Origin: Argopecten irradians
Taxonomy: Eukaryota; Mollusca; Bivalvia; Pectinida; Pectinidae
Length of the DNA: 64,000 nt
Direction: 5' to 3'
NCBI RefSeq assembly: GCF_041381155.1
Contig: NC_091135.1
Span: 59,742,567-59,806,566 of the forward strand
Shown here: in pieces, positions 1-64,000 of the stretch
Position numbering within the stretch: position 1 is the first letter of the stretch
Layout: every line of letters begins with the position of its first letter
Made by a program: the position numbers and the translations under genes
Notes under the pieces: generated by a model
What the model saw: only the letters and a program-made list of their open reading frames with translations
What the model was told of the DNA's origin: nothing
Database searches by the model: none

Positions 1-3000
1 TGCTGAAAAAGAAACAGGTATGCGTTTTTTTCAATTTTTAATTGTTTAGTAATATTTTGTGTTTGATATCATTTTGTTTCCATATGTTCGCAACATATAT
101 CGGGCACTTATCCAAATACTGTTTCATAATATATCTTATTGCTATCGGATATGGCTTCCTGTAAAGATCTCTTTAAACTCCTAGAGTAAATCTATGCTTT
201 TTTGCTTTATAAATAATAATCTTTATGTTTTTTGTAGGCATTCAGACAGAATATCATATTCATAAACTGGAATCTAATGTTGTCAAAGGCCATTCACATT
301 TAGAATTGGATTCAAGTTGCCTTGGTAATGTGCAGGATAAACAAGTAATACCCAATAAAACTGCAGGAGAGGGAGACTTACAAGAGTCTGACCCAGACTG
401 GGGTGGTGATATCGGATCTCTACTGGATGAACTTGATGTGGAGAGTAAGAAAATAGTCAAACCTGAGCAATCACTAATAAGAAATATTCACACAAAATTG
501 AACCAAACCTCCAGCCAAGATATAGAAAGTGAAAACAACGCATCTGCTGTTTCCATGGTATCGGGAATATGTGATCCTGGAAAGTCCTCCCATGGTCTCA
601 ATGGCAAATTTTCACGTGACAAAGATAGGGGAAAAGACGAGTTCGATGTCCTACAAAATCTAGATTCTGATTCCGACTGGGAAATAAATGAACATGAGAA
701 GCCTACTCACGATGTCACAAGGAATGATTCTTCTCCTTTAAAAGGTAACAAATTAGTTTAAATCGATTAAATTCTGATATCCTGAAACATGAACAAGGTA
801 TGCGATTGCAATGTAATGGCTATTACATAAAGATATACGATCTTTTGCTGTACCATTAGAACGTTGAATTGATATCAGAAACTGACTGTCAGGAATCACC
901 ATACAGTATACGTAAAACAAATAACATAAAATCCATTTTCTACACGACTTATTCTGGACTTTATTTTTTGTTTAGATACACTCATATCACAAGGAAATCA
1001 GGGAAGCCAGCGAACAACGGTAGACACCAATATTGAGAAGAAAATATCCATGCTGAATGAAATGTTATCTGCCAAGGAACCAGTCCGCGAGGATATTGAA
1101 GAAATCAAAGCTGAATTGCATGATTTATTAGATGCTGAACTAGATACTGATTCAGATTGGAGTATTGCTGAGGAAAGTGGATCGGATGAAGAAATGAAAT
1201 CCTGTAGTTCAACGTCACAAGGTAAGTCCCACGAAGCTATCTGTACGTCTGTATGTAAATATTATAATGATACAAGGATGACTTCAAGAAACCGCGAGAA
1301 CCGACACCATTAGGTAATGATAACACGACCAACTGCTTTCTAGTAAGACGTATTTTTTAAAGTATAAACCATTACAGATAGACAAAATATGCACACTGTA
1401 TTTCAATTCATTTCATATTTACCCCGATATCTAATTTGTACCCAGTATTATATTGTAATTCTATCTTAGAATCGTCGACATCACGTGCTCATGATATGCT
1501 CAAAATATGCACACTGTATTTCAATTCATTTCATATTTACCCCGATATCTAATTCGTACCCAGTATTATATTGTAATTCTATCTTAGAATCGTCGACATC
1601 ACGTGCTCATGAAACAGAGGTATTAGAATTCATCGAAGATGTTGAAGAGGAAACATCGCTCGCTGTTCCGAATGTAATTTCGATTTCTGACAGTGAATGT
1701 CTGGTAACAATGATGATGGAAAACAAGCGACTATTCATTCACGTGAGCAAAATGCTTCTTCTAAAGATGATTGGCTGAATATGTTAGAAGACATCGATTC
1801 TGATGATTCTTGGAATAGTGGGAATAGTGATGGAGAATACGGATCAGAGGAAAACCAAAACAGCAGAAAGTGTACGGGAAAAGACGCACATTCCTATGAC
1901 GGTAGGTCTTCTTCTTAACTCGTCATTATAAATATATTCCTTCAAAAGGTATATGATATGTGTGAAGAATCGAGTTAACGTTAAAGTCTAATATATCCTG
2001 ATACGTATACAAGGTATCATATTGCAATGTAATGACCATTTTATGTAAAATGTCGATTGGCTTATACGATCGTTTGTTGTTTATCAAACTGATATCTGCG
2101 ACTGTCAAAAATCCATTTTCTACACTGCTTATATAAGAATTTATTGTTTGTTTAGATATGCCAATATCGCAAGAAAATAAGAAAAGCCGGCTAGACACCA
2201 ATATTGAGAAGAAAGCATCCATGCTGAATGAGATGCTACCTGCCAAGGAACCAGTCCGCGAGGATATTGAAGAAATCAAAGCTGAATTGCATGAGTTATT
2301 AGATGCTGAACTAGATACTGATTCAGATTGGAGTAGTTCAATGTCACAAGGTAAGTCCTCTGAGGGCATTGTACGTCATATCCGTCATTTAAAAGTGAAA
2401 TCCATAGATAGTTATAAAGTCGTTTTGGATTGTAACAAACAATTGTTCGTGTACAGTAAAACAATTTACAAAAAGGCAACGTTTATGCACATTGATAACC
2501 CTGGTCAACCAAAGTTCAAGCTTTCGAAGTTCTAGAATTCGACCCAAACTATCGCTCCACAAGTAACCGCGGCAACCGATACATGTTCAGCTTCCATCCC
2601 TGCCACCATTTTGTAACGAAAACAAGATTATTCACTTCCTAGTATTCGTTTTATGTTTAAGAAGTCCAATGGAAAAAATAGACCTTAAAATAGATCAAAT
2701 ATATACGAATTAAATATTATTTTATGGGCATACTGTAAAACCATATTATTTTATGAGCATACTGTAAAACCACATTATTTTATGAGCATACTGTAAAACC
2801 ACATTATTTTATGAGCATACAGTAAAACCACATTATTTTATGAGCATACAGTAAAACCACATTATTTTATGAGCATACGGTAAAACCACATTTTTTATGA
2901 GCATACTGTAAAACCAAATTATTTTATGAGCATACAGTAAAACCACATTACTTTATGAGCATACTGTAAAACCACATTATTTTATGAGCATACTGTAAAA

Positions 3001-6000
3001 CCACATTATTTTATGAGCATAGTATAAAACTACATTATTTTATGGGCATACTGTAAAACCACATTATTTTATGAGCATACTGTAAAACCACATTATTTTA
3101 TAGCATACTGTAAAAGCCACATTATTTTATGAGCATACAGTAAAACCACATTATTTTATGAGCATACGTAAAACACATTATTTTATGAGCATACTGTAAA
3201 AACATTATTTTATGAGCATACTGTAAAACACATTTTATGAGCATACTGTAAAACCACATTATTTATGAGCATACTGTAAAACCACATTATTTTTGAGCAT
3301 ACAGTAAAACCACATTATTTTATGAGCATACAGTAAAACCACATTATTTTATGAGCATACAGTAAAACCACATTATTTTATGAGCATACAGTAAAACCAA
3401 TTTTTTATGAGCATACTGTAAAACCAAATTATTTTATGAGCATACAGTAAAACCACATTACTTTATGAGCATACTGTAAAACCACATTATTTTATGAGCA
3501 TACTGTAAAACCACATTATTTTATGAGCATACTATAAAACTACATTATTTTATGGGCATACTGTAAAACCACATTATTTTATGAGCATACTGTAAAACCA
3601 CATTATTTTATGAGCATACTGTAAAAGCCACATTATTTTATGAGCATACAGTAAAACCACATTATTTTATGAGCATACTGTAAAAGCACATTATTTTATG
3701 AGCATACTGTAAAACTACATTATTTTATGAGCATACTGTAAAACCACATTATTTTATGAGCATACAGTAAAACCACATTATATTATGAGCATACAGTAAA
3801 ACCACATTATTTTATGAGCATACTGTAAAACCACATTATTTTATGAGCATACTGTAAAACCACATTATTTTATGAGCATACAGTAAAACCACATTATTTT
3901 ATGAGCATACAGTAAAACCACATTATTTTCACGAGATACAAATTTTCACTGAAATTCGCGAACGCGAAAATTCAAATGTTTCGCGAATTGCTGCATAAAA
4001 GGTATACCAATGGAATGCATGATTTGTCGGTAAGTGTCCTTGATCGCGAGTGTACATTTTCGCGAATATGTCAAAATAACAAAGTATTGTATATATTTGG
4101 AAACATAGTTGTTTGCATTCATACCATAATCTTGTTTGAACCACTTATAAATTGGTCTTATCGTTGTTCTTTGACACAGAAACGTCGACATCACGTGTTC
4201 GTGAAAGAAAGGTTTTGGAAAAATTCATCGGAGATGTTAAGGAGGAAACTTCGCCCAATGTTCCATATGTAACGTCAATAACTGACAATAAATTACCTGT
4301 TTCTAATGATGACGGGAAATGCAATCTTCGCCAGCAGACTTCGTCTAAAGATGATTTGCTGGATAATTTAGAAGATTTCATTTCTGATGGTGATTGGAAT
4401 AGAAGCGATAGCAATGAAAAGGAAAACCAAAACAAAATGTGTAAGGAAAAGGATGCACAGTCTTCTGACGGTAGGTCTTCTTAACTCGTCATTATAAATA
4501 TATGTTTTCCTGGTGAAATCCCTCGACTATGGAGAACCTCTCTTTAGCTCGATCGGTTGGGCGTAAGACTAGTAATATATACCATATATATTGAAAGGAA
4601 TTTCCATTCCTATTTTTAAATCCGCAAATGTTAATCTTCGCAAACTTGTTTTCAAATGTAAATCGTGAAATTTTGTAGCCGTGAAAGAAAGTTGGTTTAC
4701 AATAAAATCCAGTTAGAAGTATATAATCTATGATCACTTTTCAAAACTTGAAAAAAAATCATATCCATCATATAAAGATCATAATTGTATATTAGGATTC
4801 AAACTGAATATGTGTATTAAATGTATTTTGATTTCTGTTTGTAGATGATTTCCTAACAGATCTGAAATCTTTTTGCGATATTGATGGTAAAGTATCAATT
4901 AAGGCAACTGTGGTGACAACTTTAGATAAAGTGAAACAAGGTTCAGCACCAAATGAATCTAAGTACATTAACAGTACACCAGGTAGCTATGAAGCTAAAA
5001 CACTACCCCAAGACTCTATGTCTACACCCGCTGCAGGCCGGGAAAGTGACGTCGATAATTCAGATGATCTAAGGGACATAGAAACTCTGTTAGATGGTAA
5101 GCTCAATAGTACATCTATCTAATATATACCCGGTTTTGTTAAAACAAAATACGTCCTTTCGTTTAAGAATTTGGTAGGCATAGATGTGTATTATTTTCGT
5201 TTACAGTGTTTTCAAATGTACAGTGGCCACTTGTCGAGTAGTTTTTATCAGAAGTACTCAATATAATTACTTGACCAGCCAACTCACATAATTAAAATTT
5301 GCAAATTTGCACGTGTCAGAAAGTATCTTAAACTGTTTGTGAAAGTTTTTATATATCACCATTGAAATAATAGTGCTGGTTTTGTTATTTATCAGGTATG
5401 TCAACATATTGGTCTGAAAAGAAGAAACAGTCGACAGATATCGCTGTGTTAGATAGGAAGGAGAAACCACCTGAAAATAAATCAGTAATTAATAATGAAG
5501 ACGGAAAACGAACGGTTTGTCAGTCATGTGAGAAAAATGCTTCTTCTAAAGATGATATTCTGGATATGTTAGAAGATTTTGATTCTGATGCAGAGTGGAA
5601 TAGTGGGAATAGTGATGGAGAATACGGATCAGAGGAAAACCAAAACAGCAGAAAGTGTACGAGAAAAGATGCACAGTCTTCCGACGGTTGGTCTTCTTTA
5701 AAACTCGTCATTATAAACATATGTAATGTATGATCATTTTTCAACGATTGAAAAACAACAATAAGAGTTCATTTGACAAACGTTAGTGGTATGTCAGTAT
5801 CAATCAAATAACTGAATATGAGTCTTATTTTGATTTCGGTTTGTAGATGGTTTCCTAGCAGATCCGAATCCTTGCGATGCTGGTGGGACAGTATTGTCTA
5901 AGGCCACTGTGGTGTCAACTTTAGGTGATGTTAAACAAGGTCCAGCATCAAGTAAATCGAAGTATAATGACATCACACCAAGCCAATATGGAGCTATAAC

Positions 6001-9000
6001 ACTACCCAAAGACCCCATAAAGTCTAAATCAACCATTGCAGGCCGGGATAGTGACGATAAATCTGATGCAAAAGGTGAAGATGATGAAATCGGTGGATCT
6101 CAAACTGACACAAAAGAAGGAGTTTCTCTGTGCGAAGTGTTTGAGTTTTCGTATTCGGATAGTGACAACGAAAGTATTGGTTTCAATGAAGACGAAGAAT
6201 TGGATATAATGGCTGATATAATGTCCTCAGATGCACTAACAGGAACCAAGCATGACCAACTTCAAGAATCAGGTACTTGCGGGATAGTGTGATCTATTTC
6301 GGAAGTACGAATGCATGAATGACAAATACATATGAAGTGTTCGTAGGTTGTTTCTGTCGTGGTATGAATTTTTCAAAAATATTTCGTGAGTAGTAACATT
6401 TATGGTTGGCACATGTTTCAAAGATGTTGATGATACATCTTAAAGCTGATATTATTCTAATATTGCTTCTACCAATGACATGTATATATGTCTTCGTCGG
6501 ATCTTGTGATGTTTATCATGAAAACACTACCGCGTTAACTTTGGTATTTAGAATGTTAACTTTAATAACATCATTTAACATTAATGCTCACTTTGGGATT
6601 TTACAGGTTCCTCTAGTTGCATGTACGATACTTCTTCCGATGAAGAGGAACGCGCCCGCGGTCACCCTGCGTTAGAGAGAGAGGGGTTGGTTAGTACTTC
6701 AAACATTCACAATCTAATGTATGGCCAGGGTGGACTCAGCAAGACTCCCGTCTCAGACGTAATTTCTAATGCTGGGTACTGTGATGTGGTGTATGATGAA
6801 GATGAACTCGATATTATGAATGATGTTATGTCTTTTAGTGGCGATGTCGTGGACACTCCCCAGAGAAAACATGAACCAGGTACGATAACTCATATCACTA
6901 CTAGGGATGACAATGATTCCAGGGCCCAGATTCGCGAACATTCCTAAACTTTATGGTATTCCTTAACTTAAAGTTATCAAAAGGAAAGTATTACAGATTT
7001 TAAGGAAGACTCCTTATTTTCCCCTTAACTTCTGCAATGCTTTACAATGTGGAATTTTAAGTTTTAAGTTAAGGGATGTTCGTGAAACTAGGTCCAGTAC
7101 CGCCGCTACCAATATGGGTGAGGACAGTTGTACAATAAAAACCATTCTTTCATTCAATGAAGTTAGCAACTTTAAAAACAATATTTTCGTTAAATATTCA
7201 TAGATAACAATGCCCTTTTATGACACCTGTCAAAAGGTCAAAATTGCCCCAATGTTTTCTAGATAGATTATATCAATTTAAAGGTTGCCACGGTCACAAA
7301 TACGAGACATCGTCTGATGAGGAGGAACGCAGTCAACTTAAAGTAGAAAAAGAGGAATTCGCTGTTACAACCAATGTTCACAAGATGATGTTTGGTAGGA
7401 GTGAGATAGGAGACAGGGTGCCAGACTTCAGCGATATGGATTACGATGATTACGACTTGGATCTCAATTGTTCAGATATATGTGCTACAGAGACTTGCAC
7501 TCAAACCAGAAACAACAATCCTGCAGCTCCGTCAAGCCGTCATTCAGATTCAAAATCAACAAGATCAGGAGAATGTGAAGACGTTAAGGCATCAGATGAC
7601 AAAAATGATAACACTTCAGTCATCCGTTTGAGCGAGGGCGAATGTATACTTCGGAACGATTACAGCCTTTCTTCTGACGCAGGTAAGTAAATATATCATA
7701 TTAAAATAATTGTTTACAACTCCGCCTGCAATAAAGAAAGAAAGGACTTGATTCCGTTGCTGGAAAGATATACTAATAAACAAGATTAAAACACTGGAGG
7801 ACAAACATCATATAGGCTCATTGGTGGGACACTGAAAGTAATACTCTACAACCATGATTTTTTTCTAAGAGTGTTCGTTATAAACATGTTTTACTGTACC
7901 GTTTAATTTATGGTATGTTAATTCACAGATTTCCAAAGTCATAGTTTCGAGAGTTCTACTGACGAAGATACACCTGATTCCAAAAACAGGGCTGATATAA
8001 CACGTAGAAAGGCAACGTCTAATCCGAATAAATGTTTTTCAAACGTGGACCAGGAATCGGCTACAGCATGTGATTTTCAATATTCTCTAACGGCTAACGT
8101 TGTTTCAGAAATGTAAATAATGTAAGCATAAATGATGTGGTTAACCATAATTGACTAACTATTGGTGTTAAAATTATGATGACATTCAATTCTAAATCTA
8201 TATATACAATGTATACATTGCAGACTTCCGTGGTTACACGTACGAACCATCTTCAGATGAAGAGGTGCAAGTACAAAGCACATTGAAAGCGAAAGAGCCA
8301 TTAAGCAATGATGGAAACAGCATGTGGTCTCCCAGTGAACGAGATTCCGACAGAGGTTTGGGGTCTAGCAGGCGATCCAGGGATACTGCATTATCCACAG
8401 ATAAAGTTGGTACCAATGAGGACTCGAGCACAAGGTCCAAGGATGACAGTCTCCCTTGTATCAACAGGAGGGAGGATATATCTGTACGAAGGAATCATAG
8501 CATTTCGTCTGGAGGTAAATATTTATATTAATATGAATATTTTTTCCCTATGATAGTCGGGCAAACCGGAGGTTTTATATCGTATACTTGTTCATGTGTT
8601 CGATAAAATTGTATGATTTACTTTTCTCTCAGACTTCCGGGATAACAGTTCTGAGAGTTCTTCGGATGAAAGTGCGCCGAGTGACCAAAGAGATGTGGAT
8701 TCGGTAGATACCATAGCTAGTGAGGAATATTTAGACCAGGCAAAGGTCGACAACGAGTTATTACAAATGCCAACCATGAGTATCAAAGGTAAAATTAATA
8801 TGAAAATATTATAACAGAAAGAGTATATGGTGTAGAAATTGAAACATTTTTCTATTGCAAAAGCTGTAGATTTGTTTCTTCTTAAGTATTTTATTTATTA
8901 TGGGCTCTATGAATTCCCTGTTTTTGTACAGCTTTCCATGTTTTCACTTTTTTCGCGATTACTTGATCAATCTTTATTTTCGACCTAGATGTAGTCTACG

Positions 9001-11678
9001 CTCCAACACTGGTACCTGACGATGAAGAAGAAACCGATTGTGCACTCACTACAGAAAAGAGCATGAAATCGGCGATGATGTTAAATTTCATGCAGATTGT
9101 GATGGAAGATAAAGGAGCCGCATCTGAGGATTCATACACTAATCTCAACGAAAGTAATAACAGCAGGGGCCAGGATAGATCCCCAAGGCGTAACAGTGTA
9201 GAACGGGGAAACTACTCCGGGGCAGGTGCCACCAACCAGGATTGCTCTTGTTTATCAACAACTGGTACAGAATCCGGTCTTCTCCAGGAATTCAAAAAGC
9301 CCACCAGAATGGCCGACAACGTCCAGATTCCGCCTGAACACGGTCATTACGGTTCCCACCAACATTTCTTGCAACAGAAAGACAACAGAAAAGGTACATT
9401 TTCTCATTCGTTATGCTCCCGCCATGACATTGGGACATATAGCTTTACCCGAGACAGTCTCGTCCCACCATATCCCTTCCTGTTCCATCATACCGCATCT
9501 CATTTAGATTTCATATGGATATGGGAGCATGTCTTTTTACGTATATGTTTTTCTCTCTTTATTGGCTCTTTTTAAAACGATTTATTTTCACTGGAATTGT
9601 TCCGCGCAAATGAAGTAGCATCACACCCCTTCCCTCAGTCATAACACATTTTTATTTAATTGGTTCATTTTCCTTCGATATATTAGATGCCAAGCAGTCG
9701 TATGGAAACAATACATCTGAATCCAGCGAGCCCTTACTTCAGTACACAACCTGCGTTGTACACAAGCATAAATATTTCACAGCCAAGTACCTGTCCAAAA
9801 AAGAGGAAATCTGTAAGTCCTAATATATATGTAAATCAACAATTTACAACAACAACAAAAAAAACAACGTTTTCTTGCAATATTGGAAGTTTGAAATCAT
9901 TTTCTACATTCGGGTTGTTGTTTCCAGCTGATGAAAATCTACATCAGTCGAACGATGCAATCAAGAGTACCCAGAGGAGGGAAAGAGTACCACAGTCTAA
10001 TGGTGATGACAAGAATACTCTGAAGATAGAATTTCCTCAGTTCGACGGTGTTGTCAAGATTACTCAGATGGAAGAAGAAAAACCTCTTTCTAGCGATGCT
10101 GTCAAGGTTGCTTCGGATAGGAAATCAGTACTCAAGTCTATCGGCGATACCATGGTAACTCAGTTGAATAGAGAAATACCTCGGTCCAATGGTGTTGCCA
10201 AGGTCACTGAAGGAAAATTACAGAGGGAGAGACATTTCACAGCAAAGTACCTCAACAGATGTCAAACCCAAGGTACATTGCTTCGGTGTTTAAGTAACTG
10301 TACACACGTGTGGGCGTAGTGTCTTTTTTCATTTTTATTTAACAAACTGTTGTTTTATTGATTATATATTTTTTGTGTTGTAGTACTAAAGTATATGGCG
10401 ATCACGTTATACTCACGTTATATCATAATGTAATTGCATGTTTGAGTGGATTATTATAGATAATAACGTCACGAAAATGTATTGTTAGGTTTAATTTTAG
10501 AATTTGTGAGCTAAAACCAAAGTAGATAAGACTAAATAAAAGGTAATGGATTGTCTAGATGTGTTCTGTTTCTGTCACATTAACTAAGTAATGTTATTTA
10601 CATGTACTATATCCACAGCTCCTACTGATAACACATGTTCGACTTGCCCCAAGGAAACCGCAACAGCAGTTGGATTAAAATCAGTCATACCACAACCCAA
10701 GCCGAAGGCATACAGGAGCCGCCAGTTCACTGACAAATACCTCTTAAAGAACCGAGTCAAGAGTACGTACCATCCATGAAAAAAGTAAAGGGCACAGAAT
10801 TCAATATTATCTTAAATACAAATACTAATTAAATTGCAAGTTAATTTCTATAGTTGCCATCATATAGGTATTTTAAGTTGGCTCCTTTTCTTCTCCAGAA
10901 CACACGAGGCAGGCCGTACACCCACAGAAAGAAATTCTTGCGCAGTTAAATAATGATACAATGTCGAACCACATCAAAGAACAGTCTAATCGTACTGTCG
11001 ATAGCAGAAGCAGACATTATACAGCCAAATATTTGACAACACGTCGAAGCAATGGTAAATTTAGAAAATTTTCTGACTTCACTTAAATTACCTTTCAAAT
11101 GAACTTGAGTATTTGTCATTGAATATGGCGTTTCTTGTCACTAATAATCTTGGTGTAATGCATCGTGCAACTTGTCTCTCAAATATTTTCACATAACCAA
11201 AAACCCTCATATATTAGGATATGTCTAAATTAAATATTCAAAGGATTATAAATAGATATTTTCTTATAGTGATACCAAATTTGTATCCGTACGTCAGTTT
11301 TGATAGCCGTGTGACAGTTTAGCAGACTCAAAGGTAGATTGATCAAACACCGTCAATAATACATGTTTTATGAATGTTCCTCTAGACGCAAATGAAATCA
11401 AACTTCTTGTGTCTTTTTTAGCCGATGTCGACGAAAGAACGATAAACCAGAATGCAATAAGATGGCCGGAGGAGCCGCCTAGTTATGGAATGTCTGATAG
11501 TTCAACAATTGACGGCAACAAACATATGAACAATACGCTCACTCATGAGACTTCTGTAGGAGGAAATGTAGACACCCTAAGGAAAGATTCTCTAATCCGT
11601 GCGACTTCGAGAATACCGATTGATGTCCACTATCGGAGGGGAATCAGTGTAAATGGCTGCAGAAATATTGGCTCCTAA
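1..11678 (+). CDS. Multi-exon gene for an acidic, exon-repeat protein (3' part; function unknown)
   Basis: I do not recognise this protein. Splice sites and continuous frames give coding exons at 1-17 (exon end only), 238-744, 976-1221, 1588-1901, 2156-2350, 4180-4470, 4845-5096, 5396-5686, 5847-6272, 6607-6879, 7284-7682, 7929-8116, 8224-8514, 8633-8788, 8989-9393, 9687-9812, 9928-10272, 10619-10762, 10899-11054 and 11422-11678 (stop TAA 11,676-11,678). All except 1588-1901 and 7929-8116 enter and leave in phase 1, so exons can be duplicated or skipped without shifting frame. The product is rich in Asp, Glu and Ser, has no membrane segment, and looks disordered. Recurrent motifs are DSDW/DTDSDW, SSDEE and FTAKYL. 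The last exon has two in-frame acceptors (near 11,385 and 11,421). A donor at 11,689 and an acceptor at 12,037 could splice the 3' UTR. The 5' end lies outside the window. The exon pattern is well supported; any function is not. Confidence 0.75.
1388..1617 (+). repeat. 117-bp tandem duplication spanning a splice acceptor
   Basis: Two adjacent copies (about 1,388-1,504 and 1,505-1,617) differ at few positions. Each contains the end of the intron, the acceptor TATCTTAG and the first bases of the following exon. The exon at 1,588 therefore has a second possible acceptor at 1,469, but the segment between the copies is not a continuation of the exon. Confidence 0.8.
1588..1901 (+). CDS. Internal exon out of phase with its homologues (frame-broken or skipped exon)
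   Basis: This exon is homologous to those at 4180-4470 and 5396-5686 (shared residues STSR, KDD.L..LEDxDSD, SEENQNSRKC). It is 314 bp long, where a phase 1-1 exon needs a length divisible by three, as the 291-bp homologues have. Alignment to the 4180-4470 exon shows one base too few near 1,690-1,700: the N-terminal half is in one frame and the C-terminal half in another. Inclusion would end the protein at a stop near 1,776-1,778. Skipping it keeps the frame, because its neighbours are phase 1-1. It may be a decaying exon copy, a poison exon or an assembly error. Confidence 0.6.
2725..3927 (+). repeat. 29-bp minisatellite in an intron
   Basis: About 40 tandem copies of an AT-rich 29-bp unit around TTTATGAGCATACTGTAAAA. 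Copies vary at CTG/CAG before TAAAAC and by small indels. The array lies between the exons at 2156-2350 and 4180-4470, inside the second of two duplicated exon-pair blocks. The first block has no such array, so it probably expanded after the block duplication. Confidence 0.95.
6607..8788 (+). CDS. SSDEE exon family of the acidic gene (five exons)
   Basis: Exons 6607-6879, 7284-7682, 7929-8116, 8224-8514 and 8633-8788 start with related residues: YDTSSDEE, YETSSDEE, FESSTDED, YEPSSDEE and SESSSDES. Each is preceded by a two- to seven-residue lead-in such as DFRG or DFRD. The pattern fits serial duplication of one exon. The acidic serine clusters are possible casein kinase 2 sites (inference). 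Confidence 0.7.
7929..8116 (+). CDS. SSDEE-family exon without a clear in-phase donor
   Basis: It has a good acceptor (TTCACAG at 7,922-7,928) and an open frame starting DFQSHSFESSTDED, like its neighbours. The frame runs into TAA at 8,114-8,116, and I see no strong phase-1 donor before that. A weak GTAGAA exists inside the exon. It could be an alternative last exon giving a shortened protein, or a decaying exon that is normally skipped. Confidence 0.5.
9687..11054 (+). CDS. FTAKYL-motif exons of the acidic gene (four exons)
   Basis: Exons 9687-9812, 9928-10272, 10619-10762 and 10899-11054 each end in a basic stretch with the same short motif: KYFTAKYL, RHFTAKYL, RQFTDKYL and RHYTAKYL. The motif sits 5-8 residues before each donor site. 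The rest of each exon is poorly conserved, so the motif appears to be the constrained part, perhaps a short binding site (inference). Confidence 0.7.
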
Positions 11679-11841
11679 ATGAATATAGGTAACATATTAT
11701 AATTTATAATGTAAAATCTTAGCAAAGAACGAGACCTAGTACTTAATTTAACAATTATATGAATCGAAATGTCTATCAATCATTAATCTAGAATTGTATG
11801 CGTATCATATTGCATGCATTAATTATAACGATGAACAATGA

Positions 11842-11847
11842 AATAAA
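11842..11847 (+). terminator. Candidate poly(A) signal AATAAA of the acidic gene
   Basis: AATAAA lies about 165 bp after the stop codon, in AT-rich sequence. If the 3' UTR intron (donor 11,689, acceptor 12,037) is used, the true end would lie further downstream. Confidence 0.5.
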
Positions 11848-12037
11848 GCTTCTTTCATTGGAATACACATCTCATAACTTTAATTCCAATAATTTAATGT
11901 ATTATATCCAGTAGAGCTTAACATGACAAAATCACAAAAAATTATGAAATTAGGCATATCAGAATATTTAAACGGAAACTTATAATATGTACTTTATAAC
12001 TTTGTACATTGACTGACATTATTTTCTCTCTTTACAG

Positions 12038-12170
12038 ACTCTATGATGTCGGATAGAGAGCCAAGCTGTGATCCTCAATATCAACACTGATGTAAAGGAG
12101 ACAGACTCTATGATCTTAGATAGAGAGCCAAGCTGTGATCCTCAATATCAACACTGGTGTAAAGGAGACA
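12038..12170 (+). repeat. 66-bp tandem duplication in the putative 3' UTR exon
   Basis: Two near-identical adjacent copies begin ACTCTATGAT and end AAAGGAGAC. They follow a good acceptor (CTCTTTACAG, ending at 12,037) in the plus orientation. Confidence 0.8.
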
Positions 12171-12355
12171 AAGAGCGATGTAAACAATAATCTTCTTTGT
12201 AAGCAATGATTTGTGAGAAAAGTTATTCCTTTTGTTCTGGGCGATTTTATCGACCCGATCGCATATCAAATTAATATCATTTTGTAAAAACTAATTATCT
12301 TGATGAATGGTTGAAATTAAATAATAATTCTATTTCTATTTTGTGATAATTCTCT

Positions 12356-12411
12356 ATACTCCAGGGGTGGATATCACGTCAGTGATAGTAACCCTTGGAG
12401 TATCGAAGATG
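12356..12411. mobile_element. Terminal fragment of the GGAGTATCGAGG inverted-repeat element
   Basis: A 56-bp piece with CTCCAGGGGTGGATATCACG and CCCTTGGAGTATCGAAGATG. It matches the terminus of the elements at 13,981-14,279 and 22,251-22,530. The terminus can itself fold, because CCAGGGGT pairs with ACCCYTGG. Confidence 0.7.
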
Positions 12412-12659
12412 TTTTGTGATATTTTCAAATTGCGTTGTTATACTCGGCACATACAGGTTATTGATAGTGTATATGTATCCAATATCTCCTTGTTTATTAT
12501 GTAATTTCTATAATATAATCATTTACTAGTATGTTTACATGCGAATCTGATTGATCTGCATCTAGTATATGTTGTACTTTATATTGATAAAAAGCCTATA
12601 AGAAGATAAACTTTTCTTATAAAACTTTATTTATTGTTATGTATGAAAGTGTAGTGACA

Positions 12660-13240
12660 TCCTTGATACTCCAGTGGTTACTGTCACTATCGTTATTTCA
12701 ACCATCCTCGATACTCCAGTGGATACTGTCACTATCGTTATATCAACCATCCTCGATACTCCAGTGGTTACTGTCACTATCGTTATATCAACCATCCTCG
12801 ATACTCCAGTGGTTACTGTCACTATCGCTATTTCAACCATCCTCGATACTCCAGTGGATACTGTCACTATCGTTATATCAACCATCCTCGATACTCCAGT
12901 GGTTACTGTCACTATCGCTATTTCAACCATCCTCGATACTCCAGTGGTTACTGTCACTATCGTTATATCAACCATCCTCGATACTCCAGTGGATACTGTC
13001 ACTATCGTTATATCAACCATCCTCGATACTCCAGTGGATACTGTCACTATCGTTATATCAACCATCCTCGATACTCCAGTGGTTACTGTCACTATCGCTA
13101 TTTCAACCATCCTCGATACTCCAGTGGATACTGTCACTATCGTTATATCAACCATCCTCGATACTCCAGTGGTTACTGTCACTATCGTTATATCCTATAA
13201 TGACAATGTTATTACCCCTAGAGTATCAATAATGATATAC
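12660..13240. repeat. 45-bp tandem array built from a transposon terminus
   Basis: Twelve copies of a 45-bp unit containing CCTCGATACTCCAGTGGTTA and TCACTATCGTTATATCAACC. The unit is the reverse complement of the terminus of the inverted-repeat family seen at 13,981 and 22,251. A divergent opposite-strand terminus (CCCCTAGAGTATCAATAATG) closes the array near 13,240, so it probably grew inside one element. Because 45 is a multiple of three, long open frames run through it on both strands. They are not genes. Confidence 0.9.
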
Positions 13241-13604
13241 CAATAAATATTTACATGCCAATTTTGAATAGTGATGTAAGTAACTTGTTTTATAATGTTA
13301 AGTTACAATGTTTTTGTCATGTGTACAAGATTCATATGTGTATTAAATCTCAATTATATAATATATATTGTGATTGTTTTATCTAGTTAGATGAAGTTGA
13401 TTCTGCTTAGATATACGATATATTATAGAATCGCCGATAGTTATCAGTACTTCATGAATCGCCATACCAATACAAATGGATTTTACTGACGCCTTGCTCT
13501 CATCTTTCTTAATTTCATCGGGATATTGAACGAAAGTTGCATTTTTCATATAAACGAAGGAAAATGTATGCTATCGTTTTGGTGTCTAAACCTGGTGACA
13601 AAGT

Positions 13605-13838
13605 AGGCCATGGGCTAGGAGGGTTCCACATGCCTCCCCCGATCCAAACCTCCGAACCAATATTTTTCTGAACCCTTATGACCCACTGATCACAAATCAA
13701 AATGTTAACATTGCGTAAGTTGGGATGAACTTCAGGTTATGACGTCAAGATGGCCGCCGTCTCGAATTTTACTAGAAATTGAAAAATAGTCATAACATTG
13801 ACATTTTTCAACCGAAGTAGACAAATGAGGTATTTGGG

Positions 13839-13869
<31 letters not shown>

Positions 13870-13904
13870 GGGGGTGCATGTGGGACCCTCCTAGCCCATG
13901 GCCT
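13605..13904. mobile_element. Short non-autonomous element with about 36-bp terminal inverted repeats
   Basis: The left end AGGCCATGGGCTAGGAGGGT and right end CCTCCTAGCCCATGGCCT are inverted repeats that continue inward through the sequence around CACATGC. The interior holds a G run near 13,850-13,874. There is no coding capacity. The family is unknown to me. Confidence 0.75.
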
Positions 13905-13980
13905 AAAGGGTAATAGCTATGTTGCGATATGTTGGAAGTCAAAAATCCTCTTCCTAGTGATGGACGGGTCATCGACAGAC

Positions 13981-14279
13981 CATCCTCGATACTCCAGGGG
14001 TTCTAATCACTTGCTATCTCTACACCCATGGACTCTCTCATAGTAAAACTGGAGGCAACAGAACCGGTAATTTAGTCATTTGATGCCGTATAACGGTACA
14101 CTGTGGTTGACTGTGTGGCTTTGATGTTAGGCGTCGCTCTCTCTGTAGTCTTCAAAGAAAATCTTTGCTAGCCTGTGATTGGTCAAATGGTTTCCGCTGA
14201 ACTACCTTCAATTTCACTATGAGACAGTCCAGGGGTGTAGAGATAGCAAGTGATCGGAACCCCTGGAGTATCGAGGATG
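13981..14279. mobile_element. Intact-looking MITE, 299 bp, reference copy of the GGAGTATCGAGG family
   Basis: The termini CATCCTCGATACTCCAGGGG and CCCCTGGAGTATCGAGGATG are inverted repeats. They extend inward for about 50 bp, including AGATAGCAAGTGAT on both sides. No coding capacity. It lies about 105 bp beyond the stop codon of the minus-strand M15-like gene. Related copies are at 22,251 and 33,546. Confidence 0.85.
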
Positions 14280-14379
14280 TCAACAGACGTTCCAGGCTAA
14301 AGCTCACCTTAAAAAAACCCAAAAAAAACAGATGACATGTGCAGGTAATTTCCAAAGCTACCTTGCACCAAATAATGAA

Positions 14380-14385
14380 TTTATT
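14380..14385 (-). terminator. Poly(A) signal AATAAA overlapping the stop codon
   Basis: On the minus strand the stop TAA runs directly into TAAATTC, giving AATAAA. The 3' UTR would be only about 15-30 nt. Confidence 0.6.
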
Positions 14386-14548
14386 AGAAGTTACAATGAA
14401 TGTGACTGGTCTCATCTAGTGCGAATCCACCCATCGACCTACACTTGGCCATGATCTCTGCGTTCCTGGAGCTGGTTTGGATGTCTACAGCCGTACCCTT
14501 ATAGTGGGATGAACCACAGTGATGACACGCTCCCGCTATCTCATTCAC
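14384..14548 (-). CDS. Exon 7 of the SH3b/M15-like gene (zinc motif and stop)
   Basis: 55 codons from VNEIAGACHHCGSSHYKGTA to SHIHCNF and TAA. It holds all three putative zinc ligands. The first 21-27 bases and the acceptor before them are the source of the adjoining 57-bp satellite. Confidence 0.9.
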   Translation of the reverse strand: MNEIAGACHHCGSSHYKGTAVDIQTSSRNAEIMAKCRSMGGFALDETSHIHCNF

Positions 14549-17500
14549 CTGGCAAATAATAGCAATATGTGATAGTTAATAACAGGCTCCCACTATCTCA
14601 TTCACCTGTCAAACAATAGCAATATGTGATAGTTAATAACAGGCTCCCACTATCTCATTTACCGGTCAAACAATAGCAATATGTGATAGTTAATAACAGG
14701 TTCCCGCTATCTCATCCACATGTCAAACAATAGAAATATGTTATAGTTAATAACAGGCTCCCGCTATCTCATTCAGCTGTCAAACAATAGCAAAATGTGA
14801 TAGTTAATAACAGGCTCCCGCTATCTCATTCACCTGTCAAACAATAGCAATATGTGATAGTTAATAACAGGCTCCCGCTATCTCATTCACCTGTCAAACA
14901 ATAGCAATATGTGATAGTTAATAACAGGCTCCCGCTATCTCATTCACCTGTCAAACAATAGCAATATGTGATAGTTAATAACAGGCTCCCGCTATCTCAT
15001 TCAGCTGTCAAACAATAGCAAAATGTGATAGTTAATAACAGGCTCCCGCTATCTCATTCACCTGTCATACAATAGCAATGTTTGATAGTTAATAACAGGT
15101 TCCCGCTATCTCATTCACCTGTCAAACAATAGCAAAATGTGATAGTTAATAACAGGCTCCCGCTATCTCATTCACCTGTCAAACAATAGCAATATGTGAT
15201 AGTTAATAACAGGCTCCCGCTATCTCATTCACCTGTCAAACAATAGCAATATGTGATAGTTAATAACAGACTCCCACTATCTCATTCACCTGTCAAACAA
15301 TAGCAATCTGGATAGATAATAACACGCTCCCGCTATCTCATTCACCTGTCAAACAATAGCAATATGTGATAGTTAATAACAGGCTCCCGCTATCTCATTC
15401 ACCTGTCAAACAATAGCAATATGTGATAGTTAATAACAGACTCCCACTATCTCATTCACCTGTCAAACAATAGCAATCTGGATAGATAATAACACGCTCC
15501 CGCTATCTCATTCACCTGTCAAACAATAGCAATATGTGATAGTTGATAACAGGCTCCCGCTATCTCATTCACCTGTCAAACAATAGCAATATGTGATAGT
15601 TAATAACACGCTCCCGCTATCTCATTTACCTGGTAAACGATAGCAAGATGTGATAGTTAATAAACAGGCTACCACTATCTGATTCCCCTGTCAAACAATA
15701 GCAATATGTGATAGTTAATAACAGGCTCCCGCTATCTCATTCACCTGTCAAACAATAGCAATATGTGATAGTTAATAACACGCTCCCGCTTCTCATTTAC
15801 CTGGTAAACGATAGCAAGATGTGATAGTTAATAAACAGGCTACCACTATCTGATTCCCCTGTCAAACAATAGCAATATGTGATCGTTAATAACACGTTCC
15901 CACTATCTGATTCACCTGTCAAACAATAGCAATATGTGATAGTTAATAACAGGCTCCCGCTATCTCATTCACCTGTCAAACAATAGCAATATGTGATAGT
16001 TAATAACAGGCTCCCGCTATCTCATTCACCTGTCAAACGATAGCAATATGTGATAGTTAATAACAGGCTCCCGCTGTCTCATTCACCTGTCAAACGATAG
16101 CAATATGTGATAGTTAATAACAGGCTCCCGCTATCTCATTTACCTGTCAAACAATAGCAATATGTGATAGTTAATAACAGGTTCCCGCTATCTCATTTAC
16201 CTGGTAAACGACAGCAATATGTTATAGTTAATAACAGGTTCCCGCTATCTCATTTACCTGTCAAACAATAGCAATATGTGATAGTTAATAACAGGCTCCC
16301 GCTATCTCATTCACCTGTCAAACAATAGCAATATGTGATAGTTAATACAGGCTCCCGCTATCTCATTCACCTGTCAAACAATAGCAAGATGTGATAGTTA
16401 ATAACAGGCTCAAGCTATCTCATTTACCTGTCAAACAATAGCAATCTGGATAGTTAATAACACGCTCCCGCTATCTCATTCATTTGTCAAACAATAGCAG
16501 TATGTGATAGTTAATAACAGGCTCCCGCTATCTCATTCACCTGTCAAACAATAGCAATATGTGATATTTAATAACAAGCTCCCGCTATCTCATTCACCTG
16601 TCAAACAATAGCAATATGTGATAGTTAATAACAGGTTCCCGCTATCTCATCCACATGTCAAACAATAGAAATATGTTATAGTTAATAACAGGCTCCCGCT
16701 ATCTCATTCACCTGTCAAACAATAGCAATATGTGATAGTTAATAACAGGCTCCCCGCTATCTCATTCACCTGTCAAACAATAGCAAAATGTGATAGTTAA
16801 TAACAGGCTCCCACTATCTCATTCACCTGTCAAAAAATAGCAATATGTGATAGTTAATAACACGCTCCCGCTATCTCATTCACCTGTCAAACAATAGCAA
16901 TATGTGATAGTTAATAACAGGTTCCCGCTATCTCATTCACCTGTCAAACAATAGCAAAATGTGATAGTTAATAACAGGCTCCCGATATCTCATTCACCTG
17001 TCAAACAATAGCAATATGTGATAGTTAATAACAGGCTCCCGCTATCTCATTCACCTGTCAAAAAATAGCAATATGTGATAGTTAATAACAGCTCCCACTA
17101 TCTCATTCACCTGTCAAACAATAGCAATCTGGATAGATAATAACACGCTCCCGCTATCTCATTCAACTGTCAAACAATAGCAATATGTGATAGTTGATAA
17201 CAGGCTCCCTTCTCATTCACCTGTCAAACAAATAGTGATAGTTATAAGACTCCACTATCTATATTAACAGGCTCCCGATACGCTATCCTATTCATTCACC
17301 TGTCAAACAATAGCAATATGTGATAGTTAATAACCGCTCCCGCTATCTCATTCACCTGTCAAACAATAGCAATATGTGATAGTTAATAACAGGCTCCCGC
17401 TATCTCATTTACCTGTCAAACAATAGCAATATGTGATAGTTAATAAACAGGCTCCCACTATCTGATTCACCTGTCAAACAATAGCAATATGTGATAGTTA

Positions 17501-20500
17501 ATAACAGGCTCCCGCTATCTCATTTACCTGGTCAAACAATAGCAATATGTGATAGTTAATAACAGGCTCCGCTATCTCATTACCTGTCAAACGATAGCAA
17601 GATGTGATAGTTAATAACAGGCTCCCACTATCTGATTCACCTGTCAAACAATAGCAATATGTGATAGTTAATAACACGTCCCACTATCTGATTCACCTGT
17701 CAAACAATAGCAATATGTGATAGTTAATAACAGGCTCCCGCTATCTCATTCACCTGTCAAACAATAGCAATATGTGATAGTTAATAACAGGCTCCCGCTA
17801 TCTCATTCACCTGTCAAACGATAGCAATATGTGATAGTTAATAACAGGCTCCCGCTGTCTCATTCACCTGTCAAACGATAGCAATATGTGATCGTTAATA
17901 ACACGTTCCCACTATCTGATTCACCTGTCAAATAATAGCAATATGTGATAGTTAATAACAGGTTCCCGCTATCTGATTTACCTGGTAAACGACAGCAATA
18001 TGTAATAGTTAATAACAGGTTCCCGCTATCTCATTTACCTGTCAAACAATAGCAATATGTGATAGTTAATAACAGGTTCCCGCTATCTCATTTACCTGTC
18101 AAACAATAGCAATATGTGATAGTTAATAACACGCTCCCGCTATCTCATTCACCTGTCAAACAATAGCAAGATGTGATAGTTAATAACAGGCTCAAGCTAT
18201 CTCATTTACCTATCAAACAATAGCAATCTGGATAGTTAATAACACGCTCCCGCTATCTCATTCATTTGTCAAACAATAGCAGTATGTGATAGTTAATAAC
18301 AGGCTCCCGCTATCTCATTCACCTGTCAAACAATAGCAATATGTGATATTTAATAACAAGCTCCCGCTATCTCATTCACCTGTCAAACAATAGCAATATG
18401 TGATAGTTAATAACAGGTTCCCGCTATCTCATCCACATGTCAAACAATAGAAATATGTTATAGTTAATAACAGGCTCCCGCTATCTCATTCACCTGTCAA
18501 ACAATAGCAATATGTGATAGTTAATAACAGGCTCCCGCTATCTCATTCACCTGTCAAACAATAGCAATATGTGATAGTTAATAACAGGCTCCCACTATCT
18601 CATTCACCTGTCAAACAATAGCAATATGTGATAGTTAATAACAGGCTCCCGCTATCTCATTCACCTGTCAAACAATAGCAATATGTGATAGTTAATAACA
18701 GGCTCCCACTATCTCATTCACCTGTCATACAATAGCAATGTTTGATAGTTAATAACAGGTTCCCGCTATCTCATTCACCTGTCAAACAATAGCAATATGT
18801 GATAGTTAATAACAGGCTCCCGCTATCTCATTTACCTGTCAAACAATAGCAATATGTGATAGTTAATAACACGCTCCCGCTATCTCATTTACCTGGTAAA
18901 CGATAGCAAGATGTGATAGTTAATAAACAGGCTACCACTATCTGATTCCCCTGTCAAACAATAGCAATATGTGATCGTTAATAACACGTTCCCACTATCT
19001 GATTCACCTGTCAAACAATAGGAATATGTGATAGTTAATAACAGGCTCCCGCTATCTCATTCACCTGTCAAACAATAGCAATATGTGATAGTTAATAACA
19101 GGCTCCCGCTATCTCATTCACCTGTCAAACGATAGCAATATGTGATAGTTAATAACAGGCTCCCGCTGTCTCATTCACCTGTCAAACGATAGCAATATGT
19201 GATAGTTAATAACAGGCTCCCGCTATCTCATTTACCTGTCAAACAATAGCAATATGTGATAGTTAATAACAGACTCCCACTATCTCATTTACCTGGTAAA
19301 CGACAGCAATATGTTATAGTTAATAACAGGTTCCCGCTATCTCATTTACCTGTCAAACAATAGCAATATGTGATAGTTAATAACAGGCTCCCGCTATCTC
19401 ATTCACCTGTCAAACAATAGCAATATGTGATAGTTAATAACAGGCTCCCGCTATCTCATTTACCTGTCAAACAATAGCAATATGTGATAGTTAATAACAG
19501 GTTCCCGCTATCTCATTTACCTGTCAAACAATAGCAATATGTGATAGTTAATAACACGCTCCCGCTATCTCATTCATTTGTCAAACAATAGCAGTATGTG
19601 ATAGTTAATAACAGGCTCCCGCTATCTCATTCACCTGTCAAACAATAGCAATATGTGATATTTAATAACAAGCTCCCGCTATCTCATTCACCTGTCAAAC
19701 AATAGCAATATGTGATAGTTAATAACAGGTTCCCGCTATCTCATCCACATGTCAAACAATAGAAATATGTTATAGTTAATAACAGGCTCCCGCTATCTCA
19801 TTCAGCTGTCAAACAATAGCAAAATGTGATAGTTAATAACAGGCTCCCGCTATCTCATTCACCTGTCAAACAATAGCAAAATGTGATAGTTAATAACAGG
19901 CTCCCACTATCTCATTCACCTGTCAAACAATAGCAATATGTGATAGTTAATAACAGGCTCCCGCTATCTCATTCACCTGTCAAACAATAGCAATATGTGA
20001 TAGTTAATAACAGGCTCCAACTATCTCATTCACCTGTCATACAATAGCAATGTTTGATAGTTAATAACAGGTTCCCGCTATCTCATTCACCTGTCAAACA
20101 ATAGCAAAATGTGATAGTTAATAACAGGCTCCCGATATCTCATTCACCTGTCAAACAATAGCAATATGTGATAGTTAATAACAGGCTCCCGCTATCTCAT
20201 TCACCTGTCAAACAATAGCAATATGTGATAGTTAATAACAGACTCCCACTATCTCATTCACCTGTCAAACAATAGCAATCTGGATAGATAATAACACGCT
20301 CCCGCTATCTCATTCAACTGTCAAACAATAGCAATATGTGATAGTTAATAACAGGCTCCCGCTATCTCATTCACCTGTCAAACAATAGCAATATGTGATA
20401 GTTAATAACAGACTCCCACTATCTCATTCACCTGTCAAACAATAGCAATCTGGATAGATAATAACAGGCTCCCGCTATCTCATTCACCTGTCAAACAATA

Positions 20501-23500
20501 GCAATATGTGATAGTTGATAACAGGCTCTCCCGCTATCTCATTCACCTGTCAAACAATAGCAATATGTGATAGTTAATAACACGCTCCCGCTATCTCATT
20601 TACCTGGTAAACGATAGCAAGATGTGATAGTTAATAAACAGGCTACCACTATCTGATTCCCCTGTCAAACAATAGCAATATGTGATAGTTAATGACAGGC
20701 TCCCGCTATCTCATTTACCTGTCAAACAATAGCAATATGTGATAGTTAATAACACGCTCCCGCTTCTCATTTACCTGGTAAACGATAGCAAGATGTGATA
20801 GTTAATAAACAGGCTACCACTATCTGATTCCCCTGTCAAACAATAGCAATATGTGATCGTTAATAACACGTTCCCTACTATCTGATTCACCTGTCAAACA
20901 ATAGGAATATGTGATAGTTAATAACAGGCTCCCGCTATCTCATTCACCTGTCAAACGATAGCAATATGTGATAGTTAATAACAGGCTCCCGCTGTCTCAT
21001 TCACCTGTCAAACGATAGCAATATGTGATAGTTAATAACAGGCTCCCGCTATCTCATTTACCTGTCAAACAATAGCAATATGTGATAGTTAATAACAGGT
21101 TCCCGCTATCTCATTTACCTGGTAAACGACAGCAATATGTTATAGTTAATAACAGGTTCCCGCTATCTCATTTACCTGTCAAACAATAGCAATCTGGATA
21201 GTTAATAACACGCTCCCGCTATCTCATTCATTTGTCAAACAATAGCAGTATGTGATAGTTAATAACAGGCTCCCGCTATCTCATTCACCTGTCAAACAAT
21301 AGCAATATGTGATATTTAATAACAAGCTCCCGCTATCTCATTCACCTGTCAAACAATAGCAATATGTGATAGTTAATAACACGCTCCCGCTATCTCATTT
21401 ACCTGGTAAACGATAGCAAGATGTGATAGTTAATAACAGGCTCAAGCTATCTCATTTACCTGTCAAACAATAGCAATCTGGATAGTTAATAACACGCTCC
21501 CGCTATCTCATTCATCTGTCAAACAATAGCAATATGTGATAGTTAATAACACGCTCCCGCTATCTCATTCACCTGTCAAACAATAGCAATATGTGATAGT
21601 TAATAACAGACTCCCACTATCTCATTCACCTGTCAAACAATAGCAATATGTGATAGTTAATAACACGCTCCCGCTATCTCATTCACCTGTCAAACAATAG
21701 CAATATGTTACAGTTAATAACAGGCTCCCGCTATCTCATTTACCTGGTAAACGATAGCAAGATGTGATAGTTAATAACAGGCTCCCTATATCTCATTCAC
21801 CTGTCAAACAATAGCAATATGTGACAGTTAATAACACGCTCCCGCTATCTCATTTACCTGTCAAACAATAGCAATATGTGATAGTTAATAACACGCTCCA
21901 GCTATCTCATTCGCCTGTCAAACAATAGCAATATGTGATAGTTAATAACACGCTCCCGCCATCTCATTTACCTGTCAAACAATAGCAATATGTGACAGTT
22001 AATAACAGGCTCCCGATATCTCATTCACCTGTCAAACAATAGCAATATGTGATAGTTAATAACACGCTCCCGCTATCTCATTCACCTGTCAAACAATAGC
22101 AATATGTGACAGTTAATAACAGGCTCCCGATATCTCATTCACCTGTCAAACAATAGCAATATGTGATAGTTAATAACACGCTCCCGCTATCTCATTCACC
22201 TGTCAAACAATAGCAATATGTGATAGTTAATAACACGCTCCCGATACCTCCATCCTCGATGCTCCAGGGGTCACTATATCAATCCCTGGACTATCCTATA
22301 GTAAAACTGGATCACAGGCTTGCAGAGACTTCCTTTCAAGATTACAGAGAGAACACAGCCCGACTTCAAAGCCACACAGTCAACGACAGTGCACTGTTAG
22401 TCGATTCTTTTTATATACATCAAAGGACGTAATTCAGCTCAAATTACCTGCGTCTTATGTTGCTTTCAGTTTTACTGTGATACAGTTCAGGAGTAGATAT
22501 AATGAGTGAAGGTAACCCTTGGAGTATCGAGGATATAACGAGTGAAGGTAACCCCTGGAGTATCTAGGGTGACCCAGGGGTGAATATAACGAGTGACGGT
22601 AACCCCTGGAGTATCGAGGATATAACGCATGAAAGGTAACCCCTGGAGTATCGAGGATATAACGCATGAAAGGTAACCCCTGGAGTATCGAGAATATAAC
22701 GAGTGAAAGGTAACTCTTGGAGTATCGAGGATATAACGAGTGAAATGTAACCCCTGGAGTATCGAGGATATGACGAGTGAAGGTAACCCCTGGAGTATCG
22801 AGGATATAACGAGTGTGGGTAACCCCTGGAGTATCGAGGATATAACGAATGAAAGGTAACCCCTGGAGTATCGAGAATATAACGAATGAAGGTAACCCCT
22901 GCAGTATCGAGGATATAACGAGTGAAGGTAATCCCTGCAGTATCGAGGATATAACGAGTGAAGGTAACCCCTGCAGTATCAAGGATATAACGAATGAAAG
23001 GTAACCCCTGGAGTATAGAGGATATAATGAGTGAAGGTAACCCCTGGAGTATCGAGGATATAACGAGTGACGGTAACCCTTGGAGTATCGAGGATATAAC
23101 GCGTGAAAGGTAACCCCTGGAGTATCGAGAATATAACGAGTGAAAGGTAACTCTTGGAGTATCGAGGATATAACGAGTGAAAGGTAACCCCTGGAGTATC
23201 GAGGATATGACGAATGAAGGTAACCCCTGGAGTATCGAGGATATAACGAGAGAAGGTAACCCCTGGAGTATCGAGGGTGACCCAGGGGTGGATATTTCGA
23301 GTGACAGTAACCCCTGGAGTATCGAGGATATAACGAGTGAAGGTAACCCCTTGAGTATCGACGGTGACACAGGGGTGGATATAACGAGTGACGGTAACCC
23401 CTGGAGTATCGAGGATATAACGAGTGAAAGGTAACCCCTGGAGTATCGAGGATATAACGAGTGAAAGGTAACCCCTGGAGTATCGAGGATATAACGAGTG

Positions 23501-26500
23501 AAGGTAACCCCTGGAGTATCGAGGATATAACGAGTGACGGTAACCCTTGGAGTATCGAGGATATAACGCGTGAAAGGTAACCCCTGGAGTATCGAGAATA
23601 TAACGAGTGAATTTAAGCCCTGGAGTATCGAGGATATAACGAGTGAAAGGTAACCCCTGGAGTATCGAGGATATGACGAATGAAGGTAACCCCTGGAGTA
23701 TCGAGGATATAACGAGTGAAGGTAACCCCTGGAGTATTGAGGGTGACCCAGGGGTGGATATTACGAGTGACGGTAACCCCTGGAGTATCGAGGATATAAC
23801 GAGTGAAGGTAACCCCTTGAGTATCGAGGGTGACCCAGGGGTGGATATAACGAGTGACGGTAACCCCTGGAGTATCGAGGATATAACGAGTGAAAGGTAA
23901 CCCCTGGAGTATCGAGGATATAACGAGTGAAAGGTAACCCCTGGAGTATCGAGGATATAACGAGTGAAGGTAACCCCTGGAGTATCGAGGATATAACGAG
24001 TGAAGGTAACCCCTGAAGTATCGAGGATATAATGAGTGAAGGTAACCCCTGGAGTATCGAGGATATAACGAGTGACGGTAACCCCTGGAGTATCGAGGTT
24101 ATTACGAGTGAAGGTAACCCCTGGAGAATTGAGGGTGACCCAGGGGTGGATATAACGAGTGACGGTAACCCCTAGAGTATCGAAGATATAACGCGTGAAA
24201 GGTAACCCCTGGAGTATCGAGAATATAACGAGTGAAAGGTAACCCTTGGAGTATCGAGGATATAACGAGTGAAAGGTTACCCCTGCAGTATCGAGGATAT
24301 AACGAGTGAATGTAACCCCTGGAGTATCGATGATATAACGAGTGAAGGTAACCCCTTGGGTTCGAGGATATAACGAGTGAAGGTGACCCCTGCAGTATCG
24401 AGGATATAACGAGTGAAGGTAACCCCTGCAGTATCGAGGATATAACGAGTGAAGGTAACCCCTGCAGTATCGAGGATATAACGAGTGAAGGTAACCCCTG
24501 CAGTATCGAGGATATAACGAGTGAAGGTAACCCCTTGGCTTCAAGGATATAATGAGTGAAGGTAACCCCTTGGCTTCAAGGATATAATGAGTGACGGTAA
24601 CCCCTGGAGTATCGAGGATAAAACGAGTGAAGGTAACCCCTGGAGTATCGAGGATAAAACGAGTGAATTTAAGCCCTGGAGTATCGAGGATATAACGAGT
24701 GAAGGTAACCCCTGGAGTATCGAGGATATATCGTGAAGGTAACCCCTGGAGTATCGAGGTATAATGAGTGAAGGTAACCCCTGGAGTATCGAGGATATAA
24801 CGAATGAAGGTAACCCCTGAAGTATCGAGGATATAACGAGTAAAGGTAACCCCTGGAGTATCGAGGATATAACGAGTGAAGGTAACCCCTTGGGTTCGAG
24901 GATATAATGAGTGACGGTAACCCCTGGAGTATCGAGGATAAAACGAGTGAAGGTAACCCCTGGAGTATCGAGGATAAAACGAGTGAATTTAAGCCCTGGA
25001 GTATCGAGGATATAACGAGTGAAGGTAACCCCTGGAGTACCGAGGATATAACGAGTGAAGGTAACCCTTGGAGTATCGAGGATATAATGAGTGAAGGTAA
25101 CCCCTGGAGTATCGAGGATATAACGAGTGAAGGTAACCCCTGCAGTATCGAGGATATAACGAGTGAAGGTAACCCCTGCAGTATCGAGGATACGCTCTCT
25201 TATTCATCTGACAAACAACAGTAATGCAATCGTTAATAAAACTGGAGAAAATTGTATGAGAGAAACTGATGCATCTGAAAGTATTGCACAACAACTTTTT
25301 GGTATTTTATCTCTAAGATTTGAAATATGTTACAATATACTCCAAGAAAACTTTTTATAAACCAACCTTATACATTGATTAGCAATAAGGTAAAAGTGTG
25401 TTAAGTACGTAGATTTAAGATAATATCATCTACACAAAGTAACAAAAAAAAAAGAAAAATAATAATGATCACTTTGACAAATAATGCTCTAATAAGCAAA
25501 GTTTTCTTTCTGTTAAAAACCTTAGTCCTGATATTAACCACTGGAGTATCAAATGTTTCGTGTTCTACTGTCAGTGTGGACGTATTGTGTTCCTACACAT
25601 CAAACAACAACAGTTCAGTGGTCCGCCATATTTATTACTCAATTATTACTTCACACAAGCAGTTACAAAAATGGTACACCGAACCAATGTTACAGTGCTT
25701 CAAACGAACCTACGACACATCCCCCTTTCTTTAGATATTATATTTAACTGTCCATAGATATGATATGGGGAATAAAATAAACTTTATCAATATGTAATTG
25801 AGTCCATGTGTGCTTAACTTTCTTCACTATGGATGAAACTAAATATATTAATTATTGTTCCAATAAATTTCTAAGCAATTACATATTTAAACGTTAACAT
25901 TATTATTTCTAAAATAATCTTTCAGTTCTCAATTGGCCATGTCCACTTTAAAGTCTGTAAACACTTTTAACTAATATCAATCAACTGATTTAACTAGGAA
26001 AACACTTTGAACTAGTCAAACATGACTAAAAGAACATATAAACTAATGCACACTAATCTGGCACACGAAATCTTGCAGATGTTTCGGTTTCTCAACACGT
26101 CTTCCAACTCTTGTCGTCACAGGTGTACTTGGGGTCGGACTAGGAACTCTCACAGGGATTTGTGATGGTTTTGGAGAAGTGTCTCGTGTCTCTCGTGTAA
26201 CCAGTTCCATTTGTTTGTCTGGTGCGACATTTACACTTTCTGATGGAGTTTCAACAACTGGTTTTGAACTATCAGTATCTGAACCTAGAATAACTGGTGT
26301 ACTAACAGGCTTCCATTTTTCCTGGGTCTTTCTGAGGTGACGACGATTACGTCTGTATTCCCTTCCATCCTCTGTTCTCACGTTATATGATCTTATGTCG
26401 GTTTGGTCTGTAACTACGGCTTTTGTCCATAGCTTAGATCTACCCACTGGTTTTATCCTAACCACATCTCCTCCTTTCAAAATACCTAGTTCTTTCACAC

Positions 26501-29500
26501 CGTGATTGTAGTTATTCTGCTGTTTTTCTTTCCTTTGTGTTATTTTGTCTTTTACGTCCTTTGAATTCAACGACTGTGGTTCTAACAATTTCGTTGATGT
26601 TGGTAACAAAGTTTTTTGTCCTTCGACCGAATAGACGTTGTGACGGTGAATAGTTCACTCCTTCACGTGGCGTATTTCTCCAGTCTAGTAGAGCTAGAAA
26701 TGGGTCTTTAGCGTCACGGATAGATTTCTCCATGATTCGTTTAGACGTTTTTACAGCGTTTTCAACTCTTCCGTTTGACTGTGGGTACGCCGGTGAGCTG
26801 GTAATGTGCTCAAAATCGTAACTTTCAGCAAATTTGTCAAATTCATGACTCTGAAACGGCGGTCCGTTGTCGGAAAAGATAACATCTGGTATCCCATGTC
26901 TCGCGAAGTGCGCCTTCAATTTTCCAATTACCTCTTTACCAGTTTTGTCGAACAACCTGTCTATCTCGAAGTAATCGGAAAAATAGTCTACTGTCACCAA
27001 GTAGGCTTTCTGATTTAGGTCAAAGAGATCACAACCTAGCTTTGACCAAGGTCTGTCAGGTACCTCGTGGCTTATTAACGGTTCTTTCGGCTGATCGATA
27101 CATCTTGAGTTACATATCTCACATTTACTGACAAAGTTCTCCACGTCTTTATACATTCCTGGCGAATACAAAGATTCTCTCATTCTCCGAATGCATCCCT
27201 GTATTCCTAGGTGCGAGTGTGCTGCCTCAATGATATTTTCTCTCTCACTCTCCGGCACAACTACTCGGTCACCTTTGAAAACTAGACCATTCTGAACGAC
27301 AAGTTCATCGCGGAATGTAAAGTAGACATGAAGCTTGTTATTAAGGGTGTCTTTAGTATCCGGCCATCCTTGGAGAATTACCGTTTTGAGTTGCCTGAGT
27401 ACCTCGTCGGATTCTGTAGCGGCTTGCAGCCTGGCGTATCTCGACTCTGTGATTGGTAGTATCACATTGATGTATTCAGTCTCGCGCTCGGTTTCAGACC
27501 GATTTTCACTGTTTTCCTTGAGATATGCTCTACTGAGCGCGTCGGCCATGTACATTGTCGGACCCGGTCTGTACTGAATTTCAAGATTGAATTTCTGCAA
27601 CCGAAGTAACATTCTCTGGAGTCGCTTTGGAGCACTCAGGAGATTTTTTCTACAGATAATCTCCAGCGGCTTATGGTCCGATTCTACTAAAACTTTACGT
27701 CCATAGGTATATGTCTCAAACCTCTCTACTCCGAACACCACAGCCAACAGTTCCTTTTCGATTTGAGCATAACGCTCTTCCGTCTTAGTCAAGGACCTCG
27801 AAGCATAACATATCGGGTGTCCATCCTGCATTAGACATGCACCTAACCCTGTCTGAGACGCATCGCATTGTAAGACGGTATCCTTTGACGGATCAAAGAA
27901 TTTTAACACTGGAGCTGCTGTTAGTGCGTTTTTCACTTTTTCAAATGCTGTGTCATGTTCACAATCCCATACAAACTCGGTATCATTTCTGATTAAGTGT
28001 CTTAGAGGTGTTGTGATTTCGGACATGTTTGGAGTGAATTTCTGGACATAGTTCGTCATTCCCAGCAATCTTTGCACATCCCCTTTGTTTGCTGGTTTAG
28101 GCATTTCTTTAATCGCTCGCGTTTTTTCGGGGTCGATTTGTAAACCTTCTCTCGAGATTATGTGTCCCATATACGCTACTCGCGATAGTCTTAACTTCAG
28201 TTTGTCTCTGTTGAGCTTAAGATTCTGCTCGTTACACCTTTGGATGAACGCTTTCAAGTTGATCTCATGATCTGTCAACGCATCCTCATCCTTCTCTCCT
28301 GAACCGTAAATCAATATATCATCGTGTATGGCCTTGACACCAGTCAAACCTTCCAAACACTCATCGATTCTTCGCTGGAATTCCTCGGGTGCCACCGATA
28401 TGCCAAAAGGCATTCTTTTCCAACGAAATCTTCCGAAAGGGGTCCCAAACGTTGTTAACAAACTACTCGCTTCATCGAGTTTAACATGCCAGAAGCCATT
28501 TTTTGCATCTGCCACAGTGAATACCTTGGCGTTAGCTAAGTCTGGCAACACATCATCCAATACTGGCATCGAGTAGTCATTTCGTTTGAGCGCTTTGTTT
28601 AACGGTTGAGGGTCTATACACAATCTGATTTTTCCTGACGGTTTTGTAACAACGACTAACGACGAAATCCAATCTGTCGGAACTGTGACACGTTCGAGCA
28701 CGTCCTTTTTCACCAAACGGTCCAATTCGTCCTTGACCTTTGGTTTTGTTGCTACAGGTAGTTTTCTCACTGGTATTTTCGTCGGTTTAACAGTTTCATC
28801 AATTTCTAAATGAAGTTCTCCTGGCAAACAACCTTCACCTTCAAACACACCTGTTTTATCAAGGTCACTGATACTTATTTCCTTCGTATCGACCAGGTTT
28901 ACGACATCATCACCCACATTTCTCTTCTGTATGTTATGGGATTGAATTCTGATCAAATCCATTTCCTGTGTGTCAGCTGACCCTAGGATAGGGTGAACAT
29001 CTCCCTGTACGATCACATATTCAACCATATATTTCTCCTTTGTTCTCGGATTGATGGTTTCCAATGTTCTCTTTCCAACAGGTTTAGTTGTGGTTTTGTT
29101 GAACATCTGTAGCTTTCTGTTATAGCTTTTCAGTTTCTTAAATTGACGATCATGACATGCACGTGCATACACGCGGGCTGGTAGGACATTAACTGATGAA
29201 CCACTATCTAGTTGGAACTCAATGTTTTTCTTGTTGATCTTCAACAATGCATTGATTCGCTTAGGTTTCACACCTAGTGCATTTACTTCTTCAACAGAGA
29301 GAACATATAATCGCTTTCCTCTGATTCGTCACTTACATAGTGCACGCGTCGATGACCTCCTCCACGCGGTTTGTGTTTTCTTGGACGTTCAGGCTTACGC
29401 TCGCCTTTACATTTTACCTCAAAATGTCCTTTATCACCACATTTTCGGCATTTACGTCCATATGCAGGGCAACTTTCCCTCTTCCTGTCGTGTTTTCGAC

Positions 29501-32500
29501 CACACGAATTACACGTCGCGTCGCTGGATCGGTCATATTTCTGTTCGGACTTATGTGGAGCTGTTTTACGCTTCATATAATGTACTTCCTCATTCATTTC
29601 TTTCATTTGGACAGTAATCTTTTCATTAGTCCGGCAAATGTCAATACATTTTTTTAAGTCCAGTTTTCTCTCTTGGAGTAGTTTCTTTCTCGTACCGTTG
29701 TTTTCAAGACCTATTACGATTCTGTCGCGTATCATTTCATCCTCAAGCGTATCGTACTTGCAGGTTTTAGCCAGGGATCGGAGTGCGGGACATCTTCATC
29801 AATAGACTCATGTTTACCTTGCTCCCTTTTGTTGAACATGTATCTTTCATAGATGTCATTTGTTTGACCAACACAGAAGTCTTCAAATTTCTTTAACACC
29901 TTTTCAATGTCATCTTTATCTTCTGCGGATTCAAATGTTAGACCATCATAGACTTGGAGTGCTTCAGCACCTATACATGTCAATAATGTAGCATTTCTTA
30001 GCTTCTTTGATTTGTTTATGAGTCCTGTGGCAACTTCATAGTTGTCCCATACTCGCTGAAATTTCTTCCAGTTCACAGATAAATTACCCTTCATTTCTAG
30101 TTTTGTTGGAAAAGGTAAGTTTGACGGGACATGAATTAACAACGGTTGGACTTGACTTGCACCACCTTCAGTACCTTGTGGGGCCTCGGCGCTTCCACCA
30201 ACGTTTTGATTAACCATTGACATCTTAAAACAAGTTTGTTTTCACAAAAGTTTATACAGATTCAAAGTTTATTCACGTTGTCCGGCCTCATAGTCCTCGG
30301 TGAAATTTGGCGGGAACCGCATGGTCTGGGCACCTCATGTTTACAACGCTCCGTGCCTCCATGTCGATTATCTTCCTGGGCTCACGATCGATTTTTACGA
30401 TAGTAGTGTCACTCACCTTACCATCGAAAACCATTCTGACACCATGTTTCGTGTTCTACTGTCAGTGTGGACGTATTGTGTTCCTACACATCAAACAACA
30501 ACAGTTCAGTGGTCCGCCATATTTATTACTCAAATATTACTTCACACAAGCAGTTACAAAAATGGTACACCGAACCAATGTTACAGTCCTGATATTAACC
30601 ACTGGAGTATCAAAGATATAATGAGTATTTTATCTCTAAGATTTGAAATATGCTACAATATACTCCAAGAAAACTTTTTATAAACCAGCCTTATATATTG
30701 ATTAGCAATAAGATAACAGTGTGTTAAGTACGTAGATTTAAAATAATATCATCTACACAAAGTAACAAAAAAAAAAAAAAAGATCACTTTGACAAATAAT
30801 GGTCTAATAAGCAAAGTTTTCTTTCTGTTCAAAACCTTATTATAGATATATAATTAGCCATGCCTTTGGTTTGATGGTTATGTAATACCTTGACCAGGAT
30901 GTTGTTTACCTGTACCATTCATCGAGCTCACCTGTAATTACCTGGCCGCGGGCAATTTGCTGTTCGGTGGACTATATCGGGTATTTGCTATTGTCTTACT
31001 GTCAATCAGGTTAGGACATCCGTTGATTGGATCGTGATTTGAATTATGGAAACCCCGTACATCTATGCTCTAGGTTTTTTATTGTCACCTCCAATTTTAA
31101 AATGAAGATGTAAAAGCAAATGGAAATAAATATACCTGATCATACCTAGGAATATATATTACATACACACACACATATATATGTCGTACATAGGTAAAAC
31201 AAAAATGGTTTTAAGAACTATTTCAACTACAGGTTTAACCTTAAAAATTAATCCACTCTAGTACTGTAATTACGGAATCGTGGCATATAGCAATCTTCCG
31301 TAATTTCTAAGGTATCAGTAAAAATTATGAGGATGTATTTTCACCGTTTCGAATCTAAATGTACATGTGTAGTCATACAAGAAGGGCTACAACATTATCA
31401 CGCTAAATATACTTATTTAAATATCACTTAGTATATTTTTAAAAAAGTACATAATATAATATCTATTTATAAAGCCTGTATACAAGTAATTTCAATTTTC
31501 ATTTGAACACTTTACGTCGTTACTTTTTGGATTATAAGATAAATTTTCATATATCATACTATTAAATCTCGGTATGATATACAAAACGGTCGATAATGAA
31601 TCGACTATTTTAAGGATTTAGTATACTTTTTAAATAATAAATTTGAATTTACACTTAAACTGTAATTTAGGAACATATATCAGAAATACCATTGATGTAT
31701 TTCTGCTTTTTAGTAAACGTTATGGATAAAGTTTCAAAGGCAACAATAAAGATATACATATTATTTCGGTATAAGTTCGGTACTGTTACTCCAATATCAC
31801 ATAACTGATAACCGTCCACATTTTATTTTTACTCAAAAACTGTCCCGTGTTTGCATCGTTATAGCAGAAGTTTGAAATAAAAACACGTATTCTAGATATA
31901 TTCATAAATACCTACATCATAAAGCCAGAATAACCATTTACTAGAAAAACTCAAATCGTAGATCTAACGTATACGTATATATGCTGTATGCATGTATAGT
32001 ACTTCGCTTACCTTGTGTAGCCGCGGACTACTCTGACATCACACGACCACGTGACCACCTAGCTCATTATCTCTGAACCGTAGTCGACACTACCCGTAAA
32101 TCACGACCAAAACCAACCGATAGCGCTAAAAGCTAGGCGATTTGTTAGGTGGGACTTAATTTTTCATTCATCCTAAGCAATATCCTGACGTATTATCAAA
32201 AAAAAAAAATTTGGCTGCACAAATCCTTTAATGGTATTTACTGTGCAAGGGTTCATGTCAGAATGCCTACATTTGATGTAAAAACTCGTACAAATTTATA
32301 CACTACATGTTACTATCACAACATTTTGATGTATATTTTATCAACGTAATTAGAATTAGAATTCATTTTATTTCTGTCGTCATGAAGAATCCACTTACAT
32401 GCATGCTTCCTGCTTTACCTAGATCGTAAATAAATTGTAACAGAGTCCTACTGAGGCACACGTGTCCCCCAGGTGTATTGGTTCCGCATAGATTGCAGTA

Positions 32501-35006
32501 ATAACTGAAAAATAACACAAAGTAATTACAAAACTATTATTAAAATTTAAACTCGACAAAGCAAATATATAAATACATAAATTTACAAGTTTATTCCTAT
32601 GAATTACAATGAACCCACCAAGGCGTTACCGCCAAACCAAACGGCATGTTAGGAAACACTGAACGCGCTTACCAAAGAGGTGACAGTGTCGACCAATTTC
32701 TCCGTCATTTTTGAAAGTACATTAAGTCTACGGGTATTATTTTTGCTGAAAACCCCAATCTTTTACCAAATACCATTATTACGACATGTAAGACCATACC
32801 TTGACCTAGAGGCTCCTAATCCTCTACATGTATCCCGGATATTGTTATAGGCATAAGCGTTGTCATGGTTACCAGATGGATGACGATCCCACAAAGTTAT
32901 TCGCCCTGCATTGTGAAGTTGTAGAATTTCGCATGCCAGATTTTTAGCAGTTGGGTCGGAACATGCAGAGGCTCCAGCTGTAAAACGGTAACAAAGTATA
33001 TTTCTATAATTGTAATGCGATTCCGTAATACTAACATTGTATTAAAATGACTTAGATAAATTCCAGGATTCGTTTTCTTTATCAAACTTTTGCATTACTC
33101 GAGAACTATTCATAAATTCAAAAACTTACGCAATAGTTTTGGTCCATTTAACATTTACTTCAAAAAGATCAGTCAAGTAAACACCAAAGAACATAAGATA
33201 ATAACTTCCTTCCATAAAGACTAATATTTATTGTCATTGGACATGGAAACAATGTGCTTACCATTACATAAAGAAACATCAGACGCGATGTTTAGATAAT
33301 TCCCTGCAACCCAAAGGTTCTACAAAGACAGAAATCTTTTGATAATCCGTGACAACATTACAGTCCTTTTGATAATCTGGCTGAACTAACCAAATACCAA
33401 ACGGAGTAATTTTGGCTTGAAAAAGAAATAGTAACCTAAGTATTGATTGAACTGGAGACAAACAATCAAGACCGAGATGCTTTCAAACAATTCATATATG
33501 ATATTTCTATTTATTTAGATCAAACGCTACCGAGTGATGTACAGACACCCTCGATATTCAGGGATAACTAGCACTGACATTATATCCACCCATGGACAGT
33601 TGCATGGCATAGCAAAATATGAAGACTCTGTGTGCGACAATAGTTGTAAGAGATAGATTAGTTCTTTGCTGTCACAAAGAGAATCAAATAACGGTACATC
33701 GTTTGGCTTAGCAGTTGAGCGTCGCTCTCAGTAAATATTCAAAGAAGGAAGTCCTCTGCAAGCCAGTTTTGGTCAGTTTTTTTCTCCTGATCTGCCTTTA
33801 GTTTTACTATGACATATTCCTGCGTTGGATATTACGACAGTGATAACAACCCTTGGAATATTGGGGATGGTAGAGAAATTTGATTAAATGTATTAAACTG
33901 CTCTGAGAGCTAATGTTTTGATTTTGCAGTTATTTTCTAAATGCCGTGATTTTAACTGCAGTTAGCGATGTATTTGGTCATATTACCTCTCTGTTGACGT
34001 TTTGAAGCTGGTACCAAACGTAATCGTCTTTTGTAAGGATTCCGCCATGGAACTTGTAGCAATGGTTCACTGACAAGGACGCATGTACCGGCTCATGGAG
34101 GCCAGCTGCCGGGGAAGACAGTTAAAACATGTGCAATCGAACAAGCTTACGATATCAATTACAAACGCTGTATAGTATACATGTACTTTGTTTACATGAC
34201 TTACTTGTACGTGATCAAGCACAAGACCATCTTCGCAGAACCAGACTACATCTTCGCTAGGCTTCAAATCATAATATTGACGTTATCAGAAGCCTTGGCC
34301 AGCTAAGATGGCACAAGACATGTATGGCTTATCATGACCTCAATATCTATCATTAGGATTGGTAGGTGTTGTTGAATCACGAAAATAGATTCCATTTTGT
34401 TTACATTTCAAATACAATTTAAAAACCACAGCCCCACTCTCCTTTGCGAGTGTGTTCCATGAATACACGAAAATCATATTTCACTTTGTGTGCGCCATCA
34501 AATTTCATTTCACGCACTGTAGATGATCTGAAATTGTGTTTTTATGAAACATACCATAAATATGCTATATATACTAGCATTACTGATATTGACGAAATAC
34601 TTTGTATACGAATAGTGATCGTCCATACTCTAGAACCAACATATCACAATGACCTTACCTTTGTATTGTCATGGCTAGCTATAAAGCCATTTGCTAATTG
34701 TGGCGCATTGTTATGTCTTGTTTGTCTTTACCACGAATATGTTTTTCTCTCGATTTTTAGTGTCGCATATATTGTGTGCAAAATAAAGCGATTTGCGATA
34801 TTCCGCCTACCAAGTTTCATTCTACATCACAATATTATATTAGTAAATTAGGAAAAGGCAATCGCAGTAGCGTACTTACGTCCCGAGTGAGCGTTAACGT
34901 TGGAGGTAGTAAGACAGAAACACGTGCCAGACACTGGGTGCTGGCCCGAGATATTGGCCAAACCCCCTCTTACAACCAGACAGGCGACTAGCAGGTACAG
35001 ATACAT
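14384..35006 (-). CDS. Secreted SH3b-like plus M15/LAS-type zinc peptidase-like protein, seven exons
   Basis: Assembled from splice sites on the minus strand, the gene encodes about 261 residues. Exons in transcript order are 35006-34880, 34251-34205, 34091-33987, 33319-33262, 32977-32800, 32504-32399 and 14548-14384, and phases match at every junction. Residues 1-17 are a hydrophobic signal peptide (MYLYLLVACLVVRGGLA). Residues about 24-115 resemble an SH3b domain (VNAHSG, CYKFHGGIL, WYQLQN, LWVAGNYL). The C-terminal domain is Cys-rich and has S220-x-H222-xx-G-x-A-x-D229, then E253 and H256/H258: the zinc-ligand and catalytic layout of M15/LAS peptidases, known for D-Ala-D-Ala carboxypeptidases and endolysins. 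A secreted peptidoglycan-cleaving role in immunity or digestion is inferred. The exon 2 acceptor is the least certain border. The last intron is 17.85 kb. Confidence 0.85.
14549..22248 (-). repeat. 57-bp satellite (about 135 copies) derived from a splice acceptor
   Basis: The monomer, read on the minus strand (the transcript strand), runs TGTTATTAACTATCACATAT, TGCTATTGTTTGACAG, then GTGAATGAGATAGCGGGAGC. This is the end of intron 6 and the first codons of exon 7. The monomer next to the exon is continuous with the real acceptor. Variants carry GTAAAT instead of GTGAAT, CCAG instead of ACAG, or lose the AG. Blocks of several monomers recur in the same order (for example around 16,440, 18,220, 19,560 and 21,200), showing higher-order duplications of a few kilobases. 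No coding function. Confidence 0.95.
22251..22530. mobile_element. MITE of the GGAGTATCGAGG family inserted in the 57-bp satellite
   Basis: The left terminus CATCCTCGATGCTCCAGGGG follows directly on a broken 57-bp monomer. The right terminus, near 22,500, passes into the 36-bp array. The interior is related to the 13,981 copy in reverse orientation (GTAAAACTGG, shared GCTTGC...CTTTC region). Confidence 0.8.
22505..25192. repeat. 36-bp satellite made of amplified MITE termini (about 74 copies)
   Basis: The unit is about GGTAACCCCTGGAGTATCGA plus GGATATAACGAGTGAA, 36-37 bp. Some units also carry GACCCAGGGGTGGATATAAC, the inner half of the MITE terminus. Lengths divisible by three produce spurious open frames of up to 521 codons on the minus strand. 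Confidence 0.95.
25193..25240. repeat. Diverged orphan 57-bp monomer beyond the 36-bp array
   Basis: CGCTCTCTTATTCATCTGAC...CGTTAATAA aligns with the satellite monomer but is far more diverged than any copy at 14.5-22.2 kb. It appears to be the other half of the monomer into which the MITE inserted. Confidence 0.65.
25298..25523. repeat. Left copy of a ~215-bp direct repeat flanking the LTR element
   Basis: The sequence TATTTTATCTCTAAG...GTTTTCTTTCTGTT recurs at about 30,628-30,838 with a few differences, mainly in an A-run. A 30-base segment containing CCACTGGAGTATCAAA (25,524-25,553) recurs at 30,586-30,615, so the element is bracketed by a longer host repeat. Confidence 0.8.
25554..25695 (-). 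repeat. End repeat (3' LTR side) of the Ty3/gypsy element
   Basis: It begins TGTTTCGTG on the plus strand and is nearly identical to 30,445-30,586. Confidence 0.85.
30445..30586 (-). repeat. End repeat (5' LTR side) of the Ty3/gypsy element
   Basis: It matches 25,554-25,695 with one difference seen. The primer-binding site abuts its inner end at 30,434-30,444. Confidence 0.85.
30628..30838. repeat. Right copy of the ~215-bp direct repeat flanking the LTR element
   Basis: Near-identical to 25,298-25,523. Both copies share the A-rich tract followed by GATCACTTTGACAAATAATG. Confidence 0.8.
30840..32398. other. Remainder of intron 6, no gene seen
   Basis: AT-rich sequence. The only local feature is a GC-richer patch at 32,010-32,110 with a CACGTG E-box, TGACATCA and, on the minus strand, CAAG|GTAAGC. 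It could be a first exon or an enhancer, but nothing coding follows. Confidence 0.5.
32399..32504 (-). CDS. Exon 6 of the SH3b/M15-like gene
   Basis: Encodes YYCNLCGTNTPGGHVC and LLQFIYDLGKAGSMH up to donor CAT|GTAAGT. If the donor were not used the frame would end 11 codons on, just after an AATAAA. A short form lacking the zinc motif is therefore possible. Confidence 0.85.
32800..32977 (-). CDS. Exon 5 of the SH3b/M15-like gene
   Basis: 58 full codons with split codons at both ends. It encodes the linker and the start of the peptidase-like region, including ACEILQLHNAGRITLWD and DNAYAYNNIRDTCRG. Acceptor TTTTACAG, donor GTATGG. Confidence 0.85.
33262..33319 (-). CDS. Exon 4 of the SH3b/M15-like gene
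   Basis: Encodes NLWVAGNYLNIASDVSLCN between acceptor TTTGTAG and donor GTAAGC. WVAGNYL is the typical last strand of SH3b-like domains. Confidence 0.85.
33546..33870. mobile_element. Diverged MITE of the GGAGTATCGAGG family in intron 3
   Basis: The left end CCCTCGATATTCAGGGATAA and right end CCCTTGGAATATTGGGGATG are inverted-repeat relatives of the 13,981 termini. The interior includes TTTAGTTTTACTATGACA, as in other copies. More diverged, hence older, than the 13,981 copy. Confidence 0.7.
33987..34091 (-). CDS. Exon 3 of the SH3b/M15-like gene
   Basis: 35 codons including NHCYKFHGGILTKDDYVWYQ, the core strands of the SH3b-like domain. Phase 0 at both ends. The acceptor is the AG of CATGAG. 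An alternative CAG 16 bases upstream would break the frame. Confidence 0.75.
34205..34251 (-). CDS. Exon 2 of the SH3b/M15-like gene
   Basis: Encodes VVWFCEDGLVLDHVQ and ends at donor GTAAGT. The acceptor ...GCGAAG was chosen because it alone keeps the phase and avoids stops. Its pyrimidine tract is poor, so the border is uncertain. Confidence 0.55.
34880..35006 (-). CDS. Exon 1 of the SH3b/M15-like gene (signal peptide)
   Basis: The ATG at 35,006 opens 42 codons plus one base, up to the donor GTAAGT. The hydrophobic N-terminus is followed by SGTCFCLTTSNVNAHSG. A TATA-like sequence lies about 36-42 bp upstream of the ATG. Confidence 0.85.
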
Positions 35007-35035
35007 AGCTCCAATTACCAAACCACTTACGCCAT

Positions 35036-35065
35036 TGTAGGTATATATAAATCTTATCTTATCTA
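35036..35065 (-). promoter_or_regulatory. TATA-like box and GATA motifs upstream of the SH3b/M15-like gene
   Basis: On the minus strand, TTTATATATAC (TATATA at 35,042-35,047) lies about 36-42 bp before the ATG, preceded by two overlapping GATAAGATAAG motifs (35,054-35,063). GATA factors drive gut and blood-cell genes in many animals. That link is inference. Confidence 0.5.
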
Positions 35066-35282
35066 CGAGGGTCGTTGATATTCACACTCTCGCCAGTACA
35101 TGTACGTGTAACTGGTAAAGTACAAAACGATCTCTAATAGCATAACTGTATTCTTATACTGTCATACATATTCGTACACGTGCATGACTCGCACCTGAAT
35201 TCTCATTCACAACTTGTCTACATGACCTTTTAAATTTCTCGATATTTCTAACCCGTGATCCTTTCCACCTATCATATGCATT

Positions 35283-35510
35283 GCTGAAACAGCCCTCTCA
35301 GGAATGATACAGATAGCAGCCCTCTGAGGAATGGTATTTCAACTGTACTAGTAGTGACACAGATATCAGACCTCTGAGGAATGGTATATCTTCAGAACTA
35401 GTAGTGACACAGTCCTCTCAGGAATGGTATATCTACTGAACTAGTAGTGACGCAGATAGCAGCCCTCTTAGGAATGGTATATCTACTGAACTAGTAGTGA
35501 CACAGATTAA
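35283..35510. repeat. Short tandem repeat of about 60 bp, four imperfect copies
   Basis: Units share CCTCTGAGGAATGGTATATC and GAACTAGTAGTGACACAGAT. Located 0.3-0.5 kb upstream of the SH3b/M15-like gene. Confidence 0.85.
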
Positions 35511-35545
35511 TAAAATCTATAAATCTTTTGAAACAACAATAACAA

Positions 35546-36975
35546 CAAGAGATCCCAGAGGGATCTTGGCGCCCACCAAAGAATGATCTGTATCTGACAA
35601 AGGAAAGATGGATCTTTTCTCTACTTTTTAAACTTTTTTAAACATACTACATATAAAATTTGAGACAGATCGCTTCAGTACCTTTTGAGAAATAGCGGTA
35701 ACAAACTTCAACTATCAAAATCCAAGATGACTCCTTGGCGGCCATCTTGTTGATCAATCGGTCCCAAATCAAAATATGCACAACTAGGGCCCTAGGGCAA
35801 CCTACATGTGAAATCTGAGAAAGATCCATTTAATTCTTTCTGAGAAATAGCGATAACAAACTTTGAATATAAAAATCCAAGATGGCTGCCTGGCAGCAAT
35901 TTTGTTGACCGATCGGTCCCTAATCACAATATGCACAACTAGGGCCCTAGGGGAACCTACATATAAATTTTGAGTCAGATCCCTTCAGTACTTTCTGAGA
36001 AATAGCGATAACAAACTTTGAATAACAAAATCCAAGATGGCTGCCTGGCGGCCATCTTGTTGACCAATCGGTCCCAAAATGCAATATGCACAACTAGGTC
36101 CCTACATATGAAATTTGAGAAAGATCCCTTCAGCACTTTTTGAGAAATAGGGATATCAAACCTTAACTATCAAAATCTGTATGGCACAAATAGGGACCAA
36201 GGGTAACCTCCATGTGAAGTTTGAACAAAACTCCTTCAGTAGTTCTCAAGAAATATCGATAACAAACTTCAACTGCCAAAATCAAAGATGGCTGCCTGGC
36301 GGCCATCTTGTTTTTCCGATCAGCCTCAAAATCTGTATGGCACAAATAGGGACCAAGGGTACCCTCCATGTGAAGTTTGAACAAAATCCCTTCAGTAGTC
36401 CTCTAGAAATATCGATAACAAACTTCAACTGCCAAAATCAAAGATGGTTGCCTAGCGGCCATCTTGTTTTTCCGATCAGCCTCAAAATCTGTATGGCACA
36501 ACTAGGGACCAAGGGTAACCTCCATGTGAAGTTTGAACAAAATTCCTTCAGTAGTTCTCAAGAAATATCGATAACAAACTTCAACTGCCAAAATCAAAGA
36601 TGTCTGCCTGGCGGCCATCTTGTTTTTCCGATCAGCCTCAAAATCTGTATGGCACAACTAAGGACCAAGGGTAACCTTCATGTGAAGTTTGAACAAAATC
36701 CCTTCAGTAGTTCTCAAGAAATATCGATAACAAACTTCAACTGCCAAAATCAAAGATGGCTGCCTGGCGGCCATCTTGTTTTTCCGATCAGCCTCAAAAT
36801 CTGTATGGCACAAATATGGACCAAGGGGACCCTCCATGTGAAGTTTGAACAAAAGCCCTGCAGCAGTTTTTAAGAAATAGTGATAACAAGCATTGTTTAC
36901 GGACGGACGGCAGACGACGGACCATGGACGCAGGGCGATTTGAATAGCCCACCATCTGATGATGGTAGGCTAAAA
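35546..36975 (+). mobile_element. Non-autonomous interspersed element with a ~156-bp tandem core
   Basis: It begins with a hairpin (CAAGAGATCCCAGAGGGATC) and ends with a hairpin (GCCCACCATCTGATGATGG) followed by TAGGCTAAAAAT. Between them are about eight core units, the last ones exactly 156 bp apart (starts near 36,181, 36,337, 36,493, 36,649 and 36,805). Each unit has the palindrome CAAGATGGC...GCCATCTTG. The architecture resembles the bivalve 'pearl' elements linked to Helitron-like transposons (known family; assignment inferred). A 230-codon open frame through the repeats is spurious. Confidence 0.75.
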
Positions 36976-38449
36976 ATATACATAATTATGCTAAAAAAGT
37001 TTTGAGTACTCATAAAATCTCGGTGATTTACAGCAAGTTTCTCTCTTTACTTTATCTTCAGTGTGCAGGTGATGTGGATTATCACCATATCACTACCGTT
37101 ATCTCACACCCAGTCAAAGAAAGTCAAATGTAGGTTTCAGTAAATCAACATTGATTCTCCTACGTATTGGGGAAATACTTCAAACAATGGTAGTAATTTG
37201 TCACAGCATTTCTGTATTTAAAACAGTAACATAACTCAATATAGTGTTACATATCACCAGTATTTACTTCATACAAAGCACTGAGTAATAACACGACAAA
37301 ATCAAAAACGAATCTACAGTTTAATCATTAAGTCAGAGATTTCATTCAAAACAATCCACTTAAACCAGATCTATTTAACCATAACTACATAATACTGAGA
37401 AAAAAACACCTTGCATAATGGTAGTGAATATACATCAAAAAACATCAAACTCAACTCGTATCGGTTTCACAAATTCCCATATCCATCATTTCTCTTAAGA
37501 TAAATAAAATAAAATTTTGAATAAATCAAAAGCGAGGGAAAGATTTGGACTGGGTCATAAGTATAGATGTTAAGTTTGAGCAGAAAATGGTTCAGGAATA
37601 TGATCCTTTTTAATCATGCATATTACACATTAAAAATGTCTAGTAAAGAAATCTCATACACATTTCAAATACAAATTTCTCAGTCTGACTGGTATGTGTG
37701 CACAGAACAAATTGTGTATTTGTGAATGAAACAAGTGTATATATGTACATGTGTACATACATTTCCTGAGAGAGAAAACATCACTCATAATTAGAACTAA
37801 AAACAGTTCTGTAAAAGTCTGTTTTATCAGCCCTAGCAGGTGGCTTTTCTTGCTGTTTTTTCTGTAATATAATTTAACATGGTTACCGATATTCAGCTTT
37901 CATCCTTTGATGGTCCTCAGACCTCTGAAGTTTCTAAATACTTTAAATTCAAAATTTTACCATGTTTTTACTGACTTCAAATTAACAGATTTAAAAAAAA
38001 AAAAATGTTTAAAATGTGAAAAATATTGAAGCAATTTCTTGTTTTTGAGTATATAAAACACATAGCAAGAAACATTCCAGAATTAACAAAAAACCTTGTA
38101 ACAAATATGTACATTATACGAAGTATGTCATGATTATTGTATTGTTACGACAAAAGGTTATTTATTGTGTCATCAGGGGAGCTCTCAATAACCTTCAACA
38201 CATTGAACCATAGGGATATGAAAATCTGATCAGAGTTACTTCCCTTTGTTTTAGCCTCCGCCATAGTTCAACAGGTGTGAATATACCATTTTAAATATTT
38301 TGTGAATAATTTAGAATAAATTCTTACTAATATTTAGGAGATATTGATTCATAAATGCATATATATATCAAATTGACTGACATAAAATTAGAAAGCACAA
38401 CAAACGGTCTATCCACAACAAGAACACTAGGATGAAAATCTTAGAAATA
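36976..38449. other. Intergenic stretch without recognisable genes
   Basis: AT-rich, no open frame with gene-like composition, no clear repeat structure. Confidence 0.6.
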
Positions 38450-40781
38450 CAAGAGGCCCATGGGCCTTAACGGTCACCTGAGTTCAGATACAGAATGAAA
38501 CACTATATATTTGCCCATCAGGCCCTTGAAGTCAGTCAGTGGTTTTATAAATTTGACTTTTTAATCTATGAAGATTATTTGGTTCCATCAAATCTGTGAA
38601 TTCAGAAACAAGATTTTTGAAATGTTATCCATTTTGACCCCTTTTGGCCCCACCCCTCTGGTCCCTGGGGGTCGGCCAGGACCAATATGGATATGATGTT
38701 AAAATGCTATCTCAGGCTAATAATTCTAACCCAGATTGACTAATTTCCTATGAAAACTAAGCAAATAATGTTCCTAAATGTGTTTTTCCTATATAAACTA
38801 TAGTAAATTTGACCCCCTCCCCAGGGGAAAATCTGAGATCCCAGGACTATGAAATTCACAAATTTTTGTATAGGGCCTTAAGACCTTCCAATCTATCAAG
38901 AGTATCTGGTTCCATCAAATCTGTGAATTCAAAAAGATTTTTGAAATTACCATTTTGACCCCTTTTGGCTCCGCCCCTCTAGCCCCTGTGGGTCGGCCAT
39001 GACCAATATGGCTATGATGTTAAAATGCTATTTCAGACTAATAATTCTAACCCAGTTTGACTAATTTCCTATGAAATATAGGCAAATAATGTTCATAAAT
39101 GTGTTTTCCCTATATAAACTACAGTAAACTTGACCCCCTCCCCAGGTGGAAACCTGAGACCCAAGGGTCATATAATTCACAATTTTCATAAAACACCTTA
39201 AGAACTGTCCATCTATGAAGAGTATTTGATTCTACCATTTCCAGTATTTAAGAAGAAGATTTTTAAAGTTTTAGCCTATTTGCACCTTTTGGCCCAGCCC
39301 CTCTGCCCCGAGGGGGTTGACCAGGACCAATATAGATATGATATTAAAATGTCATCTCAGGCTAATAATTCTAAACAAGTTTGACTCATTTCCTATGAAA
39401 ATTGAGCAAAAAATGCTCATAAATGTGTTTTCTCTATATAAACTATAGTAAACTTGACCCCCTCCCCAGGTGGAAAAGCGAGACCCCAGGGTCATATAAT
39501 TCACAATTTTCATAAAACACCTTAAGAACTGTCCATCTATGAAGAGTATTTGATTCTACCATTTCCAGTATTTAAGAAGAAGATTTTTAAAGTTTTAGCC
39601 TATTTGCACCTTTTGGCCCAGCCCCTCTGCCCCGAGGGGGTTGACCAGGACCAATATAGATATGATATTAAAATGTCATCTCAGGCTAATAATTCTAAAC
39701 AAGTTTGACTCATTTCCTATGAAAATTGAGCAAAAAATGCTCATAAATGTGTTTTCTCTATATAAACTATAGTAAACTTGACCCCCTCCCCAGGTGGAAA
39801 AGCGAGACCCCAGGGTCATATAATTCACAATTTTCATAAAACACATTAAGAACTGTCCATTTATGAAGAGTATTTGATTCTACCATTTCCAGTATTTAAG
39901 AAGAAGATTTTTAAAGTTTTAGCCTATTTGCCCCTTTTGGCCCAGCCTCTCTGCCCCGAGGGGGTTGACCAGGACCAATATAGATATGATATTAAAATGT
40001 TATCTCAGGCTAATAATTCTAAACAATTTTGACTCATTTCCTATGAAAATTGAGCAAAAAATGCTCATAAATGTGTTTTCCCTATATAAACTATAGTAAA
40101 CTTGACCTCCTCCCCCAGGGTCATATAATTCACACTATTTGTAAAGGACCTCAAGACCTTTCCATCTATGAAGAGTAGGTGATTCTACCATTTCCAGAAT
40201 TTCTGAAGAAGATTTTTGAAGTTATAGCCTATTTGACCCCTTTTGACCCTGCCCCTAAGGCCCCTGGGGGTCATTCATGGAAAATTGTTTATAGGATTCA
40301 ATGGCCATCTCATACTGGTAATTCTGACAATATTTGACTCATTTCCTATTACAAATGATCAAATAATACTCAAAAATGTGTTTTCCCTATATAAACTATA
40401 GTAAACTTAACCCCCTCCCCAGGGGGAAACCTGACACCCCAGGGTCATATAATTCACAATTTTTGTAAAGGACCTTAGACCTTCTATCTATGAAGAGTAT
40501 TTAATTCCATCACATCTGTGAGTGGAGAAGAAGATTTTTGAAATTTTAGTCAATTTTACCCCTTTTGGCCCCTCCCATAACTCCCTGGGGGGTGGGGACC
40601 ATATAATTCACAATTTTGATTGGCCTTATGCCTTAGAAGGTTTGTGTAAAATTTCATTAAAATTGCTTCTGCAGTTTTGGAGAAGAAGTCGAAAATGTAA
40701 ATTGTTTACAGACATACGACGACGACGGACAAAAGGCGATTAGAATAGGTCACTTGAGACTTCGTCTCAGGTGACCTAAAA
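38450..40781 (+). mobile_element. Non-autonomous interspersed element with a ~322-bp tandem core
   Basis: It begins with the hairpin AAGAGGCCCATGGGCCTT. GGTCACCTGAG near the start is the exact inverse of CTCAGGTGACC near the end, and the 3' end is CCTAAAAAT. Five to six units of about 322 bp (anchors GACCAATAT near 38,681, 39,000, 39,324, 39,646 and 39,971) lie between. Two neighbouring units (about 39,200-39,840) are almost identical, so part of the expansion is recent. It shares its start and end layout with the element at 35,546. Confidence 0.75.
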
Positions 40782-41194
40782 ATCCAGCACAAACATCAAT
40801 AGATTAATTAAGTGACAAAATAACTGGCTATTCAACATCAAAAATGAAGTTCATGGCAAGGGTATGATATTCAATAAACCAGTACCAATATTAGGATGAA
40901 CTGGAACGATATAACAATAACGTCAGTAGCAAGATAAAAGTGCTTATCAGCAAATTGTTTATGATAAAAAACAATATTTTTCATATTATTCATGATAGAT
41001 TTGACACTACTGACTTGAGCCAGATATTTGAGAATTTACAAAGAGGCTCTATCTCCTTGCCCTAGGATCAGTGTTAAAGATGTTTCACCACCCACAGGGC
41101 ATAAACAATACTCATTTGAACAATTGCTGTGCATATGTAAAATCAAAACCCTAGATTGTATATAAGAATGCTTGTGTGAAGTATCAACAACAAC

Positions 41195-41640
41195 ACCTGT
41201 GTGATGAATATTACGACACCTGTGTGATGTATATTACGACACCTGTGTGATGTATATTACGACACCTGTGTGATGTATATTACGACACCTGTGTGATGTA
41301 TATTACGACACCTGTGTGATGTATACGACACCTGTGTGATGTATATGACACCTGTGTGATGAATATTACGACACCTGTGTGATGTATACACGACACCTGT
41401 GTGATGTATATAACACCTGTGTGATGTATACACGACACCTGTGTGATGTATATAACAACACCTGTGTGATGTATATAACAACACCTGTGTGATGTATATA
41501 ACAACACCTATGTGATGAATATTACAACACCTGTGTGATGTATATTACGACACCTGTGTGATGTATACACGACACCTGTGTCATGTATATAACGACACCT
41601 GTGTCATGTATATAACGACACCTGTGTCATGTAACAATAC
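41195..41640. repeat. 23-bp minisatellite
   Basis: About 19 copies of a unit near ACGACACCTGTGTGATGTAT ATT, with 2-6 bp length variants. Open frames across it are spurious. Confidence 0.9.
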
Positions 41641-41989
41641 TTGGGCTTACCTTGTGTTTTGTAAGATATAAATCGTAATATATGTACATGACTTGTATCT
41701 TTCATTTGTGACCTCTATAACAATGTAATTAAGAAAATCAAGATTATGTCATATGCTAAAAATAAATTTGTCATAGGTACATTGACGACAAAAAAATATG
41801 AACAAAAAATGCTGTTCTTTTTGTGAACTGTTATACATCATAAAGCCATGACTGGGTATGAATAATGAAACCAAAATGTTTATGCACATTTCAAATTAGA
41901 ACAATTATGCATTATTTCAACACAGTTTAAATATATGAGCAAATAACAAGAAATAAATAAAGTTAATACCAATAATATAAACTCACCAG

Positions 41990-42085
41990 TACAATATCAC
42001 AGGGGCTTGGCACATTTTCCCAAACCAATATTATTTATAATAGGTATAAATTGGGGAATTTGTGTAAAGCCCCTGTGGTGAATAT
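41990..42085. mobile_element. Small palindromic element of about 95 bp
   Basis: AATATCACAGGGGCTT and AAGCCCCTGTGGTGAATATT are inverted repeats around a short AT-rich loop. Likely a miniature foldback element. Confidence 0.65.
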
Positions 42086-42574
42086 TGATATGAAATTAAT
42101 TAAAACTGATATACATGGTATAGATAATAATCTACTATACTTAAAACATTTTACACATGTACACTTGCCAATGTCTAAGTAGCATTACTACCAGGTAATC
42201 TTTTCTTATGTACTTGCAAAGGCAAATAAATTAATCAACCGGGTATCAAAATTCATTGGCTAATTAAAATATCTACATATCTCATATTTATTGTATATAC
42301 GCTGACATATATTAGATACAATGAATACCTTACTGGCTGTGTATCCCTAGTTTGGTATTGTACAAATTATTGAGGTATATGTGCTGAATTGTAACAATTT
42401 GTATATATGGCCAAATATATGTTTTAAAATTAGCACAAGTTGTAATTGCATATTACAATAGCTCTGAAAATGTATTTACCTACATGTTGATGTACACTAA
42501 ATTTTATCTACATTAGATTCACTATTTATAGTATTCTGCATTTGCATATCATAGTTATCTTCTGTTATGAGTAG

Positions 42575-43125
42575 GTATTGATAATATCCCCCACGAAATG
42601 CAATTGCGGGGGATATTGTTTTGGGCTCCTTCCGTCCAAGATCCTTTGCCGGACTATAACTCAAAAATCCATGAAATTTCCTGAATATATCAGTCAAGTG
42701 CCCTAGTTGTGTCTTTTGCTATTTCAAACTTTCCATTTTGGGAATTTTTTCCGCTACCATGGAAACTTAGTCAAAAATACCAAATTACTATTTCCTTTTG
42801 TTTCTGGACTTTTAACTCCAAAACCGTTCAACGCTGCTCCTTCAAACTTTCTGTATATATCAGACAAGTACCATAGTTGTGCCTTTTGCTGTTGCGGACA
42901 TTCCATGTTAAGATGCTTTTTTCTTTACCATGGAAACTAAATCAAAAATACTACTGTTTCTTTTTGTTACCTGCTGTTATTATTAATTTTTTTTTACAGT
43001 TTTACAATACTCTCATACCTTTAAAGTTATACTTGAAAAATTGTTACTTTGACCTTGATGAATTTGGGTTTTATTCCAACTGTGGGGCGTGGGGGATAAT
43101 GCCACGCTTTGCGACTTCTTGTTAT
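42575..43125. mobile_element. Non-autonomous element starting with a GGGGGATAT hairpin
   Basis: It starts with the inverted pair ATATCCCCCACG / CGGGGGATAT at 42,585-42,617 and ends near GGCGTGGGGGATAATGCC at 43,087-43,105. Two diverged internal units contain TTACCATGGAAACT and CAGACAAGTACCATAGTTGT. No coding capacity. Confidence 0.6.
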
Positions 43126-44700
43126 GTCTATGTTTTTGTTAGCATAATTTCATACTTTTCAGGGAATAATTATGTAAGTTTCGACCTCGCTCACAAAATA
43201 ATGACCTCACAATTGATACCATACCACATGGGACATAACTCTGTAATATGCAAATACAGAATATTTGTCTCCAACATTAACATATTGAGTGATTTAGTGT
43301 GAGTGAGCCGGGCAGCCCTGGGTTTCTCTAGCCAAGATACCATACTTAGACATTTCAATTTTGTCTTAAATTCTTTGTCTGATGTCAAAGCAAACCAAAT
43401 TACACACAGGAATATTAGAGAAAATATTAACTAAAAATTCAAATAGTCTTAACACAAAGCTATGAAAATTGTAAATGTGTTTAGTTATATATGATACATA
43501 TTTTTCTTATTTCATGGTGCTACATTCATACAAATCAAACTTTAATCTCAAACTGTTAAAATTCTTAGACAGGAGGAAACTTTGTTTATCTAATATTTCA
43601 ATTTTGAAAGGTTGCAATCCTGTTATTATTATCATATTCCATCAAATTTCTCCAAAATAAAACGCTGAACAATAATATATAATCAACCAAACATATGTCC
43701 CATATAAAGTTTCGTATTTGTGACTGAATACACATTTAAACCTCTGAATTTCCGACACATGTACATTCCATAAAAAACAAATGCAAGGGAAAATATCCAA
43801 CATCATGGTATAAGAGAAAAACTGTCTCCTTAATTAGCACTCTTTGTATAAACAAATGTAAAACTATCATAACATTAATCACCCTAGGCCTACATCCAGT
43901 CTCATCACTAAATTCAACTAGTACTTCTTACCATGTGGTAAAGCTACCTGCTCTTAGCATGTACCTTGTGCAAGTGGTCACAAGATTTAAGTTGGCATGA
44001 AATGAAAATTTTCTTGTAGTCATTAGCCCATACATAGCATAGATTTGCCCCTATACAGTGCATGTATCTCTAGATTTCCTTAATCTATATCTCTCTACAT
44101 ATCTTTTAACTATTTATTTCTCATATATATTTATTTATTAAAATCCTCTTTCAGATCTGTTTCTACATTTAAATAGAAGCATTTATCTTCACTCTAAGAT
44201 CTATATCTCTCAACTCTCCTTCTCAGATCTATTTCGACATTACCTTAAATTGGCTTCAGACTAAATCTTGATCCAATGACCTTCCCACTCATATATCTGT
44301 AGAAATCTTTACCTGAAGACCATTTCTCCCTCAGTTCTGCCTATATTTAGATTTTTCTATTTATCTAAGAACTGTGTCTTTATCTCTCGACTTAACTTCT
44401 ACCCTCAAATCTGTCTCCGCAAAATGTATATCTGTATACTTCTCCTTTCAGATCTGCTTTGTATATTTCATAAAGATCTATATTTTTTTATAGCAGTTCT
44501 ATATATATCGAATCGTTACTTCTAAATCTCCTCTCTCAGATCAATTACCTAGATCTGCAGATCAGATCTCTTCTCTACATCTTAATACTTTTCTCTCCCA
44601 TTAATTATCTTAGCACTATAGAAATTATCAGATCTTTCTGTATTCCTTCTGACTTGGTGCCTATTCAATAAGTAATATTAACTCTTGTTACACCCTTTTC
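43126..44700. other. Intergenic, AT-rich; degenerate CAGATCT-rich tract
   Basis: No gene seen. From about 44,040 to 44,640 the sequence is pyrimidine-rich, with repeated AGATCT and TATCTCTC words, probably an old decayed repeat. It may include the 3' UTR of the ZNF507-like gene. Confidence 0.5.
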
Positions 44701-44732
44701 CCATCACTTTTACAGCGTAGTCCTTATCCAGC

Positions 44733-44917
44733 AGTCACCTAAACCCAGCTGTTTCCTATCAGACTTGCAGCAGTCACCTAAACCCAGCTGTTTCCTATCA
44801 GACTTGCAGCAGTCACCTAAACCCAGCTGTTTCCTATCAGACTTGCAGCAGTCACCTAAACCCAGCTGTTTCCTATCAGACTTGCAGCAGTCACCTAAAC
44901 TCAGCTGTTTCCTATCA
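44733..44917 (-). repeat. 39-bp tandem repeat starting at the ZNF507-like stop codon
   Basis: Five copies of a 39-bp unit containing CAGCTGTTTCCTATCAGACT on the plus strand. On the coding strand the first unit contains the end of the open frame (CAAGTCTGA), so the stop codon itself is inside the repeated unit. Confidence 0.9.
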
Positions 44918-47900
44918 GACTTGACCCGCCTCCTCACTACTGTCCACATTACTAGCACTTGTCTGTTCTCCACTGCCGCTGACCATATTGTTCTGAGACA
45001 CCTGAAGCGTCCACTGAATCACATCAGAATGGGTCTTCATGTGCAAATTAAGCTGAGCTTTATTAATGACTTCAAAACCACACTGACAGCAGCGGAAGGT
45101 AACCCAACACACTGCACACAGGCTATCTGTGTCTTTGGTAACACCCTGACTAGCTAAGCGAATCCGCATCTTTTCACGTATTGTTTTATTAAACTCAGCA
45201 ACGTCTTCCTCACAACATTCTTTGGTGTCAAGATGGCTGTCGTAATCAATAGCTGCGTTGATAACTTCGTTTGTAAATTCATAGCTGTAGTTCTGGTCAC
45301 TGGCATGGCGCCACATGTGGGATTTCAGTGAAGGAAGATGGTGACAAACATAGCCACAAAGATTACATTTGTACTGTTCTAATGGCTGCTGCACAAACCG
45401 TTGGTCGTTTATGTGTCGTTTCATGTGTGACTTTAAACTACGATTGGACACAGCAGGAAAGTCGCACAATTCACATTTCAACACTTTAGGCTCCTCATGA
45501 GTCTTCATGTGATTTCCAAATCTGACAAAAGAGTAAGTGACATAATCACACTTGGCACATTTAAAATCCTGTTTTGGTACCTTTCCTTGAGATTTCTGAT
45601 CCTGTGTTTCCTTCTTATTATCGTCGGAATTGATCATCAAAGGAAACTCCTCCTCTCCATTACATGCCACCTTCTTATGCACACGGAGCTGATGCTTTGA
45701 GACAAATCTGCGCTCACAAACCTCACATACATACTGTTTAAATTCATGACAAGTGGTCATGTGGTTTCTTAATAGGTTAGGGTTTCCTGTTTCATAGTCA
45801 CAGGTCTCACAAGCAAAGACATCCTTCTCATTGTGGGCCCTCATGTGAGCACGAAGTTGGCTCTTGTAGTTAAATGCTGATGGACATAACTTACATTGGT
45901 AAGTTCGCACCTTACAGTGTTTTATCATATGGTTCTGAAGATCCTCACTGGATTCCGCCATGAAATCACAGAGTGAACACTCAAATGGACGTTTGGTCTT
46001 GTGAAGACGCATGTGCTGCTTCATAACAAAAGAACTAGAGTTAGAGTAATGACAAAGCTTACATCGAAATCTCGACTCATCATCCTCAGCCTCCTCAATA
46101 CGCTCTACATTGTCCATATTCTCCATTGGATCTTCGTCCTCAGCAGAGAGTCTCCGAGATTTCTTTCTTGTGCCTTTCTTTCCTGGTTCAATATCCAAGT
46201 CGGTTTCTGATCGTGCTCGTTCTCTCAACTGTTCAATAACAGCAAGTAGGGAAGATGAGATTCCCTGAGATTTAGGTTTCTTTTCCTTTGAAGTATTACC
46301 TTTGGTTTTATTGCCATCAGATTTGTCTCCCTTGGCCTCTTGTCCAGCTGATGGACATGCTGGATTGTAATTAGCTCCTTTCTTCAGTAAAGACAGAAGA
46401 GTAACTGCTGATTCTGCCACAGATGATTGACGGACATTTTCTTCCTCTGCGTCTAATTCTTCCAAATCGTCCTTTTCCTCATTGACTTTATTCTGTGCCC
46501 CATCAGTCCCACTTTGTTTCTCCAGCCCCTGATTGACTGTTTGCTCCAAATCTTCCCTGCCACTCAGTTTGAGAGTACTGTTGATCTTTTTCTTTAACCT
46601 TACAGACTGCCTTGAACCAAGTCTTGTTGCCATGTAATCATGTTCCACATGAGATGTGACTTGTGACTGACTGGAATTTGTATCCGACATGAAGCCTGAG
46701 TCGCCACACTCCATGTCCTGTTCTGATCCACCAGTACTCTCGTTCTCTCCAGAAGGTCCGCCGGTTGTGTGGGGACTACTCTGTTGACTTTTAATGCTGG
46801 TCAATCCTGAGAGACTAGCAAAACTATCCACTGTCTCCACAACAACATTCCCCTCGACAACAATATTCTCCTTGACGACAGTGTTTCCCTGGTCTGCTGT
46901 CTTATCACAGTCTACTTCTTCTGAAGCACAGAACATCTTTACCATCTGTAGCATTTCATTCACATCATAATTTGATTCGCTGAGCTTGCGTTTTTTAGCC
47001 CCATTTGACCCTTGCACTTGCTCAAAGGATCTAGTAGATGCAGCTCCTTCTTTACCAACATCTAATTCCCCCCCTGATAATTCCTCTCCTGTGCTAATGT
47101 CCATAAGCTCTCCACTCACATTCATGTCACCAGAGATTTCTTCAGTGGACATCAAGCTAATAACAGACTCACTGCTTTGTTTTCCTGTTATCAAATTACA
47201 ATCTACATATGGCGTTATTGTGTGTTGTGTTTCTTTAACATTGTCAGCAGATTTTATCTCGGAGTCATCCTTGGATAAAGACTTTGCTGGTTTTAAGGGG
47301 GTATTATCTCGACCAGCCAACTCCTTTACTTCATCTTCCTCTGTGGAATCTTGGACTACTGGCACAGATTTAACCTCTGACCCTGTCACCTTTGGTAAGT
47401 TCACTTCCTTCGTGAGTCCAGTCATGGCCCTTGCAGCCAAAAGGTGGGCCAATGCTGGTGCGACTGGACTTACTGATGTTTGTTGTGAGGTAACCTTTGT
47501 ACTGGGCTCCTTTGGTGTTTCCTTTAATGTCTTCTGTGTTTTGTCCATCACACACATATAGCTTGGTGATGAATCCACACTAGATTTAGCTTCTGCATCA
47601 GACTCGTATATGCTGAGTGGGCCATTTTGAAACATGGGGTACTCTATGTCTTGGTTACCTGAATGTTTCCAGATATGAGCTTTTATAGTTCTTTGAAACT
47701 CGCAGCTGTACCCACAAATGGTACAGTGGTATCGAGCATTCACACGGTCATGGACAAAGGGAGCAAACTCCTCATCTTTAGATGAACTATTTTTACTCTT
47801 ATGATCCTGAACTGTACTTCGTTTTTGCTGCTTGGCTAGGATACTTTCTTTCAGTTCATGTTTTATGGCAGATGGAAATAAGGGCTCCGGGTTTGTTGTT

Positions 47901-49852
47901 ACTGGTGCCTTTGTGGTATCTCTTGATTTGACTGAAGTGTTTGTGGTATCTTTTATTGTGACTAGAGTGTTTGTTGTATTTTTTGATGTGACTGGAGTGT
48001 TTGTGATATCTCTTGATGTGACTAGAGTGTTTGTGGTATTTTTTGATGTGACTGGAGTGTTTGTGATATCTCTTGATGTGACTAGAGTGTTTGTGGTATT
48101 TTTTGATGTGACTGGAGTGTTTATGATATCTCTTGATGTGACTGGAACCATTTTGGTATGTGTTGATGAAGACAGATGTATTTGTACAGTAGACACTGAC
48201 GGCATTTTTGACTGGTTGGGTACCATTTGTACAGGAACAGGACGAGATTGTACTGGTACCACTAGGCCTTGTGATGGCTGTATCAATTTATTGAGGCCAG
48301 GTGCTGATGATGGCACAGGTATTGATGGGACTTTCGAATGCTGAAGCTCAGGTTTATGTGCTAACATGTGTACAACAAAGTTGTATGCCTCGTCACACAT
48401 GAATTCACATTCCACACACTTGTACACAGATTTCTCTTTTGATGACAATTTTTCTGTTGTTGGAGATTTCTTGGTGTCTATTTCTTCCTTTGAAGTGGAG
48501 GGCTGTGTTTCCAAAGTCTGTAAATGGGTCCACATGTGGTTTTTCATCAGTGTGGTTGTTGGAGCTACAAACCCACACTCGGAGCATTTCAGTAGGAGAT
48601 CCTGTTTACTGGGCTGACTGGTAGCTGTTGGTATGGGTCTAACTTTAGATAAAGGGGACACTTTTACCTGGTCTGAATTAGGTGAATGTTTGGCCAGGAG
48701 GTTTTGTTTAAGGTCTTCTTGGATTGATGCAGACTTGTTGAGAACAGCTGAACATGTGTCCGTAATCGCTGATGTTGTTTGTTGATGTGTTTCTGCATGT
48801 GCAACAAATGCCTCAAAGTCATTAGTCATGTGTTTACACGTGCTGCACACATAGATCTGTTTTGTTTGGTGCACTTTTATGTGTTCCAAAATGGCCTTTT
48901 CATCTGGAGAAACAAAACTACAAAGTTCACACACAAAGACATTTTCCCTGGCGCGGCATGTTTTCATATGTGCCTCCAGCTCGGCATGAATTATTGACTT
49001 GCAACAGGTATTGCAGAAGACAGTCTTCTGGTGGAGTTTTGTGTGGTTTGTCAGATGACCTTTCTTTCGAAACGTAGCATTACAGTGAGTACATTCATAT
49101 GGACGTTCATTAGAGTGGACAATCAAATGTTCTCGAAGTGAATGACTTCGTTTTCCAGCATAGTCACAGAACGGACACTTGAATGGACGATCAGCATGAT
49201 GGACAAGATCAACATGTTGCTTTAAATAATGTTTGTTGTAACTGGCATAATCACATTCTTCACATTTAAACGTTTCTTTTCCTGTCCGACTAGTATCAGG
49301 GACAACTGTATCATGATCAGGATGGATTCTAGAATCAGCACTGGTCCCTGGTATAGCAAAGGTCTTCTTCACGGGAATGCTACCTGGAACTGTAGCTTTC
49401 ATAGTTAGCTGAGATTCATTGGGTATGAGATTTTGCATCATTTTCTGGCCGTGAGAATGAAATGTCACTGGGAAAACTTTAGAGATGTTTTCAATAATGA
49501 TTATTGGACTCTCTGAGCGGACGGCATTATCCTGCCCTTTATGAACTGTTCTGCTTTCTCCGAGAGCAGGGGCAGACACTATCTTGGCTTTCGCTGATGT
49601 CAACTCAGCTAGCAACTTGGGCCGAGTTGCTCCTGGATTTGTAGCTGAAGAGATGGCAGTTGAGATTTCATCCTCAATGTTTAATTGTTTATTGCTGGCT
49701 GAGTTTGATGTAAGGTCCTGAATCTTAAAGGAGCTTCCAGAACGGACTATCTCTTTAGAAGGAAACTGACCAATGTTTGTGGCACTGTTAATGGCGTCAC
49801 ATGGAAGGCATCCGAGACCGGTATCTGGACTGCATACCTCCATAGCGGTCAT
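44915..49852 (-). CDS. ZNF507: ZNF507-like C2H2 zinc-finger protein, 1,645 residues in one exon
   Basis: A multi-zinc-finger nuclear protein. Fingers occur in an N-terminal cluster (about residues 197-355), single fingers near 425, 480 and 710, a C-terminal cluster (about 1263-1480), and two final fingers near 1494 and 1587. The segment around LPSLKSHMWRHASDQNYSYE followed by INAAI, and the finger near 710 ending TIKAHIWKHSG, match vertebrate ZNF507 closely, including the spacing of the last finger. Long acidic and Ser/Thr-rich linkers lie between clusters, with a Thr-rich tandem repeat (about residues 570-640). The coding part is a single exon. An acceptor (CTTTTTAG) at 49,932-49,933 begins 79 nt of 5' UTR with in-frame stops, supporting the ATG at 49,852. 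Known family: DNA-binding regulators linked to neural development. The orthology rests on remembered sequence. Confidence 0.88.
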   Translation of the reverse strand: MTAMEVCSPDTGLGCLPCDAINSATNIGQFPSKEIVRSGSSFKIQDLTSNSASNKQLNIEDEISTAISSATNPGATRPKLLAELTSAKAKIVSAPALGESRTVHKGQDNAVRSESPIIIIENISKVFPVTFHSHGQKMMQNLIPNESQLTMKATVPGSIPVKKTFAIPGTSADSRIHPDHDTVVPDTSRTGKETFKCEECDYASYNKHYLKQHVDLVHHADRPFKCPFCDYAGKRSHSLREHLIVHSNERPYECTHCNATFRKKGHLTNHTKLHQKTVFCNTCCKSIIHAELEAHMKTCRARENVFVCELCSFVSPDEKAILEHIKVHQTKQIYVCSTCKHMTNDFEAFVAHAETHQQTTSAITDTCSAVLNKSASIQEDLKQNLLAKHSPNSDQVKVSPLSKVRPIPTATSQPSKQDLLLKCSECGFVAPTTTLMKNHMWTHLQTLETQPSTSKEEIDTKKSPTTEKLSSKEKSVYKCVECEFMCDEAYNFVVHMLAHKPELQHSKVPSIPVPSSAPGLNKLIQPSQGLVVPVQSRPVPVQMVPNQSKMPSVSTVQIHLSSSTHTKMVPVTSRDIINTPVTSKNTTNTLVTSRDITNTPVTSKNTTNTLVTSRDITNTPVTSKNTTNTLVTIKDTTNTSVKSRDTTKAPVTTNPEPLFPSAIKHELKESILAKQQKRSTVQDHKSKNSSSKDEEFAPFVHDRVNARYHCTICGYSCEFQRTIKAHIWKHSGNQDIEYPMFQNGPLSIYESDAEAKSSVDSSPSYMCVMDKTQKTLKETPKEPSTKVTSQQTSVSPVAPALAHLLAARAMTGLTKEVNLPKVTGSEVKSVPVVQDSTEEDEVKELAGRDNTPLKPAKSLSKDDSEIKSADNVKETQHTITPYVDCNLITGKQSSESVISLMSTEEISGDMNVSGELMDISTGEELSGGELDVGKEGAASTRSFEQVQGSNGAKKRKLSESNYDVNEMLQMVKMFCASEEVDCDKTADQGNTVVKENIVVEGNVVVETVDSFASLSGLTSIKSQQSSPHTTGGPSGENESTGGSEQDMECGDSGFMSDTNSSQSQVTSHVEHDYMATRLGSRQSVRLKKKINSTLKLSGREDLEQTVNQGLEKQSGTDGAQNKVNEEKDDLEELDAEEENVRQSSVAESAVTLLSLLKKGANYNPACPSAGQEAKGDKSDGNKTKGNTSKEKKPKSQGISSSLLAVIEQLRERARSETDLDIEPGKKGTRKKSRRLSAEDEDPMENMDNVERIEEAEDDESRFRCKLCHYSNSSSFVMKQHMRLHKTKRPFECSLCDFMAESSEDLQNHMIKHCKVRTYQCKLCPSAFNYKSQLRAHMRAHNEKDVFACETCDYETGNPNLLRNHMTTCHEFKQYVCEVCERRFVSKHQLRVHKKVACNGEEEFPLMINSDDNKKETQDQKSQGKVPKQDFKCAKCDYVTYSFVRFGNHMKTHEEPKVLKCELCDFPAVSNRSLKSHMKRHINDQRFVQQPLEQYKCNLCGYVCHHLPSLKSHMWRHASDQNYSYEFTNEVINAAIDYDSHLDTKECCEEDVAEFNKTIREKMRIRLASQGVTKDTDSLCAVCWVTFRCCQCGFEVINKAQLNLHMKTHSDVIQWTLQVSQNNMVSGSGEQTSASNVDSSEEAGQV
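47930..48150 (-). repeat. Coding minisatellite, 60-bp unit, in the ZNF507-like gene
   Basis: Three to four copies encode about 20 residues each, pattern TSRDITNTPVTSKNTTNTLV. The unit length keeps the frame. The repeat lies in a linker, away from zinc fingers. Confidence 0.85.
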
Positions 49853-49931
49853 GTCTCTACAAGCTCCATTACAGCTTATGTCAGGCCCAATTCATTTCAC
49901 ATCTGTGTTGTACACATCTGCAGTTGGACCC
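49853..49931 (-). other. 5' UTR part of the ZNF507-like coding exon
   Basis: Bounded by an acceptor at 49,932-49,933 (CTTTTTAG on the minus strand). The non-coding first exon was not identified. A GC-box/CCAAT region at 52,325-52,357 is a candidate promoter. Confidence 0.6.
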
Positions 49932-50014
49932 CTAAAAAGAAAAAATAATTATCAGTTTTAAAAACAACACTTCAGTAAATAAATATAAATAAGTGTAGAT
50001 TAGAGTTTATACTA

Positions 50015-50760
50015 TCAACAAGAGATTCCAGGCCTAGGGGGATCAATATATATCTTAAATCAATAGAACGAAGGATTTTATCTCTAGATCCGCTTATCCC
50101 TTTTTTTCCTTTAATTTGAACACATTGAGTTCACATAGGGGAGCTACACACAAAAGCCAACATAGCAGCAACACACTTCAACTGTTGAATGCAATGTGGT
50201 CACTGTCAGCTCAATCTAAGTGAAATTAATTCCGCACCACTATGATGCTTTACGTTACGCTCCAACACAATATCTAACAACACCTTGTTTGGGGTCACCT
50301 CAGCATGCTATGGCCGAGAATCAGAACATCTCGGGACGCACTCTTAGTAATCTATACTTCTGAATGAATTAACCACCCCAAAGATTTCATAGATGACACA
50401 CTGATTGGCTAACCATAGGGGTCATGCTGAGGTGACCTCGAACAGGAAATTGTTAGATTTTGTATTTGAGCTTAACATAGAGCATCGTAGTGTAGTGGAA
50501 TTACAAGTCTGATTTTAATTAGATTGCTGTCAGTTATGTTGTGTTTGGATTTGTTCCGAAATGGATGTGCAGAACTAAGGACAAATTAAAACGTTACCTA
50601 CAAGAGAAATTTGAGGAAGACCTCAAGCTCTTCAGTACTTTATGTGAAAGCCCTAGATTTAGTAGTTTTTGAAAAATAGTGATTAGTTAGACTGGCCAGT
50701 CAATCAGTGATGACCATGCGAGTACTTAATCAGTAGATCCGTTAGTGTTCGGAGATTCTG
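50015..50760. other. Diverged relative of the ~156-bp-core element family
   Basis: Weak similarity only: AGAGATTCCAGGCCTAGGGG near the left, and TTTGAGGAAGACCTCAAG...TGAAAAATAGTGAT near 50,610-50,680, recalling the core unit of the element at 35,546. Interrupted by the element at 50,237-50,493. Confidence 0.35.
50237..50493. mobile_element. MITE with about 70-bp terminal inverted repeats
   Basis: GGTCACCTCAGCATG (ending near 50,310) and CATGCTGAGGTGACC (from about 50,411) are exact inverse sequences. Similarity continues outward through ATCTAACAA / TTGTTAGAT to CTATGATGCT / AGCATCGTAG. No coding capacity. Confidence 0.75.
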
Positions 50761-50931
50761 GTCTGGCCACTTTTTAAAATTGGCGAGATTACCAACCGTT
50801 GGCGGAATTGATTGAGTTGATCATTGGTAGCTGGATGCAGTTGACATGTATATGTCAGACAAAATATTAATTTTCAGAAATATGAAATATATTGAGAGCG
50901 CTGATCAAGTAATTTGTATAACTGTCGTCGC

Positions 50932-52460
50932 GGGATTACTTCGAAAGGCACGGCTGCATTACTTCCTCGATATGTGGATGAACTAGTTACCTGTGCATCT
51001 ATACACACGAGTGTGGTTAATTTATTCTGGGAATGCATCGCTTGTTTTCATTGGTGGACGCATTTCTATAAACACGCCCATTTCTTCAAAAAATAAGCTT
51101 CAGAAAAAACGTGCGTTCAAACTAACCGAATTGAAATCGGTATTAAAAATCAGTTTCAGTACCGATACATATGACATACGCGACGTAAAGCAGAAAATTT
51201 GTCGGAAGCACACATTTTGCTGATTTACCTGAAAGATGAATTCTCTATAATCATGAGCATAAATTTGTAACAGAAGCCATGCGTGTAGTCAAAGCCCCAA
51301 AACAGCACCGTTGATCGAAGCCTAGAATCTACAACGACGTCCGTAATTATTTACCGGCAGTAAACCACAGAAAATCTAGTTAAGTATTAGGCCTAGTCCT
51401 TTGTTATATTTCGTAACTAAACATGTTTTTTAATTATAAATAGAGTCGGTTGCTTTTACAAAACTGCTGCTGAAAATGTTTACATTCTGTTCGTAAAATT
51501 AGGTCACAATCGAACTGTCAAATTGTCTACCCCCCGATCGCAGATTGTCTACGTCTACAGATACAGATTATGTTAATATATTTAAACTGATGAAAAGTAT
51601 GTATCGTTTACGTTTACATTGTTAAAATATTACCAACAAGTGGATTGTTTTGGCTGGAGCTGAATATCCAGCGTTCTCGCTGACATGACACCGCGTAACT
51701 GGCTTGCCCAAACCAGCGTACGGCACATGTTTACATGTAATAACAACTTGATCGGCTGACAAAAGAAAGACCAAATGTTGAATTTTAATGTCGATTTTAA
51801 GTGATATCTTTATCTAGATTGGGCCTAAGGAACATTGGCGATTTCTTCCACGTACATCAAGAACAAATATGTACGTTGTTGGGGTGCTGTTTTGTGCACA
51901 ATATTTCAGCGCAAATAATTTTATTTATTACTTAAAATGTTCATTTTAATTCATTTTCTGTTGTAAAAGTCATTATACTGATCATTTATTCAGTCTTTAA
52001 TTCAAAAATCTTTGTGGCAATAATCAAAATACCGTCATTTATGGGGATCCCATTGTGCCGATTTGCCGACAAAAATCTTACTTTTACTTTGATCATTTGA
52101 CGTGTTCAAACTGTCATTAACTACAGATTTTTTTTCCTAAAAAAATGTGTGTTTGAATTCTTCGTCGGTTCAAATTTACCGGGACATTACAATACAGTAT
52201 ATATGTAAAGTTAATTAAAATATTGAGTTGTTTGTTCTACACCAAAACTGAGAGGCCGTACTACGCCGTTACATCTCGGTGATCTCTGAATTGAAGAGTT
52301 TTACGTGCTGTCAGTGTTGTTAATGGGGCGGGGCTTATGAAGTCAGACTCGACCAATCGCCACGCGCATGTTATCCCATTCAATTTGTGCCTGTAGTGAT
52401 CAAAGGAACTTCCTCCGTCTGTCTGGTTAGTACTTCACCTGTGCCTTTCGAAGTAATCCC
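50932..52460. repeat. Exact 20-bp inverted repeat pair 1.5 kb apart
   Basis: GGGATTACTTCGAAAGGCAC at 50,932-50,951 occurs as its exact reverse complement at 52,441-52,460. Flanking bases match only partly. The pair may mark the ends of a 1.5-kb element, or be two copies of a shared motif. The enclosed sequence has no gene-like open frame. Confidence 0.5.
52325..52357 (-). promoter_or_regulatory. GC box and CCAAT box, candidate promoter of the ZNF507-like gene
   Basis: GGGGCGGGG at 52,325-52,333 and GACCAATCG at 52,351-52,359 lie in the only GC-rich patch upstream of the ZNF507-like exon. Both motifs work in either orientation. Assignment to this gene is inferred from position, 2.4 kb upstream. 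Confidence 0.35.
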
Positions 52461-52469
52461 GTGTCGCCA

Positions 52470-53640
52470 GTAATAAAGAAAGATATATATATGCCAATAA
52501 CAGGCCAAGAAAAGACCTGCTTCCATTAGTAGTAATTGTGATGTTTGATGAACAATTAACTCTCACTCAATATGGCGGTCACAAAACTGATTTATTCCAT
52601 GTGCCCGGAGAAGCTTATGCGCATCAGATGTAAACAATGACAGGGCCGCTTTACATCTCCCTTTCTTTTAATAGTAATGTTTTAGTAATTTAGGCTGTAA
52701 TAAAACATTTAACCAGATAAGCATTTACTTAATACATTTGTTAACCATGCCAATAACCTTTGACGACTTTAAAAAGAAATTTAAGAACGGGTAAAACACA
52801 TTTCGAACACTTTTAGAACTCTTTGAACGTAATTTTAACTTTAACGAGAAAAGAGAAAACACTTTTTCTTAAAGAGACAATTCACTCGGGCTAATTCTTT
52901 TACATAACGAAGAAGCAAAATATGGCATACATGTATTGTTCTACATTTCTTATGAAACATATTACAAAATATTGACAAATTCCAAGTCATTGTTTAGTAT
53001 TTTAATTGATACCATTGTAATTACAAATCGTTGATCAATACGATTAAAGGGCCACTACCTTTCCGAAACGGCTTTTAATTTTTAAAATGGGAAAGTAAAC
53101 GAAATCAATAATTTGTAGAGTCGGTACAAAATGTATGCTGTACCCATATCCGCCGTGTCCTAAAAGCCCGCGTAGTGACTATCACTGCGCAGACGGCAAA
53201 AAGTCATTCACTGTTATCGTACATTAGACAGGAAACAATATGTAACCTCATCTTAAGCCATATATATGCTTTGTATTAATGTTTTTAAAAACTTTAAATC
53301 CGAAAACCACTGTGCAAATGGTGACATAAACTGTTGACAAAATGATTCTTAGGCAAGACAATTCACCTAATAAGGTAAACACATTACTATCAGAGCGATT
53401 TGAGCAGTTTTAGACAAATGTAGCATTACTCTACGAGCAAGGGACAGGGTTTGGCATACAAGATGTTCGACCACAATGTTTAATGGCGGACAGCGAGCAG
53501 GTTTGAATATTTCACACGCATTTCACCACCATGGGCTTTTCTGGCATATCACAGTAAAACCAACCGATTTAATTTCCATTAGAACTGGGTTTTTTTTTCT
53601 CCGATAAAGTACAAATTTTAATGTTCTCTTAGACTGAATT
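52470..53640. other. Intergenic, nothing recognised
   Basis: AT-rich with no gene-like open frame and no obvious repeat structure. Confidence 0.5.
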
Positions 53641-55290
53641 TTCTCTTTAACACTGTCAGTCCGTTATCACGATCATAGCCATCCAGGTGTTTTGGCATGT
53701 GGATATAACCCTTCCAGATCTAGTCGTCCTGGTGGGAGGTCCTTTCGGTGCCGGTGCTGGTGGTTCACAGCGTTGATCGACAGATTCGAACTGACGTTCC
53801 AGAAAGTAAGAGTCAATGTTCGGATTTTCGGACACAATTGGAGTGTTAACGCTGGTGTCCAGATAAGCTTCAGAGTCATTAGAGACATGTGGTTTGATGC
53901 TGACATTAGACTTTCACAGGAATTTACGATTGCGACGGAATACTTTCTCAATGGATCTAGATGTAGTGATGAAATTTCTCACATCTGTATACAATCTCTA
54001 ACATTTCACATTCTATTTGAGCATAAAGTGTTTGTGTTTCGGTGAAGGCTCGAGATCCATACGCGACCGGTTAATCTGACTGAAGTAGGACTGTGCCAAG
54101 CCCTTTTGAGCTGGCATCGACATTAACTGTGACCTCTTCTATGACATTGTAGAATTAAAGAACAGGTGCCTGTGTAACGAGAGTTTGTAAGTGTTTATAG
54201 GCTTCTTCCAGCTCTGAGTCCCAGTTGAATTCGATGTCATTTCGGAGTAGAATCATCAATGGTGCGGAAACTTCGGATTGGTTAGGAGTAAATTTTTCAA
54301 GATACTGCGCCATTCCTAAGAATCGCCTTACACCATTTTTGTCGACCGGTCTGGGCATTTCCCTTATTGCCCTGACCTTCTCAGGATCAACTTTCAAGCC
54401 GTCCTTACTGATTGTGTGTCCCACATACTTCACCTCGGTTTTACATTTTCACATTTTTGCAATTGTTTGTTGAGTTTTAAGTTATGTTCACATGCTTGTT
54501 GTAGCATTAATCATACGCATTCGTCTTGTTGTTTTTCGTCCTTGCCCCATACCAGTATATCAACGACGACGCATTCTAAGGCAGGTTGTAGTATCGTTAA
54601 CGGCCAAAGGGAGTGTTTAAAAATGTTAATAGCTTTGAGCTCTCCTCATGATCATCAAGTTTGATTTGCCAGAATCGAAACCATTTGTTGCGTCAAATTT
54701 GGGGAAAACCTTTGCGTTTGGTAGTTGGGCTACCACATCCATATCTTAGATAGTCTCCATAGGGTAATGTTCCCTCTTTATAGCCATGTTCAAATCATGT
54801 GGATCTATGTTTTGTCACACGTTTTGTCAGGTTTGAGAACAACAACCATACTGTGTACACAATCGGTGGGCTATTCTTCCTTAACGAGAACACCTAAACC
54901 TTCCATACGTTCGAGTTCTGTTTTTACTATCTGGCGATGTGGCTCTGCTACTTTACTCGGGGTGTACACTTGGCGTAATTTTCGGGTTAGCTTTTATGTG
55001 ATATTTACATGCCGAGTATAGCTGGACAGTCATTATCGACGACATGGAATTTCAGCGAAAATTCCTGCTCGCGTAACCAAACCAGTTATTGCGCTGTATT
55101 GAGTGGTTTTATACAATGACCACCAAAACCGACTTAACTGGCCCGAATGGGCTTTAACGGCGTTTCAGTTTATTTTGTCCATCACACTTTTATGTATGAC
55201 GTTGGTCCACCCTAGAACAAATATACGTACCCGGCCTACTATACCTTTTGGTCGAGTACGAATTGGTCCCTATGTGTCGTAGTGGAGCAG
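53640..55290 (-). mobile_element. Decayed Ty3/gypsy pol fragment
   Basis: Fossil. A reverse-transcriptase segment is recognisable around 54,155-54,433 on the minus strand (YVGHTISKDGLKVDPEKV, RRFLGMAQYLEKFTPN). Weaker pol similarity extends on both sides, with a C-terminal-like TRSGR segment near 53,700. No end repeats were found. It is older than, and not a copy of, the element at 25,554-30,586. Many breaks. Confidence 0.75.
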
Positions 55291-55299
55291 TGCTCCGAA

Positions 55300-58200
55300 A
55301 ATCACTCCAGCACAATTTTCTTTACTTTTTTGTAGGTTTCCAATTATTTTATGCGTATACAAGCATCGTTTCATTAACACCTTGAGATTGAGTGAAAAAC
55401 AAATGCCTGAGGTATGTTTTCATATTATATGTAAACTAGCCTATATGTATTATAGCCCAATTGCAGTATGGATTTGTTACTAGAAATAGCCTAAATGGTC
55501 AAAAACTTTACTTTGTCTATAATTTATTTTAAAAATGCATTGATATATGCCAAGATGAAGAACACTAAAATCTGTGCAACAGTAGCATTTGTTACTATTG
55601 ACAATGTAGTATTTTTCTAACAATATTATTCATTACCGTATTTAACCCAGGTGGGGGTAAAAATTCAAATATGGCGACTGTCGTCCCTTTCTGTTTTATA
55701 GTAAATATTCCGATTTAAAAAAAATTCAAATCTCATATTTTCTGAAAAAAATACATGACTGTTAAATATATTCACCAAATACAAAAAATGTATGAAAACA
55801 TCCATTTTCATTGAGTTGGACCCCTGTGGTTCGTCCTCGTTGAAAGTCAGGGGACTTGTAGAGAGGCATTGATGAGACTCCGTGCACGTGCATAACCTGA
55901 CTTTTAAAACATTATGACACGATTTTTAATACACGATGCAATACACATGAGCTTTGGGTAGCGATGCTCAACCAAAGGGCAGGTAACTCGTCTTGGTATC
56001 TCCGAAACGCTTGAAAACACGTACCCTAAATAATGGGTTTACTATCCGGAAGATTTATGTGTCCTAACTGTTCTTTACAAACGCAAAAGTGACACCAATC
56101 TGTTCATTCGGAATCCTTGTGGTTTAACCTCACTTATATGTTAGAAATGGCAGAGGGGTAAGATACGGCGATTTATTGAAAAATTGAAATACTGTTACTT
56201 CTTTGAATTCAGCCGAGTCAAATGCCCTTACTGTTCTAGTTGTAATATTTAATCATTTTGTATTTTTTAGTATATAATAATACATTTGACAATCCCGGGA
56301 AACATACGAAAATGTATATTTTTTCGAGATGGGGTCAATGACAGTAGGCGCGCTTAATTCCAAAATGGCGGCCTTTCGAAGTGTCAAGAGCTCGTTCAAA
56401 CCCCAGGCACACATAGGGGCAATTTCTATTTTCTCGACAGTTTTATATGGAAACCGTCCGTTTGAGTTTACAAATACATAAATCTAAGTTATTTTAACAT
56501 TATTTTAACAAATTTAACGTTTACCATAGCATTTTTTAACCAGAGAAACCCCTTTTGGAAGCAGTGTGCCAGAGCCAGAGCAGGGCCAGGGGTTAATGAA
56601 GTACATGTAAATGAAAAAGTGCTGGACGTAAACAAATAGTTATAAAGTAATTTCTTTTCAGAAAATTTGCAACAACAACAACCCTTTTGAAAGAGTGTAT
56701 ATGGGGGGAATGTAAAACAAGGGAAGGGGTTATAGTTGTCCATTTAGATTGTTGTTTTGTATATTTTTAGGCCTAATAAAAAAAAACTGTGTTTCCATTA
56801 ACTTGCAAAAAAAGAGGGTCGGTAGGAACGTAAAACAACACAAAGGTAAATGATTTTAGAAAGCAGGTGATTAGTTTTCCTGGTTATTTTATCTGTATGG
56901 ATGTCCCTAAAACCACTATGTTTTATATACATGTACTTTGTGCAATTTATGCTTTTAATACCAACATTGCTTTCCTTTTGATTGATATGAAAGACAGCCA
57001 AGTATTACATACATTGTTGTTATAGCACTCAGCAATGAAATATCTGATAAAAAATCTCCAAATGTATGATTCATGTAAACAGAAATGATTATGGATTATG
57101 GTTATGTTATGCCTGGTAGGAATCCATTTTCACAAGACCTATTTGAGAGCGACAGTGATGTCACACTCCCACCAAGCCCTTGCCCTGCACTGTTACTGGA
57201 CTTATTAAATAATATAAGCTGTAATATCTTGCTGAAAAAAATGAAAGAATGATATGCTTTTTAGTAGAACATTGCAGTTGGCATATATATATGCAAAAAG
57301 TAATAGCAAAATCCTATTTAACTTCCGAGGATGAGCGAGGTACATGTTTTTTTCAAATTTAACAAAAAAAGCAGTTTTGGGAGGTTGGATTTTCGTTTTT
57401 TCAAAAATGTATAAAAAATTCGTTTTTCATCCAATTTTCAATCTGTTTGCTGTGTTGTGATCAGAAAGACAAGGCAAACAATATTAGATACAGACTGCAT
57501 AAAGTCATACAAAAAATATGGTTGAGCATTGCTACTTTGGGTGTAAAAACATGTCAAATTGTAACTGATTTATTAGCAAATGAAGAACAATGAGAATGTT
57601 TATTACTCAACATTAGCATTTATCAATACATTACGACAGATTCAATCGTTAAGATGTCATTCGGACGAATTCAGCCAGTGTCGACATTGTTGCCATGCTA
57701 TTTCATACAAGGTATCTTGCAGCATGCAAGCGGGAATTTCAGTCTGCTTTTCTCAGCGATCAAATCAGACAATATACAACTTTTGCTTCTCATTTAGCAT
57801 GTTAGCAAGTGTTGTGAAAATAAATATTGTAAAATATTCCTTCATAATATTCGGTTGTTTAACATTTGTTTTTACTTACATCATGTGCAAACTTTGATGA
57901 TGGTCTCGTTGTAGATCATGTTCATGATGGCGAAATAAGGTCGATCACGTGATCTGGTTGTACGCCAGAGAAAGTCACATGGTTAGATATCTCGGATTCA
58001 CGATAAATTGCGTGACTGAAATTAAAATAAATCAACCTTTTGAGTTTCATTTCATTTTCTTAATACATGGTTTAATTTTAATAAAATATCTGTATATTTT
58101 CCGTTTTTTAATTAAAAAAAGACATAAATAAAAAATAATTTCACTGTGTCTAAACTAAATTTAAAGATGAAATAGGTTTAATTTCCGGATGTTGTACTTG

Positions 58201-58560
58201 AGGTAGGAAATCGATTGATAAAAAAAAATCATTCTGTGTGCATGATGTTTAAATTGTACAAAGCTGTAATAATTCAAGGATGACATAAAAATGAAATCCC
58301 GCAAATATACAAGAGTCAACAGCACGGAATTTATTTTATATTTTTATATGAGACTTAAAAATATGGGACAAAGAAGTAATAATTTTTCAACCGTGGGGAC
58401 AAAAAATAAATTGTCAAATTTTCAAGGCGATCTGCCCCTTTATCAAGACACACAAAACGAACACGATTACATAATATGACACAAACAGTAAAACGGGATG
58501 ATGAAAGAAGACAAATATTTGATAAGGGTACAAGTGAGGACAAACAGCAGACAATAAATA
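55300..58560. other. Intergenic, no gene recognised
   Basis: AT-rich. Open frames of 60-105 codons have no gene-like composition or splice-site support. Confidence 0.5.
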
Positions 58561-58569
58561 GATCTACTT

Positions 58570-58740
58570 GCAGCGGCGTAGCTAGGACTGGATAGGCCTG
58601 CATGCCTGGGGGTGCAGGGGGCAACAGCCCCCTGCTCAGGGTCCAGGGGCGAAGCCCCGGTAGGGGGTATGGTGGGCGAAGCCCCCCAGAAGCTGACGGG
58701 AAATTGTTATAACTATTTTACTTCTTTGGTAACTTTTAAC
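58570..58740. mobile_element. Transposon end-like fragment (GGCGTAGCTAGG, GGGGCGAAGCCCC)
   Basis: CAGCGGCGTAGCTAGGACTG begins a GC-rich segment with several small palindromes (GGGGCGAAGCCCC twice; GGGGGCAACAGCCCCC). This layout is common in ends of invertebrate DNA transposons. I found no opposite end here, so it is probably a fragment. Confidence 0.45.
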
Positions 58741-61020
58741 ATATATACCAATGGTTAAATGGAGGTCACGATATTTCGGTGATAACCATGCAAAACTATA
58801 CACAAAATGTAGAACGGTGGTGATTTTATATACATGTAATCGTACTATACTAGACTCCCCTGACAAGTGCTCGAACAAAAAAAAAAAAAAAAACAAAAAA
58901 AAAACAAAAAAACGGATTTTGGTTGTAAAAATTAAAATTGTAAGGAATGGGAGAATTTTGTGTTATTTTAACTGATGACAAACTTATGGCGAATATTCTA
59001 AACAGAATTAAAATTAAGTTTACGTGTTGGTTTGTTTACGACAGCGAGTCAAAGACCACTGTCAAAATGGCGTAAGAAGGGACCAGTTCTCGACCACCTC
59101 AATAAAAAAATTAAACATTGTATTTATGACCTATTTTTCTACCTATGATGTTCTATTTCTAACGATTACATCAACAAAAATTATTTTCTAAATGAACAAT
59201 CTGTTCATATTCGACAAAAATAAAAGTCAACTGTTTCGTGAGTAGACACCATAAATCATGGATTAACACGCGTTTTAACGGGGCAGAAAGTCATAACCAA
59301 AATTGAAAAATTCACTTTTTCGTTACTAAGGCCAAGAACATGTTGCAATTGCTATTTTAGTTGTTTTGCTATCATTTCAATATAACTATATGTTTTTAGA
59401 ATATTTCTAACTTTTCATGCGATGTTGTTTATTTTGGTAATCGTAAGTGTTTCCTGATTCAAAATCCACATTTGCTTGAGGGATTTTGGTGAAGAAGTCT
59501 AACATTGTCTTTGACAGGATTCAAACATAATCAAATTTAAAAACCTGGTAACCGGAAATATATAGACTATTCTAATTAATTTACAGAATGGCCAATGTTC
59601 AAATCTTTCAAATGTGCACAAAGTTATGTTAGGCATACAGTTGGACATATCATATGTATTTATACGTAATTTATATTCTGCAGCGTTACGTGTATTCAAA
59701 TGTTGTGTTTTTTTCTGACTGTGCAAAAATGTAAGTCAGATTATTTTTTGCATGCTTGAGCATGCAAGCATGCACGGGCGCATTTCATTTCTGACTTGCA
59801 CATTTCATTTTGTTCATTTTCTTACATGGGAAGAAAATCATACGAATATGATAAGAATCTGTGTTATAACTGCCTTTAATAAAAAAAATAATTATTATTT
59901 AATTTTGTGAAGATCTACACTTGTTGAAAGATACAACGCATTTCATTATCCGGCGCAAAAAAAAAAAAAAAAAAAAAAAAAAATTGCTGGTTTCGTTAAT
60001 CTGGTTTCGCAAGTTGACGGGTTCGGTCTTTTTGTTTCATCAAATCATACACGTAGTGCATAGAAGTACAGAATACAGTAGAAGGGCCTAGTCCTTAGAA
60101 TCAAAGAAAACTCAGTTGTCAGTGTCATTAGAATTATAAAAAAATCTATTAAGTTAATTAGTAAAAAAAAGTTTATTGAAAAATTTGATATATTATGTAT
60201 ATACCTGCATTCTTATACTTGAAGAATGTATATACACTATCTAAATCTCTGATTTAATTAACTCCATCTTTTATGGACTTGTGACGACATTTTTTGACTA
60301 TTTTTTTTTTCGTAATTCTCGGTGATAGCCAGTCTTAGCAGAGACAGACTATAATATAGCAATGTATAGTACTACATGTATTTAAATCTCTTTCATTTCT
60401 TTGCCTCTACCAGAACTTCATTTTTTGCATGTGTGTGTGTGGATTCCATTGAAAAAAACCCCACTACATAGTCTAAGATAATAAGTACTTGGTGGCTTTG
60501 AGCCATATGTGTTGAGATGCATCATGAGAAATACATTTTATTATATATTTTATGACTTTATATTATTTTTTTCGTAGTATTATAGTCAAAGATCTTTGAT
60601 TAGAAGCCAGTGGAATTTTTTTTTTTATCGCGGTCATAATCTATGTACATGACATAAGGACCAAGACAGAGCTGTGGTCTACATTGTACATTTGTATGTA
60701 GTCCGCTAAACCTGCCTGTATTATGTTTTTTTTTTTTTTAAAAGTCATTTTTTTGACTTATTTAGAAAAAAGAGAAAATTGAAGAAAAAAAAACCTAACG
60801 AATAACATAGGCAGGTTTCTGGTTTACTCAAGGACGTATATGAATCCTTGGGTTTACTGTCTAATTTGTATGCTGTAACAAATGTATTTCTTATATAATA
60901 ATTAGAGATGGTCTTGTAATGCTTCTATGATGTTTTTTTTAAAGATCTGAATAAATTATTTAAAGATAAAGTTTTGGAGTAAGATTATCATTACATATTG
61001 TTTGAATTAATAGGAAATAA
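58741..61020. other. Intergenic, with homopolymer tracts and a small palindrome
   Basis: A-rich tracts lie at 58,878-58,912 and 59,958-59,983. An inverted pair AACCTGCCTGTATTATG / CATAGGCAGGTT brackets T- and A-runs at about 60,706-60,828. No gene seen. Confidence 0.5.
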
Positions 61021-61074
61021 ATCAGAACACACAGTTTCCGTACAACAGATACGTCTCTTCTTCCAATTTTAGTT

Positions 61075-61138
61075 CGTGTGATTCACTTCCTGTTAATTGG
61101 CCGACCGGTGTTTGATTGCCACGTTTTAAGTCTCCAAA
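61075..61138 (+). promoter_or_regulatory. Candidate DAD1 core promoter with ETS and CCAAT motifs
   Basis: ACTTCCTG (ETS-type) at 61,085-61,092 and ATTGG (inverted CCAAT) at 61,096-61,100, with no TATA box, lie 40-55 bp before the ATG. This is typical of housekeeping promoters. Confidence 0.5.
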
Positions 61139-62366
61139 ATGCCTGATAGTCTGTTTTCAGTGGTGAAGAAATTCACAGATGAATACATAAGCAGTACTCC
61201 GAAGAAATTGAAGATCGTAGATGCATACCTGTTCTACATATTGTTAACGGGCGTCATCCAGTTCATGTATTGTGCGCTGGTTGGAACATTCCCTTTCAAC
61301 TCTTTCCTGTCTGGTTTCATCTCCAGTGTTGGTTCCTTCGTATTAGGAGGTACATAAACAAAGTCAATCGATGTAGATATTTATTGCATAACCAGTCAGT
61401 TGTAGTGCATTGGTGCTTTGTGTTCTTTGTATAACTATATTCAAACAAAAAAGGGCGGAGGGTGGGGAGATTTATTACCAAGACTATATCAGGTTGGGCA
61501 CAACCCTGCATATGGGTAACAGTTACCCATTTGAGTAACAGTTACCTGTTTGAGTAATCAATAAGTTACCCAAATGAGGAATATTTTGTAAGAAAAATGC
61601 ATGAAGTTGTTTTAAACTTTTTTTTTATCAAAAAAGGGCGTAATAATTTTGACATGGCACCATTACTAACATATCATAGTACATTATTAATAAAAATGGA
61701 CAAACTTCATTGTCTCAGTTTTGGTAAAAGTCACAAAATAAACCAACTCCATTGCTTACTATGGTGCTAAAAATAGAAGCCAGGTAAAACTCATTCAACT
61801 ATGACATATGCACTGAATTTCCCTGATAGCTATACACTGAAGTCAATGGGGAGCACCTAAATTGTCATCTTACAACAAATTTAGACAACAGAATTTGATA
61901 TTTCACCCACAGAAACATAGTCTTTGATCAGTTGTAAGGCATTCTAAAAATTATGACGCCCTTTTTTGATAATAATTTTTAAAACATTATGCACAGGTAA
62001 CTGTTACTTAAATGGGTAACTGTTACCCACATGCAGGGTTGTGCCCAACCTGGATATAGCTACCATATGACAGGTTAATGGGCACACTATGGGGGATGAT
62101 TGTCCTACATTTGAGTAACAGTCCTACATTTGAATAATCATTTAGTTACTCAAATGCTGGATTCTGTGAAATGAAAAGTTACAATGTTTTTCTTGTGTTT
62201 TAGCTATTGTAACAAGTCCTTTGTGTTATTTTCAGTATGTTTGCGGCTACAAGTAAATCCACAGAATAAACATGACTTTACAGGAATTGGACCAGAAAGA
62301 GCTTTTGCTGATTTCATTTTTGCCCATATTATTTTACATTTGGTTGTCATCAACTTCATCGGATAG
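61139..62366 (+). CDS. DAD1: DAD1, oligosaccharyltransferase complex subunit (113 residues, two coding exons)
   Basis: DAD1 (defender against cell death 1, OST2 in yeast) is a small multi-pass ER membrane subunit of the oligosaccharyltransferase that transfers glycans to asparagine. Exon 61,139-61,349 (donor GTACAT) joins exon 62,236-62,366 (acceptor TTTTCAG, stop TAG). The split codon gives ...[17 protein letters not shown]. The length of 113 residues equals the human protein, and the family landmarks are present: [48 protein letters not shown] and the C-terminal NFIG. Three hydrophobic segments are visible. Loss is lethal or pro-apoptotic in studied animals (established). The gene appears intact. 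Confidence 0.97.
61484..62059. mobile_element. MITE with long terminal inverted repeats inside the DAD1 intron
   Basis: CTATATCAGGTTGGGCACAA and its inverse TTGTGCCCAACCTGGATATAG bound a 576-bp element. The inverted repeats continue past GGGTAACAGTTACCCATTT into AAAAAAGGGCGTAATAATTT, so each arm is well over 100 bp. The arms contain GTAACAGTTACC, itself palindromic. No coding capacity. Confidence 0.85.
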
Positions 62367-62868
62367 AAAACTCTGGTAAGTTAACTGCGTTACTTAATGC
62401 ATTCTGTATTTCCATATTTTCATTGATACATCAACAAGCTACTCCAACAATGTTAAAGGTATAGCACGACGAGACACTTTTGATCATTATGTCGGCTCGA
62501 TATTGTCCATCAGAAGTTTCTCAATATCAACGTCTTATATTTTTGGATTAATCAACAAGCTAATTATGACATAAAAAATTATAACTATCCCCAAGATCAG
62601 ATAAATCAATAAGTACAACAAAGATACTATTTTTACTAAATATGCCGAATATATTTTTAAAGAAAAAATGATAGAAATATGAATTATATTTGTTTATTTC
62701 CTTATCTTTTCAGAAATTGGTGATGGGGAAAAAAAAGACCAAGCAATGAGAGACAATGAATTGACTTGTTCAGATGCCTTGGAACATTTCAGATGTGTAT
62801 ATTTTTCATCTAAAAATCCATGTGATCATTTATAATATAATGTCATGAGTGTATGTAGTAAGATTAAA
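62367..62868 (+). other. DAD1 3' UTR with an intron and ATTAAA signal
   Basis: Nine bases after the stop there is a strong donor (CTCTG|GTAAGT, exon end 62,375). A strong acceptor (TCTTTTCAG) precedes 62,714. ATTAAA lies at 62,863-62,868. The junction is too close to the stop to trigger decay by the usual 50-nt rule. Confidence 0.65.
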
Positions 62869-62879
62869 TGTTGTTAAAG

Positions 62880-64000
62880 TAAACTAAACATTCTGTATTT
62901 CATGTGTTTTTTCCTAATGTGCAGAACGATGAATACAGTACTCTATCCAACCCAATAAGTACCCCTTTCCCTTTTCAAGGCCTCAATTTTATTGATCTCT
63001 GATTAAATGGAGACTGACAATATGAAAACCTAAGAATTCTTTAATTTATTTCTTTTGGAAATTGATTTATGACTTATATTAGGCAATAACTTTAAGGAAG
63101 ACTGTTCCAAATTTGGTTGTATTACAGCAATACCGCTTATTATTTAGCAAAACTTGTAAAGGTAAATAGTTTGAAGAAACTAAACTCTCTACCAAGAGAG
63201 CAATAAATATTATTATCAATCCCATATCGAAATCCCTTTACATAAATATGTTAAGTAAAAACATAGATTTAAAAAACAAAATCCTCTAAGAAAGCATTTC
63301 AACTTTTAGGTATCAAAGCAGTTCATGAATTCCAGTCATTCAGCATAACAATCTCTCGATATATCTTCACGGTATAAGATAATGTATGCAAAAGTTATAC
63401 AGCCACACCTTGATATCTTGAACTATTAGGTAAATTGACCCTTGGTGTTTCGGTTACTATATGATAAAATTCTTGTTACTTTCATTGTTTTCATGATTGC
63501 ATTGGAATCACATTTCTTCTCCTGACCTTTCAACAGGTCTACGTTGAAATAATGTATTAATCAACATAACTGTTTATATATGGATACACCGGTTACATAC
63601 ATCAGCTTGTGCGAGGATCAATGCCTTCAGGTAAACCTGGAAACCTAGGATTCCCAGTTATTTTACATATTCTATAACTATTTATATAGTATTAGGAGGT
63701 CAGGATAACAGAGTTTGGTTGTATAACTGACCTGCTGGCTATACAGCACCATTCAGAGTCTGTTTAAATTTCACACACATTTATTTCAATAGCATATGTC
63801 ATACATGAAGGTAATATTAGGAAATCTTGTCAATCAAAAAATCTTGTACATGTATACTATGATACCATATAATAGTATATTAAACATGTAGATTACTAAA
63901 AATGTTAATTGGAACTTCATCCAAAATAAATATTTTATAAAAGCATTTATAAAATATACAAATCATGTGAACAAGTAGGCAAAATTATAACCACGTTAAT
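62880..64000. other. Right end of the window, nothing recognised
   Basis: AT-rich sequence with no gene-like open frame and no repeat array. Confidence 0.5.

What the first reader, a model, noticed from the sequence alone, without database searches (positions are those of the whole stretch)
14528..22248. A 7.7-kb satellite made of about 135 tandem copies of a gene's own splice acceptor
Seen directly: the 57-bp monomer, read on the transcript strand, is the end of intron 6 plus the first bases of exon 7 of the SH3b/M15-like gene, including TTTGACAG followed by GTGAATGAGATAGCGGGAGC. The array abuts the real acceptor at 14,549. Established: splicing machinery usually selects an AG near a functional branch site. 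Inference: the transcript must pass over or use more than 100 near-identical decoy acceptors. Use of an upstream one would encode VNEIAGACY and then a stop, removing the zinc-binding region. Array length could thus tune the ratio of full-length to truncated secreted protein.
Basis: partly seen in the sequence, partly recalled or inferred. Interest (0 to 1): 0.88.

Follow-up and report, generated by a model that had tools for sequence, protein, structure and literature searches.

The report
Gene's splice acceptor repeated ~135 times
In what looks like an animal gene for a secreted, hedgehog-like protein, the short signal that marks where the last exon begins has been copied head-to-tail about 135 times just in front of the real one, which offers a natural test of how cells choose one splice site among many near-identical copies, although no RNA data were available to see what the cell actually does.

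Summary
A 57-bp array (14,525-22,250, minus strand, 136 units including two partial) repeats one gene's own 3' splice-site module: 33 nt of intron end (TATTAAC branch-like motif, CAG) plus the first 24 nt of the last coding exon; the real acceptor lies at its end. I rebuilt the gene: six coding exons, consistent phases, 250 aa. A bacterial homologue aligns unbroken across the last junction, so the exon start is real and the satellite was copied from the gene. Of 134 decoys, 125 keep AG, 113 keep AG|GT, 101 keep branch motif, AG and GT; all 134, read in the exon frame, stop after at most 39 residues. Decoy AGs look neither purged nor preserved, so I read the array as a nearly neutral minisatellite, the real site being chosen by last-exon definition, with some leakage (inferred). 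Closest precedent: the human ABCA7 VNTR, a repeated donor. Length tuning is untested and, by that analogy, doubtful.

The parts
14525..22250 (-). 57-bp tandem array, 136 units (134 complete) of the gene's own 3' splice-site module
   Evidence: TRF; unit-by-unit alignment
14549..14581 (-). real acceptor module of the last intron: TATTAAC at 14,581-14,575, AG at 14,550-14,549
   Evidence: sequence; unit 135 begins at 14,605
   Evidence: gene model; weak HH_signal/M15_3 hits below Pfam cut-offs; bacterial homologue
14525..14548 (-). 24 nt of coding sequence shared by exon F and the units
14380..14385 (-). AATAAA overlapping the stop codon, marking F as probable 3'-terminal exon
   Evidence: motif role recalled
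32800..32977 (-). exon D
33262..33319 (-). exon C (NLWVAGNYLNIASDVSLCN)
33987..34105 (-). exon B
34880..35006 (-). exon A, from the start codon, with a hydrophobic leader; 5' UTR not determined
25193..25239 (-). probable relic of an older unit (branch motif, AG, first 15 exon nt), 38/47 aligned bases identical to the consensus plus a 2-nt gap
   Evidence: simulated p about 5e-4; a short-word blastn gave only E 5
22251..25192 (-). palindromic, MITE-like element whose end has become a 36-bp array; lies between relic and array

Best explanation
The array is an intronic minisatellite born from the gene itself. Shown by sequence: a 57-bp stretch with branch-like motif, weak pyrimidine tract, AG and the first 24 coding bases was repeated in tandem, with repeated multi-unit blocks; an old, diverged unit at 25,193-25,239 lies beyond a mobile-element-like insertion and probably marks the former outer edge. 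Inferred: the transcript is spliced mostly from exon E to the last acceptor, because F is probably the 3'-terminal exon and terminal-exon definition (acceptor plus poly(A) signal about 165 nt away) favours the acceptor nearest the poly(A) signal; a minority of transcripts leak to upstream units in 57-nt steps, giving long last exons or 57-nt inserts, both with an early stop and without the H, D and H residues. The array's effect on fitness is small, so neutral unequal exchange sets its length.
For: Unit = gene's acceptor plus exon start, 134 complete units at 95.7% mean identity. Direction gene-to-satellite: a bacterial protein aligns across the E|F junction, so this exon start is old coding sequence; outside the array only the relic stands out in the window. 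Block amplification: runs of 3-4 identical neighbouring units at offsets of 3, 23, 31, 54, 83 and 86 units. Neutral pattern: 0.875 vs 0.879 distinct substitutions per site in exonic and intronic parts, 16/24 vs 21/33 variable sites; AG intact 93.3%, with 22 of 56 dinucleotides less intact. Last-exon context: AATAAA at 14,385. The real site's pyrimidine content (0.65) lies within the decoys' range (0.53-0.71, mean 0.60), so position rather than strength would have to discriminate. Precedent for tolerance: an ABCA7 VNTR allele of 9,711 bp made of donor copies.
Against: No RNA, population or relative-species data were at hand; use of the real acceptor is inferred. The first decoys are transcribed about 7.7 kb before the real one, and co-transcriptional splicing could commit to them. 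If decoys leaked much, selection might remove AGs near the exon: two of the three nearest decoys are indeed dead (hypergeometric p 0.012, chosen after looking), which could mean that leakage matters. Per-copy variability is higher in the exonic part (5.8% vs 3.1%), although this vanishes for substitutions when distinct alleles are counted. The relic got only E 5 in a short-word blastn.
Confidence: 0.6

Rival explanations
1. Isoform tuning: decoys are used at a sizeable rate, and array length sets the ratio of full-length to truncated secreted protein.
For: 125 of 134 decoys keep AG, 101 keep branch motif, AG and GT. All 134 decoy readings stop after at most 39 residues, before the H/D/H residues. 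If the array is kept as part of the last exon, the stop lies after the last junction, so classical junction-dependent decay would spare the mRNA (recalled).
Against: No sign of selection to keep the acceptors. In ABCA7, retention of a repeat unit did not change with array length.
Confidence: 0.1
2. Recursive ladder: because exon F begins with GTGAAT, most unit boundaries are AG|GT, the layout of a ratchet point. Splicing to a decoy rebuilds a donor, so each mistake can be undone by splicing onward until the last exon, which has no acceptor after it.
For: 113 of 134 decoys are AG|GT; 83 of 135 junctions read CAG|GTGAAT and 29 CAG|GTAAAT. With recalled vertebrate weights these score 8.15 and 8.70, within the gene's own donors (6.18-9.48). 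Recursive sites are juxtaposed 3' and 5' sites around AG/GT in long introns (PMC6110457 passages). In the fly gene kuz a weak rebuilt donor could be chosen at a later step despite stronger ones (PMC8605326 passages).
Against: After joining to exon E the rebuilt donor is CAT|GTGAAT, score 4.86, weaker than the next unit's donor; by donor competition (PMC8605326) this predicts inclusion of a 57-nt exon with a stop rather than skipping. GT at the unit start is intact in 88.1% of units, below the 94.8% median (13 of 56 dinucleotides are less intact), so donors are not preserved. The EJC suppresses rebuilt sites (PMC8184009). G at donor position +5 is missing in the common forms.
Confidence: 0.1
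3. Damaged gene: decoys capture most splicing and the gene is effectively switched off or makes only truncated protein.
For: First-transcribed decoys have much the same signals as the real site; the intron has grown to about 17.8 kb with a Ty3-type retrotransposon reading frame and two arrays.
Against: All six coding exons are open, with consistent phases and GT-AG introns, and exon F keeps its H/D/H residues.
Confidence: 0.15
4. Assembly artefact inflates copy number.
For: Copy number of long arrays is error-prone; no reads could be checked.
Against: 62 distinct sequences among 134 units with repeated blocks, plus a diverged relic.
Confidence: 0.05

Closest known systems
ABCA7 intron 18 VNTR (human), PMC5954066
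   Same: A tandem repeat that begins at the gene's own splice site, each unit repeating it; alleles of several kb; splicing to a neighbouring unit was seen (passages read).
   Different: There the donor is repeated (25-bp unit, GT at its start). Here the acceptor, with branch-like motif and 24 coding bases (57-bp unit), is repeated in front of a probable last exon.
Recursive splice sites / ratchet points (Drosophila, mammals), PMC6110457 and PMC8605326 (passages read)
   Same: AG|GT boundary in a long intron; acceptor followed at once by a donor; next donor about 50 nt on.
   Different: The introns described in those passages hold separate sites, generally with strong donors; here 113 of 134 AG|GT units stand in tandem, with weaker donors, and there is no RNA evidence.
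EBV W repeats (recalled, not read here)
   Same: Tandem units that each carry splice sites.
   Different: Kilobase units with real exons and viral function.
Hedgehog N-domain / peptidase M15_3
   Same: HY.G.AVD and HIHC in exon F.
   Different: Scores below family cut-offs; the rest of the protein has no Pfam hit above cut-off.

Membership tests
VNTR built from a gene's own splice site (ABCA7 type) | Repeat unit includes the functional splice site of the adjoining exon | tested here: met
   The AG and start of exon F lie in the array's end; that the site functions rests on the gene model and homologue
VNTR built from a gene's own splice site (ABCA7 type) | Copy number varies among individuals | not testable with these tools
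   one assembly only
VNTR built from a gene's own splice site (ABCA7 type) | Repeat alters splicing of its gene | not testable with these tools
   no RNA data
Recursive splice sites | AG|GT juxtaposition in a long intron | tested here: met
   113 of 134 decoys; intron 14,549-32,398
Recursive splice sites | Strong rebuilt donor | tested here: not met
   CAT|GTGAAT 4.86 vs gene donors 6.18-9.48, weights recalled
Recursive splice sites | Splicing intermediates or lariats | not testable with these tools
   no RNA data
Recursive splice sites | Conservation of the site between species | not tested
   no relative's genome held (no genome for this window)
Hedgehog N-domain / peptidase M15_3 | Pfam score above curated cut-off | tested here: not met
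   17.2 vs 22.1 and 15.9 vs 23.2 bits with exon F alone; 13.0 and 12.4 bits with the whole protein
Hedgehog N-domain / peptidase M15_3 | H...D and H zinc-ligand pattern | tested here: met
   alignment to Sonic hedgehog, E 0.087, weak; bacterial homologue; ligand role recalled
SH3b domain in the N-terminal half | Pfam hit | tested here: not met
   0 families for residues 1-101; resemblance recalled only

The most novel reading that the evidence does not exclude
The array is a ladder of more than 100 consecutive recursive splice sites: since the gene's exon happens to start with GTGAAT, most copies of the acceptor are also donor-like, so wrong splicing is self-correcting and the intron is removed in many 57-nt-register steps. 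This would explain how a gene survives over 100 decoy acceptors, and would be the densest natural ratchet known to me.
Probability: 0.1. Interest if true: 0.88.

Novelty: new variant of a known kind. Interest (0 to 1): 0.6.

Why it matters
How the spliceosome picks one acceptor among equals is usually studied with a few engineered sites (recalled). Here a genome offers 134 near-identical copies of one gene's acceptor, with branch-like motif and exon start, in order and in front of the real one, with natural knock-outs (9 lost AGs). Counting junctions per unit would directly measure first-come against nearest-to-exon choice, terminal-exon definition and re-splicing. Practically, short-read RNA mapping and gene prediction are likely to fail at such loci. 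In print I found one comparable case, with repeated donors (ABCA7). Nine completed searches of the held library listed no acceptor version that I recognised, but I judged nearly all papers from titles and abstract starts, several lists were cut (for example 15 of 1,296), and that library lacks most subscription papers.

Tried and rejected
Satellite first, exon captured later: rejected, because the exon's start is old coding sequence in a bacterial homologue. An additional exon at 34,261-34,205: tried, gave stops and a broken frame; dropped when A joined directly to B gave a full frame. Copies outside the array: only the relic stood out (score 42; the next tiles scored 27, one of them overlapping the relic's own surroundings; 2494 tiles); 20 simulated 56-kb backgrounds with the window's dinucleotide frequencies gave maxima of 25-36; a short-word blastn had given the relic only E 5.0. 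Selection on acceptors: looked for and not found. Relatives of the protein: none in phages; 8 pattern matches, none confirmed, in viral contigs; 1 confirmed of 27 in prokaryote genomes (its E-value is relative to the candidates only); 0 NCBIfam families; 2 weak PHROGs, not used; further weak Pfam hits not used (DUF7835, Zn_ribbon_PaaD, ox_reductase_C, Ogg-HhH). Unit DNA in viral contigs: 0 exact matches to a 43-base part. Dog MCHR2 VNTR: passages seen, contains a T-box site, not a splice-site repeat; rejected as precedent. Mytilus paper: passages only, an SH3b domain with a PGRP, not this gene. Insertion-site duplication of the element: the copy at 13,981-14,279 has 8 of 9 matching flanking bases, but at the array only 5 of 9 match (compared by eye), so that step is weak.
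Full report
OBSERVATION. Tandem Repeats Finder reports an array at 14,525-22,250, period 57, 135.3 copies. A wrap-around alignment on the minus strand splits 14,522-22,250 into 136 units, 134 complete. Mean identity to the consensus is 95.7%, 62 of 134 sequences are distinct and 18 equal the consensus. Runs of three or four identical neighbouring units recur at offsets of 3, 23, 31, 54, 83 and 86 units, so I infer that the array grew partly by copying blocks.

GENE. On the minus strand I built six coding exons: A 35,006-34,880, B 34,105-33,987, C 33,319-33,262, D 32,977-32,800, E 32,504-32,399, F 14,548-14,384. All five introns are GT-AG, phases agree and the product is 250 residues. An earlier try with another exon failed. 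The first residues look like a signal peptide (inspection only). The N-terminal half looks like an SH3b domain to me, but Pfam gives no hit. Exon F gives weak, below-cut-off hits to the hedgehog N-domain (E 0.0044) and peptidase M15_3 (E 0.014); with the whole protein these fall to E 0.089 and 0.18. The 20 solved-structure matches are all hedgehog proteins, best E 0.087. One prokaryotic relative was confirmed of 27 candidates: a Tessaracoccus protein, 31/93 identical (E 2e-9 relative to the candidates only). Its gene runs through the E|F junction without a break (GKAGSMH|VNEIAGACHH against GYNNSYR|VTSILGCDHS), so exon F begins at 14,548 and its first codons are older than the array. I conclude that the satellite was copied from the gene.

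ANATOMY OF A UNIT. The consensus unit holds TATTAAC with its last A 27 nt before the final G of the AG (role as branch site inferred), a weak pyrimidine tract, CAG, and 24 nt of exon. Of 134 decoys, 125 keep AG, 118 keep GT next to it, 113 keep AG|GT, 121 keep TTAAC in place and 101 keep all three. Across 135 junctions including the real one, 83 read CAG|GTGAAT and 29 CAG|GTAAAT. So most unit boundaries are an acceptor fused to a donor-like sequence, the layout of recursive splice sites (PMC6110457, passages). The real site is not clearly stronger than the decoys: pyrimidines 0.65 against 0.53-0.71, mean 0.60; the gene's other four acceptors have 0.59-0.76. All 134 decoy readings in the exon frame stop after at most 39 residues; 53 give VNEIAGACY exactly.

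HISTORY. A diverged unit lies at 25,193-25,239, 38 of 47 aligned bases identical plus a 2-nt gap; 20 simulated 56-kb sequences gave maxima of 25-36 against its 42, fitted p about 5e-4, whereas a short-word blastn gave only E 5.0. Between it and the array lies a palindromic element (22,251-25,192), one end of which has become the 36-bp array. The relic ends at unit base 15 and the array starts at unit base 7, so one unit may have been split by the insertion with a 9-base target duplication; another copy of the element has 8 of 9 matching flanks, but here only 5 of 9 match (by eye), so this step is weak.

SELECTION. Per-copy variability is higher in the exonic part (5.8%) than in the intronic part (3.1%), but distinct substitution alleles per site are equal (0.875, 0.879; 1.21 and 0.94 with deletions), and 16/24 against 21/33 sites vary. 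AG is intact in 93.3% of units, median of the 56 dinucleotides 94.8%, 22 of them less intact; GT at the unit start is intact in 88.1%, 13 less intact. Acceptors are thus neither purged nor kept, and the donor-like GT is if anything below the median, which speaks against a selected ladder. Two of the three decoys nearest the exon have lost AG (p 0.012, chosen after looking), a hint that the nearest decoys may do harm.

MECHANISM. AATAAA overlaps the stop of F, so F is probably the last exon, and last-exon definition (recalled) should favour the acceptor nearest the poly(A) signal. I think most splicing goes to 14,549, with leakage upstream. Leakage would give long last exons, or 57-nt inserts when the next unit's donor is used; both contain an early stop. 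The recursive reading is attractive, because a decoy rebuilds a donor, but the rebuilt CAT|GTGAAT scores only 4.86 with recalled weights, against 8.15-8.70 for the next unit's donor; donor competition (PMC8605326, passages) then predicts inclusion of a unit, and the EJC restrains rebuilt sites (PMC8184009, abstract and one section). The same paper's kuz result, where a weak rebuilt donor was chosen at a later step, leaves the ladder open.

PRECEDENT. The nearest case I found is the human ABCA7 VNTR: a 25-bp unit beginning with the exon 18 donor GT, one allele of 9,711 bp; retention of one unit was about 2% of transcripts and did not change with length, whereas skipping of exon 19 rose with length (PMC5954066, passages). 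The present array is the acceptor counterpart. Nine completed literature searches listed no acceptor-type array that I recognised, judged mostly from titles and abstract starts of cut lists; one search concerned the protein.

LIMITS. No RNA, no other individual, no relative's genome and no reads were available; no genome is held for the window, and that it is an animal is my inference from its introns, zinc-finger gene and retrotransposon. Use of any splice site is inferred.

Noticed in passing
22,251-25,192; 13,981-14,279; about 33,535-33,870: Copies of an imperfectly palindromic, MITE-like element (a piece also at 12,360-12,412); in one copy the terminal repeat has become a 2.7-kb array of 36-bp units.
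   Followed up: partly
12,658-13,194: 45-bp array, 11.9 copies, sharing the same element end; several reading frames stay open through the array, on both strands.
   Followed up: no
26,512-29,328 (-): Ty3-type retrotransposon reading frame (RT, RNase H, integrase domains; 'Ty3-type' from recall) inside the same intron.
   Followed up: partly
44,915-49,891 (-): 1658-residue C2H2 zinc-finger reading frame with a 60-bp coding repeat (47,910-48,146) and a 39-bp x5 repeat reaching its 3' end (44,729-44,923).
   Followed up: partly
38,610-40,571 and 36,170-36,889: Tandem arrays with 324-bp (6.1 copies) and 156-bp (4.6 copies) units upstream of the gene.
   Followed up: no
14,662 and 14,719: Two of the three decoys closest to the real acceptor have lost their AG.
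   Followed up: partly
L001:332-1282: Tessaracoccus protein carrying a domain like that of this gene's exons E and F, after what look like peptidoglycan-binding repeats (label recalled, not scanned); a possible clue to gene transfer.
   Followed up: no
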